The notes beneath the pieces were generated by a model. The model saw only the letters and a program-made list of their open reading frames with translations. It made no database searches and was not told the DNA's origin. Below are positions 1-59,593 of a stretch of 59,593 nt of DNA, in pieces. The position numbers were made by a program, and so were the translations under genes. Source of the DNA: Colwellia sp. (GTDB taxonomy: Bacteria; Pseudomonadota; Gammaproteobacteria; Enterobacterales; Alteromonadaceae); contig JALJPB010000007.1 in NCBI GenBank assembly GCA_022969175.1, positions 1 to 59,593 of the forward strand, in the 5' to 3' direction. Position 1 is the stretch's first letter. The number at the start of each line of letters is the position of its first letter.

Positions 1-617
1 TATCAGCCATTGAAAGTGGCGCCTTTGATAATGAAATCATTCCTTTTATGGTCAAAAGTCGTCAAGGGAATACCCTTATTACCACCGATGAAGCGCCAGC
101 TGCTGTGCTCAAAGATAAAATATCTTCATTACGTCCTGCATTTGCCAAAGACGGTACGATTACTGCCGCTAACGCATCCTCTATTTCTGATGGTGCTGCT
201 GCACTTGTTTTAATGAAACAATCAACTGCGAAAGCAAAAGGGTTGACTTCGCTGTGTAAAATAGTGGCCCATGCAAGTTATGCACAAACCCCAAAAGACT
301 TTACCTTAGCACCCATTGGCGCGATTAAATCCTTATTAACAAAAGCAAACTGGCAAGCAGATAACGTCGACTTATGGGAGATTAATGAAGCCTTTGCCAT
401 GGTTACTATGGTAGCCATTGATGAACTAAAATTAGATGCAGCTAAAGTCAATGTTAACGGTGGTGCATGTGCTTTGGGGCATCCATTAGGCGCAAGTGGA
501 GCACGCATTGTAACAACATTGGTTCATGCACTAATTAATCGACAACTTAACAAAGGCATTGCGTCATTGTGCATTGGTGGCGGCGAAGCAGTAGCCATTG
601 CCATTGAGCTAAGCTAA
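1..617 (+). CDS. Thiolase (acetyl-CoA acyltransferase), C-terminal part
   Basis: The 5' end lies outside the window; the reading frame is open from base 3. Thiolases condense or cleave acyl-CoA (acetoacetyl-CoA or 3-ketoacyl-CoA). The C-terminal half of the fold is clear: NEAFA, then GGACALGHPLGASGAR with the catalytic His of GHP, then CIGGGEA with the second active-site Cys. The nucleophilic Cys of the N-terminal half is not in the window. Substrate chain length cannot be judged. The next gene starts 50 bp downstream on the same strand, so the two may be co-transcribed. Confidence 0.95.
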   Translation, partial: SAIESGAFDNEIIPFMVKSRQGNTLITTDEAPAAVLKDKISSLRPAFAKDGTITAANASSISDGAAALVLMKQSTAKAKGLTSLCKIVAHASYAQTPKDFTLAPIGAIKSLLTKANWQADNVDLWEINEAFAMVTMVAIDELKLDAAKVNVNGGACALGHPLGASGARIVTTLVHALINRQLNKGIASLCIGGGEAVAIAIELS

Positions 618-666
618 CGTAGCAGCGAACTCAAGAGTTAACGCAATAGAGAAACAGGGGTGAAAA

Positions 667-1017
667 ATGGAAAACGGTGAACAAACAAGACGACAGGTTA
701 TGGGTGACGACTTTGTCGATCGCGCACTAAATAACGCAAATGATTTTAACCAACCAATGCAAGATTACATTAATGAGCACGGTTGGGGATCAACCTGGCA
801 ACGTAAAGGCTTAGATCTCAAAACTCGCAGTTTAATTACTATTGCTATGCTCGCCGCACTTAAAGCTCCCCAAGAATTAAAAGGCCATATCCGAGGGGCA
901 TTAAACAACGGTGCATCGATCGATGAAATACAAGAAGTCTTATTACACAGTGCAGTTTATTGTGGTGCACCTGCCGCTCAAGAAGCTTTTCGAGCAGCTA
1001 ATGAAGTATTTAAATAG
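667..1017 (+). CDS. Carboxymuconolactone decarboxylase family protein
   Basis: A 116-residue protein, near the usual length of PcaC-like proteins. It opens with GEQTRRQVMGDDFVDRAL and continues with WGSTWQRKGLD, TRSLITIAMLAAL, HIRGALNNG and the C-terminal YCGAPAAQEAFRAA, all typical of 4-carboxymuconolactone decarboxylase and its relatives. In the beta-ketoadipate pathway that enzyme makes the enol-lactone. With a thiolase directly upstream this could be the end of an aromatic or acyl-CoA degradation operon, but many family members have other, often unknown roles, and no other pathway gene is visible. An AGGGG-like ribosome site precedes the ATG. Confidence 0.88.
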   Translation: MENGEQTRRQVMGDDFVDRALNNANDFNQPMQDYINEHGWGSTWQRKGLDLKTRSLITIAMLAALKAPQELKGHIRGALNNGASIDEIQEVLLHSAVYCGAPAAQEAFRAANEVFK

Positions 1018-1065
1018 CGATATAAGCGCTACAAAAAAATAAGGCTCATTTTTCAGCTTAATATA

Positions 1066-1119
1066 TAAAGGTCTGTAATAAACAGTTAAAGATTCAACTT
1101 TTAACATCACAGTCCTTTA
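1066..1119. terminator. Hairpin between convergent genes
   Basis: Outer arms TAAAGGTCTGT (1066-1076) and ACAGTCCTTTA (1109-1119) pair with one mismatch, and inner GTTAAA/TTTAAC can pair as well. It lies between two convergent genes, so it may act as a bidirectional terminator. There is no long T-tract. Confidence 0.45.
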
Positions 1120-1134
1120 TTATACTGGCTTAAT

Positions 1135-1572
1135 TTAAGGATTAACCATAGCAATATCATTTTCAGCGCTTTCAATATAACTGCGATATTCATCAAGAAT
1201 TTTTTGCGCTTTATCTTTACCACCAGATAAATCATTGAGCGCTGTTCGCCAAGTTATATTGTCGGGACTAACATCCCAAGTCATGTCATTAATGCCGCCA
1301 TTCATGTGCCAAACGACTAATAAATCATAGTCACCTGTCGACATTTCTAAGACCAATTCAGGAGGAGAGGTTTTGGCTTTTTTAGTGGCAGGTTTAAAGT
1401 GATCATTAATAATTTTTAACGCATCCGACCTTTTACCAATTTTAAAATTAATTTTAACGACATTCTTCCACATGACACTGTCGTCAAACCTTTTAGCATC
1501 TTTAGCAGATGTTAAAGGTGTGTAAACTAACGCAATGCAGCTTAGTCCTAAAACAATTATATTTTTAAGCAT
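1135..1572 (-). CDS. Small exported protein, unknown function
   Basis: Three consecutive ATG codons (1578, 1575, 1572) follow an AAGG. The third has the best spacing (8 nt), so I place the start at 1572, giving 145 residues. The N-terminus is a signal peptide (LKNIIVLGLSCIALVYTPLTSA). The mature part is rich in Lys and Asp, with NFKIGKRSDALKIINDHF and a Trp-containing segment VVWHMNGGINDMTWDVSPDN. I do not recognise the family. It is monocistronic and convergent with the decarboxylase-like gene. A palindrome TTGTAC-AA-GTACAA lies about 65 bp upstream of the start and may be an operator. Confidence 0.7.
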   Translation of the reverse strand: MLKNIIVLGLSCIALVYTPLTSAKDAKRFDDSVMWKNVVKINFKIGKRSDALKIINDHFKPATKKAKTSPPELVLEMSTGDYDLLVVWHMNGGINDMTWDVSPDNITWRTALNDLSGGKDKAQKILDEYRSYIESAENDIAMVNP

Positions 1573-1635
1573 CATCATTTCCTTATATTTATTAATCTCG
1601 CACAAGAAGGAACAATGCATTTTTACGAGCTTTCT

Positions 1636-1649
1636 TTGTACAAGTACAA
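1636..1649. promoter_or_regulatory. Palindromic operator candidate
   Basis: TTGTAC-AA-GTACAA is a perfect 6+6 inverted repeat 64 bp upstream of the start of the small exported protein gene (minus strand). The rest of the stretch 1579-1872 shows no gene. Role as a repressor site is inference only. Confidence 0.25.
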
Positions 1650-1872
1650 TTAAAAACTACTATGTTTTTTTTACTATCCATCCAGAATTAACATCATGCA
1701 AAGAAGGATAGGCCTAAAGCTAGTTTACGACTGAGTAATAATCAAATAGCCAGGCAAAGAATATGCTGACCCCATCAAACAATAGCGAGTTGTTTATTAA
1801 AAGGTAATGACTTAGGTTATTAATCGTATTTCTGTTAACCTAAATAAATAAAGGATGAGCGCTAAGTAATGG

Positions 1873-2031
1873 ATACCAATTTTATTAAGTTATTGCCCAC
1901 TTGTGCGGGTTAAAATACTCCACGGCTGCGTTGTTCTCAATCCCGATAGCCAGCTATCGGTCAATCGAGCGCCTTGCCCTGATTTATTTTCCCTACGCAC
2001 AACAAGATCACAAATTTAATCAAACTGGTAT
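1873..2031. mobile_element. 159-bp MITE-like interspersed element
   Basis: Terminal inverted repeats of 17 bp match at 14 positions: ATACCAATTTTATTAAG (1873-1889) against TTTAATCAAACTGGTAT (2015-2031). The centre holds a perfect 8+8 inverted repeat, CCGATAGC-CA-GCTATCGG (1943-1960), and a GC-richer core (CTGCGTTGTTCTCAATCCC) unlike its AT-rich surroundings. From memory this sequence type is dispersed in many copies in Colwellia-like genomes; that needs a genome search. No convincing target duplication is visible. It directly abuts the start of the next gene and probably supplies its leader. Confidence 0.7.
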
Positions 2032-2035
2032 TATT

Positions 2036-2530
2036 ATGGACCCAATTACAGAATTAACAGAAAAGCTGACCAACCCTACAATTTCTGTAGACAATAAGTT
2101 GATTGAAATTTGCCAAAGAACTCATCAACTCATTGAAGGTGCTGACAGAATTAGCTTATGGAGTTTTTCCCAAGGTCTTAACAAAATCACTTCATTATTA
2201 TCTTTCGATACCAATTCTGGTCAATTTACTTCAGGGCAAGAATTATCTAGAGATGACTACACTGAATATTTTGATGCCATAATAAAAAATGAAGTCATTA
2301 ATGCGCCACGGGCACGAGATCACGTTTTTACTCAATGCTTTAATGAATCATATTTTGAGCCACTAAAGATATATTCATTACTTGATTTTATCTTGCATAA
2401 CGACTTCAAACCCATGGGAATAATATGCTGTGAGGGAGTCGGCAAAGTTAAGTACTGGTCAGGTGAAAATATTGAAACACTTAAACGTATAGCCAACATT
2501 AGTTCTTGTTGTTTTCAACAGGGAACTTAA
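2036..2530 (+). CDS. GAF-domain-like protein
   Basis: The reading frame is open back to 1901, but the first 135 bases lie inside the interspersed element, so the true start is the ATG at 2036 (MDPITELTEKL), 164 residues. The body, ICQRTHQLIEGADRISLWSF, then LLDFILHNDFKPMGIICCEG and a final helix ENIETLKRIANISSCCF, matches the shape of a GAF domain: a small-molecule sensor fold, here without an output domain. Two Cys pairs (IICCEG, SSCCFQ) are notable but are not a known motif. The promoter and ribosome site must lie within or at the edge of the element. Partner unknown. Confidence 0.65.
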   Translation: MDPITELTEKLTNPTISVDNKLIEICQRTHQLIEGADRISLWSFSQGLNKITSLLSFDTNSGQFTSGQELSRDDYTEYFDAIIKNEVINAPRARDHVFTQCFNESYFEPLKIYSLLDFILHNDFKPMGIICCEGVGKVKYWSGENIETLKRIANISSCCFQQGT

Positions 2531-2600
2531 ACACTAACTACGTTATCAAATGAGTTATAGCTCACCTCCATTGCTTTGAACGCCTCCTACACTTCATTTT

Positions 2601-3539
2601 TTAAGCTTTTATAAAATCTCCGATTAGTTGATAAGTTTGTTGGCACTCACTTTCAACTAAACTGTCAAGCAGCATAAAAGCGTGTATCATGCCATCAAAC
2701 GAATGATGTTCAACACTAACCCCTTGCTTAAGTAAAGCGTTTTTATAGGCAATACCTTCATCCCTTAAAGGATCACAGCCAGAGGTAAATATAAGCGTTG
2801 CAGGCATGTTTTCATCCATAGCCATGAACAGCGGCGATACTTTATTTCTAGACTCGCCACTCTGAAAGTAATTATCAAAGTACCAAATAACTTTTTCTTT
2901 CTCTAATAAAAAACCTGTACCATTTTCATCAACCGAGGCACAGCTCATGGTGTAATCTACACTCGGGTAAATCAATATTTGTTTATCAATTTTTATTGAA
3001 TCAACTTTCAAATTATTGCTGACTAATGTCGTACATATCGCACCACCACCACTGTCTCCTATAATCATTAATTGATCATTAAAACTAACTTCATTTAAAA
3101 TTTCTTTATAATGCTCTAGTGCATACTGACAATCATTATTACCTAAGGGATAAGGAAATTCCGGCGCTAAACGGTATTCAACAGCAATGATGATACAATG
3201 CCCTGCTTTGGCTATTTTCCGGCTAACAGCATCATACAACGCAATACTACCGCACATATGTCCACCGCCATGATAATGCATAACAACAGGAAGTGCTTGT
3301 TCTGGCGCGGGGCTATAAACACGCACTTTAATGCCATGATTATCAGCATCATTGGTAATTAACTCAGTTTCTTTTGCATAAGCTAGCTCAGGCCCCTCGC
3401 CAATGAACAGGGTTAATTTTTCAAGGTTCCTACGCACTAATTCTGGTGTTAATTGCACACCATTTTGTTTAGCTTCAGCTGCGGCCAGATTAACTTGCTC
3501 AATAAAGCCCTTTAACTTCTCTGAAATTATCCCTCGCAT
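2601..3539 (-). CDS. Alpha/beta hydrolase, HSL-type esterase
   Basis: A 312-residue enzyme of the hormone-sensitive-lipase family (acetyl esterase/lipase type). HYHGGGHMCGS is the oxyanion-hole HGGG motif. GDSGGGA holds the nucleophilic Ser, and the Asp/His end of the triad is in SGCDPLRDEG and GMIHAFMLL. No signal peptide, so it is cytoplasmic. Its ATG overlaps the TAA stop of the upstream transporter gene (TAATG), which points to translational coupling. The enzyme may hydrolyse an ester imported by that transporter; this is inference from the operon. Confidence 0.92.
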   Translation of the reverse strand: MRGIISEKLKGFIEQVNLAAAEAKQNGVQLTPELVRRNLEKLTLFIGEGPELAYAKETELITNDADNHGIKVRVYSPAPEQALPVVMHYHGGGHMCGSIALYDAVSRKIAKAGHCIIIAVEYRLAPEFPYPLGNNDCQYALEHYKEILNEVSFNDQLMIIGDSGGGAICTTLVSNNLKVDSIKIDKQILIYPSVDYTMSCASVDENGTGFLLEKEKVIWYFDNYFQSGESRNKVSPLFMAMDENMPATLIFTSGCDPLRDEGIAYKNALLKQGVSVEHHSFDGMIHAFMLLDSLVESECQQTYQLIGDFIKA

Positions 3540-4756
3540 TAAATTGGTTCCTTATCAGGTATTCTAGGTTGCGGCTTAGCCGTTTCAGGTAAGAAAAAAC
3601 TACCGATAAATGACGTGCTACTGACAATACAAATTAAAGCAAAAGCTACCCTATAGTCACCCTGATTAATATCAACCAACTTACCAAACGACCATAAAAC
3701 AATAGTGCCAACCAGGTAGCTGATAGAGTAAAAAAGGCTAAAAATCACCGTTATTTTTTGTCCGGTCATTTTCGGCAGTTCATGAGGAATAGTTACTAAA
3801 GCTGTCACCGGAAAAAAAATGAAAAAACCTAAGGCCATCGCAGATAATGTTTGCATTATCTGTGAAGAACTAAATGATAAACCAACTACTGTTAATGTAA
3901 CTATCAACCCTGACCAACGAATAACAGGTATACGCGCAGCAACTCTTTTACTGTAAATAATACCGGCAATGGTGCCAACAATACCGGCACCTATCACTAA
4001 TGCACTTTGGCTAATACCCGCTTGAGGGTAAAAGGTGAATAAACAAATATAAAACGCTAATATTCCCGAGTAAGTGAGTGCGTAAATCCAATTGAATTTG
4101 TCTTTCAAACCATCAAGGTAAGAGTAATGCTGCTCTTGTACCAGGGGATGTGATGATTGATGATTGGTTTTTTCTTTCGTACCACCATCTTTATTTTTCA
4201 CTAACAGCCAGGCTAAACTTAAGACCATACTGGCTAAAGAAAAGACTAACAATGTATTTTGCCAACTTCCCGTTAAGGCATTGAAATTAGCCATTTGCCA
4301 CAAAATAATTCCCGTTCCAACATTAAAAGCAACCGCATTAATGCCATTAATTGTAGGACGCTCTTCAGGTTCAAACCAAGCCATCACGATGGGATTAAAA
4401 TAAACAATCATAAATGCCCCACCTAGGCCCATTAAAAATCGGCTGATAAGTAATAATTCATAATTAGGCGCTAACGGGGTAAGTAAACCTATTGAGATCA
4501 ATACACCTGATAGAAAAAATGCGTATTTAATGCCTATTTTCAATGCAAGCCAAGCGGCGACAAAAGTACCCACTATTTTTGCTAAGGTTACAGCACCACT
4601 GATAAAGCTAGCAGACGCTAAACTATCAACATGCATTGATGACATAATTTGGCCCATACTTGCCGTACCACCCACCCACGCCATAGCAAAGAGGGTGTAA
4701 CTAATAAAAACAATAAAAGCAACGAGGTATTTGTTGCTGATAGTCAGAAAGTTCAT
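3539..4756 (-). CDS. MFS transporter
   Basis: A 405-residue inner-membrane protein with about twelve hydrophobic segments. The loop after TM2 and the RFLMGLGGAFMIVYFNPIVMAWF segment fit the major facilitator superfamily, closest in feel to the cyanate-permease-like (CynX/NimT) branch. A hydrophilic central loop (KNKDGGTKEKTNHQSSHP) separates the two six-helix halves. It is the first gene of a two-gene operon with the esterase, with overlapping stop and start codons. The substrate is not predictable from sequence alone; a small organic ester is a guess from the neighbour. Confidence 0.88.
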   Translation of the reverse strand: MNFLTISNKYLVAFIVFISYTLFAMAWVGGTASMGQIMSSMHVDSLASASFISGAVTLAKIVGTFVAAWLALKIGIKYAFFLSGVLISIGLLTPLAPNYELLLISRFLMGLGGAFMIVYFNPIVMAWFEPEERPTINGINAVAFNVGTGIILWQMANFNALTGSWQNTLLVFSLASMVLSLAWLLVKNKDGGTKEKTNHQSSHPLVQEQHYSYLDGLKDKFNWIYALTYSGILAFYICLFTFYPQAGISQSALVIGAGIVGTIAGIIYSKRVAARIPVIRWSGLIVTLTVVGLSFSSSQIMQTLSAMALGFFIFFPVTALVTIPHELPKMTGQKITVIFSLFYSISYLVGTIVLWSFGKLVDINQGDYRVAFALICIVSSTSFIGSFFLPETAKPQPRIPDKEPI

Positions 4757-4920
4757 AGAGATAGCTTCAATGTTAAATGAGTACTTTCCATCAGCTTAAC
4801 TAAATGACAAATATTTTGATGTACTACCTTGGTGCACTGCGAATAATTTTTTACCATGGTATGCTGCTCCTTATTCACCAATCAATTTCATTAAAGCAAT
4901 GACTTAACTAGGGGCATTAT

Positions 4921-7900
4921 TTGTTAGTTTGGCTTTCTCTTGATACCTGGTTAATTACCTCCTTATCCATCATTTATTTATTACTTCTTTTTGTCGTTGC
5001 TTACTGGGGACAAAAAAATGCCGATAAAAACTGGCTAAATCAATCTTGGGTTTATGGTTTATCTATTGGGGTCAGTTGTACTTCTTGGGCTTTTTACGGC
5101 ACCGTCGGTCAAGCGGCAACAACCGGCGCTTGGCTAGCGCCCATTTATATCGGCACAATATTATGTTTTGTCTTTGCTTGGCCGATGTTCTTACGAATAT
5201 TGCGAATAACTAAACAACAAAACCTCACCTCTATTGCTGATTTCATTGCTTGTCGATATGACAGATCGCCATTAATTGCTGCTACCGTCACTTTAGTTGC
5301 TCTGTTGGGCACTATTCCCTATATCGCTCTTCAACTAAGAGCTATCAGTAAAAGCTTTGATTTACTCACCGGCTCTTACCAATCAGGCATTAGCACCACT
5401 TTTGTGGTTACAGTCGTACTGATGGTCTTTAGTATTTTATTTGGTGCCCGCCAAGTTGTTATTAATAAACAAAATCAAGGTCTGGTATTAGCGATTGCTT
5501 TTAGTTCGATTATTAAACTTTTTTCGTTAACAGCCATAGGTATCTTTGCCACTTTCTTTGTTTTTGATGGTGTTGGCGATCTATTAGCGCAAGCAAAGGT
5601 TATTAATGATACACCAAAAACAAGCAGCACTTATTTTGCTATTTCACAAGCACTACTGGGCATGATCACCGTCTTTATCTTGCCACAACAATTTCATATG
5701 TTGATGATTGAAAACCACAATGAAAAAGAGTTAAGAACAGCTCGTTGGTTATACCCTTTATATTTAATTCTTATCAATTTATTTATTTTACCCATAGCCA
5801 TTGCAGGGCAAAATTTATTTCCCGGTGGCAGCGTCGACGCCGACACTTATGTGATCACCATTCCTTTATTTTTTCAACAAGCATGGCTAGGAGGACTGGC
5901 ATACATTGGCGGTTTAGCCGCGGCAACTAGCATGGTGATAGTAGCCACTATTGTTTTAAGTACTATGGTAACAACTGAAATTGTTAACCCGTTATTATTA
6001 CGCTACAACAGTTTTCTCTCTCAACAGAAAACCCGATTACCGAACGTATTACTAAACATACGCAGACTTGCCATTGCCTTATTATTATTACTGGCTTTCG
6101 CCTTTGAGCGAGTGCTCGATCAACAAAACCATTTAGCCACTATCGGCTTATTATCTTTTGTATTATTAGCCCAGTTAGCACCGATGGTAATCGGTGCATT
6201 ATATTGGCGAACTGCAACATCGAATGCTGCATTTATCGGTCTTGTTGTCGGCAGTATGATTTGGCTTTATAGCTTATTATTACCAACTTTGATGCCAAAT
6301 GAACCTTGGGTCGTTAATGGTCCCTTTAACTTATTTTGGTTAAAACCAGATGCACTGCTAGGATTATCTATTTTTGATAATATTACTCACGGTTTATTGA
6401 TAAGTTTACTCGCTAATAGTGCTTGTTACGTTCTTATCTCACTGTTAACTCACCGCAGTGTAGGCGAAAAACTTCAAGCTGAACTTTTTATTAATAAACA
6501 ACAAGTTTCAATTGAAAACAACCTAAGTAACAAGGATTTATACCAATTATTGCAGCGATTTGTTAATCACGATACCGCGGAACAATTATTACAACTTTCA
6601 ACTGATAAAAAAGCCAACAATCAAGTTGCAGATAATGAATTGATTGATTTTACCCGTTTGCAGTTGTCCAGTATTTTAGGTTCAGCTTCAACACGTATGG
6701 TGATGAAGGCAGCAACTAAACAACAAACTATGCCATTGGAAGATGTTGTTAATATTGTTGATGAAGCAAGCCAATTATTTCAGTTTAACCGAGAGCTATT
6801 ACAGGCAGGGGTTGAAAACATTGAACAAGGTATTAGTGTTATTGATGCCGACATGCGCCTTGTCGCATGGAATCAACGGTATGTAACCTTGCTAAATTAC
6901 CCTGCTGATATTGTTAAAGTAGGCACACCTATTGCCGATTTAATTCGCTATAATACTGAGCAAGGCGTTATTGTTAGCAATCATATTGAGGGAAATGAAA
7001 ACAACGCATTAATCGAACGTCGATTAGCTCATATGAGAGCAGGCAATAGCCATTACTTTCAACGAGAAATGCCTAGTGGCATCGTACTAGAAATTCGTGG
7101 CCAAGCAATGCCTGGAGGCGGTTTTGTTAGCACATTCTCTGATATTACCGAACATATTAAAGCTGAAAAAGCACTGCAACTAGCCAATGAAACTTTAGAA
7201 AAAAGAGTAGCCGAACGCACCACCGAACTCACCCAAGCTAAAGCAGAAGCTGAGGCCGCCAATAAAAGTAAAACTCGTTTTCTCGCTGCGGCAAGTCATG
7301 ATTTAATGCAGCCGTTCAACGCCTTAAGCTTATTTACTTCTGTGCTTAAACAAAAAGCCCAGGGTACTGAGTTAGCTGAAATTACCAACAACATTAGTGA
7401 CTCATTAGTTGCCGCCGAAGCATTGCTTTCAGATTTAGTTGAAATATCAAAACTTGAAGGTGGTTCACAATCAGTAAATGAGTCCACTTTTGATTTGGAT
7501 GATTTGTTAACCCCTCTTGCTCAAGAATTTAAAGTCATAGCAAAAAATAAAGGCATTTCTTTTTCTTATCAAACTTGCCACTGTGCCGTTGAATCAGATA
7601 AAAACCTATTACGCCGTATCGTGCAAAACTATCTCAGTAACGCCTTAAAATACAGCCCTAAAGGTCGAGTCGTTCTTGGCGTTCGCCGGCAAAAAAACAC
7701 CGTTAAAATTGAAGTTTGGGATAATGGGCCAGGTATAGCTCAAGATAAGCAACAATTAATATTTAAAGAGTTTGAAAGGCTATCAATTGATCAAGACAAA
7801 CCCGGATTAGGCTTAGGTTTGGCTATTTGTAAGCAAATTTCAAGGCTAATTAATACACCAATATCTCTCAATTCAACCCTTAATAAGGGCAGCTGTTTTC

Positions 7901-8373
7901 AAGTACAAGTTCCTATTAGTGTTTTAAAAGAGACTGACAAGATAGATAAAATATTCGATGACTCGAAAACTGCACATATTAAGCCGGCTGAGCTTTCAAA
8001 TGATTTAATTGAAAATCAGGTCACTATCTTAGTTATTGATAATGATCCTCTGGTACTAAAAGCCATGGTTTCGTTACTAGAAAGTTGGCGCTACAAAGTT
8101 ATTTGCATTAGTGATAAACAAGCTTTTGATCGATTACTTTTTTGTCAGTCACCCATGTTAATCATTGCCGATTATTACCTAGACAACCAAGTTAATGGTG
8201 TTGATTTAGTACAAGGCATTATTAAAGAAAATCACTGGCAAGTTAATTGTATAATTAACTCAGCCGATCCTTCTGAAGCTGTACGCCAACATACCAGTGA
8301 TGCTCAATTTAGTTTTATTCGCAAACCAATTAAACCTTTGGCACTGAGGCGGTTAATAAAACAATTAACATAG
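4921..8373 (+). CDS. Hybrid histidine kinase with SSS transporter-like sensor (CrbS/MxtR-like)
   Basis: 1150 residues. Start TTG at 4921, chosen because AGGGG sits 6 nt upstream and no in-frame ATG is close. Residues 1-480 are a multi-helix sodium/solute-symporter domain, about 630-740 a PAS domain (VENIEQGISVIDADMRLVAWNQRY), then a coiled-coil linker. The HisKA phospho-acceptor is in AAASHDLMQPFN (His793), followed by an HATPase (NYLSNALKYS, VWDNGPGIA, GLGLGLAICKQ) and a C-terminal receiver (VIDNDP, phospho-Asp 1084 in IIADYYLD). This order matches CrbS (Vibrio) and MxtR (Pseudomonas), which control acetate and central carbon use with a NarL-type regulator. A regulator of that kind lies at 23368-24039. 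Monocistronic. Confidence 0.92.
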   Translation: MLVWLSLDTWLITSLSIIYLLLLFVVAYWGQKNADKNWLNQSWVYGLSIGVSCTSWAFYGTVGQAATTGAWLAPIYIGTILCFVFAWPMFLRILRITKQQNLTSIADFIACRYDRSPLIAATVTLVALLGTIPYIALQLRAISKSFDLLTGSYQSGISTTFVVTVVLMVFSILFGARQVVINKQNQGLVLAIAFSSIIKLFSLTAIGIFATFFVFDGVGDLLAQAKVINDTPKTSSTYFAISQALLGMITVFILPQQFHMLMIENHNEKELRTARWLYPLYLILINLFILPIAIAGQNLFPGGSVDADTYVITIPLFFQQAWLGGLAYIGGLAAATSMVIVATIVLSTMVTTEIVNPLLLRYNSFLSQQKTRLPNVLLNIRRLAIALLLLLAFAFERVLDQQNHLATIGLLSFVLLAQLAPMVIGALYWRTATSNAAFIGLVVGSMIWLYSLLLPTLMPNEPWVVNGPFNLFWLKPDALLGLSIFDNITHGLLISLLANSACYVLISLLTHRSVGEKLQAELFINKQQVSIENNLSNKDLYQLLQRFVNHDTAEQLLQLSTDKKANNQVADNELIDFTRLQLSSILGSASTRMVMKAATKQQTMPLEDVVNIVDEASQLFQFNRELLQAGVENIEQGISVIDADMRLVAWNQRYVTLLNYPADIVKVGTPIADLIRYNTEQGVIVSNHIEGNENNALIERRLAHMRAGNSHYFQREMPSGIVLEIRGQAMPGGGFVSTFSDITEHIKAEKALQLANETLEKRVAERTTELTQAKAEAEAANKSKTRFLAAASHDLMQPFNALSLFTSVLKQKAQGTELAEITNNISDSLVAAEALLSDLVEISKLEGGSQSVNESTFDLDDLLTPLAQEFKVIAKNKGISFSYQTCHCAVESDKNLLRRIVQNYLSNALKYSPKGRVVLGVRRQKNTVKIEVWDNGPGIAQDKQQLIFKEFERLSIDQDKPGLGLGLAICKQISRLINTPISLNSTLNKGSCFQVQVPISVLKETDKIDKIFDDSKTAHIKPAELSNDLIENQVTILVIDNDPLVLKAMVSLLESWRYKVICISDKQAFDRLLFCQSPMLIIADYYLDNQVNGVDLVQGIIKENHWQVNCIINSADPSEAVRQHTSDAQFSFIRKPIKPLALRRLIKQLT

Positions 8374-8622
8374 AATGTATTTCTTTGTGTAAATAGGTAA
8401 TGGAACAGATTTTTCATACTGACAGAGCTCTCTGACTAAGCACAAGGCGAAATTAAATTTTAAATTAGTTAGCGTGTTTCGCAGTAAAGATTACCAATTG
8501 TTGTCAGATCGTACAATTACTTCACTTGATAATCTGAATTTGATCATTGAAATATTTTTACTACAATATATGAACAAAAACAAATTAATTGTGAATTATA
8601 TTATCAGCATAAGGATATTTAA

Positions 8623-8991
8623 ATGAGTGAATCATTATTTGACAAAATTGGTGGTGAAGGCGCAGTAGATGCAGCGGTCGACATTTTTTATCGTAAAGTA
8701 TTAAATGATGATTCCATTGCTCATTTTTTTGATGATACCGATATGGATGGACAAATAGCCAAACAAAAGAGTTTTTTAACCATGGCTTTTGGTGGGCCAA
8801 ACGAATATACCGGTACCGATATGAGAAAAGCCCATGCACCACTCGTTGAAAAAGGTCTCAATGAATCTCACTTTGGTGCGGTGGCAGGACACCTTCAAGC
8901 GACGTTACAAGAATTGGGCGTGCCTGAAGAATTAACCAATGAAGTGATGGCTATTGCCGGTAGTACTCATGATGATGTATTAGGTCTGTAG
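8623..8991 (+). CDS. glbN: Group 1 truncated haemoglobin
   Basis: 122 residues, the usual trHbN length. LFDKIGGEGAV and the Phe-Tyr pair of IFYRKV (Tyr23 at the B10 position, which stabilises bound ligand) are followed by FGGPNEYTG and the proximal haem-binding His71 in RKAHAPL. Such globins bind O2 and NO; several act as NO dioxygenases when a reductase supplies electrons. A ferredoxin-reductase gene starts 93 bp downstream on the same strand, an unusually suggestive partner. The ribosome site AAGGA lies before the ATG. The 249 bp upstream (8374-8622) are AT-rich and hold no gene. Confidence 0.93.
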   Translation: MSESLFDKIGGEGAVDAAVDIFYRKVLNDDSIAHFFDDTDMDGQIAKQKSFLTMAFGGPNEYTGTDMRKAHAPLVEKGLNESHFGAVAGHLQATLQELGVPEELTNEVMAIAGSTHDDVLGL

Positions 8992-9027
8992 TTTCAGCGC
9001 CAAACATCGCTCAAATTACTATTAATT

Positions 9028-9080
9028 AGCAAACTATTGATTAGAAACTATTTATTAGAAACTATAGGTTAGTAACTAAG
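9028..9080 (+). repeat. Degenerate 14-bp tandem repeat
   Basis: Three to four imperfect tandem units based on AGAAACTATTTATT (AGCAAACTATTGATT, AGAAACTATTTATT, AGAAACTATAGGTT, AGTAACTAAG) fill the gap between the globin stop and the reductase start. They could be protein-binding repeats or replication slippage. Confidence 0.6.
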
Positions 9081-9084
9081 TATT

Positions 9085-10092
9085 TTGATTTTTAATAATA
9101 TCAGCTATCAGGTCAAAAAAAACGAAAGTGTCTTGGAATGCTTACTTAGGTGTGAGCTAAAAATAGATTACTCTTGTAAAACAGGCAATTGCCAATCTTG
9201 CCTGCTTAAGTCAATAGCAGGCGACGTAGATAAAAAAGCACAAAAGGGATTAAAACCAACAGCTATTGAACAAGGATTTTTCCTCGCCTGTCAGCAGCAA
9301 GCTGAAGCTATTCAAAAAGCAGAATCAATTGACAATGAACTTATTTTTAGTCACGCCAGACTCGTTAATAAACAACTGTTTTCTAATGATATTTGTCAGT
9401 TAATTATTGAGCCGGTAAGTCCGCTCTATTATCATGCAGGTCAGTTTATTAACCTCAAAAACTCTCAAGGTATCGTCAGAAGCTATTCAATCGCTAATAT
9501 TCCAAGTGAACAACAATTAATTGAATTACATATTCATAAAAAAACCAACGGTGCGATGAGCCATTGGCTTTTCAATGAGTTTAATGTTGGTGATAATATT
9601 GATTTTCAAGGTCCAATTGGTGAATGTTTTTATACTTCAGAAAATAAAAATAAGCCAATGATACTTATTGGCACAGGAACTGGAGCCGCGCCATTAATTG
9701 GCATTGTAAGGGATGCATTAAAATCCGGCCATCAAGGTTTGATCTTGTTCTACCATGGAGCCAGAAATATTGAAGGGCTTTATTTACACGATATGTTATC
9801 TAATTTAGATAAAAGCCATTCGAATTTTAATTATCTGCCAAGCATTTCCCATAACGATGATTTACTATCAAACCTAGGATCGAATGATTCTGCAATAAAA
9901 ATTGTCGTCGGTCGCTGTAACGAAATCGCAATTAAGAAATTACAACCAACACCACAGACAATACTCTATTTATGTGGCAATCCAGAAATGGTTAATACTA
10001 CCCGAAAAAAAGCGTTTTTAGCCGGCATAGCATCAAAGAATATTTATATTGACCCCTTTGAATACAAAGATTTAAGGAAATCTGAAAGGTAA
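9085..10092 (+). CDS. [2Fe-2S] ferredoxin / NAD(P)H-flavin reductase fusion
   Basis: 335 residues in two parts. Residues 1-85 are a plant-type ferredoxin with cluster ligands Cys31, Cys36, Cys39 and Cys69. Residues 95-330 are an FNR-type reductase with FAD motif RSYSIAN, NAD(P) motif GTGTGAAPL and the C-terminal LCGNPEMV. This layout is that of oxygenase electron-transfer components (for example phenol or methane monooxygenase reductases). No oxygenase is nearby, and the truncated globin directly upstream is the likeliest electron acceptor (inference). The start is a TTG at 9085; an in-frame TAA at 9073 excludes anything further upstream, and no good ribosome site is visible. Confidence 0.88.
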   Translation: MIFNNISYQVKKNESVLECLLRCELKIDYSCKTGNCQSCLLKSIAGDVDKKAQKGLKPTAIEQGFFLACQQQAEAIQKAESIDNELIFSHARLVNKQLFSNDICQLIIEPVSPLYYHAGQFINLKNSQGIVRSYSIANIPSEQQLIELHIHKKTNGAMSHWLFNEFNVGDNIDFQGPIGECFYTSENKNKPMILIGTGTGAAPLIGIVRDALKSGHQGLILFYHGARNIEGLYLHDMLSNLDKSHSNFNYLPSISHNDDLLSNLGSNDSAIKIVVGRCNEIAIKKLQPTPQTILYLCGNPEMVNTTRKKAFLAGIASKNIYIDPFEYKDLRKSER

Positions 10093-10315
10093 TACATTTT
10101 TAATATCTGCTAAAAAACAAGTTCGCGAGTAATTCAATAGCATGGAAAAATTGATTCATCAAAAACGCTTGATTTATATAAATATCTAGACCTCTAACTT
10201 ACAGTTTCTCACATTTCTTCCACATTTTTTAAACAATACAGCGCTATTATGGCTTTCAATAAAGGGCATAATATCATCAATTTTTATCAATTCACGTTAG
10301 AAATAGGTAGGCACT

Positions 10316-10741
10316 ATGCCGATAAAATTGAAATGTATACTTGGTCTTTGTTCTTTACTTATTGGTGGGTGTAGTCAACTTCATCATATTCATATTGGTG
10401 ATATAGACCAATCACAGGGTACGTTAACTCCATTTACTATTGAGGTAAATGAACTGGGGTTTGATGTTGCTAGAACAGCAGAAATAGGAGCAGAAGTAGC
10501 AAAGTCTGCCTCGACCAGTGAAAACTTGGAGTTGGTGGCCTTGATACTAGCGATAAGTAATTTTGGCCCTAAAACAGGTAACCCTGTTTACAACGATGCT
10601 TATGCTGACCAGTTGATCTATGAAATTGGTAAAACGTGTGCAAGTCAAAAAATAACTGGATTAACGTCAGTACGTGAAGCAACCAAAGTCGGCCCAGTAA
10701 GTGGCGAGGTTGTACGTATTAAAGGTTACTGTATTAACTAA
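10316..10741 (+). CDS. Lipoprotein, first of three tandem paralogues
   Basis: 141 residues with a lipoprotein signal peptide ending LLIGGC (acylated Cys19). The function is unknown to me. The C-terminal half carries the pattern shared by the two following genes: AYADQLIYEIGKTC, about 30 residues, then RIKGYC. Two conserved Cys residues could form a disulfide in the periplasm. It is the longest of the three, with an extra Ala-rich helical stretch (ARTAEIGAEVAKSA). First gene of a probable three-gene operon, preceded by a 223-bp AT-rich gap in which I see no gene. Confidence 0.8.
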   Translation: MPIKLKCILGLCSLLIGGCSQLHHIHIGDIDQSQGTLTPFTIEVNELGFDVARTAEIGAEVAKSASTSENLELVALILAISNFGPKTGNPVYNDAYADQLIYEIGKTCASQKITGLTSVREATKVGPVSGEVVRIKGYCIN

Positions 10742-10757
10742 ATTTTAGGAGTTTTCC

Positions 10758-11063
10758 ATGTTGAGAAACACAATATCATATTCATTATTTGCACTTTTAC
10801 TGACTGGTTGTACGGGTTTAAATACCGTATCAATGACTCAAGTTCCAGCAAAAAGGGATAACATAATCACGACTAATTCATCTAGCTGGAATTTTATAGG
10901 AATAAATTTTAGCAATGCTTTTGCTGATCAAGCCATAGAAAATCTGAAAGCACAGTGCCCAACAGGAAAAATTGAAGGGGTATATACCAAGCACCAAACT
11001 ACCGGCTATATCCTTGTGTTTAAGAGAGAAATAATTGTATCTGCATACTGTAATGAGGTGTAG
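10758..11063 (+). CDS. Lipoprotein, second of three tandem paralogues
   Basis: 101 residues, signal peptide ending LLLTGC (Cys18). It carries the shared segment AFADQAIENLKAQCPTGKIEGV, then a terminal IIVSAYC. A TTTTAGGAG ribosome site lies 16 bp after the previous stop codon, so the genes are co-transcribed. The layout (lipobox, short linker, helix with DQ, Cys, beta segment, final Cys) resembles small TRL-like lipoproteins, but I am not sure of that assignment. Confidence 0.8.
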   Translation: MLRNTISYSLFALLLTGCTGLNTVSMTQVPAKRDNIITTNSSSWNFIGINFSNAFADQAIENLKAQCPTGKIEGVYTKHQTTGYILVFKREIIVSAYCNEV

Positions 11064-11065
11064 TG

Positions 11066-11377
11066 ATGAAAAAGCTATTTTTGTTGTTTTGGCCAGTAAT
11101 GCTTAGTGCATGCACAAGCAGTATTCATATGTCACAAATGAATGTTGCCAGTAATCATAGTGAATTTGAGAGTGACGAAGTTATTGAAATTGAAAAATCA
11201 CAAAAAATCATCCTCGGCTTTGTTTATGATACTAATTATGTTGATCAAGCTTATAACAAACTTTTACTTACATGCCCGAATGGAACATCGATGATTAATG
11301 TAGAGTATTTAACTAATCATGGATTTCTCAGTTGGACAGATAAAATACGAATTAAAGCGGTTTGCAAAAAGGCATAA
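11066..11377 (+). CDS. Lipoprotein, third of three tandem paralogues
   Basis: Start placed at the ATG at 11066 (GAGGTG ribosome site, 5-nt spacing) rather than the GTG at 11063 that overlaps the preceding stop. 103 residues, signal peptide ending VMLSAC. It shows the shared segment NYVDQAYNKLLLTCPNGTSM and a final RIKAVC, plus a more acidic linker (FESDEVIEIEKS). Function unknown. A strong perfect hairpin follows. Confidence 0.8.
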   Translation: MKKLFLLFWPVMLSACTSSIHMSQMNVASNHSEFESDEVIEIEKSQKIILGFVYDTNYVDQAYNKLLLTCPNGTSMINVEYLTNHGFLSWTDKIRIKAVCKKA

Positions 11378-11406
11378 GCAGACCACTGCATATTTCTAGT
11401 ATTATC

Positions 11407-11443
11407 AAGTAACATAACCACCATAATAGTGGTTATGTTACTT
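11407..11443. terminator. Strong bidirectional hairpin terminator
   Basis: A perfect 15-bp inverted repeat, AAGTAACATAACCAC (11407-11421) and GTGGTTATGTTACTT (11429-11443), with a 7-nt loop. It lies between the lipoprotein operon (+) and the HlyD gene (-), so it probably ends transcription from both sides. Confidence 0.75.
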
Positions 11444-11447
11444 AAGA

Positions 11448-12689
11448 TTAATTCCCCGAAAAGACCAGTACCTGTACTGGCAACAATAATGCCTGTAAAC
11501 GTAAGATAATCGCATGGACAAAGCCAACAGCATCAACCATATGGTAATAAATGAACTCTGACGTACCCAGCTCACCACTGGCTATTAACTCGTGATGATA
11601 ACTGTACGCATTAGCAAGGCACTTAGTTCCAGGGACGACACCATCAAGGCCACCTTCATATAACGGTTTCAGTAATACTGTCAAAGTACCTGGTTTAGCT
11701 CTGTCCTGAACATCAAGCAAAGTTTCATTGGTTCTCAATTGTCCGCTGGCTATTACATTTTGAATGCTGGCAATTTTCATCGGGATAATGGTGAATGGTT
11801 TGGACAAACAGGTGATTTCAGCATAAGTACCTACTTCTAGAACGCCAGCAGCTAACTGATTAAAACCCGCTTGCACACCTTCTTTTCCAGAAGCTAAGCC
11901 GTTAGTCGGCACTATGATACCCGCAGGACGAATCATCGGATTGACAAAATCTCCAGGTTGTAAGGTAAACTGCTGCAATTCACCATCAATATGTGCATAG
12001 ACTGTACGTTTACCTTCTTCAACAATGGCAGAATTTAATACTTCTGTCGCACTGGCTTTTTTTGCCGGTAATATGGTATCTATTGTCGCTTGTGCTATCG
12101 CTTGATTTGCCTTAGCTGCGCTTTGTCCTGCTTTATTTATCGCAACAGTATCAGCCAATTTTTGCACTTCACTGGCACTAATTAAATGTTGGCCCTGTAA
12201 CTGAAGTTTCTTTTTCCTGTCATATTCATTTTTAGCGCGCATATAGGCACTTTTAGCTTGTTCAACACTACTTTTGGCGACGTCAAGTTGAGCATAGGCG
12301 GTAGAAAACTCGGCCTCTACTTCTTTTATTTGCACTTCTGCTCTTTCAATTGCGGCCATTTGTGATTGATCATACATGCTAAAAATCGCCGTTCCGGCTT
12401 TTATTTGTTGATGATTCTTAACAAAAACATGCTGAACTCTGCCACTTTGTTCCGGTAATATTGATACGGTACGGAACAAGGGGCTAGCGTTGGTGGTTGA
12501 TGGGTGATAATAAAAAATCAAGGTTACTAGCGAAATCGTTAATATAATACAAGCTGATATTCCCCATCGTAGTTCATACCACATAGTAAAAAATGTAATC
12601 TCTTTCCCCCAACGTTTACCTTGACGGTATTTCCGAAATAAATAATCAGGCAATATGGTGAAAAGTGAACATAAAATAACTTCTAACAT
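11448..12689 (-). CDS. HlyD-family membrane fusion protein (YiaV/YibH-like)
   Basis: The frame is open to 12713, but the ATG at 12689 (MLEVILCSLF) has an excellent AAGGAGGAG ribosome site, giving 413 residues. There is one N-terminal membrane segment (SACIILTISLVTLIFYY), then a lipoyl-like half (ILPEQSGRVQHVFVKNHQQI), a long coiled coil rich in Ala, Glu and Lys (about residues 105-200), and the returning beta-barrel half. Such proteins bridge an inner-membrane pump to the outer membrane. No pump gene is adjacent. The upstream DUF3302-like gene ends 1 bp before this start, so the two form a coupled pair, like yiaW-yiaV in E. coli. Confidence 0.85.
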   Translation of the reverse strand: MLEVILCSLFTILPDYLFRKYRQGKRWGKEITFFTMWYELRWGISACIILTISLVTLIFYYHPSTTNASPLFRTVSILPEQSGRVQHVFVKNHQQIKAGTAIFSMYDQSQMAAIERAEVQIKEVEAEFSTAYAQLDVAKSSVEQAKSAYMRAKNEYDRKKKLQLQGQHLISASEVQKLADTVAINKAGQSAAKANQAIAQATIDTILPAKKASATEVLNSAIVEEGKRTVYAHIDGELQQFTLQPGDFVNPMIRPAGIIVPTNGLASGKEGVQAGFNQLAAGVLEVGTYAEITCLSKPFTIIPMKIASIQNVIASGQLRTNETLLDVQDRAKPGTLTVLLKPLYEGGLDGVVPGTKCLANAYSYHHELIASGELGTSEFIYYHMVDAVGFVHAIILRLQALLLPVQVLVFSGN

Positions 12690-12690
12690 G

Positions 12691-13068
12691 TTAGCACTCC
12701 TCCTTGGTATCAACTTTATCTACGACATCCGCTGCTAACTTAGCTTTTTCATTCTTAGCGATTATTGACAAAGATCGGGCAATAGATTTTAACGGTGATA
12801 AAAAATCTGGCAATTTAATTACCGCAACGACCAAAGCAGCCACCCAAAATACATTATTGTGAGTAAATAGTGCCAAGATAGTTAAAATTGAAATGAGTTG
12901 AATTTGTGTATGGTTTTTGCCATGGGCAATATGTTCAGGAACCGCGTGTAACTTAAAGTATAAAACGCCGCCAATAAGCACCATGACTATCAGGGTAATA
13001 GCGATGCCAATCATTAAAGGATCACCATCAGCTCCTGCCAAATAACTTGGTATATGTTCAGTTGTCAT
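12691..13068 (-). CDS. DUF3302-like small membrane protein (YiaW-like)
   Basis: 125 residues, two or three membrane helices: GIAITLIVMVLIGGVLYF, then ISILTILALFTHNNVFWVAAL. The middle segment LHAVPEHIAHGKNH followed by LFTH and FW matches my recollection of the DUF3302 pattern (LH..P..IA...NH ... LFTLH). It is translationally coupled to the HlyD-type gene, the same arrangement as in enterobacteria, which supports the assignment. Function unknown. The stretch 13069-13480 upstream contains no gene that I can see. Confidence 0.7.
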   Translation of the reverse strand: MTTEHIPSYLAGADGDPLMIGIAITLIVMVLIGGVLYFKLHAVPEHIAHGKNHTQIQLISILTILALFTHNNVFWVAALVVAVIKLPDFLSPLKSIARSLSIIAKNEKAKLAADVVDKVDTKEEC

Positions 13069-13480
13069 TAAATTGTCCTTTCTTTATTGTCATAAATACA
13101 CATCTTCTTTTAGCCTACTAATCAAATACCTTAGCATAATCCAGATCACAGTTAACAATTTTGACTATAGCTAAATTAATTCTACCTAAATTAAGGCGTT
13201 ATCATGCTCGAGTGTAGAATGTTTTAATAAAAAATGGAAACTTCATCACGGTCTAAATCTTTTGCTCATCTAACCAATAATAAGTAAATTGGTAAACAAA
13301 AAAATTTCACCTTTAATAAATTCCATTAATTAGACATTAGTTAATGTTGAGCTTTTTTTGTCGCTAGGCTGATGTTATGGGTTAATATGACAAAATAGTT
13401 GTAGCGAACATGAGTTCACTAGCATTCCCTCTTGTTGAACTGTTAGGGATTTAGTGAGATTACTCATCTTTGGAGTATTG

Positions 13481-13882
13481 ATGAAAAAAGTAATAGATAA
13501 ATTAGCTTGGCTTTATATTCGTGACGGTAAACTATTGAGTGCCCGTTCGAAAGATAAAAAACTTTTCTATATCCCTGGGGGTAAACGCGAAAAAGGCGAA
13601 TCAGATGAGGAAGCCCTTATACGCGAAATTAAAGAAGAAATATCAGTAGATTTAATTCCTAATTCAATTAAATATGCAGAAACATTTACCGCTCAAGCTG
13701 ATGGTAAAAATAGTGACATCATTGTTAAACTAACCTGCTATTTTGCTGACTTTCAAGGAAGTCTGTCTCCAGATGCAGAAATAGAAGAAATAGATTTCAT
13801 TGCTTATCATAACAAATCTCTTTGTTCTGCTGGCTCGATTAAAATTATGGATTGGCTTAACAGCCAAAATTTAATACAGTAA
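13481..13882 (+). CDS. Nudix hydrolase
   Basis: The frame extends to 13454, but GGAG lies 5 nt before the ATG at 13481, giving 133 residues. The Nudix box is present: GKREKGESDEEALIREIKEE fits G-x5-E-x7-REUxEE. The following Gly of the consensus is Ser here (EEISVDL). These enzymes cleave nucleoside diphosphates linked to another moiety; the substrate is unknown. No signal peptide. A VOC gene starts 20 bp downstream, probably in the same transcript. Confidence 0.88.
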   Translation: MKKVIDKLAWLYIRDGKLLSARSKDKKLFYIPGGKREKGESDEEALIREIKEEISVDLIPNSIKYAETFTAQADGKNSDIIVKLTCYFADFQGSLSPDAEIEEIDFIAYHNKSLCSAGSIKIMDWLNSQNLIQ

Positions 13883-13902
13883 ATAATAAATGAGGAGATA
13901 AA

Positions 13903-14289
13903 ATGTTCAGTCATATTATGATTGGTGCAAACGACGTTCAAGAATCAAAAGTATTTTATGATGCTATATTAGGTGCACTGGGCTATGAGCCTGGAGTAAC
14001 AGATGAAAAAGGCCGCTGCTTTTACTTTACTAAAAGTGGTGTTTTCGCCATCACTAAACCGATAAATAACGAACCAGCTTGTCATGGCAATGGCTCTACC
14101 ATAGGTTTTACCGCAAAAAACACCGAGCAAGCTGATGCTTGGCATGCGGCAGGTCTCGCCAATGGTGGTATTGCCTGTGAGAATCCACCTGGGGAGCGTG
14201 AAGGAGTAATTGGCAAGCTCTATCTTGCTTACCTACGCGATCCTTCTGGTAATAAAATATGCGCTCTGCATAGGTTGGGTTCTAAATAA
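13903..14289 (+). CDS. VOC family (glyoxalase-like) protein
   Basis: 128 residues. It begins with FSHIMIGANDVQESKVFYDAIL, the first beta-alpha-beta module with a metal-binding His. A second module follows, FTAKNTEQADAWHAAGLANGG, ending in YLRDPSGNKICALHRL. Members are metal-dependent glyoxalases, dioxygenases or antibiotic-binding proteins; which one cannot be told. AGGAG precedes the ATG. It follows the Nudix gene in a likely two-gene operon. The 262 bp after it hold no gene that I trust. Confidence 0.88.
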   Translation: MFSHIMIGANDVQESKVFYDAILGALGYEPGVTDEKGRCFYFTKSGVFAITKPINNEPACHGNGSTIGFTAKNTEQADAWHAAGLANGGIACENPPGEREGVIGKLYLAYLRDPSGNKICALHRLGSK

Positions 14290-14551
14290 AGTCGGAAACT
14301 GGAATTATTATGTTTAGGTACGAAAATATCTTTCAAGAAATTTAAGTTACTTTGATCTAGAGCGGACACGGTTGAACAACCACATTGAGTTAACAGTCTA
14401 GATAACGGACGTTCCCCATAGATTGAAACATATATTTTTTTGATGGAAGTTTTTGTCATTCAGGCTGACAGACAACTAAGCCAGCTAAACGGTCATCGAA
14501 ACTTTAAACCAAAAGGACAGCCACAAACCGGACATTAGAACCATAACATTG

Positions 14552-15475
14552 CTAAGGAATTATAATAATACAACAGCCACTAAGTTGGCTAATATTAACT
14601 TGTTGGATAGTGAGCCAGGATTGAGCGGCCTTATTTGCAGCAGGACGGATAACTAGATACTCAATATTCAGGTTATCCATCATGGTTTTAATTTCATCGT
14701 TAGGTTCATCTTCCCATATAAAGAGTAAATCACTACTGTTTTCTGACAAACTAGATAGTTTCGCCCATTGCCTGCTGTTAGGAATTTCATTGGGCTCCCA
14801 GTGTAAAGAGGTGCCCGTTAATTGATAGCCTTGTTTAAAATACTGATAAACAGGGTGTGAAAAAACCAATGTTTTACTTTGAAGTTTTGTTATTTGCTCT
14901 TGGTAGCCAAGATCTAAAGCAACTAGTTCGCTAATAAGCTTAATAGCCTTGAGTTTGATCGATTGGCTGTGCTCAGGATATCGCTTGGTTAATACCTTTA
15001 TAATGTTCTGAGCTTGCTTTTTAGCTAACTTCATATCCATCCAAGTAGTAATAGCCAACTGATCATGGGAATGATCACCCTCAGGTCCGTGACTATGACT
15101 TAAGCTCGTGTCTAATTGTATAAGTTCACTTTCAAGCCCAGCCAAGGTATCAATTAATTTATTGTCCGCTATTGATATTTTAGTTAACCAAGGAGAGTAA
15201 TTATCGCCATTCAAGACCAACAAATCTGCTTGTTGTAAAAGTAAAATATCATCAATATTGGGTTGCCATTGAGCGGGATCAATTCCTTTGGGGATTGGTA
15301 AGTTTACTTGAGCAAAATCCCCAGCTAATTGTTGAGTAAAATAATACAGTGGATAATTAACGGTAGTAATTGAAATTTTATTTTGCTCTGTTTGTAGTTG
15401 AGTTTGCTGTTTACCACATGAAATCATGCAAAAACTAACGAATAATAAAACAACAAAAATTTTCATTTTTAACAT
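14552..15475 (-). CDS. ZnuA-like metal-binding lipoprotein of an ABC system
   Basis: 307 residues. The signal peptide ends in FCMISC (lipid-anchored). The body follows the ZnuA/TroA cluster-9 solute-binding fold: TTVNYPLYYFTQQLAG at the start, DLLVLNGDNYSPWL, then a His-rich loop HSHGPEGDHSHDQ typical of zinc binders, and LVFSHPVYQYFKQGY. The final stretch ends in an odd CCIIIIP. It is the last gene of a four-gene operon, 9 nt after the permease stop, with an AAGG ribosome site. Known ZnuA proteins work with ABC-3 permeases (ZnuB); here the neighbour is FtsX-like, which is unusual. Confidence 0.85.
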   Translation of the reverse strand: MLKMKIFVVLLFVSFCMISCGKQQTQLQTEQNKISITTVNYPLYYFTQQLAGDFAQVNLPIPKGIDPAQWQPNIDDILLLQQADLLVLNGDNYSPWLTKISIADNKLIDTLAGLESELIQLDTSLSHSHGPEGDHSHDQLAITTWMDMKLAKKQAQNIIKVLTKRYPEHSQSIKLKAIKLISELVALDLGYQEQITKLQSKTLVFSHPVYQYFKQGYQLTGTSLHWEPNEIPNSRQWAKLSSLSENSSDLLFIWEDEPNDEIKTMMDNLNIEYLVIRPAANKAAQSWLTIQQVNISQLSGCCIIIIP

Positions 15476-15484
15476 TTAATAACC

Positions 15485-16666
15485 TTAAGAAACAATGATA
15501 TTTTGTATTAGCGATATGCCATATTGATTAGTTAACACAGACAAAACAACGGCGAGTAAACTGCCAAAAACTATCACAGTGATGACTTCTATAGCCATAA
15601 TAAAATGAATTTGTTGTTTGCTTGCGCCTATCCGGGCTAAGGTAAAACGCTCATTTTTTCTTAACTGTAATGACAATGAAAACACTAAAAAAGCAACAAC
15701 ACCAGTGGCTAAAGTAATAATAAACATACTGGCAATGATGTAATGGCTGACGGTGAAAACCGTACTTAATAGCTCTTTAATAACCTTTTTGCTACGGACA
15801 ATTAATAACTGTGGTTGCTCTGTTTTGTACTGACCTAATAACAATGTTTCGGCTTTAGTTGAATGAGGCACAGGTATGATGGCGGAAATGGGGTAATCCG
15901 CCGAGTTACCATGAAAGTGATAACTGCTTAAATTGTTCGCTGTTATTTCGTTATATTGGCGTAAAGAAGCGTTAGCTATAATATTGTTTTCTTGTACTTT
16001 TAAAATACTAGCTTGTGACTTTGTTGTCGTTAAATCTTGGTGACCATGTCCTAGTCCTTGAATAACCCAAGTAGTTTTAACATCAACAAAAATAGCCTCA
16101 TCATCAGAGCTGAAACTAGGTTTCAATAGCCCAACTACTTTCATTTTTAATGGATAAACTCCCGCTAAATCAAATGCACTTTCAGGTGAAGATATAACAA
16201 AGTCACCTAGAGATAGGTTCATTTCTCTTGCTACCTTACTCCCCAGAACAGCCTCTCCTAAAATGGCAATAAAACGGCCTTGAGCAAGCTCTAATTGGCG
16301 ATAGGAAAAGTACTGATTATTGGTACCAACAATAGGGTGATTTTGCGCATTAAAACGATAATATAATGGGATTGCATTTGCCAAACTGCCTTGCTGTATT
16401 TTTTTTACCTCACTATAAGGAATTGTCTTTTCACTTTTAGCGCGAAAATAGAGGCTGCCTAACGCTAACTCTAATGGACTGCCATTTGCGCCCAATACTA
16501 AGGGGGTTTGTTCCGCTCGAGATAGTAGCTGTACCGAGGTTTGTTGCACTATGGTATAGATGGCAATAGGCAACCAAATAACTAAGGCAACGGCACCAAC
16601 AAGCAGCATTAACTTTTTTCTGTGATGGCGAATGTATTGACCACTGATATATAAGATGTCATTCAT
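15485..16666 (-). CDS. FtsX/MacB-type ABC permease
   Basis: 393 residues with an N-terminal helix (KLMLLVGAVALVIWLPIAIY), a large periplasmic domain (about residues 40-290) and a cluster of three C-terminal helices (ASMFIITLATGVVAFLVFSL, then IEVITVIVFGSLLAVV). ARIGASKQQIHFIMAIE is the FtsX signature loop that contacts the ATPase. The start overlaps the end of the ATPase gene by 8 nt. FtsX-type permeases move lipoproteins, peptides or drugs or transmit force; involvement in metal uptake is inferred from the neighbours. Confidence 0.9.
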   Translation of the reverse strand: MNDILYISGQYIRHHRKKLMLLVGAVALVIWLPIAIYTIVQQTSVQLLSRAEQTPLVLGANGSPLELALGSLYFRAKSEKTIPYSEVKKIQQGSLANAIPLYYRFNAQNHPIVGTNNQYFSYRQLELAQGRFIAILGEAVLGSKVAREMNLSLGDFVISSPESAFDLAGVYPLKMKVVGLLKPSFSSDDEAIFVDVKTTWVIQGLGHGHQDLTTTKSQASILKVQENNIIANASLRQYNEITANNLSSYHFHGNSADYPISAIIPVPHSTKAETLLLGQYKTEQPQLLIVRSKKVIKELLSTVFTVSHYIIASMFIITLATGVVAFLVFSLSLQLRKNERFTLARIGASKQQIHFIMAIEVITVIVFGSLLAVVLSVLTNQYGISLIQNIIVS

Positions 16667-17339
16667 GAGCTTTACCGCTCTGTATTAATAATTCCTTCAT
16701 ATCTAATACACGATCAAAGTGGGTTAATAGTGAGTGGTCATGAGTGACGGTTAGTAATATTCTATTTTTCTGTTTACATTCTTCTATCAGCTTTTGCAGT
16801 ACGGTAAGTTTATTTTCAGGATCTAAGTTACCTGTAGGCTCATCTGCTAATACTACTGAAGGCTCAAGTAATAGAGCCCGACAAACAGCAACTCGCTGGC
16901 GTTCACCCTGAGAAAGTTCGACTACATTGCGCGATAATTTATTGTACAAACCCAGATGTTCGGCAATGGCCTTTGCTCTACTTTTTATTTTTGCATTTAC
17001 CACCGTCTGTTTGGATAAACGTGCCTGCAATAGAATGTTATCGAAAACAGTCAAATAATCCAACAGCTCAAACGATTGAAAAATCATACCTATATGGTTT
17101 AATCGGTAATCTCGACATTGCTTTTCTGGCATTTGGGTAATGTTTTCTTCGTCAATAATCACATTACCCGACTGTGGTGTTAATATTCCGCACATTAAAT
17201 TAAGCAAGGTTGTTTTGCCTGAGCCACTTGGCCCAACCAGAGCAACACTTTCTCCTGGGGCAATGCTAAGCTTTTCTATATATAGGTTCAATGCTTGCTC
17301 AGGATAACTAAAGGCCAGTTGTTTTATTATCATGGTCAC
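16659..17339 (-). CDS. LolD/MacB-type ABC ATPase
   Basis: 226 residues. Walker A GPSGSGKTTLLN, Q-loop MIFQSFELLDYLTV, signature LSQGERQRVAVCRAL, Walker B VVLADEPTGNLD and the switch His in VTHDH are all intact. The sequence style is that of the LolD/MacB/FtsE branch that pairs with FtsX-like permeases. The GTG at 17339 overlaps the upstream TAG stop (TAGTG); an ATG at 17333 is the alternative start. It is sandwiched in the operon with overlaps on both sides, so it certainly belongs to the same complex as the permease. Confidence 0.95.
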   Translation of the reverse strand: MTMIIKQLAFSYPEQALNLYIEKLSIAPGESVALVGPSGSGKTTLLNLMCGILTPQSGNVIIDEENITQMPEKQCRDYRLNHIGMIFQSFELLDYLTVFDNILLQARLSKQTVVNAKIKSRAKAIAEHLGLYNKLSRNVVELSQGERQRVAVCRALLLEPSVVLADEPTGNLDPENKLTVLQKLIEECKQKNRILLTVTHDHSLLTHFDRVLDMKELLIQSGKAHE

Positions 17340-19096
17340 TATTGAACTCGCTCTTCCTGTAATACCGTCATAGCTTCAACTTTCCAAGAATTATCTACTA
17401 TGGCAATAGTCAACAACGCATGGTAGCGGTTTTTGCGCTGATGAATATGACCCCAATGTCCAACCGAACCATCCACTAACCAAGAAGCTTCGACAACAAA
17501 TTCATTATCACTTTTTTTATCTTTTATTTTAACGGAATCTAAAGTGACGTTTTTCACTTTAGCCCTAGCGCCCCCTTGGTTAGCTAAAATTAGACCTTTT
17601 TTAGTCTGCAAATAAATGTCCGTAAGCAAATCACCTGTAACACTTAAAGCTAATACATCATAAATATCATTGTCGTCACGGTAATCAAATGCCCGGTAGA
17701 TGTTATGCAATAGATCCTTGGTAATAAGCTTGACCCGCTCATCAGAGGTAATATTGCCCTTAGCAAAAGCCCATATACTTAAATTGCCTACTAATAAAAT
17801 GCCGACAATCATTGTGAGCTTTTTATTGTTTCGATTGCGATTTTTCTGTCTGAGCCAATAGATTAAAATCACGAAAAATAAAATTAATACGATGTAGCGA
17901 ACTTTATACAAAGTACTTTGCCAAGCTGAGGCAGGCTTCGGTACATCCATCAGAACGGGAACTTTGGGATGTTGGATAACGTTATCCCACACTAGGGTAG
18001 GTATTCCTGCATCGATAAGTGATGGCATCGGCCCAAGTTCATCTACGGCAGATACCGGGACTTGAGCTGTTCTTTCATCCCATAAATCCCAATTCATGGT
18101 TACCCGTTTAGGCAAGGTGCCATTACGCGGAAAAATAAAAATAGCACCAACAATTGCTGAATCAACGTCAACGACCTCACCTTGGGGAATAACACTTGAA
18201 CTGTTTAACGTACGTGCTAAAAAATTAATGCTTTGTAATTCGCCTTTAACCGCAACACCATCGATTAACACTGGATGTTTAGTTTTAAGAAAGTCACCAA
18301 TCTTATCCAATATAACTTTCTGCTGTGTCGGTGTAATGGTTGTGCTTGTGGCATTGGCTAATCCTATATCAAGCCACCGTTGAATATCTTTAGGTCTAAC
18401 AATAATTTCTTTACGCACTTCGAAAGGCTCTATGTAAAGAAATCCACTCATCGGAGCCCAATACTGTCTTTTCATTGTCAGGGAATCAAAATGGCTGTAC
18501 CAGGCATCTTGCCAATCTAAGTTTAGTGCGAGGCCAGTGGAAAGATAACGAAAATCATTAATTGCCACATTGTTATGATAAGCAATAAAACCTATGCCGG
18601 CATCTTTTGGCGTTATAAAGGTGAGCTTCGTTGGTTTTATTCCGTCATTAAAAAAATACACTATTTCTACAGCTAAAACTGTAGGTGCACCTTGCTGGTT
18701 CGCCAACGGCAAGCCGGTGATTCGGTCTCTTAATATACGTTTGGCGGTATCTAACGAGGTAAGTTTGGCTGACAAAAGTTGTAAATGTTCATCTTTCAGG
18801 GCAAGTTGCTTAGTGAATAAGAGTCCTAACCTGTCCGCCCAGGCCATTTCACCATACCCCATTTTTTTATATAGCTCATCAGGTAATAAGTTTTTAAAAG
18901 GTTCGATTGAGCTAACCTCAATTTCAAGGTTCAGCTTTACACCACTATCATCAATGTAATATTGCGCAATCGTTGTCGCTTGCATTGATTTGTTAATAAC
19001 TACGGCATCAGCGAGGGCTGAAGAAGAAAAAATGATAAAATAACAAAAAATAAAATGAGCAATTAATCGATTCAAGATAAAACCTAAATTGTACAA
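17339..19096 (-). CDS. Exported two-helix membrane protein of the ABC operon, unknown
   Basis: 585 residues. A signal peptide (FIIFSSSALA) is followed by a periplasmic domain of about 360 residues, two membrane segments (YIVLILFFVILIYWL near 405 and TMIVGILLVGNLSIWAF near 430), and a second soluble domain of about 138 residues containing HWGHIHQRKNRYHAL. I do not recognise the family. It is the first gene of the operon and overlaps the ATPase gene. The His-rich C-terminus and its partners suggest a periplasmic metal-handling or transport-accessory role. The layout recalls the accessory zinc system Zrg of Vibrio, but I cannot confirm homology. Confidence 0.75.
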   Translation of the reverse strand: MYNLGFILNRLIAHFIFCYFIIFSSSALADAVVINKSMQATTIAQYYIDDSGVKLNLEIEVSSIEPFKNLLPDELYKKMGYGEMAWADRLGLLFTKQLALKDEHLQLLSAKLTSLDTAKRILRDRITGLPLANQQGAPTVLAVEIVYFFNDGIKPTKLTFITPKDAGIGFIAYHNNVAINDFRYLSTGLALNLDWQDAWYSHFDSLTMKRQYWAPMSGFLYIEPFEVRKEIIVRPKDIQRWLDIGLANATSTTITPTQQKVILDKIGDFLKTKHPVLIDGVAVKGELQSINFLARTLNSSSVIPQGEVVDVDSAIVGAIFIFPRNGTLPKRVTMNWDLWDERTAQVPVSAVDELGPMPSLIDAGIPTLVWDNVIQHPKVPVLMDVPKPASAWQSTLYKVRYIVLILFFVILIYWLRQKNRNRNNKKLTMIVGILLVGNLSIWAFAKGNITSDERVKLITKDLLHNIYRAFDYRDDNDIYDVLALSVTGDLLTDIYLQTKKGLILANQGGARAKVKNVTLDSVKIKDKKSDNEFVVEASWLVDGSVGHWGHIHQRKNRYHALLTIAIVDNSWKVEAMTVLQEERVQ

Positions 19097-19257
19097 CTTG
19101 ATAGAGCTGTTTATGAGGTAATTTGCTAATGATTAGAGCAAATTATGTTACTGATTTAAAGACATTATCATAAATAGAGCATTAAAAGCACTGAACTGTT
19201 GCAGTTAGGTTAACTCGTAAAATGAGGCACAAAACGAATCATTATACTTGCTAACTA

Positions 19258-19273
19258 AATGATAACTATTATT
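19258..19273. promoter_or_regulatory. Fur/Zur-like box candidate
   Basis: AATGATAACTATTATT matches the Fur consensus core AATGATAATCATTATC at 13 of 16 positions. It lies in the 313-bp gap between the divergent metal-ABC operon (start 19096) and the MBL-fold gene (start 19410). It is AT-rich, so a chance match is possible. Confidence 0.3.
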
Positions 19274-19409
19274 AATTGCAAAATAACGTCAAAGGGTTAC
19301 ACTCTTATTGCTTTATTAAAAATTACAACTGATTTATTTGGATTTTCCTTTCTAATTTTAAGGAGTTTTGAATTTATCTAACGATGAAAAACTATGAAAG
19401 GGACCTAAC

Positions 19410-20747
19410 ATGACAACTAAAGTTGGCAAGACGTTTATTGCTGCGATATTTATTGCTGGCATTGGCGCTGGAGCATTTTTTACTTCTAATCCAGACTTAA
19501 ACCCTGTTACTGCTGCGATACCAAATGCAGAAGCTAAATCAGCAGATGAAATTTCACCGGTAAAAGCCCAGATGTCGGATTCTGTTTATTATCCCGGCAC
19601 TGAAGATCTTGACCCCGATGAAATGCGTATTATTGCTTTGGGAACAGGCATGCCATGGCCTCGTGGCTCTCAAGCCGGACCAGGTTTTTTGGTTGAACTG
19701 GGTAATGGTGATAAATTTATCTTCGATATGGGTGAAGGTACCGTTGATAATCTAGTGACCTTGCAAATTCCTTGGGAATATTTAGATAAAGTCTTTATCG
19801 GCCATTTACATGGCGATCACTTTGGTGACTTAGGTGCATTATTTATTGGTGGTGGTTTAGGTGGCAGAACAGGACCGGTAAGAGTTTGGGGTCCAAATGG
19901 ACCAACGCCTGAGTTAGGCACTGCATATGCACTTGAGCATCTTGCAAAAGCCTTTACTTGGGACAAAGCCAGTCGTCAAGGATATGTTGACGTTCGTGGT
20001 TTTGAATTTGAAACCCATGAATTTGATTACAAAAAAGTAAATGCGGTCATTTATGAAGAAAATGGTGTGGTAGTACGTTCTATTCCAGCTATTCACGCAC
20101 TTGAAGGCCCGGTTAGTTTCATACTGGAATGGAATGACCTGAAGTTTGTCTTTAGTAGTGATACTGCTCCTAATACATGGTTTGATGAATATGCACGAGA
20201 TGCCGATTTAGTAATTCATGAGTCGTTTATCCCTGCAATTGACGTGGTTAATGGCTTAAAAGCAGACCCTGAATCTGCCTTATTTGCCGGCACTCAGGCT
20301 CATACTGCTCCACAAGCCTTCGGTAAAATAATGAGTCGACTAAAACCAAAACTGGCGGTTGCTTATCACTTTTTCTATGACAATAGCACAGTGGTTAATA
20401 TTCTTGATTCTATCAGACAGTCTTATACAGGACCGCTGAGCCTAGCTAAAGATTATATGGTTTGGAACGTGAAAAAAGACGGTATTCGTCAACGTATGGT
20501 GGTGGCTGATCAGGATAACTGGACACCGGAAAAACCTGTTCCTGGCATAGCACCTTTACAGTCAGACCGTGATGCGTTTGCCGCTTCTATTGGTATAAAA
20601 ACTAGCGATCTGGATTTCAGTCAGGATACTTTGAATCATCGCCTAGATGTTGATGATGTGGTTGAGCCTATTTATATAGAGTTTGAAAAAATATTTGGCA
20701 GAAAGTTTAATTACCCAGACCCAAGAACTAAACCAGAAGATAAGTAG
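19410..20747 (+). CDS. Exported metallo-beta-lactamase-fold hydrolase (GntH/RNase Z-like)
   Basis: 445 residues with an N-terminal hydrophobic export segment (FIAAIFIAGIGAGAFF) and a linker. The MBL core starts at MRIIALGTGMPWPRGSQ. The metal motif HLHGDHFGD (His132, His134, Asp136, His137) and later IPAIHALEGPVSF, SSDTAP and AVAYHFFYDN are intact. The layout is like RNase Z/arylsulfatase-type MBL enzymes but exported, so tRNA processing is excluded. From memory, proteins of this look are sometimes labelled guanitoxin-biosynthesis GntH-like; no other gene of such a pathway is here, so that name should not be taken as function. It is divergent from the ABC operon and ended by a good terminator. 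Confidence 0.85.
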   Translation: MTTKVGKTFIAAIFIAGIGAGAFFTSNPDLNPVTAAIPNAEAKSADEISPVKAQMSDSVYYPGTEDLDPDEMRIIALGTGMPWPRGSQAGPGFLVELGNGDKFIFDMGEGTVDNLVTLQIPWEYLDKVFIGHLHGDHFGDLGALFIGGGLGGRTGPVRVWGPNGPTPELGTAYALEHLAKAFTWDKASRQGYVDVRGFEFETHEFDYKKVNAVIYEENGVVVRSIPAIHALEGPVSFILEWNDLKFVFSSDTAPNTWFDEYARDADLVIHESFIPAIDVVNGLKADPESALFAGTQAHTAPQAFGKIMSRLKPKLAVAYHFFYDNSTVVNILDSIRQSYTGPLSLAKDYMVWNVKKDGIRQRMVVADQDNWTPEKPVPGIAPLQSDRDAFAASIGIKTSDLDFSQDTLNHRLDVDDVVEPIYIEFEKIFGRKFNYPDPRTKPEDK

Positions 20748-20770
20748 TTATTCGCTATAAGCAGAAATTT

Positions 20771-20806
20771 AAAGGGTTGCATAATTCGTTAGGCAGCCCT
20801 TTTTTA
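20771..20806 (+). terminator. Rho-independent terminator
   Basis: AAAGGGTTGC (20771-20780) pairs with GCAGCCCTTT (20793-20802) with one G-U pair. The loop is 12 nt and a run of T follows. It lies 24 bp after the MBL gene. Confidence 0.85.
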
Positions 20807-20952
20807 TTGATAATAATAACCCTTTGACTAAATGTTTTTTATTATTAATGCGTTTTTGATTAGAGTTATTGTTAAATAACACACAGCTTGCAGTAAGAAG
20901 TACACATGACCTGTATGCTTTATTCGTTATTATAAGGGCATCAAGTAAACAA

Positions 20953-21007
20953 CTTGCATGCAAATGACATATTAATTTCCATATGTAGCAAGTTAACGTT
21001 GCGCAAC
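20953..21007. promoter_or_regulatory. Pair of perfect palindromes upstream of an HlyD gene
   Basis: TTGCATGCAA (20953-20962) and GTTGCGCAAC (20998-21007) lie about 45 bp apart, 74-128 bp before the start of the HlyD-type gene. Both share a TTGC.GCAA frame and could be operators for one dimeric regulator. Nothing else is seen between 20807 and 21080. Confidence 0.25.
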
Positions 21008-21080
21008 TTATAAACCTTTATTTGTTTACACTTTTTAATAAATAATAAAAAATAATTCATCATTCAAAAAGGAATAATTA

Positions 21081-22013
21081 ATGTTAATTGTACTAGGACT
21101 ATATTTTTTAATCATCTGGGCAATATTTTTTAAATTTAAAGTATTACCTTGGAACAAGGGATGGAAAATAACTTGTTATGGCATTGCATTGGCTATTGCT
21201 CTAGTTGTAATCGGGGCATTAAATTTTTACGTACCCTCATCTATCTCAGCAGTTGTTCAATCTCAAAGCCAACGTATTTATCCTCAGGTAATGGGGCAAG
21301 TAGAAACGGTTAATGACAATAAAGGCCTGCTTCGAAAAGGCGATATTTTAGTTACACTAGATGCAACTCCTTTTGAATTAATAGTCGCTAGCAGCAAGGC
21401 CAGTCTAGATTTATCTAAAATAAAATATGCCGATGCTCAAACGCTAGTTGAAAAAGGCGTAGAAAGAGAAAAATCTTTAGATATCTATAAAGTAGAACTG
21501 AAAATAGCTCAATCCCTATACGATAAAGCAACATATGATTTAGACAATACCGTAATTAGAGCTCCTTTTGACGGTAAAATAATTGCTGCTGCTTTAACGC
21601 CTGGACAAACGGTAGGCCGAACAAATCCTGTGTTAACTATGCAAAAGAGTGGTGAACAATGGCTTGCCGTCGTTATTGGGCAAACAGGGATGAGTAATAT
21701 TGAAGTAGGTGATGAAGTTGGCATAGTATTTTCCTCTTCACCGGGAGATATTTACCAATCGAAGGTTGCCTCCATTTCATCAGGTTTGATACAAGGGCAA
21801 GTATTTGCAGAAGATAGGCAACGTCCTTTGGATAATATTTTAGCCGCTAGACCTGTGTATGGTTTGACAGTAATAATGCCGGAAAATGTACCGGAGCATA
21901 TCAAACGTGAAGGTACAACCGCAGCCGTTACTGTATTTACCGATAAGGATAATCCTCTCAATATCTTAGGTAAAATTATACAGTGGATTGGGTCTTTGAT
22001 TGCCTACCTCTAG
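21081..22013 (+). CDS. HlyD-family membrane fusion protein (YibH-like)
   Basis: 310 residues, shorter than the first HlyD gene. Two N-terminal hydrophobic segments (GLYFLIIWAIFF and ITCYGIALAIALVVIGAL) are followed by the lipoyl half PQVMGQVETVNDNKGLLRKG, a short coiled coil (residues 115-160), then NTVIRAPFDGKIIAAALTPGQTV, the textbook second half. AAAAAGGAAT precedes the ATG. No pump is adjacent, so it would have to work with a distant transporter, as YibH and YiaV do. A perfect hairpin follows the stop. Confidence 0.88.
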   Translation: MLIVLGLYFLIIWAIFFKFKVLPWNKGWKITCYGIALAIALVVIGALNFYVPSSISAVVQSQSQRIYPQVMGQVETVNDNKGLLRKGDILVTLDATPFELIVASSKASLDLSKIKYADAQTLVEKGVEREKSLDIYKVELKIAQSLYDKATYDLDNTVIRAPFDGKIIAAALTPGQTVGRTNPVLTMQKSGEQWLAVVIGQTGMSNIEVGDEVGIVFSSSPGDIYQSKVASISSGLIQGQVFAEDRQRPLDNILAARPVYGLTVIMPENVPEHIKREGTTAAVTVFTDKDNPLNILGKIIQWIGSLIAYL

Positions 22014-22023
22014 TTGCTCAATC

Positions 22024-22063
22024 ACATATATAGCCTAATTATCAAAAATCAGGCTATATATGT
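22024..22063 (+). terminator. Hairpin after HlyD gene
   Basis: A perfect 13-bp inverted repeat: ACATATATAGCCT (22024-22036) and AGGCTATATATGT (22051-22063). The loop is 14 nt. There is no clear T-tract, but the stem starts 11 bp after the stop codon. Confidence 0.6.
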
Positions 22064-22184
22064 ACAGTAATAAGATTGTTTCGATCTTTATTTAACTTCT
22101 ACATAGGATTAGATCTATGACTGCATCTCTGCTTTAAGTAGTGATATAATTTCTAACTTATTATTGCCTTAACAGGTAGAAGTC

Positions 22185-22223
22185 ATGTCGCAATGCTATT
22201 GGACTCAAAAACAACATGAATAA
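22185..22223 (+). CDS. 12-residue leader peptide coupled to dsbB
   Basis: A tiny frame, MSQCYWTQKQHE, follows an AGGTAGAAG ribosome site. Its last codons (CAT GAA TAA) overlap the start of dsbB by 8 nt, exactly as the dsbB end overlaps the dsbA start. dsbB itself has no good ribosome site, so its translation probably depends on this leader. It could also be the remnant of an earlier gene's 3' end. Confidence 0.4.
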   Translation: MSQCYWTQKQHE

Positions 22224-22671
22224 CAAAACTCCCGTTAGCCCTGCTGGGCGAAGTTGGTATTTGCTTTTTTTCATCTGGGTAATTGCTACCAGTGGTACTT
22301 TAATCAGCTTATTTTTCAGTGAGGTAATGCAGGTGCCAATATGTGCATTATGTTGGTATCAACGAATCGCACTTTACCCCTTGGTCGTTATGCTGCCTCT
22401 GGCTCTTTTTCCGTATGATGCTAAGATCCTCCGTTATACCAGTCCATTAGTTATTTTCGGCTGGTTTACTGCGTTATTTCATGTCCTTGTGGTGGCGGGC
22501 ATAGTGCCAGAAAGTATGCAACCATGTGTGCAGGGTATACCCTGCTCTGAAACACAGGTTAATTTATTTGGCTTTTTAAACATCCCCATTATGTCTTTAA
22601 TAACCTTTACTATTATCGGCGTCTTACTCTTTCTTTCTAAAAAACAATTTACTGGAAATAACCATGAATAA
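22216..22671 (+). CDS. dsbB: DsbB-family disulfide oxidoreductase
   Basis: 151 residues, four membrane helices. The first periplasmic loop carries Cys43 and Cys46 in CALCWYQR (the quinone-side CxxC) and the second Cys104 and Cys110 in PCVQGIPCSE. Arg50 after the first pair fits the quinone-binding Arg. The protein reoxidises a DsbA-like partner in the membrane and passes electrons to quinone. It overlaps the thioredoxin-fold gene by 8 nt, so they form a self-contained oxidation pair. The short C-terminal loop resembles the BdbC branch. Confidence 0.92.
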   Translation: MNNKTPVSPAGRSWYLLFFIWVIATSGTLISLFFSEVMQVPICALCWYQRIALYPLVVMLPLALFPYDAKILRYTSPLVIFGWFTALFHVLVVAGIVPESMQPCVQGIPCSETQVNLFGFLNIPIMSLITFTIIGVLLFLSKKQFTGNNHE

Positions 22672-23305
22672 CAAAACTCTTTTTATCGGCGCAGCGCTAT
22701 TATTTGGTTTAGCTTTTATCGCCTCGATAACCGTGTATAAAAGCCAGAAAACTTCACAGATAGCCAATGAAGCCTTACCGGCATTAGAGCTAAAGAATGC
22801 ACCATTTAAAGGAGGCAGAAATGCAAAAGTTACCATTGTTGAATTTTTTGATCCCGCGTGTGGTACGTGTAGTCAATTTTATCCGTTGGTAAATAACTTA
22901 GTGAAAAAGTATCGTGGTAAAGTAAAAGTAGTTATGCGTTATGCGCCGTTACATAAAGGCTCTGAAGATGTAGTAAAAATGCTTGAAGCTGCTCATCTTC
23001 AAGGTCAGTTTTGGCCCGCATTAGAGCTGTTATTTGCTAATCAACAAGGTTGGGTAAAGCATCACGTATCAAATCCTCAAAGTGCCTTAGCAGGTATAAC
23101 AACATTACCGTTAGACCATCAACAACTTGAGAGCGATTGGCAAAGTAGTAAAGTGGCCAAAATTATTGCTCAAGACGTACTCGACGGGAAAAAATTAAAA
23201 GTTCGTGCTACTCCCCAATTTTTCGTCAACGGTAAACCCCTTGTTGTTTTTGGTTATCAAGAGTTGGTCAACTTAATTGAAGAAACTATTGCTGAAGTGT
23301 ATTAA
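22664..23305 (+). CDS. DsbA/BdbD-like thiol oxidoreductase with CGTC active site
   Basis: 213 residues. An N-terminal anchor or signal (LFIGAALLFGLAFIASITVY) is followed by a thioredoxin fold with active-site Cys66-Gly-Thr-Cys69 in FFDPACGTCSQF and the cis-Pro loop RATPQFFVNG. E. coli DsbA has CPHC; the CGTC pair here would give a different redox potential. The helical insertion (DVVKMLEAAHLQGQFWPALELL) is DsbA-like. Its first 16 bases are identical to those of dsbB, and both starts overlap an upstream HE-stop. Confidence 0.92.
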   Translation: MNNKTLFIGAALLFGLAFIASITVYKSQKTSQIANEALPALELKNAPFKGGRNAKVTIVEFFDPACGTCSQFYPLVNNLVKKYRGKVKVVMRYAPLHKGSEDVVKMLEAAHLQGQFWPALELLFANQQGWVKHHVSNPQSALAGITTLPLDHQQLESDWQSSKVAKIIAQDVLDGKKLKVRATPQFFVNGKPLVVFGYQELVNLIEETIAEVY

Positions 23306-23350
23306 TTTTTATGACTTTATAATGTCTATGGGCATTACAAATACCAATAA

Positions 23351-23377
23351 CCTAGACAACTAGACAACTAGACAACT
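23351..23377. repeat. Triplicated 9-bp tandem repeat
   Basis: CTAGACAAC occurs three times in a row, overlapping the stop codon of the minus-strand response regulator (its last residues are VVV). Slippage here would change only the very end of that protein. Confidence 0.6.
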
Positions 23378-24039
23378 ACCGTAGTATTTTCAGCGCTGGT
23401 TAAATGTAATTGTTGGTAGGCAAGGCCTGCTAAAGTACGATTATTCACTTCAAGCTTTGCCAGTATTGCCGAAACATGTTTTTTCACCGTGGTTTCTTTA
23501 ATATTAAGATCATAAGCAATTTGTTTGTTCAATTGTCCATCGGCAATGTAAGTTAATACAATATATTGCTGTGGCGTTAATTGCGCTAACTGTTTGGCTA
23601 AGTACTGATAATCACTCAATTTCAATTGGCTGTTGGTATTTTTAGCACTTTGGGGTAACCACTCTTCTCCTTCTAAAACACAATCTATTGCCTGTGAAAT
23701 TGTCACTAAATCGGCAGACTTAGGAATAAATGCCGCAGCACCTAAAGCAATAGCTTTACGCATGATTTCAGGGCTGTCATCAGAAGATACCATGATCACC
23801 ACAATATCTGGATAATGATTACGAAGTTGGCTTAAGCCGGTAAAACCATTATTGCCCGGCATATGAAGATCTAAAAAAACTATCTCTAAAGAGTCATTTT
23901 GTTCGACAACGGTTAACAAACTATTAAAATTATCAGTTTCGAGTATTTCTGTGGCAGAAAAACTTTCAACCACCGCTTGTTTTAACGCGGCTCTAAATAA
24001 AGGATGGTCATCTGCTATCACTACTTTTGGTTGGCTCAT
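23368..24039 (-). CDS. NarL/LuxR-type response regulator (CrbR/ErdR-like)
   Basis: 223 residues. The receiver domain has the acidic pair Asp10-Asp11, phospho-acceptor Asp57 in IVFLDLHMPG, Ser in VSSDD and Lys in FIPKSAD. A LuxR-type helix-turn-helix follows: LTPQQYIVLTYIADGQLNKQ, then IAYDLNIKETTVKKHVS. The look is that of CrbR (Vibrio) and ErdR (Pseudomonas), partners of SSS-type kinases such as the one at 4921-8373. No kinase is adjacent, which makes that kinase a good candidate. It lies downstream of the TonB receptor, separated by a terminator. Confidence 0.9.
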   Translation of the reverse strand: MSQPKVVIADDHPLFRAALKQAVVESFSATEILETDNFNSLLTVVEQNDSLEIVFLDLHMPGNNGFTGLSQLRNHYPDIVVIMVSSDDSPEIMRKAIALGAAAFIPKSADLVTISQAIDCVLEGEEWLPQSAKNTNSQLKLSDYQYLAKQLAQLTPQQYIVLTYIADGQLNKQIAYDLNIKETTVKKHVSAILAKLEVNNRTLAGLAYQQLHLTSAENTTVVV

Positions 24040-24078
24040 AAATAATCTCTCTTTACTTTCTCATTCAATGATGAAAAG

Positions 24079-24096
24079 AGCCGACATAGGTCGGCT
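24079..24096 (-). terminator. Terminator after TonB receptor gene
   Basis: AGCCGAC (24079-24085) pairs with GTCGGCT (24090-24096). On the minus strand the stem is followed by CTTTTC. It lies about 21 bp beyond the receptor stop and insulates the regulator gene. Confidence 0.6.
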
Positions 24097-24116
24097 ATTT
24101 CCATAATAAGCTTTCT

Positions 24117-26372
24117 TTAGAAAGTATAACCGATAGTTAAAGCAACCGTCGATGGATCACCGTAATAAGCGATTAGCGTAGTATCACCACCAAAGCCCGG
24201 TAACCATGTACCATCTTCATCTTGGCCACCGGTAAAGTCGTATGCGCCAACCATATATTCTTCATCGGTAATATTTTTCCAATGCAGTGAAGCTGTCCAA
24301 TCACCATCATTGCTATACCAGTTAAGACCAAAGTTAAGTAAACCATAAGCTTCTTGATTTAATCTATTTTGTATTTCAATGAGCGCATAGTCGCCACGGT
24401 AATAATAGTTAGCGTTAGCGACAAAAGAACCTATCGCGGTTTCCATGCTGTAAGAAACCCCCATGTTAGCCGTAATATCTGGCGTATTAGCGACAACATA
24501 GGTATCTGAAATATCGTCATAACCGCTGCCATTCCAACTCAATACTTCCGTGAACTCAGTATCAATATAACCTATGGCTAAATTAAAGTGTAAATCATCT
24601 GTTGCTGCATATTCCATTTCAAGCTCTATACCTGTCGCTTCCGACTGGCCAATATTACCTAAGCGCTGCTCAAGAATTGAAGGGTCTTCATTTGGCACAA
24701 CACTGGTGTATTGACGGTCTTTATGTTCTAGCGCAAAAAGTGTCGCATTTATACGTAATTGATCAAACCACTCACTTTTTATGCCTATTTCAACAGAGTC
24801 GACTGTTTCAGGGTTAACCGCTGGTTCATTAGTTGACGCTCTAGGGTTAAAACTACCGCCTTTAAAGCCTTGCGAATAACTAGCGAATATCATCATGTCT
24901 TGATCTACTTGGTACTCTACGCCTACTTTTGGTGTGAAGCGGTTCCATGTTTTTTCGCCGTTTAATACTTCAGTCTGTAATATATCATCTCCACGTACGT
25001 AACCAGGAATCCAACCTGACTCTGGATATTCTATGGTGTAATATAGATCACTAGTTACATTGGCCGTTTTTTCTTCTTGAGTATAACGCCCACCTAAAGT
25101 AACTGATAAATCTTCAGTGAGGTTATATGACCCCTGAGCATAAAGGGCGTAACTTTCACTATCGTTACAACCCGCTTTATCTGCGGTAAGTGCCTGAAAA
25201 ATTATGGCATCATAATGACCACAAGACTCTGAAGTAAAATAATACAAACCAGAAACCAAGGTTAAATCTTCTCCAGCATAGTTTAACTGAAATTCTTGTG
25301 AAAACTGTTCATCGTCATATATTGCTGGTACATCAAAAATTTGCAGAGGCGTATTATCAAAATCAATATTGGTAGGTGAATAACTTTCACGCGCTGCCGT
25401 TACTGATTTAATTGACCAAAAGTCATTAATGAAATACTCAGCCGTTAAACTCCAACCTTCATTTTCAACTAAATTAGTGGTCGGTAAGCTAGTATATGAG
25501 TCGTAAACGCTGTCTGGAACTGGCGCATCGGTAAGTAGACTTGGTAGAATACGGTAACCGCCTTTAGCATTTGAGTCGTCGGTAGTTTTATCGTAATTAA
25601 AACGGAAAAACAAATCGTCATTCGGTTCAAACTCTACGGTAATGCGACCGGCAAAAACGTCTTTATTGTAGTTCTCTCTATCTTGATTTGCTAATGCTGA
25701 CTCGAGAAACTCACCATAACCGTCACGGGTTAAGCTTGCCAAGGCAAAGCCGAGATAAAGTTTGTCATCAATAATTGGTACTTTAGCCGCCACTTTATAA
25801 TCTTGACGGGCATAATTGCCGAAGGTCGCTTCTAAATCAAATTCCATCTCGCCAGACATTTTTTTAGTGACATATTTTATCGCGCCACCTATGGTGTTTT
25901 TACCGTACAAACTTCCTTGTGGGCCACGTAAAACCTCGATACGTTCAACATCAATAATATCAAGCACTGCGCCTTGAGGGCGTGCTAAATAAACATCATC
26001 AACATAAATACCAACGCCAGATTCATATCCCCAAAGTGGATCTTGTTGACCAACACCACGAATAAAGGCAGTTAGTGTCGAGTTAGTACCACGGCTACTT
26101 TGCAAGGTGGTATTTGGTGAAAACTGTTGAATTTCAGTCATTACCACAATACCATTTTGCGCTAACTGCTCAGCACCAACAGAGGTCACTGATACCGGAA
26201 CATTTTGCAAGGTCTCTAAAGATTTACGAGCGGTTACTTGAATACGTTCTAAACCTGAGTCATTTTCTACTTCTTTTTCACTAACTTCTTCAGCTGCAGT
26301 TGCAATGTTGGTCGTTAACGCGCTGGCAATAGCTAAAGCGAGGTAACTTAATTTTTTGTTATAGCGTTTCAT
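24117..26372 (-). CDS. TonB-dependent outer-membrane receptor
   Basis: 751 residues. The signal peptide ends in NIATAAEE. The plug domain has the TonB-box-like ERIQVTARK, then VERIEVLRGPQGSLYGKNTI, the hallmark plug motif, and GGAIKYVTKK. The barrel ends in the aromatic TIGYTF required for outer-membrane insertion. The length and the VTARK/SLETLQNVPVSV style fit the broad marine group of carbohydrate and siderophore-like receptors. The substrate is unknown, and no adjacent hydrolase or uptake gene gives a hint apart from the secreted esterase upstream. Confidence 0.93.
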   Translation of the reverse strand: MKRYNKKLSYLALAIASALTTNIATAAEEVSEKEVENDSGLERIQVTARKSLETLQNVPVSVTSVGAEQLAQNGIVVMTEIQQFSPNTTLQSSRGTNSTLTAFIRGVGQQDPLWGYESGVGIYVDDVYLARPQGAVLDIIDVERIEVLRGPQGSLYGKNTIGGAIKYVTKKMSGEMEFDLEATFGNYARQDYKVAAKVPIIDDKLYLGFALASLTRDGYGEFLESALANQDRENYNKDVFAGRITVEFEPNDDLFFRFNYDKTTDDSNAKGGYRILPSLLTDAPVPDSVYDSYTSLPTTNLVENEGWSLTAEYFINDFWSIKSVTAARESYSPTNIDFDNTPLQIFDVPAIYDDEQFSQEFQLNYAGEDLTLVSGLYYFTSESCGHYDAIIFQALTADKAGCNDSESYALYAQGSYNLTEDLSVTLGGRYTQEEKTANVTSDLYYTIEYPESGWIPGYVRGDDILQTEVLNGEKTWNRFTPKVGVEYQVDQDMMIFASYSQGFKGGSFNPRASTNEPAVNPETVDSVEIGIKSEWFDQLRINATLFALEHKDRQYTSVVPNEDPSILEQRLGNIGQSEATGIELEMEYAATDDLHFNLAIGYIDTEFTEVLSWNGSGYDDISDTYVVANTPDITANMGVSYSMETAIGSFVANANYYYRGDYALIEIQNRLNQEAYGLLNFGLNWYSNDGDWTASLHWKNITDEEYMVGAYDFTGGQDEDGTWLPGFGGDTTLIAYYGDPSTVALTIGYTF

Positions 26373-26487
26373 ATTGATGCCTTATTGTAATTATATTTAA
26401 TCAGCTTGCTTGATATTTTTACTGATGCTAAAACTCTATAACAAAAATTTAAAAAAATAATCTGTACTATAGTAGTATACGCACTAC

Positions 26488-27435
26488 TCATTGATTTTTA
26501 TCAACTTTACCTAATAAAAACCAAAAATCGACTATTTCTTTTGCTGAATCTACTGAAGATTCAAGTAAAAAAGCAGATTCACTGTTTCGATTTCCCAACC
26601 TTGTATTAACACTTATCCCGTGACCAATCTCATCAATGGTTATTAACTTAACTAACGTCTCTTCTTTATTATTTAACCAGGAACGTACTTGAAAATCAGA
26701 AAACGAATGAAAGATTTCTTTACTATTATTTGATGTTAATTTAGCCCACTGCAAAGCTAAACTAGTGGCATTTTTGGGATTAACCACCACATCTTCATTA
26801 CCCGTAATTACCAGTAATCGCGGCCATTGATGAATGGTTTTTTTTAACGGCTTAACTAGGGCAACTAATTCACTTGTTGATTGTGAAGGGCCATTTCTCA
26901 TACATGATATAGCTTTAGCTAAATTATTAGCACAAGGGTACGGTAAGCCAGCAACTACTGCGCCAGCAGAAAACAACTCAGGATAATGCACCAACAACGC
27001 ACTAGTCATAGCACCACCGGCCGACAAACCAGCAATATAAACATCGTTAACTTTTGTCTTAGTTTTTAATGTCATAACCATATTTTTAATCGACAGTACT
27101 TCACCTTGGTTTTTAAGGCTGTCTTGTTCAGAAAACCAATTAAAACAGGATTTAACATTATTACTTTGCTTTTGTTGTGGAATGAGTAAGGCAAAATTAT
27201 GCTCTTTTGCAAGTTCAGCAAAACCACTTTGCATTGCTAATTCTTCGCCATTTTGCACACAACCATGTAATAACACCACAACAGAGCTAATGCTTGATTC
27301 TGGTTGATAATAACTTGCTGTTAATTCACCTGGATTATCACCAAAATTGACCAAGGTTTGGAATTTAGCAAAAGATGGGCTGCTAATAACTAAAGAAATG
27401 AAGCAATAAATATAAGCCTGAAATTTTAATGACAT
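26488..27435 (-). CDS. Secreted esterase of the PHB-depolymerase/LpqC type
   Basis: Start taken at the ATG at 27435 (MSLKFQAY); a TTG three codons upstream is possible. 315 residues. The signal peptide ends in ISSPSFA. The alpha/beta-hydrolase core has the oxyanion segment VVLLHGCVQNG, nucleophile elbow GLSAGGAMT, and a catalytic-His candidate in IDEIGHGIS. This is the layout of extracellular short-chain esterases and PHB depolymerases (type 1 catalytic domain without a substrate-binding module). It would act in the periplasm or outside. The substrate is unknown; feruloyl or acetyl esters are also possible. Confidence 0.85.
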   Translation of the reverse strand: MSLKFQAYIYCFISLVISSPSFAKFQTLVNFGDNPGELTASYYQPESSISSVVVLLHGCVQNGEELAMQSGFAELAKEHNFALLIPQQKQSNNVKSCFNWFSEQDSLKNQGEVLSIKNMVMTLKTKTKVNDVYIAGLSAGGAMTSALLVHYPELFSAGAVVAGLPYPCANNLAKAISCMRNGPSQSTSELVALVKPLKKTIHQWPRLLVITGNEDVVVNPKNATSLALQWAKLTSNNSKEIFHSFSDFQVRSWLNNKEETLVKLITIDEIGHGISVNTRLGNRNSESAFLLESSVDSAKEIVDFWFLLGKVDKNQ

Positions 27436-27539
27436 AATCAACAAACATTAAGTGAATAATGTTGAGATAATCTCTTAAACTCGAGATAAAAAGCAATGGT
27501 ACTTTAGTCCCCTATAAAATTGCAGTACCACAAAGACCT

Positions 27540-27758
27540 TTACGATTTTAACAAGGGTTGCAACATTTGCTCTAAGCCATTGAGCTTTACTTCATACATC
27601 AAAGCCAATTGCTGACCAAGCTTACCTTCAGGAAAACCTTTTGAATGAAACCAAACCAAATAAGGTTCGGGTAATTGTAAAAGCTTTCTGCCAGCATATT
27701 TACCAAAAGGCATCGTTTGGTTAATCGCTTCAACTAACAATTTTTGATCGTTTAACAT
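27540..27758 (-). CDS. DUF3820 family protein
   Basis: 72 residues. The family pattern MPFGKYAGRKLLQLPEPYLVWFHSKGFPEGKLG is complete (residues 16-48) and the length is typical. Function unknown. No signal peptide. Divergent from the DUF3083 gene, 167 bp apart. Confidence 0.85.
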   Translation of the reverse strand: MLNDQKLLVEAINQTMPFGKYAGRKLLQLPEPYLVWFHSKGFPEGKLGQQLALMYEVKLNGLEQMLQPLLKS

Positions 27759-27925
27759 AGGTGGGCATTTCTATTTTGATAATGTTCGGAATAATAACGT
27801 ATTCACCCGTCATTGACATAAAAATGTCACATACCGACATTATACTCTGCAAAAATTAACTATTTAACGCAAAAACTTAAATGCTTTTAAATGGAATTAG
27901 TGAAATTAACCCTTAGGAAATTAGT

Positions 27926-29038
27926 ATGTCAATTATCCGCAAACGCAGTGCAGCCCCAAAAGCCTATATTCCCAATAATGCTCGAGATAACCAATACATA
28001 ATTGCCCAGTTTAGCTTAACAGATGAACTACTTAACAAACTAACGCCGCAATGGACAAACCAAGAGTCACAAAAATATTTAGCTCTGTATCAAAAGTTAT
28101 CACAGAGTTTTTTCGATTTATGCCAACAATTTGAAATAGACAACGGTTTATTTATTGCTAACGACAAATTAGCTCGAGTACGGTACAGCAACGAAATGTA
28201 TCAATGGCAAACTAATCAGCAAATATTGTTTTATTACAATCCAAGTATTCATCAATTAACGAAAACTTTTTATGATGGCGATGTAAGAGCTAAAAAAGTA
28301 AACCTATTGTTTTTAGCGTCAGGAGAAGATATTCGATTAAACTCAGCAAGATTTCACGCAAAAATAAATCAGCTTTTAACGGCTTTGTTTAAAGGCATTG
28401 ATCTTGACTCATTAATGGTTAGATTAAGAGATCATCAGCATCTTACTTATGACTTGTTTGCCAAACAAAAAGGCTCTTCCGAATCTGTTGCTCATAAGCT
28501 GCGCCAAGTAACAAACCGTTACGCAAGTCAGCAAGTGAGTTTGCCACTAGATCATAAAGAAATCACTTACACCGTTGTGACTATACCCGTTACTAATGCA
28601 CTGCTAAATCTCGCAGATATTGATCCTCAGTCTCCCGATCCATACAACCCACTTTATACCATGATTACCGATGCCTTTACTGTGGCGAGTAAGCACTTTA
28701 ACCTAAATAACGGTACGCTCATTGCCAATGGTTTAGTGCCCATCGTTCGACTTAGTATTAATGAAAGTATTGTAAAGGAAGGTGAGCTGCAAATGTTAGG
28801 CTACAATCCTGAAAATACTCAATGTGGTATGGTGAGTAAGTGGGATGCCAATCAATTAGTTGATCAGGTACAAGTTATCTTTGTTGCTCAACAAAATGAA
28901 AAACATGAAGCTGGATATGCACGATTTCTTAATCATATCGAACAAGCATTACGTTTGATGGTCACAGAATTAGAACTGATACCCGAGAAGGATCAGATCA
29001 CTGTTCGTTTCCATCAGCACATTGCTTACAATATTTAA
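27926..29038 (+). CDS. DUF3083 family protein
   Basis: 370 residues, the usual length of DUF3083 proteins, which I know mainly from Shewanella, Colwellia and their relatives. It starts SIIRKRSAAPKAYIPNNARDNQ and shows two similar halves: DNGLFIANDKLARVRYSNE near 58 and LNNGTLIANGLVPIVRLSIN near 265. The two halves suggest an internal duplication. No signal peptide or membrane segment, so it is cytoplasmic. Function unknown. A TTAGGAAATT ribosome site precedes the ATG. Confidence 0.8.
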   Translation: MSIIRKRSAAPKAYIPNNARDNQYIIAQFSLTDELLNKLTPQWTNQESQKYLALYQKLSQSFFDLCQQFEIDNGLFIANDKLARVRYSNEMYQWQTNQQILFYYNPSIHQLTKTFYDGDVRAKKVNLLFLASGEDIRLNSARFHAKINQLLTALFKGIDLDSLMVRLRDHQHLTYDLFAKQKGSSESVAHKLRQVTNRYASQQVSLPLDHKEITYTVVTIPVTNALLNLADIDPQSPDPYNPLYTMITDAFTVASKHFNLNNGTLIANGLVPIVRLSINESIVKEGELQMLGYNPENTQCGMVSKWDANQLVDQVQVIFVAQQNEKHEAGYARFLNHIEQALRLMVTELELIPEKDQITVRFHQHIAYNI

Positions 29039-29084
29039 CCTTAAATACAGAGTGCTTTAAAATTCAATATCAGGCCGACAATTA

Positions 29085-29107
29085 CCCAGCATTATTACAG
29101 TGCTGGG
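29085..29107. terminator. Hairpin after DUF3083
   Basis: Perfect 7-bp arms CCCAGCA and TGCTGGG, loop 9 nt, 47 bp after the stop codon. No T-tract, so a weak or partial terminator. Confidence 0.4.
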
Positions 29108-29307
29108 CATTGCTGTAATTTATCTTGCAAGATTCTTCGGTGCATAGATAACTGCCGTGCAGTGGCTGAAATATTGCCATCGTTATATTTTAATACTTGC
29201 TGAATATACTTCAATTCTACTTGCTCAGCCGATAATTTTTGTTCGTTATCGATTCTTTCATTTACGGCCTTATTCTCAACTGACTTATTTTTATAGTCCT
29301 CTTTTCT
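29095..29307 (-). pseudogene. Remnant of a RegA/PrrA-type response regulator (HTH end only)
   Basis: On the minus strand an open frame of 70 codons lacks any start codon and is closed upstream by TAA at 29308-29310. Its end reads LSAEQVELKYIQQVLKYNDG, then NISATARQLSMHRRILQDKL, which is the Fis-type helix-turn-helix of the RegA/PrrA/ActR family (canonical: NISxTARxLxMHRRTLQRKL). The receiver domain is gone; upstream codons such as VFVKKRGL in another frame may be debris of it. I read this as the 3' relic of a global redox regulator gene. Confidence 0.7.
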
Positions 29308-29459
29308 TTACAAATACTTCACATTAACAGTGTAAGTGATGGCAAATCGTCGTTAGTTTTAATTTTTATTATAAATACCAATAAAACATCTAGACATCTA
29401 AACGTCCATACATTATTGTACACTACAATGATATGAAGATATTTACAGGAGCCTTCAAT

Positions 29460-30017
29460 ATGACAACTAACATCTCTAATACCGCTAACATTAATCAAAT
29501 AACTTTAGCCGGTGGTTGTTTTTGGTGCATTGAAAGTGCTTTTAATAGCGTTCGAGGAATTATAACTGCTGTTTCTGGTTATATGGGCGGTCATACCGAC
29601 AGTCCTAAGTATAGAGACATCATTACCGGTCAAACAGGTCATGCAGAGGTGGTACAGTTAACCTTTGATGAAAATCTAATATCGGTCAGAGAACTTTTTG
29701 AAATATTCTTTACGCTGCACAACCCTACTCAGCTTAATCGTCAAGGTAATGATATTGGTACACAATATCGCTCTGCAGTATTTTTTCATAATGACAGTCA
29801 AAAGCAATCAGCGGTTGAGATAATTAAAGAAATTGATCAAGATAAAATGTGGCCGAGCCCTGTGGTAACTGAAGTTACAGCGCAAAGCACTTTTTATTCT
29901 GGTGAACAATTTCATCAAGACTTCTTTAATAAAAATCCAGAAAACCCATACTGCCAAGCCTTAATTTCACCTAAAATGGCAAAATTCAAACAAACATTTG
30001 TTAATAAATTAAAGTAA
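29460..30017 (+). CDS. msrA: Peptide methionine-(S)-S-oxide reductase
   Basis: The frame is open from the ATG at 29433, but CAGGAG lies 8 nt before the ATG at 29460, which I take as the start: 185 residues. The MsrA signature GGCFWCIESAF (catalytic Cys20, with Cys23 close by) and YMGGHTDSPKYRDI, GHAEVVQLTFD, NRQGNDIGTQYRSAVF are all present. It repairs oxidised Met-S-oxide in proteins. No signal peptide, so cytoplasmic. The next gene is a periplasmic peroxiredoxin-like protein, so this corner of the window deals with oxidative stress. Confidence 0.96.
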   Translation: MTTNISNTANINQITLAGGCFWCIESAFNSVRGIITAVSGYMGGHTDSPKYRDIITGQTGHAEVVQLTFDENLISVRELFEIFFTLHNPTQLNRQGNDIGTQYRSAVFFHNDSQKQSAVEIIKEIDQDKMWPSPVVTEVTAQSTFYSGEQFHQDFFNKNPENPYCQALISPKMAKFKQTFVNKLK

Positions 30018-30040
30018 CCAAGGATAAAAAGTCCCCCTAT

Positions 30041-30073
30041 AAATGAAGTTAGGTTAGGTTAGGTGAAGCTAAA
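30041..30073. repeat. Short GTTAG-type tandem repeat
   Basis: Three copies of TTAGG (GTTAGGTTAGGTTAGG) lie in the 148-bp gap after msrA. It is simple-sequence DNA with no assigned role. Confidence 0.5.
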
Positions 30074-30165
30074 TAAATTTAATTTACCCTCCCATGAATA
30101 CAAATTACGTTAATACGTGTCCTATTAGTCAATAATTAGATTTTTAGTTAGCCTTAGGATTTTTC

Positions 30166-30789
30166 ATGCGTATCATTTTTTTACTGGTTTCATACTTAAT
30201 TTCAACCTCTCTATCTGCAACTCAAATTGCTGAATCAGAAAACAACATCAGTCCATTACTCAATGGTCAACAAATTCCTTCGGTGATTACTACCACAGTA
30301 GACAATCAAAAAGTTGATTTGTTATCGCTAATAGAAAACAAAAAAACAGTGTTATTTTTTTATCGCGGTGGTTGGTGCCCGTTTTGTAATACCCAAATGG
30401 GGCAATTAAAAGCCATTGAAAATGAGTTAACACAACTTGGCTTTCAATTAATGGGGATTTCAACAGACTCTGTTACCGATTTAGAGAAAAGCATTAAAGA
30501 CAAAAAACTCAACTATCAATTGGTTTCTGATTATCACTCAAAGGTCAGTGAAAAATTTGGCTTAGCCTATTTTGCATCACAAAAAGTTACTGACCGGTAT
30601 TTAGCGATGATGCACTTAACCAACCCTTTGCAAAAAAACAAAGCAGGTGATCAGCGCCTAGTATTACCAGCACCGGCCATTTATGTTGTCGATGACAGCG
30701 GCTTAGTACAATTTAGTTATGTAAATATTAATTATAAAGTACGGTTGGATGAACAATTATTACTGCTGGCTGCTAAATTGGTTAAATAA
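30166..30789 (+). CDS. Exported peroxiredoxin-like protein (AhpC/TSA family)
   Basis: 207 residues. The signal peptide ends in STSLSATQ. The redoxin fold shows TVLFFYRGGWCPFCNTQM with Cys71 and Cys74 in a CxxC arrangement, then LMGISTDSVTDLEKSI and APAIYVVDDSGLV. The GWCPFC motif is that of the peroxiredoxin-like redoxin group rather than classical AhpC (which has a single peroxidatic Cys in PxxxTxxC). It probably reduces peroxides or acts as a periplasmic thiol reductase. A perfect hairpin follows. Confidence 0.9.
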   Translation: MRIIFLLVSYLISTSLSATQIAESENNISPLLNGQQIPSVITTTVDNQKVDLLSLIENKKTVLFFYRGGWCPFCNTQMGQLKAIENELTQLGFQLMGISTDSVTDLEKSIKDKKLNYQLVSDYHSKVSEKFGLAYFASQKVTDRYLAMMHLTNPLQKNKAGDQRLVLPAPAIYVVDDSGLVQFSYVNINYKVRLDEQLLLLAAKLVK

Positions 30790-30808
30790 CGTCAGCATTA
30801 ATTAAATA

Positions 30809-30835
30809 GATTAAGGAGCGTAATCCTCCTTAATC
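30809..30835. terminator. Hairpin between convergent genes
   Basis: Perfect 10-bp arms GATTAAGGAG (30809-30818) and CTCCTTAATC (30826-30835) with a 7-nt loop, between the peroxiredoxin-like gene (+) and the pilin pseudogene (-). Confidence 0.65.
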
Positions 30836-30886
30836 AACAAAGACAAATGAAAGGGATTTACTCAATAACACAAACGACGCCCTTAG

Positions 30887-31631
30887 TTATAATAACCTAG
30901 TATCAATCAATACTTCGCCAGTAGTTGAGTCATAAAAAATTGAAAAATCTGCTTGTGCGACAAAAGTATATGTACAAGTATTCGCACTATAAGTCACTTG
31001 AAAATCTTCAGTTGTATTTGTTGCGACAGTAGGGGAATTAGTATCTAAAATTGCTTGCCAAACCGATATACAATCAGCGGTATTATTAAGTTTGGGATCA
31101 CTTTCAAAAGGAAACCAGCTTTGTGCCGGCCAGCCAAACGAATTAATATCCATTAAATCATCTCCTGAGCCATAAAGATCAAGATTGTCCACTGGACCCT
31201 GATGCCCTCCTGCTAGCCACTTTGCATGAGCAAATGAAATACCTGTTTTAAATGCACCACCCGTGCCTGAAACAACACCGGCATTGGCATCACTTTGTAA
31301 ATTAATAAATTTTGGCAACGCGGTTGCTGAAAGAATGCCCAAAATAACAATAACTAACCTGAGCTAGGGATAATGAGTGCTTGATGTTTCTGTAAAATCA
31401 ACAGCTTATATTGATACATAAAAACAATAATAAGTTTAAAGGTGCTATAGACTCAATCAATGTTTCAATTTATTTAATTATCAAGGCAAAACGTTTATCA
31501 ATAGCTGGCTATTTATCGACGTTTTAACGCTGAGAATTGAATAAAGGGGAATGTTGAGCAAGTGCTGCTTATCTCGAGCTCAGGTTAACTACCACTAATT
31601 CAATTAATGTAAAACCTTTCGTTAATTTCAC
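30887..31631 (-). pseudogene. Type IV (MSHA-like) pilin gene split by a MITE
   Basis: The 3' part (30887-31356) encodes VIVILGILSATALPKF, NLQSDA and a pilin globular domain with Cys pairs, but lacks the prepilin leader in frame. The leader is found 229 bp further upstream on the same strand: GTG at 31631 (AGGA 8 nt upstream) followed by KLTKGFTLIELVVV, then a stop soon after the insertion boundary. Removing 31357-31585 and one copy of the 6-bp duplication restores one continuous frame with the Gly-Phe prepilin peptidase site and the hydrophobic helix. The intact protein would be about 172 residues, typical for MshA/MshB-like pilins. No other pilus gene is in the window. Confidence 0.9.
31357..31585. 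mobile_element. 229-bp MITE-like insertion in the pilin gene
   Basis: Terminal inverted repeats begin ACCTGAGCT (31357-31365) and end AGCTCAGGT (31577-31585), perfect for 9 bp and imperfect for about 28 bp. The element is flanked by TAACTA at 31351-31356 and TAACTA at 31586-31591, a 6-bp target duplication. It has no coding capacity. No second copy was noticed in the window. The parent transposon is unknown. Confidence 0.9.
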
Positions 31632-32203
31632 CACTTATTTCCTGACTGTTGATTGAGCATTGCTGCTATTGCCGCAAAATATGCCATATTTCTGAGAACA
31701 ATTACAGCTAAGCAGTAACATTATAATTATCAGATGATTAGCCATATTTTTTAACAAGCATTTTTAGTATTAAACATTTGGCTGAGGTCAATAAACAAGG
31801 TCGCAGGAAAGACGTATTCGGTGCGGGCGATATTGTGTGATTGTGTCTTTTTCTGCGTTCTCAGATGGTATTTGAACTGACATGATAACGGCCTAAATGA
31901 ACTTTATTTTGCATCAAAAACATAAAAAAACAATATTTGAACTGGTCGAGCTGTGCTACATACAGTGCTCACACCAATTGCGTCAAATATATTATCATAC
32001 AATATATTTTATACTATACTATTTATTCCTCTTGCTTTATCATAATCTTTACGAAATCTTTACATTACTGTCGATATTTCGTACTTAAAATAAAAAAGAA
32101 CGATATATCTTTGATTTTCACAAGTTGTTCAATGGAATGGATCGTAGTACTTGCTAAAAAGCAAAAGAAACTGTCATAAATAAAAATAAAATAGGGAACG
32201 ACC
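31632..32203. other. 572-bp gap without a gene
   Basis: Very AT-rich, short frames only. It must hold the promoter of the pilin gene (minus strand) and of the protease gene (plus strand). The last 200 bp (runs such as TATTTTATACTATACTATTTATT) look like a strong A/T promoter region, but I cannot assign boxes with confidence. Confidence 0.4.
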
Positions 32204-35200
32204 ATGACTCTCATCAATAAAAAATTAATGAGTCTGTCCATGTTAATGGTGTTAACCACATCATTAACGGTACATGCGGGTGAGCAAAACCCCAATAAAA
32301 CTTTTTCAAAAGTGAAAACTGTAAAAACTGTAAAAACGAATAAAGTAACTCAAAAAGTTTCTTTCTCAAAAAAATCAGTAAAAAATAACATCACTAAAAC
32401 GAATACTTCACACTTTAGTGATGCGACTCAAGTTTGTGCCATTGAAGACAACGGTCAAGACTGGTCAAAGTTACAAAAAAAACTTAGTAAAGAACTCAAA
32501 CGCTCTGCCGACAAAGCTAGAAAAAATCAACTGGTAAGTCGCAGCAGTAGATCCCTCTCTTCTGCTATACAGCAAGCTGATATAGGTGAAGGAAATGGCA
32601 TCGATGGCCGTTATTATATTCCTGTTGTATTCCATCTATATGGTGAGCTATTTACTTGTGATAATGCCGAAGAAAGTTGTTTAACCGATGAAAAAGTCAT
32701 TGATGCCCTAGAGCGTTTAAATGAAGATTTTCGTGGCACCAATACCCAAGATGGTCCTATCGCAGAACAATTTCAAGCCATTCGTGAAAGCCTAAATGTT
32801 GAATTTGTTTTAGCGAAAAAAACACCAAGCGGCGAAGTAACCAATGGTATTGTTCGCCATCTTAGTGAACAAGCCGGTTACGGTAACGGCAGTGGTGCTG
32901 ATGAGCAAATTGCTGCTGATGCATGGGACAACTTTAAATACATGAACGTTTATATTATGAACGATTTGTATGATGATGGCAGTACGAATAACTCAGGTGT
33001 TGCTTGGTACCCTGATCTATCAATGACGCAAGCTAATACCTCTCGTGTTGTTTATAACGGTTGGTATGTCGGTGACAACACCGATGAAAACTTCCGTTCG
33101 GTATTAACTCACGAATTCGGCCATTGGTTAAACTTACCTCATACTTTTGCCACAGAAAGTTGTTCACTAGAAAATGAAACCTTTTGTGGTTTAACCGGTG
33201 ATGGAAGTTGTGATACTCCACAAATGTCATTATCTACCGACATGTATGACAATTCATTAAATTGTCTTGGTAAGCCAACCAATACTGAAAACTTCATGCA
33301 TTACACCAGTAATTATGCAATGTTTACTCAAGATCAAGTAGCGCGTATGACCGCTGCTCTACACGGCGATGCCCGAGGTAGCCTTTGGTCAAATGAAAAC
33401 TTAGTAGCCACAGGTTTAGGCGAATTTACCAGTAATGCAGATCATCCTTGGGATGGTATTTCAGGTATTGATACTATGCCTGAAGGTGAAATGTTAGCGA
33501 GTTTTGATAACCTTTCAGCAGACAAAGATGCGATTGATACCTTTGTTATAGATGCACCTAATGGTACTCAAGCATTAGCATTTTACTTATCAGGTTTTTC
33601 TCAAGATCCTGATATGTATGTTGCAGCTGGCGAAGCACCTGAATTATTAGCAGACGGTACTTGGAAAACTGATTACACCTCTTTCCAAGCCACAGCTACA
33701 CCAGAGTTTATTGGTATTTTAGGCCCTAAAAACAATGAATCTTATCATGCTGCAGTTCATGCGTTTAGTGCGTACGACAATGCTAATTTGCAAGTTTTAG
33801 CGGTTGAAGATCCATTACTAACTGAAGGTAGCAAACGCTACCACGTGATTAAACAGGGTGGCTTATGGTCTACAGCCGGCGTTTCACCTAAAAACTTCAA
33901 GTTTACTATTCCAGAAAGTGCTGAAAAAGTGGTAATTGTTTTAGCCGGTGCTTACGGTGGTGATCCTGATATGTATATTAGCCAAAATATGCCTGTTGAT
34001 ATGGAAACAGCTGACTGTAAACCGTTTAGCGCAGCTAAATTAGCAGAGTATTGTGAGTTTTCTCAAGGTGGTGAATTTAACATCTTAATCGACCCATTTG
34101 CAGAATATTGGGACGCCGAGTTACATGTATATTACGAAACGAGAGATGTAAGTAACCAACCTCCTTTTGCCAATACTAAGCCAACGTATCAAGCAATGAT
34201 TGACCATGAGGTTCATTTTAAAGGTGACTCATCAGTTGATGTTGATGGTGAAATTGTCAGCCAACTTTGGAATTTTGGTAATGGTGATACCAGTGAAGAA
34301 CTTAATCCAGTCTATGTTTACACCCAATTAGGTGATTACACTGCGAGCTTAACAGTTACTGATAACCAAGGGGTTAGCAGCACAACTACAACCTTAGTTA
34401 GCATTACGCTTTATAACCCAAATGATGCTGAATTGTGCGACGGTTGTAGCCGTGTTTATTTAACTGAAGAAATTGGTTTATCTGCTGAGAAAGGCAGCGA
34501 GCCAAGAACTTATAAATTTAGTGTACCTGATGCAGCATCACTTGTTGTTTTCGAAATTGTTGCTGGTTCAAGTGGCGATCCCGATTTACATGTAAGCCAA
34601 AATAAACCGGTATCAATTGAAGAGTTCAGCTGTCGTCCTTGGGAAGGACCTGGCGCATTAGAAAGTTGTCAATTTACTGAAGGTGGCATTTTTAACGTCA
34701 TGATTGATCCCTTTTTGGATTACAGCGATGTTACTTTCAAAGCCTACTACGACATTAGAGATGATGCCGACCACTCTCTACCCAATGAATTACCTATCGC
34801 CCATGCCGGTAGTAATTATTTAGCAATAACCAACAACACCATTACGTTAAGCAGCGCTGAATCAAGTGATGAAGATGGCACAATTGTAAGTTACCTTTGG
34901 GATTTAGGTGATGGCACAAGTAGTACATTAGAGAACCCTGAACATAGTTACTCTAACGTTGGCGAATTTACCATTATCTTAACTGTTACCGATAACGACG
35001 GTGCAAGTGCATCTGCTACCGCTAAAGTTATCGTTAACCCTGCAGGTGATATGGATGGCGACGGTGATGTTGACAGGCTTGATATTCGCGCTTTTGGTTT
35101 AGCTCTTCGTCGTGGACAAACGTTAGATGAATCATTTGATCTAAATGGTGACGGTATCATTAATTCACGCGATGTTAGATTAATGAGAGCTCTTTGCTCT

Positions 35201-35854
35201 TATGAGCGTTGTAGCTCAATTGCACCTCCTCCAGAACCACCAACAGCCCTAGCTTCGGGTACTAGTAATGTGGATCAATTTAGTGAGTTGTCTTTTAGCA
35301 GCGCCGGTTCAAATGATCGTTACGGCTATATTGTTAGCTACTCATGGAATTTTGGCGACGGTTCAAGCAGCACTTTGGCTAACCCAAGTCATGCATATCA
35401 AGAAGTTGGTCAATACTCTGCGGTATTAACCGTTACTGACAACGATGGTATGACAGCAACCGATACCGTCGTAGTTAATGTAAATTATGGTGCATTAGTT
35501 GATAGCTGTGCAACGCAAGATGAATTTGTCGATGGCAGAGCTGATGCAGGTCAGGTTATTTGCTTAGGCGCACAGCAAAGTAGAAGTTTTTCTATTCCTG
35601 ACGTTAACAGCCATCAACGTATTTCAATAACAATTGCTCATGGCTCTGGAGATGTTGCCTTGTATTACCGTAATTCAAGCTGGCCATCAACTGATACCTA
35701 TGACGCTGCATCTACAGAGGCGAATAACCAAGCTTGTATTACCCTTGAGCTTAACGACGAACTCAATTACTGGAGTTACATCCAAATTGTTGGCGCTGAA
35801 AACGCGACACTAGTAGTTGATTTTGATACTCAAGGCTGTCGCCCTGTTCAATAA
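32204..35854 (+). CDS. Secreted M43-type metalloprotease with PPC, PKD and dockerin-like domains
   Basis: 1216 residues. Order: signal peptide (to about 25), Lys-rich propeptide, zinc metalloprotease with HEFGHWLNLPH (His303, Glu304, His307, His313) and Met-turn NFMHY as in pappalysin-type M43 enzymes, PPC-like domains (near 425-530, 545-650), PKD (650-740), PPC-like (745-850), PKD (860-945), a dockerin-like module at 948-1003, another PKD (1010-1095) and a final beta domain with Cys pairs. The dockerin-like module (DMDGDGDVDRLD ... DLNGDGIINSRD) has both Ca-binding loops. It is unusual in being internal, and it ends in a CSYERC Cys pair. The next gene encodes a cohesin-like protein. Confidence 0.93.
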   Translation: MTLINKKLMSLSMLMVLTTSLTVHAGEQNPNKTFSKVKTVKTVKTNKVTQKVSFSKKSVKNNITKTNTSHFSDATQVCAIEDNGQDWSKLQKKLSKELKRSADKARKNQLVSRSSRSLSSAIQQADIGEGNGIDGRYYIPVVFHLYGELFTCDNAEESCLTDEKVIDALERLNEDFRGTNTQDGPIAEQFQAIRESLNVEFVLAKKTPSGEVTNGIVRHLSEQAGYGNGSGADEQIAADAWDNFKYMNVYIMNDLYDDGSTNNSGVAWYPDLSMTQANTSRVVYNGWYVGDNTDENFRSVLTHEFGHWLNLPHTFATESCSLENETFCGLTGDGSCDTPQMSLSTDMYDNSLNCLGKPTNTENFMHYTSNYAMFTQDQVARMTAALHGDARGSLWSNENLVATGLGEFTSNADHPWDGISGIDTMPEGEMLASFDNLSADKDAIDTFVIDAPNGTQALAFYLSGFSQDPDMYVAAGEAPELLADGTWKTDYTSFQATATPEFIGILGPKNNESYHAAVHAFSAYDNANLQVLAVEDPLLTEGSKRYHVIKQGGLWSTAGVSPKNFKFTIPESAEKVVIVLAGAYGGDPDMYISQNMPVDMETADCKPFSAAKLAEYCEFSQGGEFNILIDPFAEYWDAELHVYYETRDVSNQPPFANTKPTYQAMIDHEVHFKGDSSVDVDGEIVSQLWNFGNGDTSEELNPVYVYTQLGDYTASLTVTDNQGVSSTTTTLVSITLYNPNDAELCDGCSRVYLTEEIGLSAEKGSEPRTYKFSVPDAASLVVFEIVAGSSGDPDLHVSQNKPVSIEEFSCRPWEGPGALESCQFTEGGIFNVMIDPFLDYSDVTFKAYYDIRDDADHSLPNELPIAHAGSNYLAITNNTITLSSAESSDEDGTIVSYLWDLGDGTSSTLENPEHSYSNVGEFTIILTVTDNDGASASATAKVIVNPAGDMDGDGDVDRLDIRAFGLALRRGQTLDESFDLNGDGIINSRDVRLMRALCSYERCSSIAPPPEPPTALASGTSNVDQFSELSFSSAGSNDRYGYIVSYSWNFGDGSSSTLANPSHAYQEVGQYSAVLTVTDNDGMTATDTVVVNVNYGALVDSCATQDEFVDGRADAGQVICLGAQQSRSFSIPDVNSHQRISITIAHGSGDVALYYRNSSWPSTDTYDAASTEANNQACITLELNDELNYWSYIQIVGAENATLVVDFDTQGCRPVQ

Positions 35855-35890
35855 ATACTTTAAATAGACGACAAGAATAAACCATAAAAA

Positions 35891-35914
35891 GAAGCCAGTG
35901 GTTTAGCTGGCTTC
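35891..35914 (+). terminator. Hairpin after the M43 protease gene
   Basis: GAAGCCAG and CTGGCTTC pair perfectly (8 bp, loop 8 nt), 36 bp after the stop; only a weak T-rich tail follows. Some read-through to the next gene is likely. Confidence 0.55.
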
Positions 35915-35969
35915 ATATAAAATTTTAATATAAATCAATAATAAAACTAAATAATATAAAGGAAAAATC

Positions 35970-36527
35970 ATGAAAAAATTTATTGCAATGCTTACTCTAC
36001 TTGTTGGCTTTAATGCTACTGCTGGTTTACTAACAATTGATCTTTCAGCTGATGAAGTTTCAGTAGGCGATTCTGTGTTGGTTACTATTAGTGCGAGTGA
36101 GTTTGAAGAAAGCTTTGACTTTGGCTTTAACTTTAACTTTGACGATTCAGGGATGATTTACCAAGAAAGTTCATTAACTAGTGGTCTAGCTTTAAGTATA
36201 GATACCCCTATGTTTGATGGCCTAGAAGTAGTAACTGAAGATTTTGGCTTAAATTTAACTTTTTTATCGGATGATGACTCAATATTTGCAGCAGGTAACT
36301 TTGTACTGGCTAGCTTTTATTTGATTGCTGATGCCACAGGCTCATTTGATTTCTCAATCACAGATCTTTATGACGATTGGACTTGGGTTGATCACACTGT
36401 CGATTTTTCTGGTGCAAGTTCAGTTAACGTAAGTGCAGGTTCAACTTCTGTTCCAGAGCCGAGCTCTGCGGCATTATTATTGTTAGCCGGTTTTGCTTTT
36501 GCTAGCAGCCGTCGTAAAAAACAATAA
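35970..36527 (+). CDS. PEP-CTERM protein with cohesin-like domain
   Basis: 185 residues. Signal peptide to about 18 (VGFNATAG). The body, residues 20-150, begins LTIDLSADEVSVGDSVLVTI and continues FDFGFNFNFDDSGMIYQESS, then GNFVLASFYLIADATGSFDF. This is the beta-sandwich pattern of cohesin domains (a VGD strand, an F.F.FDP-like strand, and a late L.S..F.A...G strand). The C-terminus is a complete PEP-CTERM sorting signal: VPEPSS at 161-166, a hydrophobic helix, and SSRRKKQ. Such tails are processed by exosortase and lead to surface or matrix placement. It sits between two dockerin-bearing proteases on the same strand, which suggests it is their anchor. The cohesin assignment is by eye. Confidence 0.85.
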   Translation: MKKFIAMLTLLVGFNATAGLLTIDLSADEVSVGDSVLVTISASEFEESFDFGFNFNFDDSGMIYQESSLTSGLALSIDTPMFDGLEVVTEDFGLNLTFLSDDDSIFAAGNFVLASFYLIADATGSFDFSITDLYDDWTWVDHTVDFSGASSVNVSAGSTSVPEPSSAALLLLAGFAFASSRRKKQ

Positions 36528-36599
36528 CTTGTCGAATAAAGAATCAAGTTAACGATTAAATCTATAAAGAATATAGCAATAAACGGATGTATTGAGTTA

Positions 36600-36631
36600 A
36601 CCGAGAAAGTTGTCTGCGCAGCTTTCTCGGT
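36600..36631 (+). terminator. Hairpin after PEP-CTERM gene
   Basis: ACCGAGAAAGTTG pairs with CAGCTTTCTCGGT (13 bp with one G-U pair, loop 6 nt). No T-run follows. Confidence 0.5.
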
Positions 36632-36692
36632 ACATGGATGTTTACCTATCTAAGTAACTATAAAAATTAACAAAACTTACAACGGTCTAACT

Positions 36693-39600
36693 ATGAAATT
36701 ATTAACAAAAAAATCACTACTTGCTAGCGCAATGTTGCTGGCGATGAATGTCACCAATGTACAAGCTGCTGACATGTGTGGCGAGAAAACACTACCTCGC
36801 CAAGGCGAAGTACCGGCAAACGAAACACACTGTATTACTGATTACGGTCACTACTTATATGTCGATGTGCCTTATGATAATAGCGATGTCACTATTACTA
36901 CTTCTGGTGGTACTTTTACTGGCTCTGATGCCGATATTAGTCTTTACCCAGGGACTTGGTGGGGCGACGGAGATATTGAAGAAAGTAGCTCTACCCCTGA
37001 TACCAATGATGAGAGTATTTCATTTGTTTCGCGTGCTGGTAAACGTTACTTCCACATTGGCGGTAATATCCAAGAAACCAGTATAATTGTTAACATTAGC
37101 GGTGGTGATATTCCAGTGCCACCACCACCAATGGGTGATTATATTATTTACCCAACAAGTACCAATGTTGATGTACCTGCTGCCCCTATCAGCTCTAAAG
37201 CACAATATGGCGCTACTATTGCCAGTATTTTAGCGGCAAGCTATAGTGACTTTGCAGCAATTGCTGGCGCTGATGAAGACCCGATTACTGATGTTGCTGC
37301 AGCGATTCACTACCTTGGCGATGCTGACGATCTAACTGACCCAGATCTAAACCAATTATTATACTTTTTAGCTTCTTATAAATATTACGCACCAGCGATG
37401 ACTGATGTCGAAGCACAAGCATTAAGTACGGCTCTGTTAGCTGTTACGCAAATGACTGACTTTGCGACCTCTGCTGGTAGTGTTATTCAAGAAGGTTATG
37501 CTTATGCGTTAACCAACTTACGCCGCGACGCTGGGGCATTATTGTTTAAGGATCATTTACCGCACTTATTAGGTCTTATTCAATATTATTCTCAGCAAAG
37601 CAACCCATTCTCTTTATCTAATGCTGGCGATACTACCATGGCATTAATGGGTTCTATTTCTGATGCTGCCTATTATGGCGACTCTGCAGTTAAAGCCGCT
37701 TATAACGAAAATATGTTGGATGTATTATCGGTTATGCGCTCATTTGTATTTTTAGGTGAAACTTCCCTTGATTTACGCTGGTCTGCAGAAGACGATATAA
37801 AATGGATCATGCCTCATTCTTTCAACGCTATGGGTAGAATTTCTACAATTGCTAGTGATGAAGCAAAAGCACGTTTTGATAGCACTATTTTAGAAGCTCA
37901 TGGCAAAGTAATTACTGATATCTCTGAAGAAACCGCCAGCATTATTGTAACTAAAAACTACTTAGAAAATGCCGGACGTAGCTGTGAAGAAGGTGATGCT
38001 TTATTTGGTAGTTGTATTGTTCCGCCCCAAATAGAAGATATTTTAACGGTAACTCATGCCTGTACAGATAACATAACAATTCGTGCACAAGGCTCAATTA
38101 GTCAAGCCACACTTGATCAGTCATGTGCTGATATGGCATTGCAAGAAACTCAATTTCATGATTTCTTTGATACATCAGGAACTCCAGTAGCTGGTGACTT
38201 AAATGATCATATTGAAGTCATTGCCTTTGCCAGCCCTGACGACTATGAAAAGTATGCCGGTGAATTTTTCGGTATATCTACCGACAATGGCGGTATGTAT
38301 CTAGAAGGTACACCAACTAATGCAGGTAACCAAGCACGCTTTATTGCTATGCAATGCCCTGACTCTTGGGTAGGTTATTCATGTCAATATGAAGATCAAG
38401 TTTACAACCTAAGACATGAATTTACTCATTACCTTGATGGTCGTTATGTTAAAGCGGGCTCATATGGTTCATTCGACTTTAATACGGCTTGGGCTGAAGG
38501 TATGGCTGAGTATATGTCTATGGGTCAAGAACATACCCGCACTTTAAATACGCTAGAAGGTAAAACTATTCCACCGCTATATAATATTGTCTTCATGAAT
38601 TATGATTATGACGATTTGTATCAATGGGGCTACTTTGCCATGCGTTATTTAGGTGAAGAACATAAAGACGAGATAGAGCTTATTGTTGATGCATTACAAG
38701 CCGGTAATAATGACGCTTACGTTGCAGCACTAAAGGGTGCAGTTGAACGGACAGACTCAGGTTTTGAAGCATTTGTTTTAGCTAACTCTGAAGCAGTTGC
38801 ACCCGTAACTGAAATCATTCCTGCTGCAGATACTATCGGCAGCTGTGATTTAGTTCAGCAATATGCTCGATATTTTGATGCCAGTAAAATAAACTTTACT
38901 TTTACTAATACCACCAATGTGCCTGTTTCACTGTTTTGGGTAAATAGTAATACCGGTGAAGCAAATTTTGCCAATAAATACGCAACACTCAATGAAGGCG
39001 AATCTTACACTTCAAGTAACTGGAGAAATGACGATCGATTAATGCTAAGTGATAGCAATATGAATTGTTTAGGTGTTGCGGTAATGACTGAAGATGAAAA
39101 TACTTTCACTATCGATGAAGCGTTAGTTCAAGATGTTGTTGTAGAAATCATTCCTGAAATCAACCAAATGGGCAGCTGTGACTTAGCAAAACCTCATCTA
39201 ATTGCTAATGAGTCACATGCATTTACTATCACCAATACTTCTGATACACCAGTGCGTTTGTTTAGAATTGACAATACCACAGGTAAAATCATCACCACTA
39301 GTGGTGCTGATGCCTTTACTCATGGTTATGGCACATTAGCGCCAGGTGCTAGCTATAGCAATGATGTTTGGTATGGTGATCGCCGCTTAATGGTGACTGA
39401 TACCAGCTTAAACTGTTTAAGTGTTGGCGTATTAAATAATCAAGTTGCTAGCTTTACCGTTGATGAAGCTATAGTAGTGAATGCTGCTGCACCTGAAGTT
39501 ATTCCAGCAGCAAATAATATTGGCAGCTGTGATTTAAAAGCGCCACATTTAGTCGGCCCTTTTGAAAGTGACTTTTCATTCGTTAACAACTCAGATCATA

Positions 39601-40040
39601 CCGTTCGTGTTTATCGTGTTGACAATATAACGGGTGAGTTAAACCAAAGCTTTGGCTTTACCACCTTAGCAAAAGGTGAAACTTACGACAGCATTGAAAC
39701 ATGGAAATGGTTTGGTAACCGCCGTGCGGCAATAACTGATGAAAGTGATAACTGTGCTGGCGTTGCGGTAATGACAGAAGAAGAGACGAGTAATGATTAC
39801 GAAATTACCAATGATCTTTTTGATACCGGTGAACCTGATGTTGTAACAGGCGATATGGATGGCGATGGCGATGTTGATAGAAACGACATTCGAGCGTTTG
39901 GTTTAGCACTTCGCCGCGGTGAAGATCTTCATATTTCATTTGATTTAAATGAAGATGGTATTATCAACTCTCGTGATGTTAGGTTAATGAGAGGCATTTG
40001 TACCTATGACCGATGTAGAGCTGAGCCTACACCTCAATAG
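36693..40040 (+). CDS. Secreted M9-type collagenase with three VHL-like repeats and a dockerin-like domain
   Basis: 1115 residues. Signal peptide ends NVQAADMC; an N-terminal PPC-like domain (25-150) precedes the M9 activator and peptidase. The zinc site is HEFTHYLDGRY (His575, Glu576, His579) with Glu602 in WAEGMAEY, spaced as in clostridial ColG. Then come three tandem domains of about 110 residues (near 705, 816, 935), each starting IGSCDL or MGSCDL and containing F.N.....V.L.....TG, like the VHL beta domain. Residues 1053-1108 are a dockerin-like module (DMDGDGDVDRND ... DLNEDGIINSRD) with 46 of 56 residues identical to that of the M43 protease. It would digest collagen-like proteins outside the cell and could dock onto the cohesin-like PEP-CTERM protein. 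Confidence 0.94.
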   Translation: MKLLTKKSLLASAMLLAMNVTNVQAADMCGEKTLPRQGEVPANETHCITDYGHYLYVDVPYDNSDVTITTSGGTFTGSDADISLYPGTWWGDGDIEESSSTPDTNDESISFVSRAGKRYFHIGGNIQETSIIVNISGGDIPVPPPPMGDYIIYPTSTNVDVPAAPISSKAQYGATIASILAASYSDFAAIAGADEDPITDVAAAIHYLGDADDLTDPDLNQLLYFLASYKYYAPAMTDVEAQALSTALLAVTQMTDFATSAGSVIQEGYAYALTNLRRDAGALLFKDHLPHLLGLIQYYSQQSNPFSLSNAGDTTMALMGSISDAAYYGDSAVKAAYNENMLDVLSVMRSFVFLGETSLDLRWSAEDDIKWIMPHSFNAMGRISTIASDEAKARFDSTILEAHGKVITDISEETASIIVTKNYLENAGRSCEEGDALFGSCIVPPQIEDILTVTHACTDNITIRAQGSISQATLDQSCADMALQETQFHDFFDTSGTPVAGDLNDHIEVIAFASPDDYEKYAGEFFGISTDNGGMYLEGTPTNAGNQARFIAMQCPDSWVGYSCQYEDQVYNLRHEFTHYLDGRYVKAGSYGSFDFNTAWAEGMAEYMSMGQEHTRTLNTLEGKTIPPLYNIVFMNYDYDDLYQWGYFAMRYLGEEHKDEIELIVDALQAGNNDAYVAALKGAVERTDSGFEAFVLANSEAVAPVTEIIPAADTIGSCDLVQQYARYFDASKINFTFTNTTNVPVSLFWVNSNTGEANFANKYATLNEGESYTSSNWRNDDRLMLSDSNMNCLGVAVMTEDENTFTIDEALVQDVVVEIIPEINQMGSCDLAKPHLIANESHAFTITNTSDTPVRLFRIDNTTGKIITTSGADAFTHGYGTLAPGASYSNDVWYGDRRLMVTDTSLNCLSVGVLNNQVASFTVDEAIVVNAAAPEVIPAANNIGSCDLKAPHLVGPFESDFSFVNNSDHTVRVYRVDNITGELNQSFGFTTLAKGETYDSIETWKWFGNRRAAITDESDNCAGVAVMTEEETSNDYEITNDLFDTGEPDVVTGDMDGDGDVDRNDIRAFGLALRRGEDLHISFDLNEDGIINSRDVRLMRGICTYDRCRAEPTPQ

Positions 40041-40049
40041 AACCACCTA

Positions 40050-40140
40050 AAAGGTGCATAGTTGTATTATTTAACCTTGCGCCTTTTATTGTGGCTTTAA
40101 TTAATGAAAAAAGTGGCTATTGTGAGCCACTTTTTTCATT
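40050..40140 (+). terminator. Tandem terminators after the collagenase gene
   Basis: A first imperfect stem (AAAAGGTGC with GCGCCTTTT) is followed by a strong perfect one: AATGAAAAAAGTGGC (40103-40117) and GCCACTTTTTTCATT (40126-40140), with T-run on both strands. It therefore also ends the minus-strand gene that follows. Confidence 0.85.
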
Positions 40141-40145
40141 TTCTA

Positions 40146-40176
40146 ATTATTAAATTATTAAATTATTAAATTATTC
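40146..40176. repeat. ATTATTAA tandem repeat
   Basis: Four units of AAATTATT in a row directly after the terminator. Simple low-complexity DNA. Confidence 0.5.
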
Positions 40177-40219
40177 AATAGCAGCTTTGCCTGAGTTCTC
40201 TAGGTAATCAGTTATCTGG

Positions 40220-40510
40220 TCAAATGGATAAAAAACCCACGGCAAGTTCTGCCCATATAAGAACAAACAGTGCAGCTAAACTAATACCGATAAGCACCCG
40301 ACTCTGAGGCCTTATTATTGCTAACAAGACATAACTACCACCGACAATAGAGCAAAGTAAAGCCATGACAATAAAATCTAATTCCCCCCAATTCACTTCA
40401 TTGGTAAGTTGCATTGCCACTAAAGGGATCAGCAAAATTAATGCTGTTACCATTGCGGTGCACCTTAATCCTCTTTTAATAAAGATTAACTCTCTGCTAT
40501 TAAATTTCAT
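40220..40510 (-). CDS. Small three-helix membrane protein, unknown
   Basis: 96 residues. Three hydrophobic segments: MVTALILLIPLVAMQL, FIVMALLCSIVGGSYVLLAI and VLIGISLAALFVLIWAELAV. The N-terminus is basic (KFNSRELIFIKRGLR). No family recognised. Probably co-transcribed with the LysE-type gene 28 bp upstream. Confidence 0.65.
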   Translation of the reverse strand: MKFNSRELIFIKRGLRCTAMVTALILLIPLVAMQLTNEVNWGELDFIVMALLCSIVGGSYVLLAIIRPQSRVLIGISLAALFVLIWAELAVGFLSI

Positions 40511-40538
40511 TGGTGCTCCTACCGCTGTTTGTACCTTG

Positions 40539-41150
40539 CTAAACTAGCTGAATAGTTAATTCTCTAATAACCGGTATAACTGACATGACTAGTAGACCTG
40601 CCATCGAATAATTAAAAATTTTGCGATGCAGATCTGATTTTAAAATGTTTTTTAATGTTGAACCGAAAAAGAGCCAAAGACCAACACAAGGAAAAGAGAT
40701 AATTAAAAATGTTAAGGCAATAGTAAAATTTTGACTATAAAAATCTGCTCCAACAGTGGTAAAAGCAGCTATAGCACCCGTCGCTACCACCCAAGCCTTG
40801 GCATTTAACCATTGAAATAATGCACCATTGATAAAAGTTAATGGTTTAACTTGAGCATCCGATGTAGATACCTCAGTAGCGGAAGCAATTAAATAAGCTA
40901 AATAAAGTAAATACAAAGTACCGACAATCTTTATCAATAAATGCAGCACTGGAAATTGCTCAAATATCTGCCCAAAACCAATACCAACCAACAATAGCAT
41001 TATGGCGAAGCCAATACAGATACCAAAAAATACCGGCAGACTCTTTCGAATACCAAAATTAGCGCCAGAAGCCATCACTGTAATATTATTCGGCCCAGGA
41101 GTAACAGACGCTGAAATAGCGAATAATACAATAGTGATTATATAGTCCAT
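40539..41150 (-). CDS. LysE/RhtB-family amino-acid exporter
   Basis: 203 residues, about six membrane helices. The N-terminal SASVTPGPNNITVMASGANFG is the LysE/RhtB signature, and GICIGFAIMLLLVGIGFGQIF is the second helix. NGALFQWLNAKAWVVATGAI is the family's conserved N.....KAW segment. Exports amino acids or related small molecules; the substrate is open. A second, unrelated-looking LysE gene is a cassette at 51739-52374. Confidence 0.9.
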   Translation of the reverse strand: MDYIITIVLFAISASVTPGPNNITVMASGANFGIRKSLPVFFGICIGFAIMLLLVGIGFGQIFEQFPVLHLLIKIVGTLYLLYLAYLIASATEVSTSDAQVKPLTFINGALFQWLNAKAWVVATGAIAAFTTVGADFYSQNFTIALTFLIISFPCVGLWLFFGSTLKNILKSDLHRKIFNYSMAGLLVMSVIPVIRELTIQLV

Positions 41151-41201
41151 ATTCTCTCTTATTTGCTGTAAATTTCAAAGAACGGGTTTTAGAGTTTTTG
41201 A

Positions 41202-41438
41202 TTAATCTTCAGCTAATTCATTAAATTCTTTTTTCTTAGATTCAAACCAGTCTTTTAATGCTTGAGGTTTTTGCATAAGTTCGCTCATTTTACCCATAGC
41301 TTCAAGGTGTGCGGCATCTTGTTTTTGATACATCTCCATGCCATGTGCTTTACTTAATTCAGCTATCTCGTCAAAAGAGTTAGCTTGAAACGTCATATCA
41401 CAACCGCCACCTAATTGTTTGCAAGTCATCGTTTTCAT
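41202..41438 (-). CDS. DUF1059-like small protein
   Basis: 78 residues. The N-terminus TMTCKQLGGGCDMTFQANSFDEIAEL with two Cys and the following KAHGMEMY resemble DUF1059 proteins, which have a C...GC..F.A....E pattern. The C-terminal half is an extra charged helix with KKKEFNELAED. Function unknown. Monocistronic. The 302 bp upstream (41439-41740) hold no gene that I can see. Confidence 0.7.
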   Translation of the reverse strand: MKTMTCKQLGGGCDMTFQANSFDEIAELSKAHGMEMYQKQDAAHLEAMGKMSELMQKPQALKDWFESKKKEFNELAED

Positions 41439-41740
41439 AATTTTATCCTCAATTTAATTTAACTTAATATTCCATATTTTTAATAGATTAGAAACAATAT
41501 AAATATAGTTTTTAGTAATAGATTCCGATTACTGATATCTTTCAGTAACTTGAAGGGTTAAATCATTAAAAAGAGACGGTTATTACTTTTGGAAAATCGA
41601 TTGAAATTTTCAATGCAAGTATAAGTAGAAAGGCTGATTCTTAAATATTCTCACTTAAAAGCAACCTTATCGTGAAAGAAAGATTGGCGGCTATTCTTTA
41701 TATACAGAAAAACGCCTATCTTGTTAGCTATCTACATAAA

Positions 41741-44599
41741 TCACTTCAGTTTAACAAAAACCACACTACTTAAAGCTGACACGGTAAATCCTTGCTCATT
41801 CGCCGAGCTTTGCTTAACTAGGGCATCATCACCCTTTTGATGTATCGGGTGTAGTTGGTAAGCTTTTGCTTTTGAATAGTTAAAGGTTTGTGCTTGATCA
41901 CTGGTATTAAATATCACCATAATACTTTGGTAGTTTTCATCAACCGCAGTGCCTTTAGTATCGTCTAACTTCATGACAATCAGCCCTGTTTGGTGCTTCT
42001 TACTCATGCTTTTATTCTCGGTATTAAGAAAGCTTACTTTATCAATAATGGCACGTTCACTGGTTAATCTAAACAGTGGCGAACTCATGCGTATAGCTAA
42101 CATATCGTTAAAGACTTGGCTGCTAAACTCTATATGCTTTGCACTAACTTGATCGCGCCCTTCGTGCCCTGCCATTACTTTTTTTATTAACCCCCAGTTG
42201 TCTTTATCTTTGGCTGCGGGTGGTAAACCGACGTTATAAAAGTTGTTTTGTTTGGAAAAATCAACCCGATTAAACCAGTCACTATAATCATAACTATCAC
42301 GTAAAAATGATTTAGAACGCAAAAACTCTGAGCCCATATGTAAAAACGGTATACCTTGAGCAAATAAAGTAAACGACAAACTTTGTAAATGCATACGAAC
42401 ACGGTTTTGTGTTGAAACCTCAAAGGATAAACGATACTGGCTGTTATCCCAAAGCGTTTGGTTATCATGTTTTGAGACATAATTAATGGTATCTGCTGGA
42501 TCTAAGGCATAACCTGTTGGTTGATCACCATAGGGAATATCTTTGCCAAGTACCCTCTCTCCCTGAGTATTAGTAAGCGGAAAATTAGCCAGGTTAGCTG
42601 CCAAACCAATGCGTAATTGCGCCATCTTCAAGTCATAACCCATTTGGCTTTGTTGCTGCCTAACTACTTCATTAGGCAATGTTAATAAGCCATTACCCAT
42701 ACCTTGACCGCTTCGGGTATTATTACCGCCACCACGAACAGCATCTCGTAACCTATCAGAGAAAGTGCCTATTTCACTACCACCTAACTCTAACTGACTC
42801 GCTTGTACAAATTGGCTATTATTGGCAACTTCACCAAAATTCCAACCTTCACCGTAAAAATAAGTATCGCCATCAACTTCACGCACAGCCTCTCGAGCGT
42901 CTAACACCGCTTGTTTGGGCTGGTGCCCCATTAAGTCAAATCGGAAGCCATCAATTTTATAATCTCTTGCCCAAACTACTAAAGAGTCGGTCATCAGCTT
43001 TGCCATCATCACCCGTTCTGTTGCGGTATTATCACAACATGTTGATTGCTCAACAGCGCCAGTAATAGGGTGTAAGCGGTGGTAATAATTAGGCACTATT
43101 TTATCTAAAACCGATTTTTCTGCTAAGCCTGATTGATAAGTATGATTGTAAACTACATCCATTATTACCCTAAAACCTAAACCATGAAGGCTTTGTACCA
43201 TTTGTCTAAACTCAATTAAACGCGCCTTTCCTTGAGGGTTAATGGCATAACTTCCTTCTGGTACTGTGTAGTGGTAAGGATCGTACCCCCAATTAAAATT
43301 GTCGAGTTCTCTGAGTTCACTGACCAATTGTTGGGCTTGTTTTGTTTTAGGATCATAACTCTTCAATAGTGATTTTAAAGATTGTCCAGCGTTAATCACA
43401 GAGCCAAGTTTACAAACAGTTGTTTCTGGCGCTATTGCACAAACCTTCGACATACTATCGTTGATATCAATCGCTTGACTACTATCTTCATTCACGGTGG
43501 CAATATCAAAGGTTGGCAATAAATGAATAGTATTTAAACCAGCCTGTTTTAACGCTTTTAAATGTTTAATGCCATAGGAGTTTTGTTCGCTAAAGGCTTT
43601 GTACTTTCCTCGAAAACTTGCATCTGACAGCCTTGAATCTATCGAGCTAAAATCACGAATGTGAGTTTCATAAAGCACCAAATCTTCAACGTTTTTCACT
43701 TGTGGCACTTTATGACCTTGCCAGTTATCAGGTTGAGTATCAGTATCGTTTAGATCAACCACTTGAGAGAAATGACTATTGACTGACAAACTTAATGAAT
43801 AGGGATCTGTAGTGATCAATGTTTCAATTTGTTTTGATGCGGGGTGGTAAACTGTTATTTGGTATTGATAATAACTGCTCTTGGATGAAGGCGTTGTTTG
43901 TAACGACCAAACCCCTGTTTTGGCATCCTCCGTCATCAGTTTACTTGCTACTGGGACTAAATCAGAACCAGAGCGATGAGACGTTACCTGATCATCATTA
44001 AATAAAAGTAATTCTACCCTTTGTGCGGTTGGTGCCCATAACTTAAAGCTTACACCTTGTTCGATAATGTTAGCGCCTAAGTCATTAACCTCATTAGCAT
44101 CTTGATCATTAGCGGTATAAAGCTCATCAATAACAACTGCGGTTTGCAGGTAAGATAGTTGTTGTACTTGTTGTTGTTCATCAACAGCCACTACCATCAG
44201 TTGTTGTTTTAACAATCGCTTAGATTGCTCATTACTGACCTCAAGCTTGTAAGCTTGAAAACTAGTTAAATGTGGAAATTTATCTTTAATACTCTGACTA
44301 AACTCAGTTTTAGTCAGTGCTATTTGTTTTACTTCATTCTGTTTAATGCTCACTAATGCATAATTGAATTGTTTAACAGAACTAGGCAGTAAAATTAATT
44401 GAGGTGATAACCAATGAGCAGAACTATCGCTAGGTAAATTGGCTAGTTGCTCTAGTGAAAACTGCCCTTTATCAAGCATAGCTGCATCTGCTTGCGTTTT
44501 GTGTTGCACGCCATTATCACAGGAAAAAAGTAGCGAGGTTGCAAAAAGCAATATGGTGCTTAACGTCAATGAGCATCTAAACGGCTTAGTTGTTTGCAT
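41741..44599 (-). CDS. pulA: Pullulanase-type GH13 lipoprotein (952 residues)
   Basis: The signal peptide ends TSLLFSC, so it is lipid-anchored. After an N-terminal beta region comes the CBM48-like domain (GVSFKLWAPTAQRVELLLF), then the GH13 barrel. VIMDVVYNHT, FRFDLMGH with nucleophile Asp555, YFYGEGW with acid/base Glu584, and YVSKHDNQTLWD are all intact. The C-terminal beta domain is of the DUF3372 kind. It debranches alpha-1,6 links in pullulan or glycogen-like glucans at the cell surface. A 12-bp motif CATACGTATTCA about 90 bp upstream is shared with the second pullulanase gene. Confidence 0.93.
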   Translation of the reverse strand: MQTTKPFRCSLTLSTILLFATSLLFSCDNGVQHKTQADAAMLDKGQFSLEQLANLPSDSSAHWLSPQLILLPSSVKQFNYALVSIKQNEVKQIALTKTEFSQSIKDKFPHLTSFQAYKLEVSNEQSKRLLKQQLMVVAVDEQQQVQQLSYLQTAVVIDELYTANDQDANEVNDLGANIIEQGVSFKLWAPTAQRVELLLFNDDQVTSHRSGSDLVPVASKLMTEDAKTGVWSLQTTPSSKSSYYQYQITVYHPASKQIETLITTDPYSLSLSVNSHFSQVVDLNDTDTQPDNWQGHKVPQVKNVEDLVLYETHIRDFSSIDSRLSDASFRGKYKAFSEQNSYGIKHLKALKQAGLNTIHLLPTFDIATVNEDSSQAIDINDSMSKVCAIAPETTVCKLGSVINAGQSLKSLLKSYDPKTKQAQQLVSELRELDNFNWGYDPYHYTVPEGSYAINPQGKARLIEFRQMVQSLHGLGFRVIMDVVYNHTYQSGLAEKSVLDKIVPNYYHRLHPITGAVEQSTCCDNTATERVMMAKLMTDSLVVWARDYKIDGFRFDLMGHQPKQAVLDAREAVREVDGDTYFYGEGWNFGEVANNSQFVQASQLELGGSEIGTFSDRLRDAVRGGGNNTRSGQGMGNGLLTLPNEVVRQQQSQMGYDLKMAQLRIGLAANLANFPLTNTQGERVLGKDIPYGDQPTGYALDPADTINYVSKHDNQTLWDNSQYRLSFEVSTQNRVRMHLQSLSFTLFAQGIPFLHMGSEFLRSKSFLRDSYDYSDWFNRVDFSKQNNFYNVGLPPAAKDKDNWGLIKKVMAGHEGRDQVSAKHIEFSSQVFNDMLAIRMSSPLFRLTSERAIIDKVSFLNTENKSMSKKHQTGLIVMKLDDTKGTAVDENYQSIMVIFNTSDQAQTFNYSKAKAYQLHPIHQKGDDALVKQSSANEQGFTVSALSSVVFVKLK

Positions 44600-44685
44600 A
44601 ATAAGTCCAATAAATTAATTTTTCGATTCTGTTAAAAGTAATTTACTGGGTCACGAGCTATTTAAACAGCAGCTTTGCTTTTTTG

Positions 44686-44697
44686 CATACGTATTCA
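44686..44697. promoter_or_regulatory. Shared operator candidate, copy 1
   Basis: CATACGTATTCA, part of a near-palindrome (TGCATACGTATTCA against the ideal TGAATACGTATTCA, one mismatch), 87-98 bp upstream of the 952-residue pullulanase gene. The same 12-mer lies upstream of the other pullulanase gene. The shape is that of a LacI-family (MalI/MalR-like) operator. Confidence 0.5.
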
Positions 44698-44809
44698 GCT
44701 TATTACCAAGCGATTAATACTTTAATTAAGCTTTCTACACCGTATTTTATTCACGTTATATCTTAGTGATATCGCTAAATGATACTGTACTTTTCTATTC
44801 CCCAAAGAA

Positions 44810-45955
44810 CTACTGTTGATACTTGCGGCTTATTGCAGTTAACGCATCGAGTAATTCAGCAGAGTTAGGATTTTTAATCAATTCCGATTGATAGAGAGAT
44901 ATCGCCTGTGCAACGGCTTCATTATCCAGATAAAATTGAGCTATTTTGTTTATGAACCCTATTGAATAATCAAACCGTTCAATAAAGCCATCGAATTCAT
45001 TTACTAACATTTTGAAAAATTCAAAATCACCTTCATTTATCGACTGGTTCAGCAAGTAATGTTTAGTATCATCATGAATGTCTTGGCTTATTTGGTAATG
45101 AATACCTCTCTCTTTATAATATTTCTTTAAAGCTATCATGCCACCAAAATCTTTAAACTGCTTAATTGAATAGAACCTTATCGGTGAATAGTCACTAAAA
45201 TATAGAGCAAGTCCCTTATTAAAAGTATCAAGAGGTGTTGAATAATGATCATCACTTTTTGATAAATTAAATTCCCACTTCAAATCATTTTTATTGTTAC
45301 TGGTAAATATTTTGGCGAGGCCTTGGTGAGACTCTAATGACCAAGACTCAACACTGCCCAAAGTATAATAAAAAAATTCAGCGGTAGACTTTTTGCTCTT
45401 CAATATTTCATTAACGCTCTTAAGTCGCTCCATTGAAAAATGCGTGGAGCTCGCTAAAAAATAGGCATCAAAAAGCTTTGGCCTTTTAGCGAATAACTCT
45501 AATGCAAAACCGCCTGCCATTTCCCAACCAAAATACATCTTCATGTCATTAGTACGGTAATGCTGTTCAACGTGGGAAACAATTTTATTTTGCATGGTGT
45601 CTATAAATTCAAGGGCGTTATTTGCAAGTAAGTCTCTACGCTTTAAATTTTCAGTATTAATGCCAACCACAATAAAGGCAGGGGATTTATCCTGCCAAGT
45701 CAGTGTTTTTTGATAGGCAATAGCGTGAAGAAAATATTTCTCACTATCCATTACATACATCACAGGGTATGCATCATTGTTTTCTGAATTGTTTTCTGAA
45801 TATTTTTCGGGTAAATATACCGTGAGAGATTGGTTATTATCAAGTGTAATAGAGTGTATATCCCCTACATTGTCGACAACTCTTTTATCGACTAACTCTG
45901 TCGCTAAGACATTAATTGATAGAAAGAATATTAATACTGACAAAAATTGATTCAT
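44810..45955 (-). CDS. Exported esterase-D-like protein lacking the usual catalytic Ser
   Basis: 381 residues. Signal peptide ends INVLATEL. The fold follows putative esterases of the IroE/Fes/EstD group: YPVMYVMDSEKYF, AFIVVGINTENLKRRDL and a segment MYFGWEMAGGFALELFAKRP where the nucleophile elbow G-x-S-x-G-G should be. Here the Ser position reads Met (WEMAGG), so it may be non-catalytic or use another residue. A C-terminal part (about 300-381) looks helical and TPR-like. Downstream of the cassette array, same strand as the pullulanase. Confidence 0.7.
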   Translation of the reverse strand: MNQFLSVLIFFLSINVLATELVDKRVVDNVGDIHSITLDNNQSLTVYLPEKYSENNSENNDAYPVMYVMDSEKYFLHAIAYQKTLTWQDKSPAFIVVGINTENLKRRDLLANNALEFIDTMQNKIVSHVEQHYRTNDMKMYFGWEMAGGFALELFAKRPKLFDAYFLASSTHFSMERLKSVNEILKSKKSTAEFFYYTLGSVESWSLESHQGLAKIFTSNNKNDLKWEFNLSKSDDHYSTPLDTFNKGLALYFSDYSPIRFYSIKQFKDFGGMIALKKYYKERGIHYQISQDIHDDTKHYLLNQSINEGDFEFFKMLVNEFDGFIERFDYSIGFINKIAQFYLDNEAVAQAISLYQSELIKNPNSAELLDALTAISRKYQQ

Positions 45956-46081
45956 AACAGCTCCGTTAAAGTGAATATCGATGTGAATAGGCCCGCATTT
46001 ACGGGCTAAATAATTATTGGCTAAAATGTTGAACTAAGTGGAAATTACTAATGACATTTTCGTTTGCCGTTATTGTTGGGG

Positions 46082-46540
46082 CTATAGTAAACGTCGTAAC
46101 CTTGAGCCCGTACATTCAAAACCTTTGCTCTGATAGAACTTCATTGTTCTAGGGCTTTCATTTGTAGCAGGGCTTCCAACCTCTAACCGTTTCCAGTCTC
46201 GCTCTTTACCTTTAGCAATAGCAGAGTTTAACAACAGTTCACCGATATTAGATGAGCGAAATTCTGGTTTAACATAAAGCTCAGATATTTCGCCAAAAAC
46301 CCCTCCAGCGTATATTGAAGCACATTCATGAAGCGTTATAACACCAATACTTTTATCATTAGACTTTGCTAAGAATGCCCAAATTTTTGATGAGTCCAAC
46401 AAACTCTTTGTTATTGATTCTAATTCTGTATTTTCAATTTCATCTTTAGCAGACGGGTCAAGTTCAATCAATAAATCTTTCACTAAATCAGCGACATCTT
46501 TAAAATCATTTGATGCATCGACAACTTCAATATTATCCAT
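46082..46540 (-). CDS. GNAT-family N-acetyltransferase (cassette)
   Basis: 152 residues. The acetyl-CoA loop region reads ISELYVKPEFRSSNIGELLL, corresponding to the R/Q-x-x-G-x-G/A motif (here RSSNIGE, the first part altered). Then come RLEVGSPATNESPRTMKFYQ and the final SKGFECTG. The substrate is unknown. Cassette GNATs often modify antibiotics or toxins, but nothing here is specific. It is the last cassette in the direction of transcription. I see no clear attC downstream of it, only a degenerate stretch at 45956-46081. Confidence 0.88.
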   Translation of the reverse strand: MDNIEVVDASNDFKDVADLVKDLLIELDPSAKDEIENTELESITKSLLDSSKIWAFLAKSNDKSIGVITLHECASIYAGGVFGEISELYVKPEFRSSNIGELLLNSAIAKGKERDWKRLEVGSPATNESPRTMKFYQSKGFECTGSRLRRLL

Positions 46541-46554
46541 AGAGCCTCCAAATT

Positions 46555-46610
46555 CCTAACGCCCGCTAAGCGGCAAATTTCAATATATCAAAATCAATGC
46601 GTTTGTTAGC
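46555..46610 (-). other. attC site 1
   Basis: On the minus strand it starts GCTAACAAACGC and ends GCCGCTTAGCGGGCGTTAGG, closely like Vibrio cholerae repeats. It is short (56 bp), between the GNAT cassette and the 171-residue protein cassette. Confidence 0.85.
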
Positions 46611-46637
46611 TGTTCAAACAACTTATTATCTGAATAT

Positions 46638-47153
46638 TTATTGTAAAAATATTTGCTTATCTTCGATAATACATAATTCTACAGCAGCTGGACGGTTACT
46701 CCTATCAATGACCCAGCACTCTTCATAAATAGAACAATAACAAAGCTCTATACTTATTGAGTTATCAGCCTTTGCAAGTATTTTGGCATCTTCGCCTTTA
46801 TATGAAACAGGGGTAATAGTGTCTTGAGGTGGTAACGTACGATTACCTATATGTGACTGCCTGATATTATTAAATGACTCGATGTCCTTCCACATCTTAA
46901 TATATTTTGAACCATCTTGAACTTTTGCATACTTTATCAATGCTGGACCGGTGCCGCTATTAGTGACTCCATAACTAAACGAATTACCACTAAAACTTCT
47001 GAATATTTCTAACCTTGGCCAAACTGCGGCTCTTGCATATTCACGGTCAACATAGGCTGAATAAATTGAAGTAAAAGCGGTAACTAAACCAATAAGTAGA
47101 GCAGAAAGGGCTACTATCATCTCAGGATTTTTATACCACGCGGTGTTATTCAT
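46638..47153 (-). CDS. Membrane-anchored protein, unknown (cassette)
   Basis: 171 residues. One N-terminal membrane helix (MIVALSALLIGLVTAFTSIY), then a soluble beta-rich domain with a Cys cluster (IELCYCSIYEECWVID, VELCIIED). Such single-helix proteins are frequent in integron cassettes; no function is known. AAGGAA lies 9 nt before the ATG. Confidence 0.75.
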   Translation of the reverse strand: MNNTAWYKNPEMIVALSALLIGLVTAFTSIYSAYVDREYARAAVWPRLEIFRSFSGNSFSYGVTNSGTGPALIKYAKVQDGSKYIKMWKDIESFNNIRQSHIGNRTLPPQDTITPVSYKGEDAKILAKADNSISIELCYCSIYEECWVIDRSNRPAAVELCIIEDKQIFLQ

Positions 47154-47195
47154 TCTTTATTATTCCTTCGCTAAAGTAGTGGCAAATACAAAACC

Positions 47196-47262
47196 AGTTA
47201 ACACTAGCATAAGCGGGAAAAGATAGTTGGCTAAATGTTGAGGTACAAAGCAAGCGCAACTG
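47196..47262 (-). other. attC site 2
   Basis: Minus strand: GCAGTTGCGCTTGC at the 5' side, TAGCCAACTATC in the hairpin, CCCGCTTATGCTAGTGTTAA at the 3' side (R' box GTTAACT). It differs more from the others. Confidence 0.65.
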
Positions 47263-47276
47263 CACATTACTATTAT

Positions 47277-47666
47277 TTAACAATTACTTAGAGAACCTTG
47301 CTCTAACTGTAACCAATTTAAAGCTTCATCACGATTAGAATATATTTTCAAATTCCAATCAATTTTATGAGGTACTGTTGATTTCAAATATTCTGTAGCG
47401 ATTTCCGTCGGCCTAGTATAGGCAACAACAGCCATGGCATTAATTTCTTTTAAGTTAGCTAAATTTACCTGAGCGTCAAAATCATATGTGTAAGTATTAA
47501 CCTTATTAATTAGTAGAGAAAAAGGGGCAACTAAATGTGAAAGGAGAAACTCATGGTATTGGTCTACCATTGCTAAAGTCATTTCGACATTCTCATTTAT
47601 TATGACTTCAGCTATTGAGTCGCTGAGAATAATTATTGTTGCAAATGGAAGTTGATATGAATTGAT
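47277..47666 (-). pseudogene. STAS/SpoIIAA-like cassette gene with its start codon apparently lost
   Basis: The frame is open from 47666 to the stop at 47277 (129 codons). The first in-frame ATG is at 47582, but the preceding codons encode conserved-looking sequence (SYQLPFATIIILSDSIAEV, then IINENVEMTLAM). An AGGGAG ribosome site lies 6 nt before an ATC codon at 47666-47664, exactly where an ATG would be expected, so the start seems mutated from ATG to ATC. Rare ATC initiation cannot be excluded. The protein (YHEFLLSHLVAPFSLLINKV, then MAVVAYTRPTEI and SNRDEALNWL) looks like a SpoIIAA/STAS-like fold common in cassettes. Confidence 0.6.
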
Positions 47667-47728
47667 AAATTTCTCCCTAACTTTTTTGAATGATACTGAA
47701 AACCTAACATCTTAATAAGCTAAAAATA

Positions 47729-47798
47729 TAACGCCTTAATAAACTGAAATTAAGGGTTGGCTATAATCACGCAGCGATGTCCAACCCTATGTTTAAGC
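47729..47798 (-). other. attC site 3
   Basis: Minus strand: GTGCTTAAACATAGGGTTGG at the 5' side, ATAGCCAACCC in the hairpin, CAGTTTATTAAGGCGTTATA at the 3' side. The stop codon of the DUF1801 cassette lies in the R'' box, as is usual for cassettes. Confidence 0.8.
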
Positions 47799-48194
47799 AC
47801 CAAGTAAAGCTAGGTGCTTTATTTTATGGTAACGTAAAGACATTGATATACAATGTTTTAATTCTTTCAAAGGGATCTCAGTGCCTTTTTTAAATATAAT
47901 TGCCCTATTGCCATCATAACTAAACACGTCACCATAGATTTCTTTGAATGTCTCAATCAGTGTTGTTTTGCAGTTGAAGTAAATACAATATTGTTCTGGG
48001 TATTTTATTTTCCAATCAAATCTGATTGTGCTGCCAGTTTTTGAAATATAACTTGGCTCCCCCCATTTTAAAGTTTCAGTTAAAGAGATTTCATCTTGCT
48101 GTGCAACATTTAAAATGGTTGATCGAATCTGCATTAATAAAGATGCTATATCCTCAGGATATATTTCAAACTTTTGTTTTACCCTCAAATCCAC
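47793..48194 (-). CDS. DUF1801 family protein (cassette)
   Basis: The frame opens at an ATG at 48224 inside the attC-like site, but GGGAG lies 7 nt before a GTG at 48194, which I prefer: 133 residues. ISLTETLKWGEPSYISKTGS, FDWKIKYPEQYCIYFNC and the terminal YHKIKHLALLG match DUF1801 (YdhG-like) proteins of the iron-chaperone-like fold. Function uncertain. Common in integron arrays. Confidence 0.85.
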   Translation of the reverse strand: MDLRVKQKFEIYPEDIASLLMQIRSTILNVAQQDEISLTETLKWGEPSYISKTGSTIRFDWKIKYPEQYCIYFNCKTTLIETFKEIYGDVFSYDGNRAIIFKKGTEIPLKELKHCISMSLRYHKIKHLALLGA

Positions 48195-48221
48195 TTTAAG
48201 TCTCCCTGACTCTGAGCAACA

Positions 48222-48296
48222 CATAACAGCTATTAAGCGTTAGATAAAATGTCAAACACAGAACTACATTGTGATCTACTAATCGCCACCGTTTGA
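48222..48296 (-). other. attC site 4 (degenerate)
   Basis: Minus strand: ACTCAAACGGTGGCGATTAG at the 5' side and CTAACGCTTAATAGCTGTTA at the 3' side. The R' box is altered and the hairpin arms are poor. Confidence 0.55.
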
Positions 48297-48315
48297 GTAA
48301 CTTTTTATAGCTAAA

Positions 48316-48597
48316 TTACTCTCCAGATCTTGGTCTAACTTTTGCTTCTATAGCTGTCCCTCTTATTGAGATCATCAATAAACCATCTGTACCTTTACAC
48401 CTTTTAGCTAATGGTAATAATTGAGATTTAAAGCCATTATTATCAGTTAAGTGCTCCATAGCACTTAGTGATATTTCATACTCACCGCAGCTTTCATTTG
48501 AACATAAATAATGGCGTTTATTCTCATTATCCGTTTTAGTGTAATTAGCATCTGATTTACATAAATAACAACTTTCAGAAAATTTAGTATTGCTCAT
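48316..48597 (-). CDS. Four-Cys zinc-ribbon-like protein, unknown (cassette)
   Basis: 93 residues. SCYLCKSDANY and YLCSNESCGEYEIS give CxxC and CxxxxC pairs that could bind zinc. The rest, AMEHLTDNNGFKSQLLPLAK, is helical. AAAGGAT precedes the ATG. No family recognised. Confidence 0.75.
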   Translation of the reverse strand: MSNTKFSESCYLCKSDANYTKTDNENKRHYLCSNESCGEYEISLSAMEHLTDNNGFKSQLLPLAKRCKGTDGLLMISIRGTAIEAKVRPRSGE

Positions 48598-48610
48598 GAA
48601 TTATCCTTTA

Positions 48611-48697
48611 GGTATACGCCCACTGATGCGGACAAAAATAGTTGGTTAAAATTGCGAGGAACGAAGCTAGCCAACTGTTTAGCGTCCGTTTGAGTAA
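48611..48697 (-). other. attC site 5
   Basis: Minus strand: CTCAAACGGACGCTAAACAG at the 5' side, arms GTTGGCTAGC and TTAACCAAC, GTCCGCATCAGTGGGCGTAT at the 3' side. The R' box is changed (GTATACC instead of GTTAGRC). Confidence 0.75.
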
Positions 48698-48701
48698 CTT
48701 T

Positions 48702-49253
48702 TTATAGCGCAACAATTAAGTTACACCATTTAATAAGCCAACCTTTTGACCTTATACGGTATTCGAATACTGATTTCAATCGTTTAGGGTTATATGTGAC
48801 CTGTAATTTAAACAAAGATTCGAATCCAAAGGCTGATATACAATCAAATTTTCCATTAGACAATTTACGAATACCTATAGCCGTTTCTTTTTCTGGCCAA
48901 TAACTCATAGCATCTAAAGAGCTAAGGTAAGGATCATCATCATTTCTTATATGCATCAAAGCCTGATTTCTAACTTGCCAATTTAATTGCGGTAGTAACT
49001 CATTTAGCTTTGATTCATATTCTATAAATTTATCAGAATTTGATTCATTAAAATCGAAATATATAACATCAACATCGTTCAAAGGTGTTGGTTCTGACTT
49101 GTGATGCAAATTATCCCAGACAAGATTACGAACAAATCCCGCGGCTAAATAACATTCAGGTAAATCAAGTAAACGAACACACTCCAATGCATTAAGTCGC
49201 AATTCATCTAGCTTAATTAGTTCAATGATTCTATCCATCTGCACCACTGCCAT
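48702..49253 (-). CDS. Nucleotidyltransferase-like protein (cassette)
   Basis: 183 residues. AAGFVRNLVWDNLH, then LNDVDVIYFD (the paired Asp of the nucleotidyltransferase fold), RNQALMHIRNDDDPYLSSLD and DAMSYWPEKETAIGI match the COG3575/DUF925 family of small cassette nucleotidyltransferases. The start at 49253 lies in the attC R' region; an ATG at 49238 (MDRIIEL) is equally possible since neither has a clear ribosome site. Confidence 0.82.
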   Translation of the reverse strand: MAVVQMDRIIELIKLDELRLNALECVRLLDLPECYLAAGFVRNLVWDNLHHKSEPTPLNDVDVIYFDFNESNSDKFIEYESKLNELLPQLNWQVRNQALMHIRNDDDPYLSSLDAMSYWPEKETAIGIRKLSNGKFDCISAFGFESLFKLQVTYNPKRLKSVFEYRIRSKGWLIKWCNLIVAL

Positions 49254-49320
49254 ACAACGCTCTGCTAAGCGGAAAATAATGCTTGGCTATAATAACGAAT
49301 TCATGACCAACTGTTAAATT
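49252..49320 (-). other. attC site 6
   Basis: Minus strand: AAATTTAACAGTTGGTCATG at the 5' side, TATAGCCAAG in the hairpin, TCCGCTTAGCAGAGCGTTGT at the 3' side. Confidence 0.8.
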
Positions 49321-49567
49321 TATTTGCTGTTTAGCATGCAAAAGATCAGAGTTACCTTGCATTGATAGCCAACTATCAGGAGTTCTGCCGATTGTTTTAG
49401 ATAAGCACAATACCATTTCAGGTTAAATTGCACTTTGATCTTTTATAACTCGATTTAAAGTAGACCATGCAACATCTAACTGTTTAGCTAAGTAGCGACA
49501 TAACCAGCTGGCTCTAGATAAATGTCGTAGATAACCCTCTAGGGTGTGGCGGATTATCCATATTCAT
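49306..49567 (-). pseudogene. higA: Decayed higA antitoxin gene (cassette)
   Basis: Starts MNMDNPPHPRG at 49567. Fragments in three frames read YDIYLEPAGYVAT, then LAKQLDVAWSTLNRVIKDQS, then after a TAA nonsense codon PEMVLCLSKTIGRTPDSWLS and LLHAKQ. These are the successive parts of a HigA-type helix-turn-helix antitoxin, broken by at least two frameshifts and one in-frame stop. The final fragment merges into the attC site. Confidence 0.85.
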
Positions 49568-49846
49568 TAGTGATAGTCCTCATAGTTGAGAATATATCCA
49601 TACCATAGATAAACTCAAAAGTACTGCGTCAGTTACCACGTACAGTAATAGACCAAATCCCATCCCGATGTTCTTTAAAAAAGAGGTTATTTGCAACCGA
49701 AAAAATTAATATCATCAATATCTTGTGCGGCATCAAAAGCGGTAAGTTACATATGCAATTTACCTTGATGCTTTACCTGAGCCACTGAAATACTACCCGT
49801 CCGGAGGGGATTTTTTAAGGCCTTTGTGTTTGAAATATTTAATCAT
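49567..49846 (-). pseudogene. higB: Decayed higB toxin gene (cassette)
   Basis: Starts MIKYFKHKGLKK at 49846. Fragments VKHQGKLHM, LTAFDAAQDIDDINFFGC, EHRDGIWSITVRGN, STFEFIYG and NYEDYH follow in order, matching a HigB/RelE-type mRNA interferase along its length. Several frameshifts and stops interrupt it. Its stop overlaps the higA start (TAATG), the normal higBA arrangement. The toxin is dead; the stretch 49423-49846 holds no other gene. Confidence 0.88.
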
Positions 49847-49899
49847 GCAATAAATGTAGCGTGATGCGCATCAGTTGTCGATAAAAATATACTAAGTGA

Positions 49900-50460
49900 T
49901 TACGACTCCAATACTTCTAAGCTATCTTGATGTGATTTTCTCCATTCGGTAGCAATAGAATAACCAGGTAACTTCTCAATTTTCTTCTTAGTAAATTGTA
50001 TTAATTCTTCATCCGACAAGCCTAAGTCGACTATAAATTTGCAAGGTTGATTTACATACCAAGGAGTATCTGTAAAAATTTCGAATCTATTATTTTCAGG
50101 GTCTCGAAAATATATAGACCAAGTAGTACCATGGGATACTGTTTGCATCTTCATTTTAGGTATTAACTTTAAGGATAAATTAAAAACCCTCAATTCAGAT
50201 AGAGATTCAACCCGGAAAGAAATATGATCTATAGGACTCTCTATTGTCCTATGGGATTGTCTCGGATTTAAAACAATTTGATGGTGTTCATCTGGGCTAC
50301 GGCTTAAAAAAACCATACCATTTTTACCCTCACCTCTATCAGTAATGACAAATCCCAAGTTTTTAGTGTAAAACGTTTCCATTTGAATAATATTTTTAAC
50401 ATATAATTCAACATGACTTAGGAGCATATTTGGAAAGTTAATTTTATCAGCGATTGCCAT
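49900..50460 (-). CDS. VOC-family protein (cassette)
   Basis: The frame begins at an ATG at 50487 inside the attC site; the ATG at 50460 (MAIADKINFP) is the likelier start, 186 residues. It has LLSHVELYVKNIIQMETFYT with the first metal His, FVITDRGEGKNGMVFLSRSP, PIDHISFRVESLSELRVF with the second His, and YFRDPENNRFEIFTDTPWYV with the metal Glu. These are the features of extradiol-dioxygenase or glyoxalase-like VOC enzymes. Substrate unknown. Confidence 0.87.
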   Translation of the reverse strand: MAIADKINFPNMLLSHVELYVKNIIQMETFYTKNLGFVITDRGEGKNGMVFLSRSPDEHHQIVLNPRQSHRTIESPIDHISFRVESLSELRVFNLSLKLIPKMKMQTVSHGTTWSIYFRDPENNRFEIFTDTPWYVNQPCKFIVDLGLSDEELIQFTKKKIEKLPGYSIATEWRKSHQDSLEVLES

Positions 50461-50475
50461 TTGTACGAGTAATCT

Positions 50476-50560
50476 CCTATCGTCCACTTAAGCGAACAAA
50501 AATAGTTGGTTGAAGTGTGTTGCCCAACGGACCTTTGTGCCGTTTCAAGTGATTGTTAGC
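50476..50560 (-). other. attC site 7
   Basis: Minus strand: GCTAACAATCACTTGAAACG at the 5' side, TCAACCAACTATTTTTGTTC in the hairpin arm, CGCTTAAGTGGACGATAGG at the 3' side (R' box altered). Confidence 0.75.
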
Positions 50561-50577
50561 AGCTGATTAAACACCAA

Positions 50578-51168
50578 CTATTGCCAACTATCTTGAAAAT
50601 CACAAATTCTGTTTGCCGGGATACCCAAGTATTTTTCATTTACGTTAGTTACACAGCGCCATTTTATAAAAGAGCCATTTGTTGATATTTTAGGTTCTAA
50701 TACCAAAAATTTTTCATTACCAAAAACTTCAGAAAGATAAACACCTATGCCGCCTATCTCAGTCATAAATGATGAATTAATTTGATCATACTCTTCTAGG
50801 TCAAATGAAGACATAGCAATATCTTTCTTTTTTGTTGGGAACTCGCCCATCATCTGGAAATGCATCTGTATCTGCATTTTTAAAGGGGTAAGACTTGCAA
50901 GTACATTAGCTAAGCCTGCCCGAACGATATAACTCCTATGATTAACCGTTACTACTTGGGAGGGTGGTTGCAAATAGACAGCATCTTCTTCCATATCGAT
51001 TTCAGCAGAAAAGTAGTCCAAAATAACAGCACTAAAAACAGTAATCATCACACCGACAATAACTGCGATGATAATTTCTTTACTGTATAAAATTATTGTT
51101 GATGATAACTGACCTTTTACTTTCACTTTTTTAATTGTTATCACCTTATCTAAATCATCACTTTTCAC
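50578..51168 (-). CDS. Single-helix membrane protein, unknown (cassette)
   Basis: The frame begins with a GTG at 51177, but AAGGTGA overlaps it and stands 5 nt before the GTG at 51168, which I take as start: 196 residues. One helix (IIIAVIVGVMITVFSAVIL), then a periplasmic part with YIVRAGLANVLASLTPLKMQ and YDQINSSFMTEIGGIGVYLS. The C-terminal region resembles the pilin-related domain of type IV pilin-like proteins only loosely. Function unknown. Confidence 0.72.
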   Translation of the reverse strand: MKSDDLDKVITIKKVKVKGQLSSTIILYSKEIIIAVIVGVMITVFSAVILDYFSAEIDMEEDAVYLQPPSQVVTVNHRSYIVRAGLANVLASLTPLKMQIQMHFQMMGEFPTKKKDIAMSSFDLEEYDQINSSFMTEIGGIGVYLSEVFGNEKFLVLEPKISTNGSFIKWRCVTNVNEKYLGIPANRICDFQDSWQ

Positions 51169-51215
51169 GATTTTCACCTTGGAATTTAAAAGTCCCCACC
51201 TGAGTTACTTAAGCT

Positions 51216-51300
51216 GCTAACGCCTTGCTAAGTGGTGTAAAATAGTTGGCTAAAATTAGTGAGGTCTGTACGTAAGCCAACTGTTTTCATTCGTTTAAGC
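51216..51300 (-). other. attC site 8
   Basis: The clearest copy. Minus strand: GCTTAAACGAATGAAAACAG, arms GTTGGCTTACG and TTTTAGCCAACT, then CACTTAGCAAGGCGTTAGCA. 85 bp. Confidence 0.9.
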
Positions 51301-51303
51301 AAT

Positions 51304-51618
51304 TTATATTTTGCTTGCCTCTTTAGTTGGTTTAAATGCCAAATAAAGTAACGGACCAAATGATACAAATACCAATGTGAGTGCGGCAAAAGGAAGAAAG
51401 TACATAGTTGATTTCCCTCTGCTTTTACAATCTTGATAAATCCAAACTATTGCTAAGAGTGCCATAATATACAGATCAAAGACAACTTGTGCAGTATCAG
51501 GGCTGGAAATTAATTGATAGCCAAAACTTAACAATGATTGCTCTGCAATTGACATCGTATAAAGGGTATACCCGGTAAAAATAAATAATAATATTACTGA
51601 AGTTATTCGTAGGTTCAA
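51304..51618 (-). CDS. Small three-helix membrane protein, unknown (cassette)
   Basis: 104 residues from a TTG start at 51618 (AAGGA 7 nt upstream). Segments ITSVILLFIFTGYTLY, VVFDLYIMALLAIVWIY and FLPFAALTLVFVSFGPLLYL are hydrophobic. It resembles DUF2834-like small membrane proteins; not certain. Confidence 0.72.
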   Translation of the reverse strand: MNLRITSVILLFIFTGYTLYTMSIAEQSLLSFGYQLISSPDTAQVVFDLYIMALLAIVWIYQDCKSRGKSTMYFLPFAALTLVFVSFGPLLYLAFKPTKEASKI

Positions 51619-51652
51619 ACCATATTCCTTTTGGTAAAGTGTGTGAAAAATA

Positions 51653-51735
51653 TAACGCTACATAAGCGGAAAAACATTGTAGGCTATAATAATGAGGAAC
51701 GAACGCAGCCAACTGATTTTTTTGTCCGTTTGAAT
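51653..51735 (-). other. attC site 9
   Basis: Minus strand: TTCAAACGGACAAAAAAATC at the 5' side, arms AGTTGGCTGCG and TATAGCCTAC, TTCCGCTTATGTAGCGTTAT at the 3' side. The stop codon of the LysE cassette lies immediately 5' of it. Confidence 0.85.
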
Positions 51736-51738
51736 TGC

Positions 51739-52374
51739 TTAACTTTGCTTACTCATGGCTAATTTAATACCAAAACCTATGAACAAACAACCAGCTAATT
51801 TATTAAGAGCATTGGTTATTAACTTGTTCTGCTTTATTTTTACACTAAGTGATGATGAAGACCAAGCTAACAAATGACACCAAATCATACCATTAAAATT
51901 GAAAACCAAGCCTAAAAATATAAACGCTAATGCTTTGCTCGGCGCTTCATGGGAAATAAATTGAGGAACAAATGCAAGAAAAAACAAGGCAACTTTAGGG
52001 TTTAAGGCATTTGTTAGAAACCCTTGATAGAATATCTTTGATAACGGTATGCTTTTTTGATTTGATGACTCGACAGCGTCATTACAGCCTTTGTTAAATA
52101 GCATTGAAAAACCAATATAAAAAAGATAGATGCAACCAACTATCTTTACTATTGTAAACGCCGTCGCAGATGTTGCTAATATTGCTGACAGTCCAAAAGC
52201 TGCAGCAAAAATATGAACCAATGTACCAGCACCAATCCCTAAGGCAGCCGATGAACCAGCACGAAACCCTTGGCTAGCACTTCGGCCTATTATATATAAA
52301 GAATCTGGACCTGGTATTAAGTTCAAGGCTATTCCTGATACTACAAATAACCAAAAATCATTTATTCCGAACAT
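51739..52374 (-). CDS. LysE/RhtB-family exporter (cassette)
   Basis: 211 residues. VSGIALNLIPGPDSLYIIGR with the PGP signature, GAGTLVHIFAAAFGLSAILA as second helix, FLTNALNPKVALFFLAFVPQ with the conserved NPK and final LNKLAGCLFIGFGIKLA. Six membrane helices. Amino-acid or homoserine-type exporter; the substrate is open. Confidence 0.9.
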   Translation of the reverse strand: MFGINDFWLFVVSGIALNLIPGPDSLYIIGRSASQGFRAGSSAALGIGAGTLVHIFAAAFGLSAILATSATAFTIVKIVGCIYLFYIGFSMLFNKGCNDAVESSNQKSIPLSKIFYQGFLTNALNPKVALFFLAFVPQFISHEAPSKALAFIFLGLVFNFNGMIWCHLLAWSSSSLSVKIKQNKLITNALNKLAGCLFIGFGIKLAMSKQS

Positions 52375-52401
52375 TAATATTTACCACCGTATTGAATGAA
52401 A

Positions 52402-52475
52402 GCTAACGCCCATTTAAAGGCGGATAATAGTTAGCTAAATTATCTACCAAAGTGGTGCAAGATCAGTTTAAAAGC
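52402..52475 (-). other. attC site 10
   Basis: Minus strand: GCTTTTAAACTGATCTTGCA at the 5' side, AATTTAGCTAACTATTATCC, then GCCTTTAAATGGGCGTTAGC at the 3' side. 74 bp. It belongs to the Excalibur-domain cassette. Confidence 0.85.
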
Positions 52476-52479
52476 ACTA

Positions 52480-52788
52480 CTATTTATTAAATTGTTTTTC
52501 GCACGCTATACCGTCATTATCGACATCCATTTTAGTATTTGGACAATGTTGAATAAAATATTTTGCTTCTTCGAATGAAGTCATTTGTGAGCAGTATTGT
52601 CTACCATCGCATTTGTAAACTACTTTAGGTTTAGTTAATTCTTTGGCTTTAGCTAAAGTTTGCATTGCAGCACTACTTTTAAATTCCGCAACAGCCTTTT
52701 TTTTAGTTGACTCTACCTGAGTATTATCTTTTAAAAAGAACTGCCAAGCCCCTAAGAAAATAACTATGAAAATTAATAAATTCTTCAA
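52480..52788 (-). CDS. Excalibur-domain protein (cassette)
   Basis: 102 residues. One N-terminal membrane helix (LLIFIVIFLGAWQFFL), a Lys/Ala-rich linker, then a small Ca-binding Excalibur domain: YKCDGRQYCSQMTSFEEAKY, HCPNTKMDVDNDGIACE with the D-x-D-x-D-G-x-x-C-E loop. Excalibur domains are often attached to secreted nucleases, but no nuclease part is present. First cassette in the direction of transcription. Confidence 0.85.
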   Translation of the reverse strand: MKNLLIFIVIFLGAWQFFLKDNTQVESTKKKAVAEFKSSAAMQTLAKAKELTKPKVVYKCDGRQYCSQMTSFEEAKYFIQHCPNTKMDVDNDGIACEKQFNK

Positions 52789-53115
52789 TTTAGCCCCCTC
52801 ATTGATAAAACCTCTAACAGTTTATTAGAAGAGTAAAGTCCATATTTAAACACGACTAAAACCCTACTTCATGTTTTTAAGTAAAGCTACAATACAGGGA
52901 TTTATTTTTTTATCAAACAGTTAAGTGAAACAACTTGAGCTGGTCGACGTGTATAGAAGGGCTTACCCTTATTTAACGAAAATGACTCCTCTAGCACCAC
53001 AACATACAGGATTAGTACATCAAGTGAGCTAACTGTTTGTGGCATGTTTAGCCCTTTTGCAATACATCCACCGTTGTTATTAATACTCCGCTGATTGTCC
53101 TTATATCTACATAAA

Positions 53116-53147
53116 AAAAGCTTGTCGACTCTCATCAACAAGCTTTT
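53116..53147 (-). terminator. Rho-independent terminator of the large pullulanase gene
   Basis: AAAAGCTTGT (53116-53125) and ACAAGCTTTT (53138-53147) pair perfectly over 10 bp. On the minus strand a run of seven T follows. It lies 26 bp beyond the stop codon. In the rest of 52789-53172 I see no credible gene. Confidence 0.88.
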
Positions 53148-53172
53148 ATATATGCTCAGAAAATCCTACATA

Positions 53173-56100
53173 TTAAGGCTGGCACTGCTGAATAATCAAG
53201 CTTCCTACATTAGCACCTTGCGCCGGGTTACCGTCATTGAGTGTTAATAAAAAGCTATAAGAGCCCGCAGCTAAGGTAGTTTGGTTGTTGTCAGTTCCTG
53301 CATTATTATGGGCAACAGGATAAGTAATTCCTATCGATAAATCTGAACCATTAATTTCAGTACTACCGTCGGCCTGTGCCCATAGTTGAGTTTGCCAATC
53401 GCCATCACTTGATGCTAATTTAAACTGCATTGCGCCATCAAAATTGGCAACGGCTTGATAGACGTTATTGCCCTTGTAATGCAAACGATAAGCTTCTTCA
53501 GCATTCCAACCAGAATGGTCACCTTTAACATACAGTTGACCATCACCTGCAATATCAAATGGAATGGCATCGGCAGAGTCAGCTAAAGCCGTACAATCAA
53601 CCTTAGGTGAAACACTGCTAATGGTTAATTCTGGCGTTGCATTTGATGCATCGAGGGTGAAGGTAAAGTTACCTTCAGCATCCGCGGTAAAATCGATACT
53701 ATCACCATCACCATTTTCAGAAAACACAATAGAACTTGCTGCAATGTTCACATCACTAAAACCTAAATCTACAGCGTCAGCGTTAATTGAGGTAATGGTA
53801 AAGGTTTGCACACCTGCAGTTAACGTGGCGTCTAGACTATAAACACCATTACCGTCATAGGTAAAGGTATCTTCGCTAGTAAAACCATCAGCTCCATCGT
53901 TATTCATTGAACCACTCAGGTAAATGGTATTATTACCAAAGGGAGCAATATCCGGTGCATCGCGAGTAGCTCCGGCAGACAAACCTACGCCTTGGCTTGC
54001 GCCTTGTGGTTTAACAAATACCGCAGTAGTTAATGCTGGAACCGTAAAAGTACCGTCATTGGCGCCAACAGTAAAACTTGCGGTTTGCACTTTTGCATCA
54101 ACAGATGTTTGTTGAACGCTGTGAAGTTCAAAGCCAGTAGCGGTTGGCACGGTATGTGACTGCTCACTTATGGTGCCATTAATAATAACAACAATTGCGT
54201 CATTGTTAATATCAATATCGCTTAAGCTGTTGCCGTCATCAATGCTCATGACAATTAAACCTTTGGTTTGATTAGAGCCGGTATTATGAAATCCTACTCG
54301 GTCATAGACATCCTGCGCAGTCGCTAACCTAAATAACTTACTGCTACTGCGAATAGCGACAAACTCATTGAATACTTGGCTAGCAAATTCAATATGGCTA
54401 GCTTGTACATACGTTTCTGCATTAGCAATAATGGCTTTTACATCTTCAACCGACTTACCATCGTCAATTTCTAACGGTAGGCCAACATTCCAATTATTAG
54501 AATTTTTGGTAAAATCGACCCAGTTAAACCAATCGCCATTGTTATAACTATTTTTATCCATTGATTTAGAGCGAAGTAAATCACCACCGATTTGTAAAAA
54601 TGGAATTCCCTGACTTAAAATTGGCATAGTAATAGCGATATTTTGTGCACGAACACGATCATCAACCGACAGTTCCGTAGCTAAGCCATACTGTAATTTA
54701 TCCCACAAGGTTGAACCATCATGTTTAGAGACATAGTTGATAATATCTGCCGGATCTTTTGCGTAAGATGATTGAGAGAAGTTTTTTCCTGCCTTGATAA
54801 TTCCGGCTTTATCTTGCAACTGATAATCTTGCAAAGTACCCGCTAACCCTAAGCGCATAATGTCTTGATCATTTAAGCTAGCATCATCATTAAATAATGA
54901 AGCGCCACGAATAATATCGCGCGGTCTGTCGTTAAAAGTTCCGACTTGTGTACCCGCCATTTCATATTGTGCAGCTTGTTGATAACCTTGGTCTGAACGT
55001 CCCCAACCTTCACCGTAAAAGTAAGTATCAGGATCGATGGATTTAACCGCAGCAAGCGCATTTAAAATAGAACTTTTTGAATGGCTGCCCATGATATCAA
55101 ATCGAAAGGCATCAAATTTATATTCTGTTGCCCACAGTACTAATGAATCGAGCATCAGTTTATCCATCATTCGATGTTCAGTCTCAGTATCTTGACAACA
55201 AGTTTCGTTCATTACATTACCGCTGGTTAAATCGCGGCGGTTGTAATAACCTGGAACAACTTTATCAAGCACTGAGTTGTCCCAAAGGCCAGCAGAGTTA
55301 GTATGGTTATAAACCACATCTAATGAGGTTCTTAAACCGATTTCATGTAATGCTTTGTTCATTGCACGCATTTCAATAATGCGGCTAACGCCATCAGCGT
55401 TAGAGGAAAAACCACCATCTGGCGCATTAAAATGTTTAGGATCATAACCAAAGTTATAACCATCAAGGTCTCGAAGTGCTTCCGTTAGTAATTTCGCTTG
55501 AGTGCTACTGGTGTCATAACTTTCAAATACTGATAATAATGTTGATGAATTATCTTCAACACCACAAACTGGTGCGTCAGCTTTAAGCACACAAAGCTGG
55601 GCAACGGTATTGGTTAAATTAATTTGTTTACTAAAGTCTTCTTCAACACTAGCGATATCGTTAGCTGGCAGAATTTGAAAATGTGTTAAACCCGCAGCAG
55701 CTAAACTTTTTAAATGAGTTACAGGTACTGAGTTGTCTTCTGTGAAGGCTAAATATTTTCCTCTATTGGCTTCACTGGTACTTTCATCACGCACACTGAA
55801 ATCACGAATATTACCTTCATAAATAATGGCATCTTCAATACCGTCAATAACTGGAATGGTATGAGTGTCCCAATCAACAGGTTTTAAGTCGGCATCCGTT
55901 AAATTAACAAATTGAGAATATAGCCCATTTCTAGACAGTGAAACAGAGTAAGGGTCTGTTGACCAAATCGTTTCAAACTGCTGATTTTGTTGATGGTATA
56001 GTGTTAGCTCATAACGATAAAAGCGCCTGTCGTTAGCTATAGGCAAAGTGAATGACCAAATACCTGTTGCCGCATCAACAGTCATTACTTCAGTGCTTTG

Positions 56101-57378
56101 CAATACTTTAGAGCTATTATAAACCAGTAAATATACTTGCTGGGCAGTAGGCGCCCAAACGCTGGCGCTAATATCGCTCGCGGTATAACTTAAGCCAAGC
56201 TCAGCTTCATCAGCATCATTATTGCCTGCAGTATAAAGAGCATCAAGTACCCGAGGTGTTTGTACATAAGTAGCAGCAACGACTGCATCATTTGAGTCAT
56301 AGGCAATGGCAAGTAATTTACCAGTAAGCATCTGCTTAGCTTTAGCACTGTCAGGGTTGGAGGCTTCGAAGGCATCAAGTACGCTATAACGTGGCATACC
56401 TAACTCATTGGCAGAGTTAGCGGTCGGCATAAACTCAATAAAGTTATCACCACTAATACCGGTATCGCCGTTATAAGCTAAGTCACTAACGTCAGAGCTA
56501 TAAACTCTAACTTTGGCGACATTACTTGAGCTAACATGCCAAAACACTGTATTTAGGCTAGTCCAATGGGCTGCCGTATTATTGATAAGCACACCGGAAG
56601 GAAATAACGTGGGTTCAGTATATATTTCATTAATACCATCAAGTAGCCAAATCATTCGTTCGCCAGAAAGGTCAGCTTGTTGATCGGCATCATTAGGCGC
56701 TTTGTTATCACCGTTATGCATAATGTAATTTAAACAATCTGAAGTGCTAAAATCGCTTTTTAAACTAACCAGCCAATAAGCACCGTAGTTTGGATCGTCA
56801 CCTGTTTTTACCACTGGTGCAGCCCAGTCTACAGCCGAACCACCGTAGGCGGTACAGGCATCATTAGCCCATAAATGCAAACCCCAACCGGTATAGGTGC
56901 TGTCAACTCGGTTATAAAAAACAACTAGTTCATTATCACCAGCGGTCACAACTGGTGCAGGCAATGAGGTGTCTTCTTCAAGAGTGATATCAACATCTTT
57001 ATCACTTTTTTCAGCGCTGGTATCGCTAACTTGTAAATTAGCAGTAATACTACCTGCAGCGGCATAAGTTACAGTTGTTGACATTGTCGTTAGGCAATCT
57101 GAAATAGTTACATTGGCAAGTCCACCACCGGGGGATAATACACATGACAATGCATCGTTATCTATATCAGCTACAACCCATGTATAGGTAACTTCTAATA
57201 GTGAAGTATTGCTAACTTCTGCAGTTAATTCACTGATAGTGGGTGCATTATTTACTGGCTGTTCAGGGAAGCTTGGTCCTCCGGTTTTCTCGCCGCTGCT
57301 ACCACCACCACATGCGGCAATACCGATAGTAAAAAAACTGATGACTATTAATTTTTTAAAGCTGATTGGTAATATCAA
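53173..57378 (-). CDS. pulA: Large pullulanase-type GH13 lipoprotein (1401 residues)
   Basis: The signal peptide ends ITIGIAAC (lipoprotein) and is followed by a GGGSSG linker, a PKD-like domain, a CBM41-like starch-binding domain (YNRVDSTYTGWGLHLWANDA), a CBM48-like domain (SASVWAPTAQQVYLLVY) and the GH13 barrel. The barrel has TSLDVVYNHT, FRFDIMGS with Asp761, YFYGEGWG with Glu790 and YVSKHDGSTLWD. A beta domain and two C-terminal repeats of starch-binding (SusE/F-like) appearance follow, including LYVKGDHSGWNAEEAYRLHY. A surface debranching enzyme for starch, glycogen or pullulan. It is longer than the first pullulanase by the N- and C-terminal binding modules. Confidence 0.94.
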   Translation of the reverse strand: MILPISFKKLIVISFFTIGIAACGGGSSGEKTGGPSFPEQPVNNAPTISELTAEVSNTSLLEVTYTWVVADIDNDALSCVLSPGGGLANVTISDCLTTMSTTVTYAAAGSITANLQVSDTSAEKSDKDVDITLEEDTSLPAPVVTAGDNELVVFYNRVDSTYTGWGLHLWANDACTAYGGSAVDWAAPVVKTGDDPNYGAYWLVSLKSDFSTSDCLNYIMHNGDNKAPNDADQQADLSGERMIWLLDGINEIYTEPTLFPSGVLINNTAAHWTSLNTVFWHVSSSNVAKVRVYSSDVSDLAYNGDTGISGDNFIEFMPTANSANELGMPRYSVLDAFEASNPDSAKAKQMLTGKLLAIAYDSNDAVVAATYVQTPRVLDALYTAGNNDADEAELGLSYTASDISASVWAPTAQQVYLLVYNSSKVLQSTEVMTVDAATGIWSFTLPIANDRRFYRYELTLYHQQNQQFETIWSTDPYSVSLSRNGLYSQFVNLTDADLKPVDWDTHTIPVIDGIEDAIIYEGNIRDFSVRDESTSEANRGKYLAFTEDNSVPVTHLKSLAAAGLTHFQILPANDIASVEEDFSKQINLTNTVAQLCVLKADAPVCGVEDNSSTLLSVFESYDTSSTQAKLLTEALRDLDGYNFGYDPKHFNAPDGGFSSNADGVSRIIEMRAMNKALHEIGLRTSLDVVYNHTNSAGLWDNSVLDKVVPGYYNRRDLTSGNVMNETCCQDTETEHRMMDKLMLDSLVLWATEYKFDAFRFDIMGSHSKSSILNALAAVKSIDPDTYFYGEGWGRSDQGYQQAAQYEMAGTQVGTFNDRPRDIIRGASLFNDDASLNDQDIMRLGLAGTLQDYQLQDKAGIIKAGKNFSQSSYAKDPADIINYVSKHDGSTLWDKLQYGLATELSVDDRVRAQNIAITMPILSQGIPFLQIGGDLLRSKSMDKNSYNNGDWFNWVDFTKNSNNWNVGLPLEIDDGKSVEDVKAIIANAETYVQASHIEFASQVFNEFVAIRSSSKLFRLATAQDVYDRVGFHNTGSNQTKGLIVMSIDDGNSLSDIDINNDAIVVIINGTISEQSHTVPTATGFELHSVQQTSVDAKVQTASFTVGANDGTFTVPALTTAVFVKPQGASQGVGLSAGATRDAPDIAPFGNNTIYLSGSMNNDGADGFTSEDTFTYDGNGVYSLDATLTAGVQTFTITSINADAVDLGFSDVNIAASSIVFSENGDGDSIDFTADAEGNFTFTLDASNATPELTISSVSPKVDCTALADSADAIPFDIAGDGQLYVKGDHSGWNAEEAYRLHYKGNNVYQAVANFDGAMQFKLASSDGDWQTQLWAQADGSTEINGSDLSIGITYPVAHNNAGTDNNQTTLAAGSYSFLLTLNDGNPAQGANVGSLIIQQCQP

Positions 57379-57444
57379 AATATTATCCTTTATTTATATT
57401 ATCCTTTCATGCTAAAGCTTTGCTTATAAGTTGAACAGTGACTA

Positions 57445-57456
57445 CATACGTATTCA
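57445..57456. promoter_or_regulatory. Shared operator candidate, copy 2
   Basis: CATACGTATTCA, identical to the motif at 44686-44697, 67-78 bp upstream of the large pullulanase gene. Centred on ACGT, as LacI-family operators often are. Confidence 0.5.
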
Positions 57457-57587
57457 CTGATGAAGTTGTTACCCGTTAGTAACACTATGGTGTAATTAAA
57501 TTGAGCTGCGATACTGAAAATCTATGTATAGAGCTAAGGCTTAACTTAATACCTAAATAACACCTACAATTTATGACTAGCAATACG

Positions 57588-59384
57588 CTATTTTATTCCT
57601 TTAACTAAGTGTGCCTTAACTTTAGTTAATACATCATTTGCAGTAGCATTTTCAGGGTCAATCACCAAAGCTGACTCTAACCAAGGCAGAGCTTGACTAA
57701 ATTTGCCTTGCTCTAAATAAGCATGGCTGAGTGCTAATTGATAATTAACATTTTGACTGTCTATTTCAATGGCGCGTTTTAAATATCGTGGCGCTTGAAC
57801 AGACTGGTTATACTTAATTAACACCGTTCCCGCTCGGTAATTATGAGCGGCATCAAAGGGCATGGCATCAGCAAGTAGCTTAGCCGATTTAAGGTAAAGT
57901 GGAATGTCATTTTTCTTAGCATAGTTTAAGTTTTCAGTGGCGATGGTTAACCAACCAATTTGGCTTTTATAGGCTGATAAACCTAAGCGATCACTGGGGG
58001 TTTTCACTAATGGCAATTGAACTGTTTGCGGCGTTTTAGTAAAGGGATAATCTGCCATCAAACCAGCAATTTTAGCCTTTCCCCAATAAACCTCGGCATC
58101 AAAAACAGGTTTATCTTTTTCTGCGGCTATTGTGCTAATCGTTCGTGGAAATTTGCCAAAGACCTTGGATTGCGCAAGTACTTGGTAAAAACTATCTGCA
58201 ATCACAAAGTAGCCTTTAATGGTGGGATGTAAATGCTCCAACATTAATGATTTACCAATAATTCCATGTTCTGCTGCATTCATTAATGCTTTGTTAGCAT
58301 CGACAAAATACACCGACTCTTTTTTTGATAATTCAACGATAATATCATTTATTGCACTGGGTGCTCTAAAGCGTAATAAATCGTAATCTCTTGCTTCAAT
58401 AAATGACTGTTTGGCTGCTTGATAACGCCCTTGTGCTAATAACACTTGGCCTTGTTTATAATAAACATCGGCACTTAATTGGTTTGACTGGCCAGCATTA
58501 GGCTTATCAACAGTAGAAGTATCACTAGAAGAAAAAGGCGGTTGATCTGCTAAATTACTGGCGATAGTACTGATAAATACTGGAATACCTGCAGCTTGAT
58601 ATTTAGCGATTACTCTAGCGATATTATTTTCAAATTGCTTTAAACCGGCCTGATATAATTCAGAGCCGTAAGGAATGTTTTTATGTTTAGCGACTTTAGA
58701 CATAAAAGTACGTGATTTTCCGGCATTTTTTGGCACATTGGCTTTAGTCAATTGCCAATAAAGGTTTTGCAGCAGTTGAAAAATCCTTGAGTCTTTTAAC
58801 TTTAAATACAACAAGGTTGCAGCAGGTGAGTTAGCGGCGGTATAAGCAGAGCCGACACCCAAAATACCTAAATACTCGTTATGTCCTGCATAAATGAGTA
58901 CCGCGTCAGGTTGTTGCTCGATAATTTCATCAACAAAATCTAACACCGTATAACTATTAACCGCCGCCAGTGCGGTATTAATCACTTCTACTGTTCTGTT
59001 GGGAAAGCTTTGTTTTAAACGATAATCAAGCATGCCTGCAATAGAAGCGCCATAGCCAAAAGGAAAACCTGCCGCGGTTGACCCACCCTGCACAACAATG
59101 CGCAAAGCATCTTCAGGTTTATGTTTTAAAAAAAAGTTAGTTTCAATAGTTACAGACGGTGCTGCTGAACCTTGTGGAAAATACCTTTTTACGACATCTG
59201 GACGTGGTAATAGGTATTCCGGCACAGTGCTATTTTCAGCTTTTGGATAATCGATAAAAAGTGGCAATTCTCTGCCATAATCAAAAAAACGCAAGCCCCC
59301 TTCTAATAAGACAAAAAATGCCAAAGGTATGACCAAAGCGATCAATTGATAAACTCTGTTTTTATTTATAACGGCTTTATTCAT
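57588..59384 (-). CDS. SGNH-hydrolase-like membrane protein with TPR repeats
   Basis: 598 residues. One N-terminal helix (VYQLIALVIPLAFFVLLEGG). An SGNH-type core: GGSTAAGFPFG (Ser block), NTALAAVNSYTVLDFVDEI, IYAGHNEYLGI (Asn block) and EHLHPTIKGYFVIAD (His block). The C-terminal part has TPR-like repeats (YKQGQVLLAQGRYQAAKQSF; YQLALSHAYLEQGKFSQALP; ALVIDPENA). The catalytic part faces the periplasm and may act on acyl groups of a polysaccharide or lipid. The start overlaps the end of the upstream gene by 8 nt. Confidence 0.87.
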   Translation of the reverse strand: MNKAVINKNRVYQLIALVIPLAFFVLLEGGLRFFDYGRELPLFIDYPKAENSTVPEYLLPRPDVVKRYFPQGSAAPSVTIETNFFLKHKPEDALRIVVQGGSTAAGFPFGYGASIAGMLDYRLKQSFPNRTVEVINTALAAVNSYTVLDFVDEIIEQQPDAVLIYAGHNEYLGILGVGSAYTAANSPAATLLYLKLKDSRIFQLLQNLYWQLTKANVPKNAGKSRTFMSKVAKHKNIPYGSELYQAGLKQFENNIARVIAKYQAAGIPVFISTIASNLADQPPFSSSDTSTVDKPNAGQSNQLSADVYYKQGQVLLAQGRYQAAKQSFIEARDYDLLRFRAPSAINDIIVELSKKESVYFVDANKALMNAAEHGIIGKSLMLEHLHPTIKGYFVIADSFYQVLAQSKVFGKFPRTISTIAAEKDKPVFDAEVYWGKAKIAGLMADYPFTKTPQTVQLPLVKTPSDRLGLSAYKSQIGWLTIATENLNYAKKNDIPLYLKSAKLLADAMPFDAAHNYRAGTVLIKYNQSVQAPRYLKRAIEIDSQNVNYQLALSHAYLEQGKFSQALPWLESALVIDPENATANDVLTKVKAHLVKGIK

Positions 59385-59593
59385 AAGTAGCCCTTCCCTT
59401 ACTATCTGCTATGCCATCCACCTTAGTATCGACTTTACTGTTCACCTTGTTTTTCATTCGTTGATTAACACGGGCTATATGTTGCAAAATTTGTTGTTTT
59501 TGAGGCGATGACTTAACCACTAAGCTATCAGCTTTTTCCAATAAAGATAAACTCTGATGGTATTGTTGTAAAAAAAAGCAGTCTTGTGCTAAA
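59377..59593 (-). CDS. C-terminal end of a TPR-like gene, partial
   Basis: An open frame enters from the right edge and ends at TAA 59377-59379, overlapping the start of the SGNH gene. The visible 71 residues (FFLQQYHQSLSLLEKADSLV, then KQQILQHIARVNQRMKNKV) look like the final helices of a TPR protein. It is probably co-transcribed and coupled with the SGNH gene. Confidence 0.75.
   Translation of the reverse strand, partial: LAQDCFFLQQYHQSLSLLEKADSLVVKSSPQKQQILQHIARVNQRMKNKVNSKVDTKVDGIADSKGRATYE

What the first reader, a model, noticed from the sequence alone, without database searches (positions are those of the whole stretch)
32204..40040. Possible surface-anchored protease complex built on a dockerin-cohesin-PEP-CTERM trio
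Three consecutive same-strand genes encode an M43-type protease with a dockerin-like module (residues 948-1003), a PEP-CTERM protein whose body reads as a cohesin domain, and an M9-type collagenase with a dockerin-like module (1053-1108). The two dockerin-like modules are identical at 46 of 56 residues, with both Ca-binding loops intact, although the enzymes are otherwise unrelated. That is what one expects if both must bind one partner. Dockerin-cohesin pairing is established for cellulosomes of anaerobes. Use of a PEP-CTERM (exosortase-sorted) cohesin to hold proteases in an aerobic marine gammaproteobacterium would be a different arrangement that I do not know to be described.
Basis: partly seen in the sequence, partly recalled or inferred. 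Interest (0 to 1): 0.95.

Follow-up and report, generated by a model that had tools for sequence, protein, structure and literature searches.

The report
Surface socket for plug-bearing secreted enzymes
In a Colwellia-like marine bacterium, a small protein with a predicted cohesin (socket) fold and a tail predicted to sort it to the cell surface is encoded between genes for two proteases, predicted to be secreted, that carry matching dockerin (plug) modules, so it likely holds those enzymes at the surface, and the same plug-and-socket gene pair recurs across its bacterial family beside enzymes of DNA-, protein- and seaweed-digesting families.

The parts
32204..35854 (+). M43 (pappalysin-type) metalloprotease, 1216 aa, with signal-peptide-like N-terminus, PKD and PPC domains; zinc site HEFGHWLNLPH
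32897..33361 (+). M43 catalytic domain (residues 232-386)
35045..35212 (+). Dockerin of the M43 protease (residues 948-1003), internal, followed by PKD and PPC
35891..35914 (.). Hairpin between M43 and cohesin genes; listed as terminator-like on the - strand only
35970..36527 (+). PEP-CTERM cohesin protein, 185 aa, the proposed surface dock
36027..36440 (+). Predicted cohesin body (residues 20-157)
36450..36524 (+). PEP-CTERM sorting tail (residues 161-185: PEP motif, hydrophobic stretch, basic end)
36600..36631 (.). Hairpin ACCGAGAAAG...CTTTCTCGGT between cohesin and M9 genes, read by eye; not listed by the terminator scan
36693..40040 (+). M9 (collagenase-type) metalloprotease, 1115 aa, with signal-peptide-like N-terminus; zinc site HEFTH
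38034..38774 (+). M9 catalytic domain (residues 448-694)
39849..40016 (+). C-terminal dockerin of the M9 protease (residues 1053-1108)

Best explanation
The small PEP-CTERM protein, whose body is predicted to be a cohesin, likely serves as a one-site surface dock that would bind the calcium-loop dockerins of the M43 and M9 proteases encoded on either side of it and so would keep these enzymes, predicted to be secreted, at the cell surface. Steps: (1) all three proteins begin with a signal-peptide-like segment and would cross the inner membrane by Sec (inferred from sequence); (2) exosortase would cut the PEP-CTERM tail and pass the cohesin to the cell exterior (proposed for the family, inferred here; exosortase genes are present); (3) each protease would dock through its dockerin, 1:1, so M43 and M9 would share or compete for cohesin molecules (inferred); (4) the nuclease elsewhere in the genome would use its own, second cohesin (inferred from adjacency and divergence). 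Shown directly: gene order and its conservation, dockerin and cohesin sequence relationships, exosortase genes, linkage statistics. Predicted: the folds.
Against: No binding assay or complex prediction. 15 of 62 sampled dockerins have no cohesin next door (9 of 53 C-terminal, 6 of 9 internal); the window's M43 dockerin is internal. In genome G009 none of three sampled dockerins adjoins a cohesin although it has an exosortase. G251 has the cohesin but no exosortase hit. The cohesin also tracks the nuclease catalytic domain (r 0.45), as linked genes do, so only the partial correlation speaks for partnership. The window protein itself misses PF00963. Within-species matching of M43 and M9 dockerins is not significant (11 of 120 permutations as good). 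Where PEP-CTERM proteins finally lodge is not settled.
Confidence: 0.75

Rival explanations
1. The cohesin and dockerins bind, but the dock sits in the exopolysaccharide matrix or on shed vesicles, so the enzymes are held in the biofilm rather than on the cell.
For: Both exosortase genes have polysaccharide-type neighbours (glycosyltransferases on both sides of one; a sugar nucleotidyl transferase beside the other), and PEP-CTERM was described as exopolysaccharide-associated (PMC1569441, passages). The commonest dockerin cargo is an Exo_endo_phos nuclease with lamin-tail domain, like ExeM, which is needed for normal biofilm formation in Shewanella (PMC6085458, passages).
Against: Nuclease orthologues without a dockerin include 5 of 24 with a transmembrane-type tail, which fits cell-bound function.
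Confidence: 0.17
2. The small protein is an Ig-fold chaperone, inhibitor or structural partner of the enzymes and does not bind the dockerins; the dockerins are calcium-stabilised end caps.
Against: Linkage follows the dockerin and not the enzyme: nucleases without a dockerin do not have it (0 of 24), and dockerin divergence follows the cohesin better than its own catalytic domain.
Confidence: 0.08
3. A true multi-enzyme complex in which M43 and M9 sit together on one scaffold, cellulosome-like.
For: Two or more dockerin enzymes lie beside one cohesin here and at other loci (L141, L142, L146, L122).
Against: The window's cohesin protein is long enough for one cohesin body only (185 aa), as are the relatives (about 160-220 aa). 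PF00963 finds no multi-cohesin protein in the genome, but it also misses these cohesins and the genome is 85% complete.
Confidence: 0.06

Closest known systems
ScaE of Ruminococcus flavefaciens (sortase-anchored cohesin)
   Same: A surface-anchoring cohesin fixed by a C-terminal sorting signal; a putative cysteine peptidase binds it through an X-dockerin (PMC12484212, passages).
   Different: LPXTG and sortase in a Gram-positive wall, and part of a large cellulosome; here PEP-CTERM and exosortase in a Gram-negative, no scaffoldin seen, cargo encoded next door.
OlpA/OlpC cohesins of Clostridium thermocellum
   Different: SLH anchoring and cellulases (recalled).
Non-cellulosomal cohesin/dockerin modules (Peer et al. 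2009; Clostridium perfringens NagJ/NagH)
   Same: Cohesin-dockerin modules outside cellulosomes; NagJ cohesin is among the hits.
   Different: Their function outside cellulosomes was called not known (PMC5244752, passages; Peer 2009 itself not held). No PEP-CTERM cohesin in what I could search.
Dockerin repeats on long-type ulvan lyases
   [quoted passage not shown] 2016, not read); that these come from alteromonads is recalled. So a dockerin on a marine polysaccharidase is not new.
   Different: That paper's text does not contain 'cohesin'; here a partner gene is proposed. BNR_4, in 7 of 40 dockerin proteins, may be this enzyme type (recalled, not tested).
ExeM nuclease with GlyGly-CTERM tail
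   Same: A nuclease of the same domain make-up, found at the membrane, with a C-terminal anchor (PMC6085458, passages).
   Different: There the anchor is a tail on the enzyme (its deletion did not free ExeM from the membrane fraction); here the enzyme carries a dockerin and a second protein carries the sorting tail.
PEP-CTERM/exosortase sorting (Haft 2006)
   Same: Tripartite tail, exosortase, exopolysaccharide genes; Colwellia psychrerythraea 34H PEP-CTERM proteins are discussed (PMC1569441, passages).
   Different: That paper's main text contains neither 'cohesin' nor 'dockerin'; here a receptor role is proposed for a PEP-CTERM protein.

Membership tests
Cohesin domain | Cohesin beta-sandwich fold | tested here: met
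   AF2 model; first 40 Foldseek and first 41 VIA-align rows are cohesins or cohesin-bearing chains
Cohesin domain | Sequence-profile relationship to known cohesins | tested here: met
   Family profile vs PDB sequences E 2.7e-12; 31 of 41 relatives hit PF00963 at E<=10, 22 of 49 family members at E<=1. The window protein alone does not
Cohesin domain | Binds a dockerin | not testable with these tools
   No complex prediction or assay available
Dockerin type I | Two calcium-loop-helix repeats with intact acidic ligands | tested here: met
   Invariant or nearly invariant ligand columns in both repeats
Dockerin type I | PF00404 match over cut-off | tested here: inconclusive
   M43 dockerin over the cut-off (26.0 vs 22.9 bits), M9 dockerin below it (16.5); 26 of 40 scanned dockerin proteins hit at E<=0.001
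Dockerin type I | Dockerin fold | tested here: inconclusive
   Top 24 Foldseek rows all dockerins but best E 0.048; model pLDDT 78
PEP-CTERM/exosortase substrate | PEP motif, hydrophobic stretch, basic end at the C-terminus, after a signal-peptide-like N-terminus | tested here: met
   TIGR02595 27.1 bits vs 16; N-terminus MKKFIAMLTLLVGFNATA read
PEP-CTERM/exosortase substrate | Exosortase in the same genome | tested here: met
   Two PF09721 matches over the cut-off, E 4.8e-71 and 1.2e-42
PEP-CTERM/exosortase substrate | Tail processed and protein surface-exposed | not testable with these tools
   Needs fractionation
Cellulosome | Multi-cohesin scaffoldin | tested here: inconclusive
   No PF00963 match in the genome, but PF00963 also misses the cohesins found here and the genome is 85% complete; the two cohesin proteins are long enough for one body each
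Cellulosome | Dockerin-bearing cellulases | tested here: not met
   The three dockerin matches found in this incomplete genome are on M43, M9 and an Exo_endo_phos nuclease

The most novel reading that the evidence does not exclude
Marine Gammaproteobacteria of one large family run a plug-and-socket surface display system: exosortase-sorted, single-cohesin proteins act as dedicated docks for dockerin-tagged DNases, proteases and seaweed polysaccharidases, taking the place of the enzyme's own membrane tail. This joins cellulosome chemistry to exosortase sorting and gives PEP-CTERM proteins a concrete receptor function.
Probability: 0.7. Interest if true: 0.88.

Novelty: new variant of a known kind. 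Interest (0 to 1): 0.82.

Why it matters
Most PEP-CTERM proteins have no known role (recalled), and the role of cohesin-dockerin modules outside cellulosomes has been called not known (PMC5244752, passages). Here both questions meet in a small testable system: the partners are gene neighbours and short domains that can be expressed, mixed with and without calcium, and knocked out. It would also name a likely partner for the dockerins already noted on marine enzymes such as long-type ulvan lyases (PMC11101340, passage). It would mean that a large group of marine polymer degraders, 168 of 395 sampled genomes, holds DNases, proteases and algal-polysaccharide enzymes on a replaceable dock, which bears on how they keep digestion products and shape biofilms. 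It could also offer new Gram-negative surface-display pairs.

Tried and rejected
PF00963 against the own genome gave nothing and PF00404 found only 1 of the 3 dockerins, so alignment profiles were used. I asked whether the M43 and M9 dockerins of one species co-vary: 11 of 120 label permutations did as well, not significant. I asked whether the arginine after the first calcium loop marks cohesin-paired dockerins: 29 of 47 versus 7 of 15, p 0.37, rejected; the same script's patterns for the second loop and for the acidic ligands were badly written and their output is discarded. First neighbour counts used a crude sorting-tail pattern that missed variants; replaced by a cohesin-body profile with signal peptide and tail removed. 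A full-length profile also picked up other PEP-CTERM proteins, probably through the tail, so body-only counts are reported. Outside the family the dockerin profile is rare and weak: 13 of the 16 matching genomes among 369 of the class lie outside it, and 2 of 12 among 398 of the phylum, one of them already seen in the class; 6 of those 13 class loci still have a cohesin-like frame beside the dockerin, one of them only at E 0.0014. On re-checking, the 13th cohesin (L214) proved weak and 594 bases away, so 12 of 16 is the firm count.

Rows dropped: of 41 homologues none; the Pfam scan of dockerin enzymes used 39 of the 62 sampled frames plus the genome's own nuclease because of the size limit, and shows 25 of its 36 families; some of those 39 have no cohesin neighbour. 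The co-divergence test used 45 of 68 pairs, those with a nuclease domain; the two reruns without close relatives give correlations only, no permutations. The 40 nuclease loci were picked by me from the list as having no dockerin row beside them, spread over genera. Genome lists were copied by hand into; totals matched (168 and 261).

Full report
Observation. The window holds three consecutive + strand genes: a 1216-residue M43 metalloprotease (32204-35854), a 185-residue PEP-CTERM protein (35970-36527) and a 1115-residue M9 metalloprotease (36693-40040). The dockerin-like modules (residues 948-1003 and 1053-1108) are identical at 46 of 56 residues and are the only significantly similar part of the two enzymes (BLASTP E 2e-19, next 0.31). 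Pfam Dockerin_1 accepts the M43 module (26.0 bits, cut-off 22.9) but scores the M9 module below its cut-off (16.5).

Are the modules dockerins? In 28 diverse relatives the main ligand columns of both calcium loops and a CX4C pair at the C-terminal end are invariant or nearly so; CX4C is in 62 of 62 sampled modules, although some weaker ones found later lack it. The AF2 model of the M9 module (pLDDT 78) matches dockerins in its top 24 Foldseek rows, weakly (best E 0.048, probability 0.99), before calmodulins. Profile search of PDB sequences gives dockerins first (E 9e-8) but EF-hand proteins too.

Own genome (4.97 Mb, 198 contigs, 85% complete). Two exosortases over the cut-off; one lies between glycosyltransferase genes, the other beside a sugar nucleotidyl transferase gene. 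There are 24 PEP-CTERM sites over the cut-off. A third dockerin ends an Exo_endo_phos nuclease on contig C29, and 84 bases further on begins a second PEP-CTERM cohesin gene of 171 residues. With a body-only cohesin profile exactly these two of the 24 sites score (E 2e-42 and 5e-39; next best 0.19). So the three dockerins found sit beside the only two PEP-CTERM cohesins found.

Conservation. One scan of named genomes gave seven relatives, six Colwellia and one MAG labelled Psychrobiaceae. In 7 of 7 an orthologue of the M43 protein (65-74% identical over its length) with a dockerin lies directly upstream; in four the M9 orthologue (81-83%) with a dockerin lies directly downstream; in two (L037, L038) other genes stand there, and in one (L033) the stored stretch ends too early to tell.

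Family-wide test. The dockerin profile finds matches in 168 of 395 genomes of the family, 37 of 52 genera. I fetched 60 loci from 52 genomes, chosen by the dockerin alone and for spread over genera. They hold 62 dockerin frames; 47 adjoin, on the same strand, a frame with a cohesin body, and 46 of the 47 cohesin frames there adjoin an intact dockerin frame (the 47th, L127, lies beside a dockerin frame with an in-frame stop). With the starting profile alone, before iteration, the count is 34 of 62 at E<=1e-3. Linkage is stronger for C-terminal dockerins (44 of 53) than for internal ones (3 of 9). Against this, genome G009 has three sampled dockerins and none adjoins a cohesin. Of 49 cohesin proteins (47 of these plus the window's and the C29 one) 35 hit the PEP-CTERM model PF07589 at E<=1; several others end in variants such as VPAPA or VSAPA, judged by eye.

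Cargo. Among 40 dockerin proteins scanned, 18 hit Exo_endo_phos, 17 the lamin-tail domain, 9 Endonuclease_1, 7 BNR_4, 5 porphyranase domains, 3 M43 and 1 GH98: families for extracellular DNA, protein and seaweed polysaccharide. No cellulase family is among the 25 of 36 families shown.

Same-enzyme control. From the nuclease search of 147 family genomes I took 40 loci that had no dockerin row beside them. Sixteen nevertheless end in a dockerin, some divergent; 12 of these have a cohesin frame starting within 60 bases of the nuclease's end (E 2e-9 or better), a 13th (L214) has a weak one (E 0.006) 594 bases on. Of the 24 without a dockerin none has one (Fisher 3.3e-7 with 12, 4.7e-8 with 13). 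Five of the 24 were classed as ending in a transmembrane tail, and a sixth (L192) looks so by eye. S. oneidensis ExeM carries a GlyGly-CTERM type anchor, though deleting it did not free the enzyme from the membrane fraction (PMC6085458, passages). In this enzyme the dockerin thus stands where relatives may have a membrane tail, which fits an anchoring role.

Co-divergence. In 45 nuclease pairs, dockerin distances follow cohesin distances (rank r 0.43) better than the distances of the catalytic domain in the same polypeptide (0.24). The cohesin also follows the catalytic domain (0.45), as linked genes do; with the catalytic domain held constant the dockerin-cohesin correlation is 0.37, matched by 0 of 2000 permutations. 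It stays at 0.33-0.35 without close relatives and 0.38 (0 of 2000) with the 43 CX4C dockerins alone. Linkage alone does not easily explain this; physical partnership does.

Exosortase. It is found in 157 of 168 dockerin genomes and 104 of 227 others (Fisher p 1e-25, not corrected for relatedness). Of 47 cohesin-linked dockerins 46 are in genomes with an exosortase over the cut-off; the exception is G251. The other three sampled dockerin genomes without one (G076, G185, and G230 with only a sub-threshold hit) have no cohesin beside the dockerin.

Mechanism. Each cohesin protein is long enough for one cohesin, so one enzyme per molecule is expected. In the window the M43 and M9 dockerins are alike enough to share one dock, while the nuclease dockerin (about 50% identical to them) has its own. 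I infer Sec export, exosortase processing and calcium-dependent docking. Final location, cell surface or matrix, is open. Hairpins between the genes leave open whether the trio is one transcript.

What is known. No held paper contains both PEP-CTERM and dockerin or PEP-CTERM and cohesin; [quoted passage not shown] Dockerin with Colwellia gave three papers: in two I saw that Colwellia only appears in an abbreviation list, the third (rotifers) was seen as a listing. Dockerin with alteromonad gave four, three listed: passages show a note that long-type ulvan lyases carry a type II dockerin repeat (PMC11101340) and two irrelevant mentions. So dockerins on marine enzymes have been noticed; a cohesin partner is not mentioned there. 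The library is open-licence PMC only, so subscription papers could be missed. The nearest known arrangement is the sortase-anchored ScaE cohesin, to which a putative cysteine peptidase docks (PMC12484212, passages).

Verdict. It is a new variant of a known kind.

Noticed in passing
L006 (own genome, contig C29): 1-2283: A second dockerin enzyme (Exo_endo_phos nuclease) followed directly by its own PEP-CTERM cohesin in the window's genome.
   Followed up: yes
L122 (unnamed relative): 1955-15160: Cluster of four dockerin enzymes with two PEP-CTERM cohesin genes (one found only with the full-length profile), as if several enzymes share few docks.
   Followed up: partly
L159, L160, L162 (other families of the class): A cohesin-like protein (PEP-CTERM-type tail in L159 and L160) lies upstream of a very large open frame (over 1800 aa) whose dockerin is near its start in the stretch held: a reversed arrangement, perhaps a giant surface protein docked at one end.
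   Followed up: partly
L175, L176, L187, L196, L209: Nucleases ending in a divergent, weakly scoring dockerin without the CX4C pair, also beside a cohesin frame; maybe a separate specificity class.
   Followed up: partly
L117: 5794-6972 (-): A 393-residue protein with two tandem dockerins (263-325, 332-393) beside one cohesin.
   Followed up: no
window 35891-35914 and 36600-36631: Hairpins between M43, cohesin and M9 genes; may set different expression levels of dock and cargo.
   Followed up: no
L095, L096 (genus g19, no exosortase over the cut-off): Dockerin-like modules persist, internal, without a cohesin neighbour; what they bind, if anything, is unknown.
   Followed up: no
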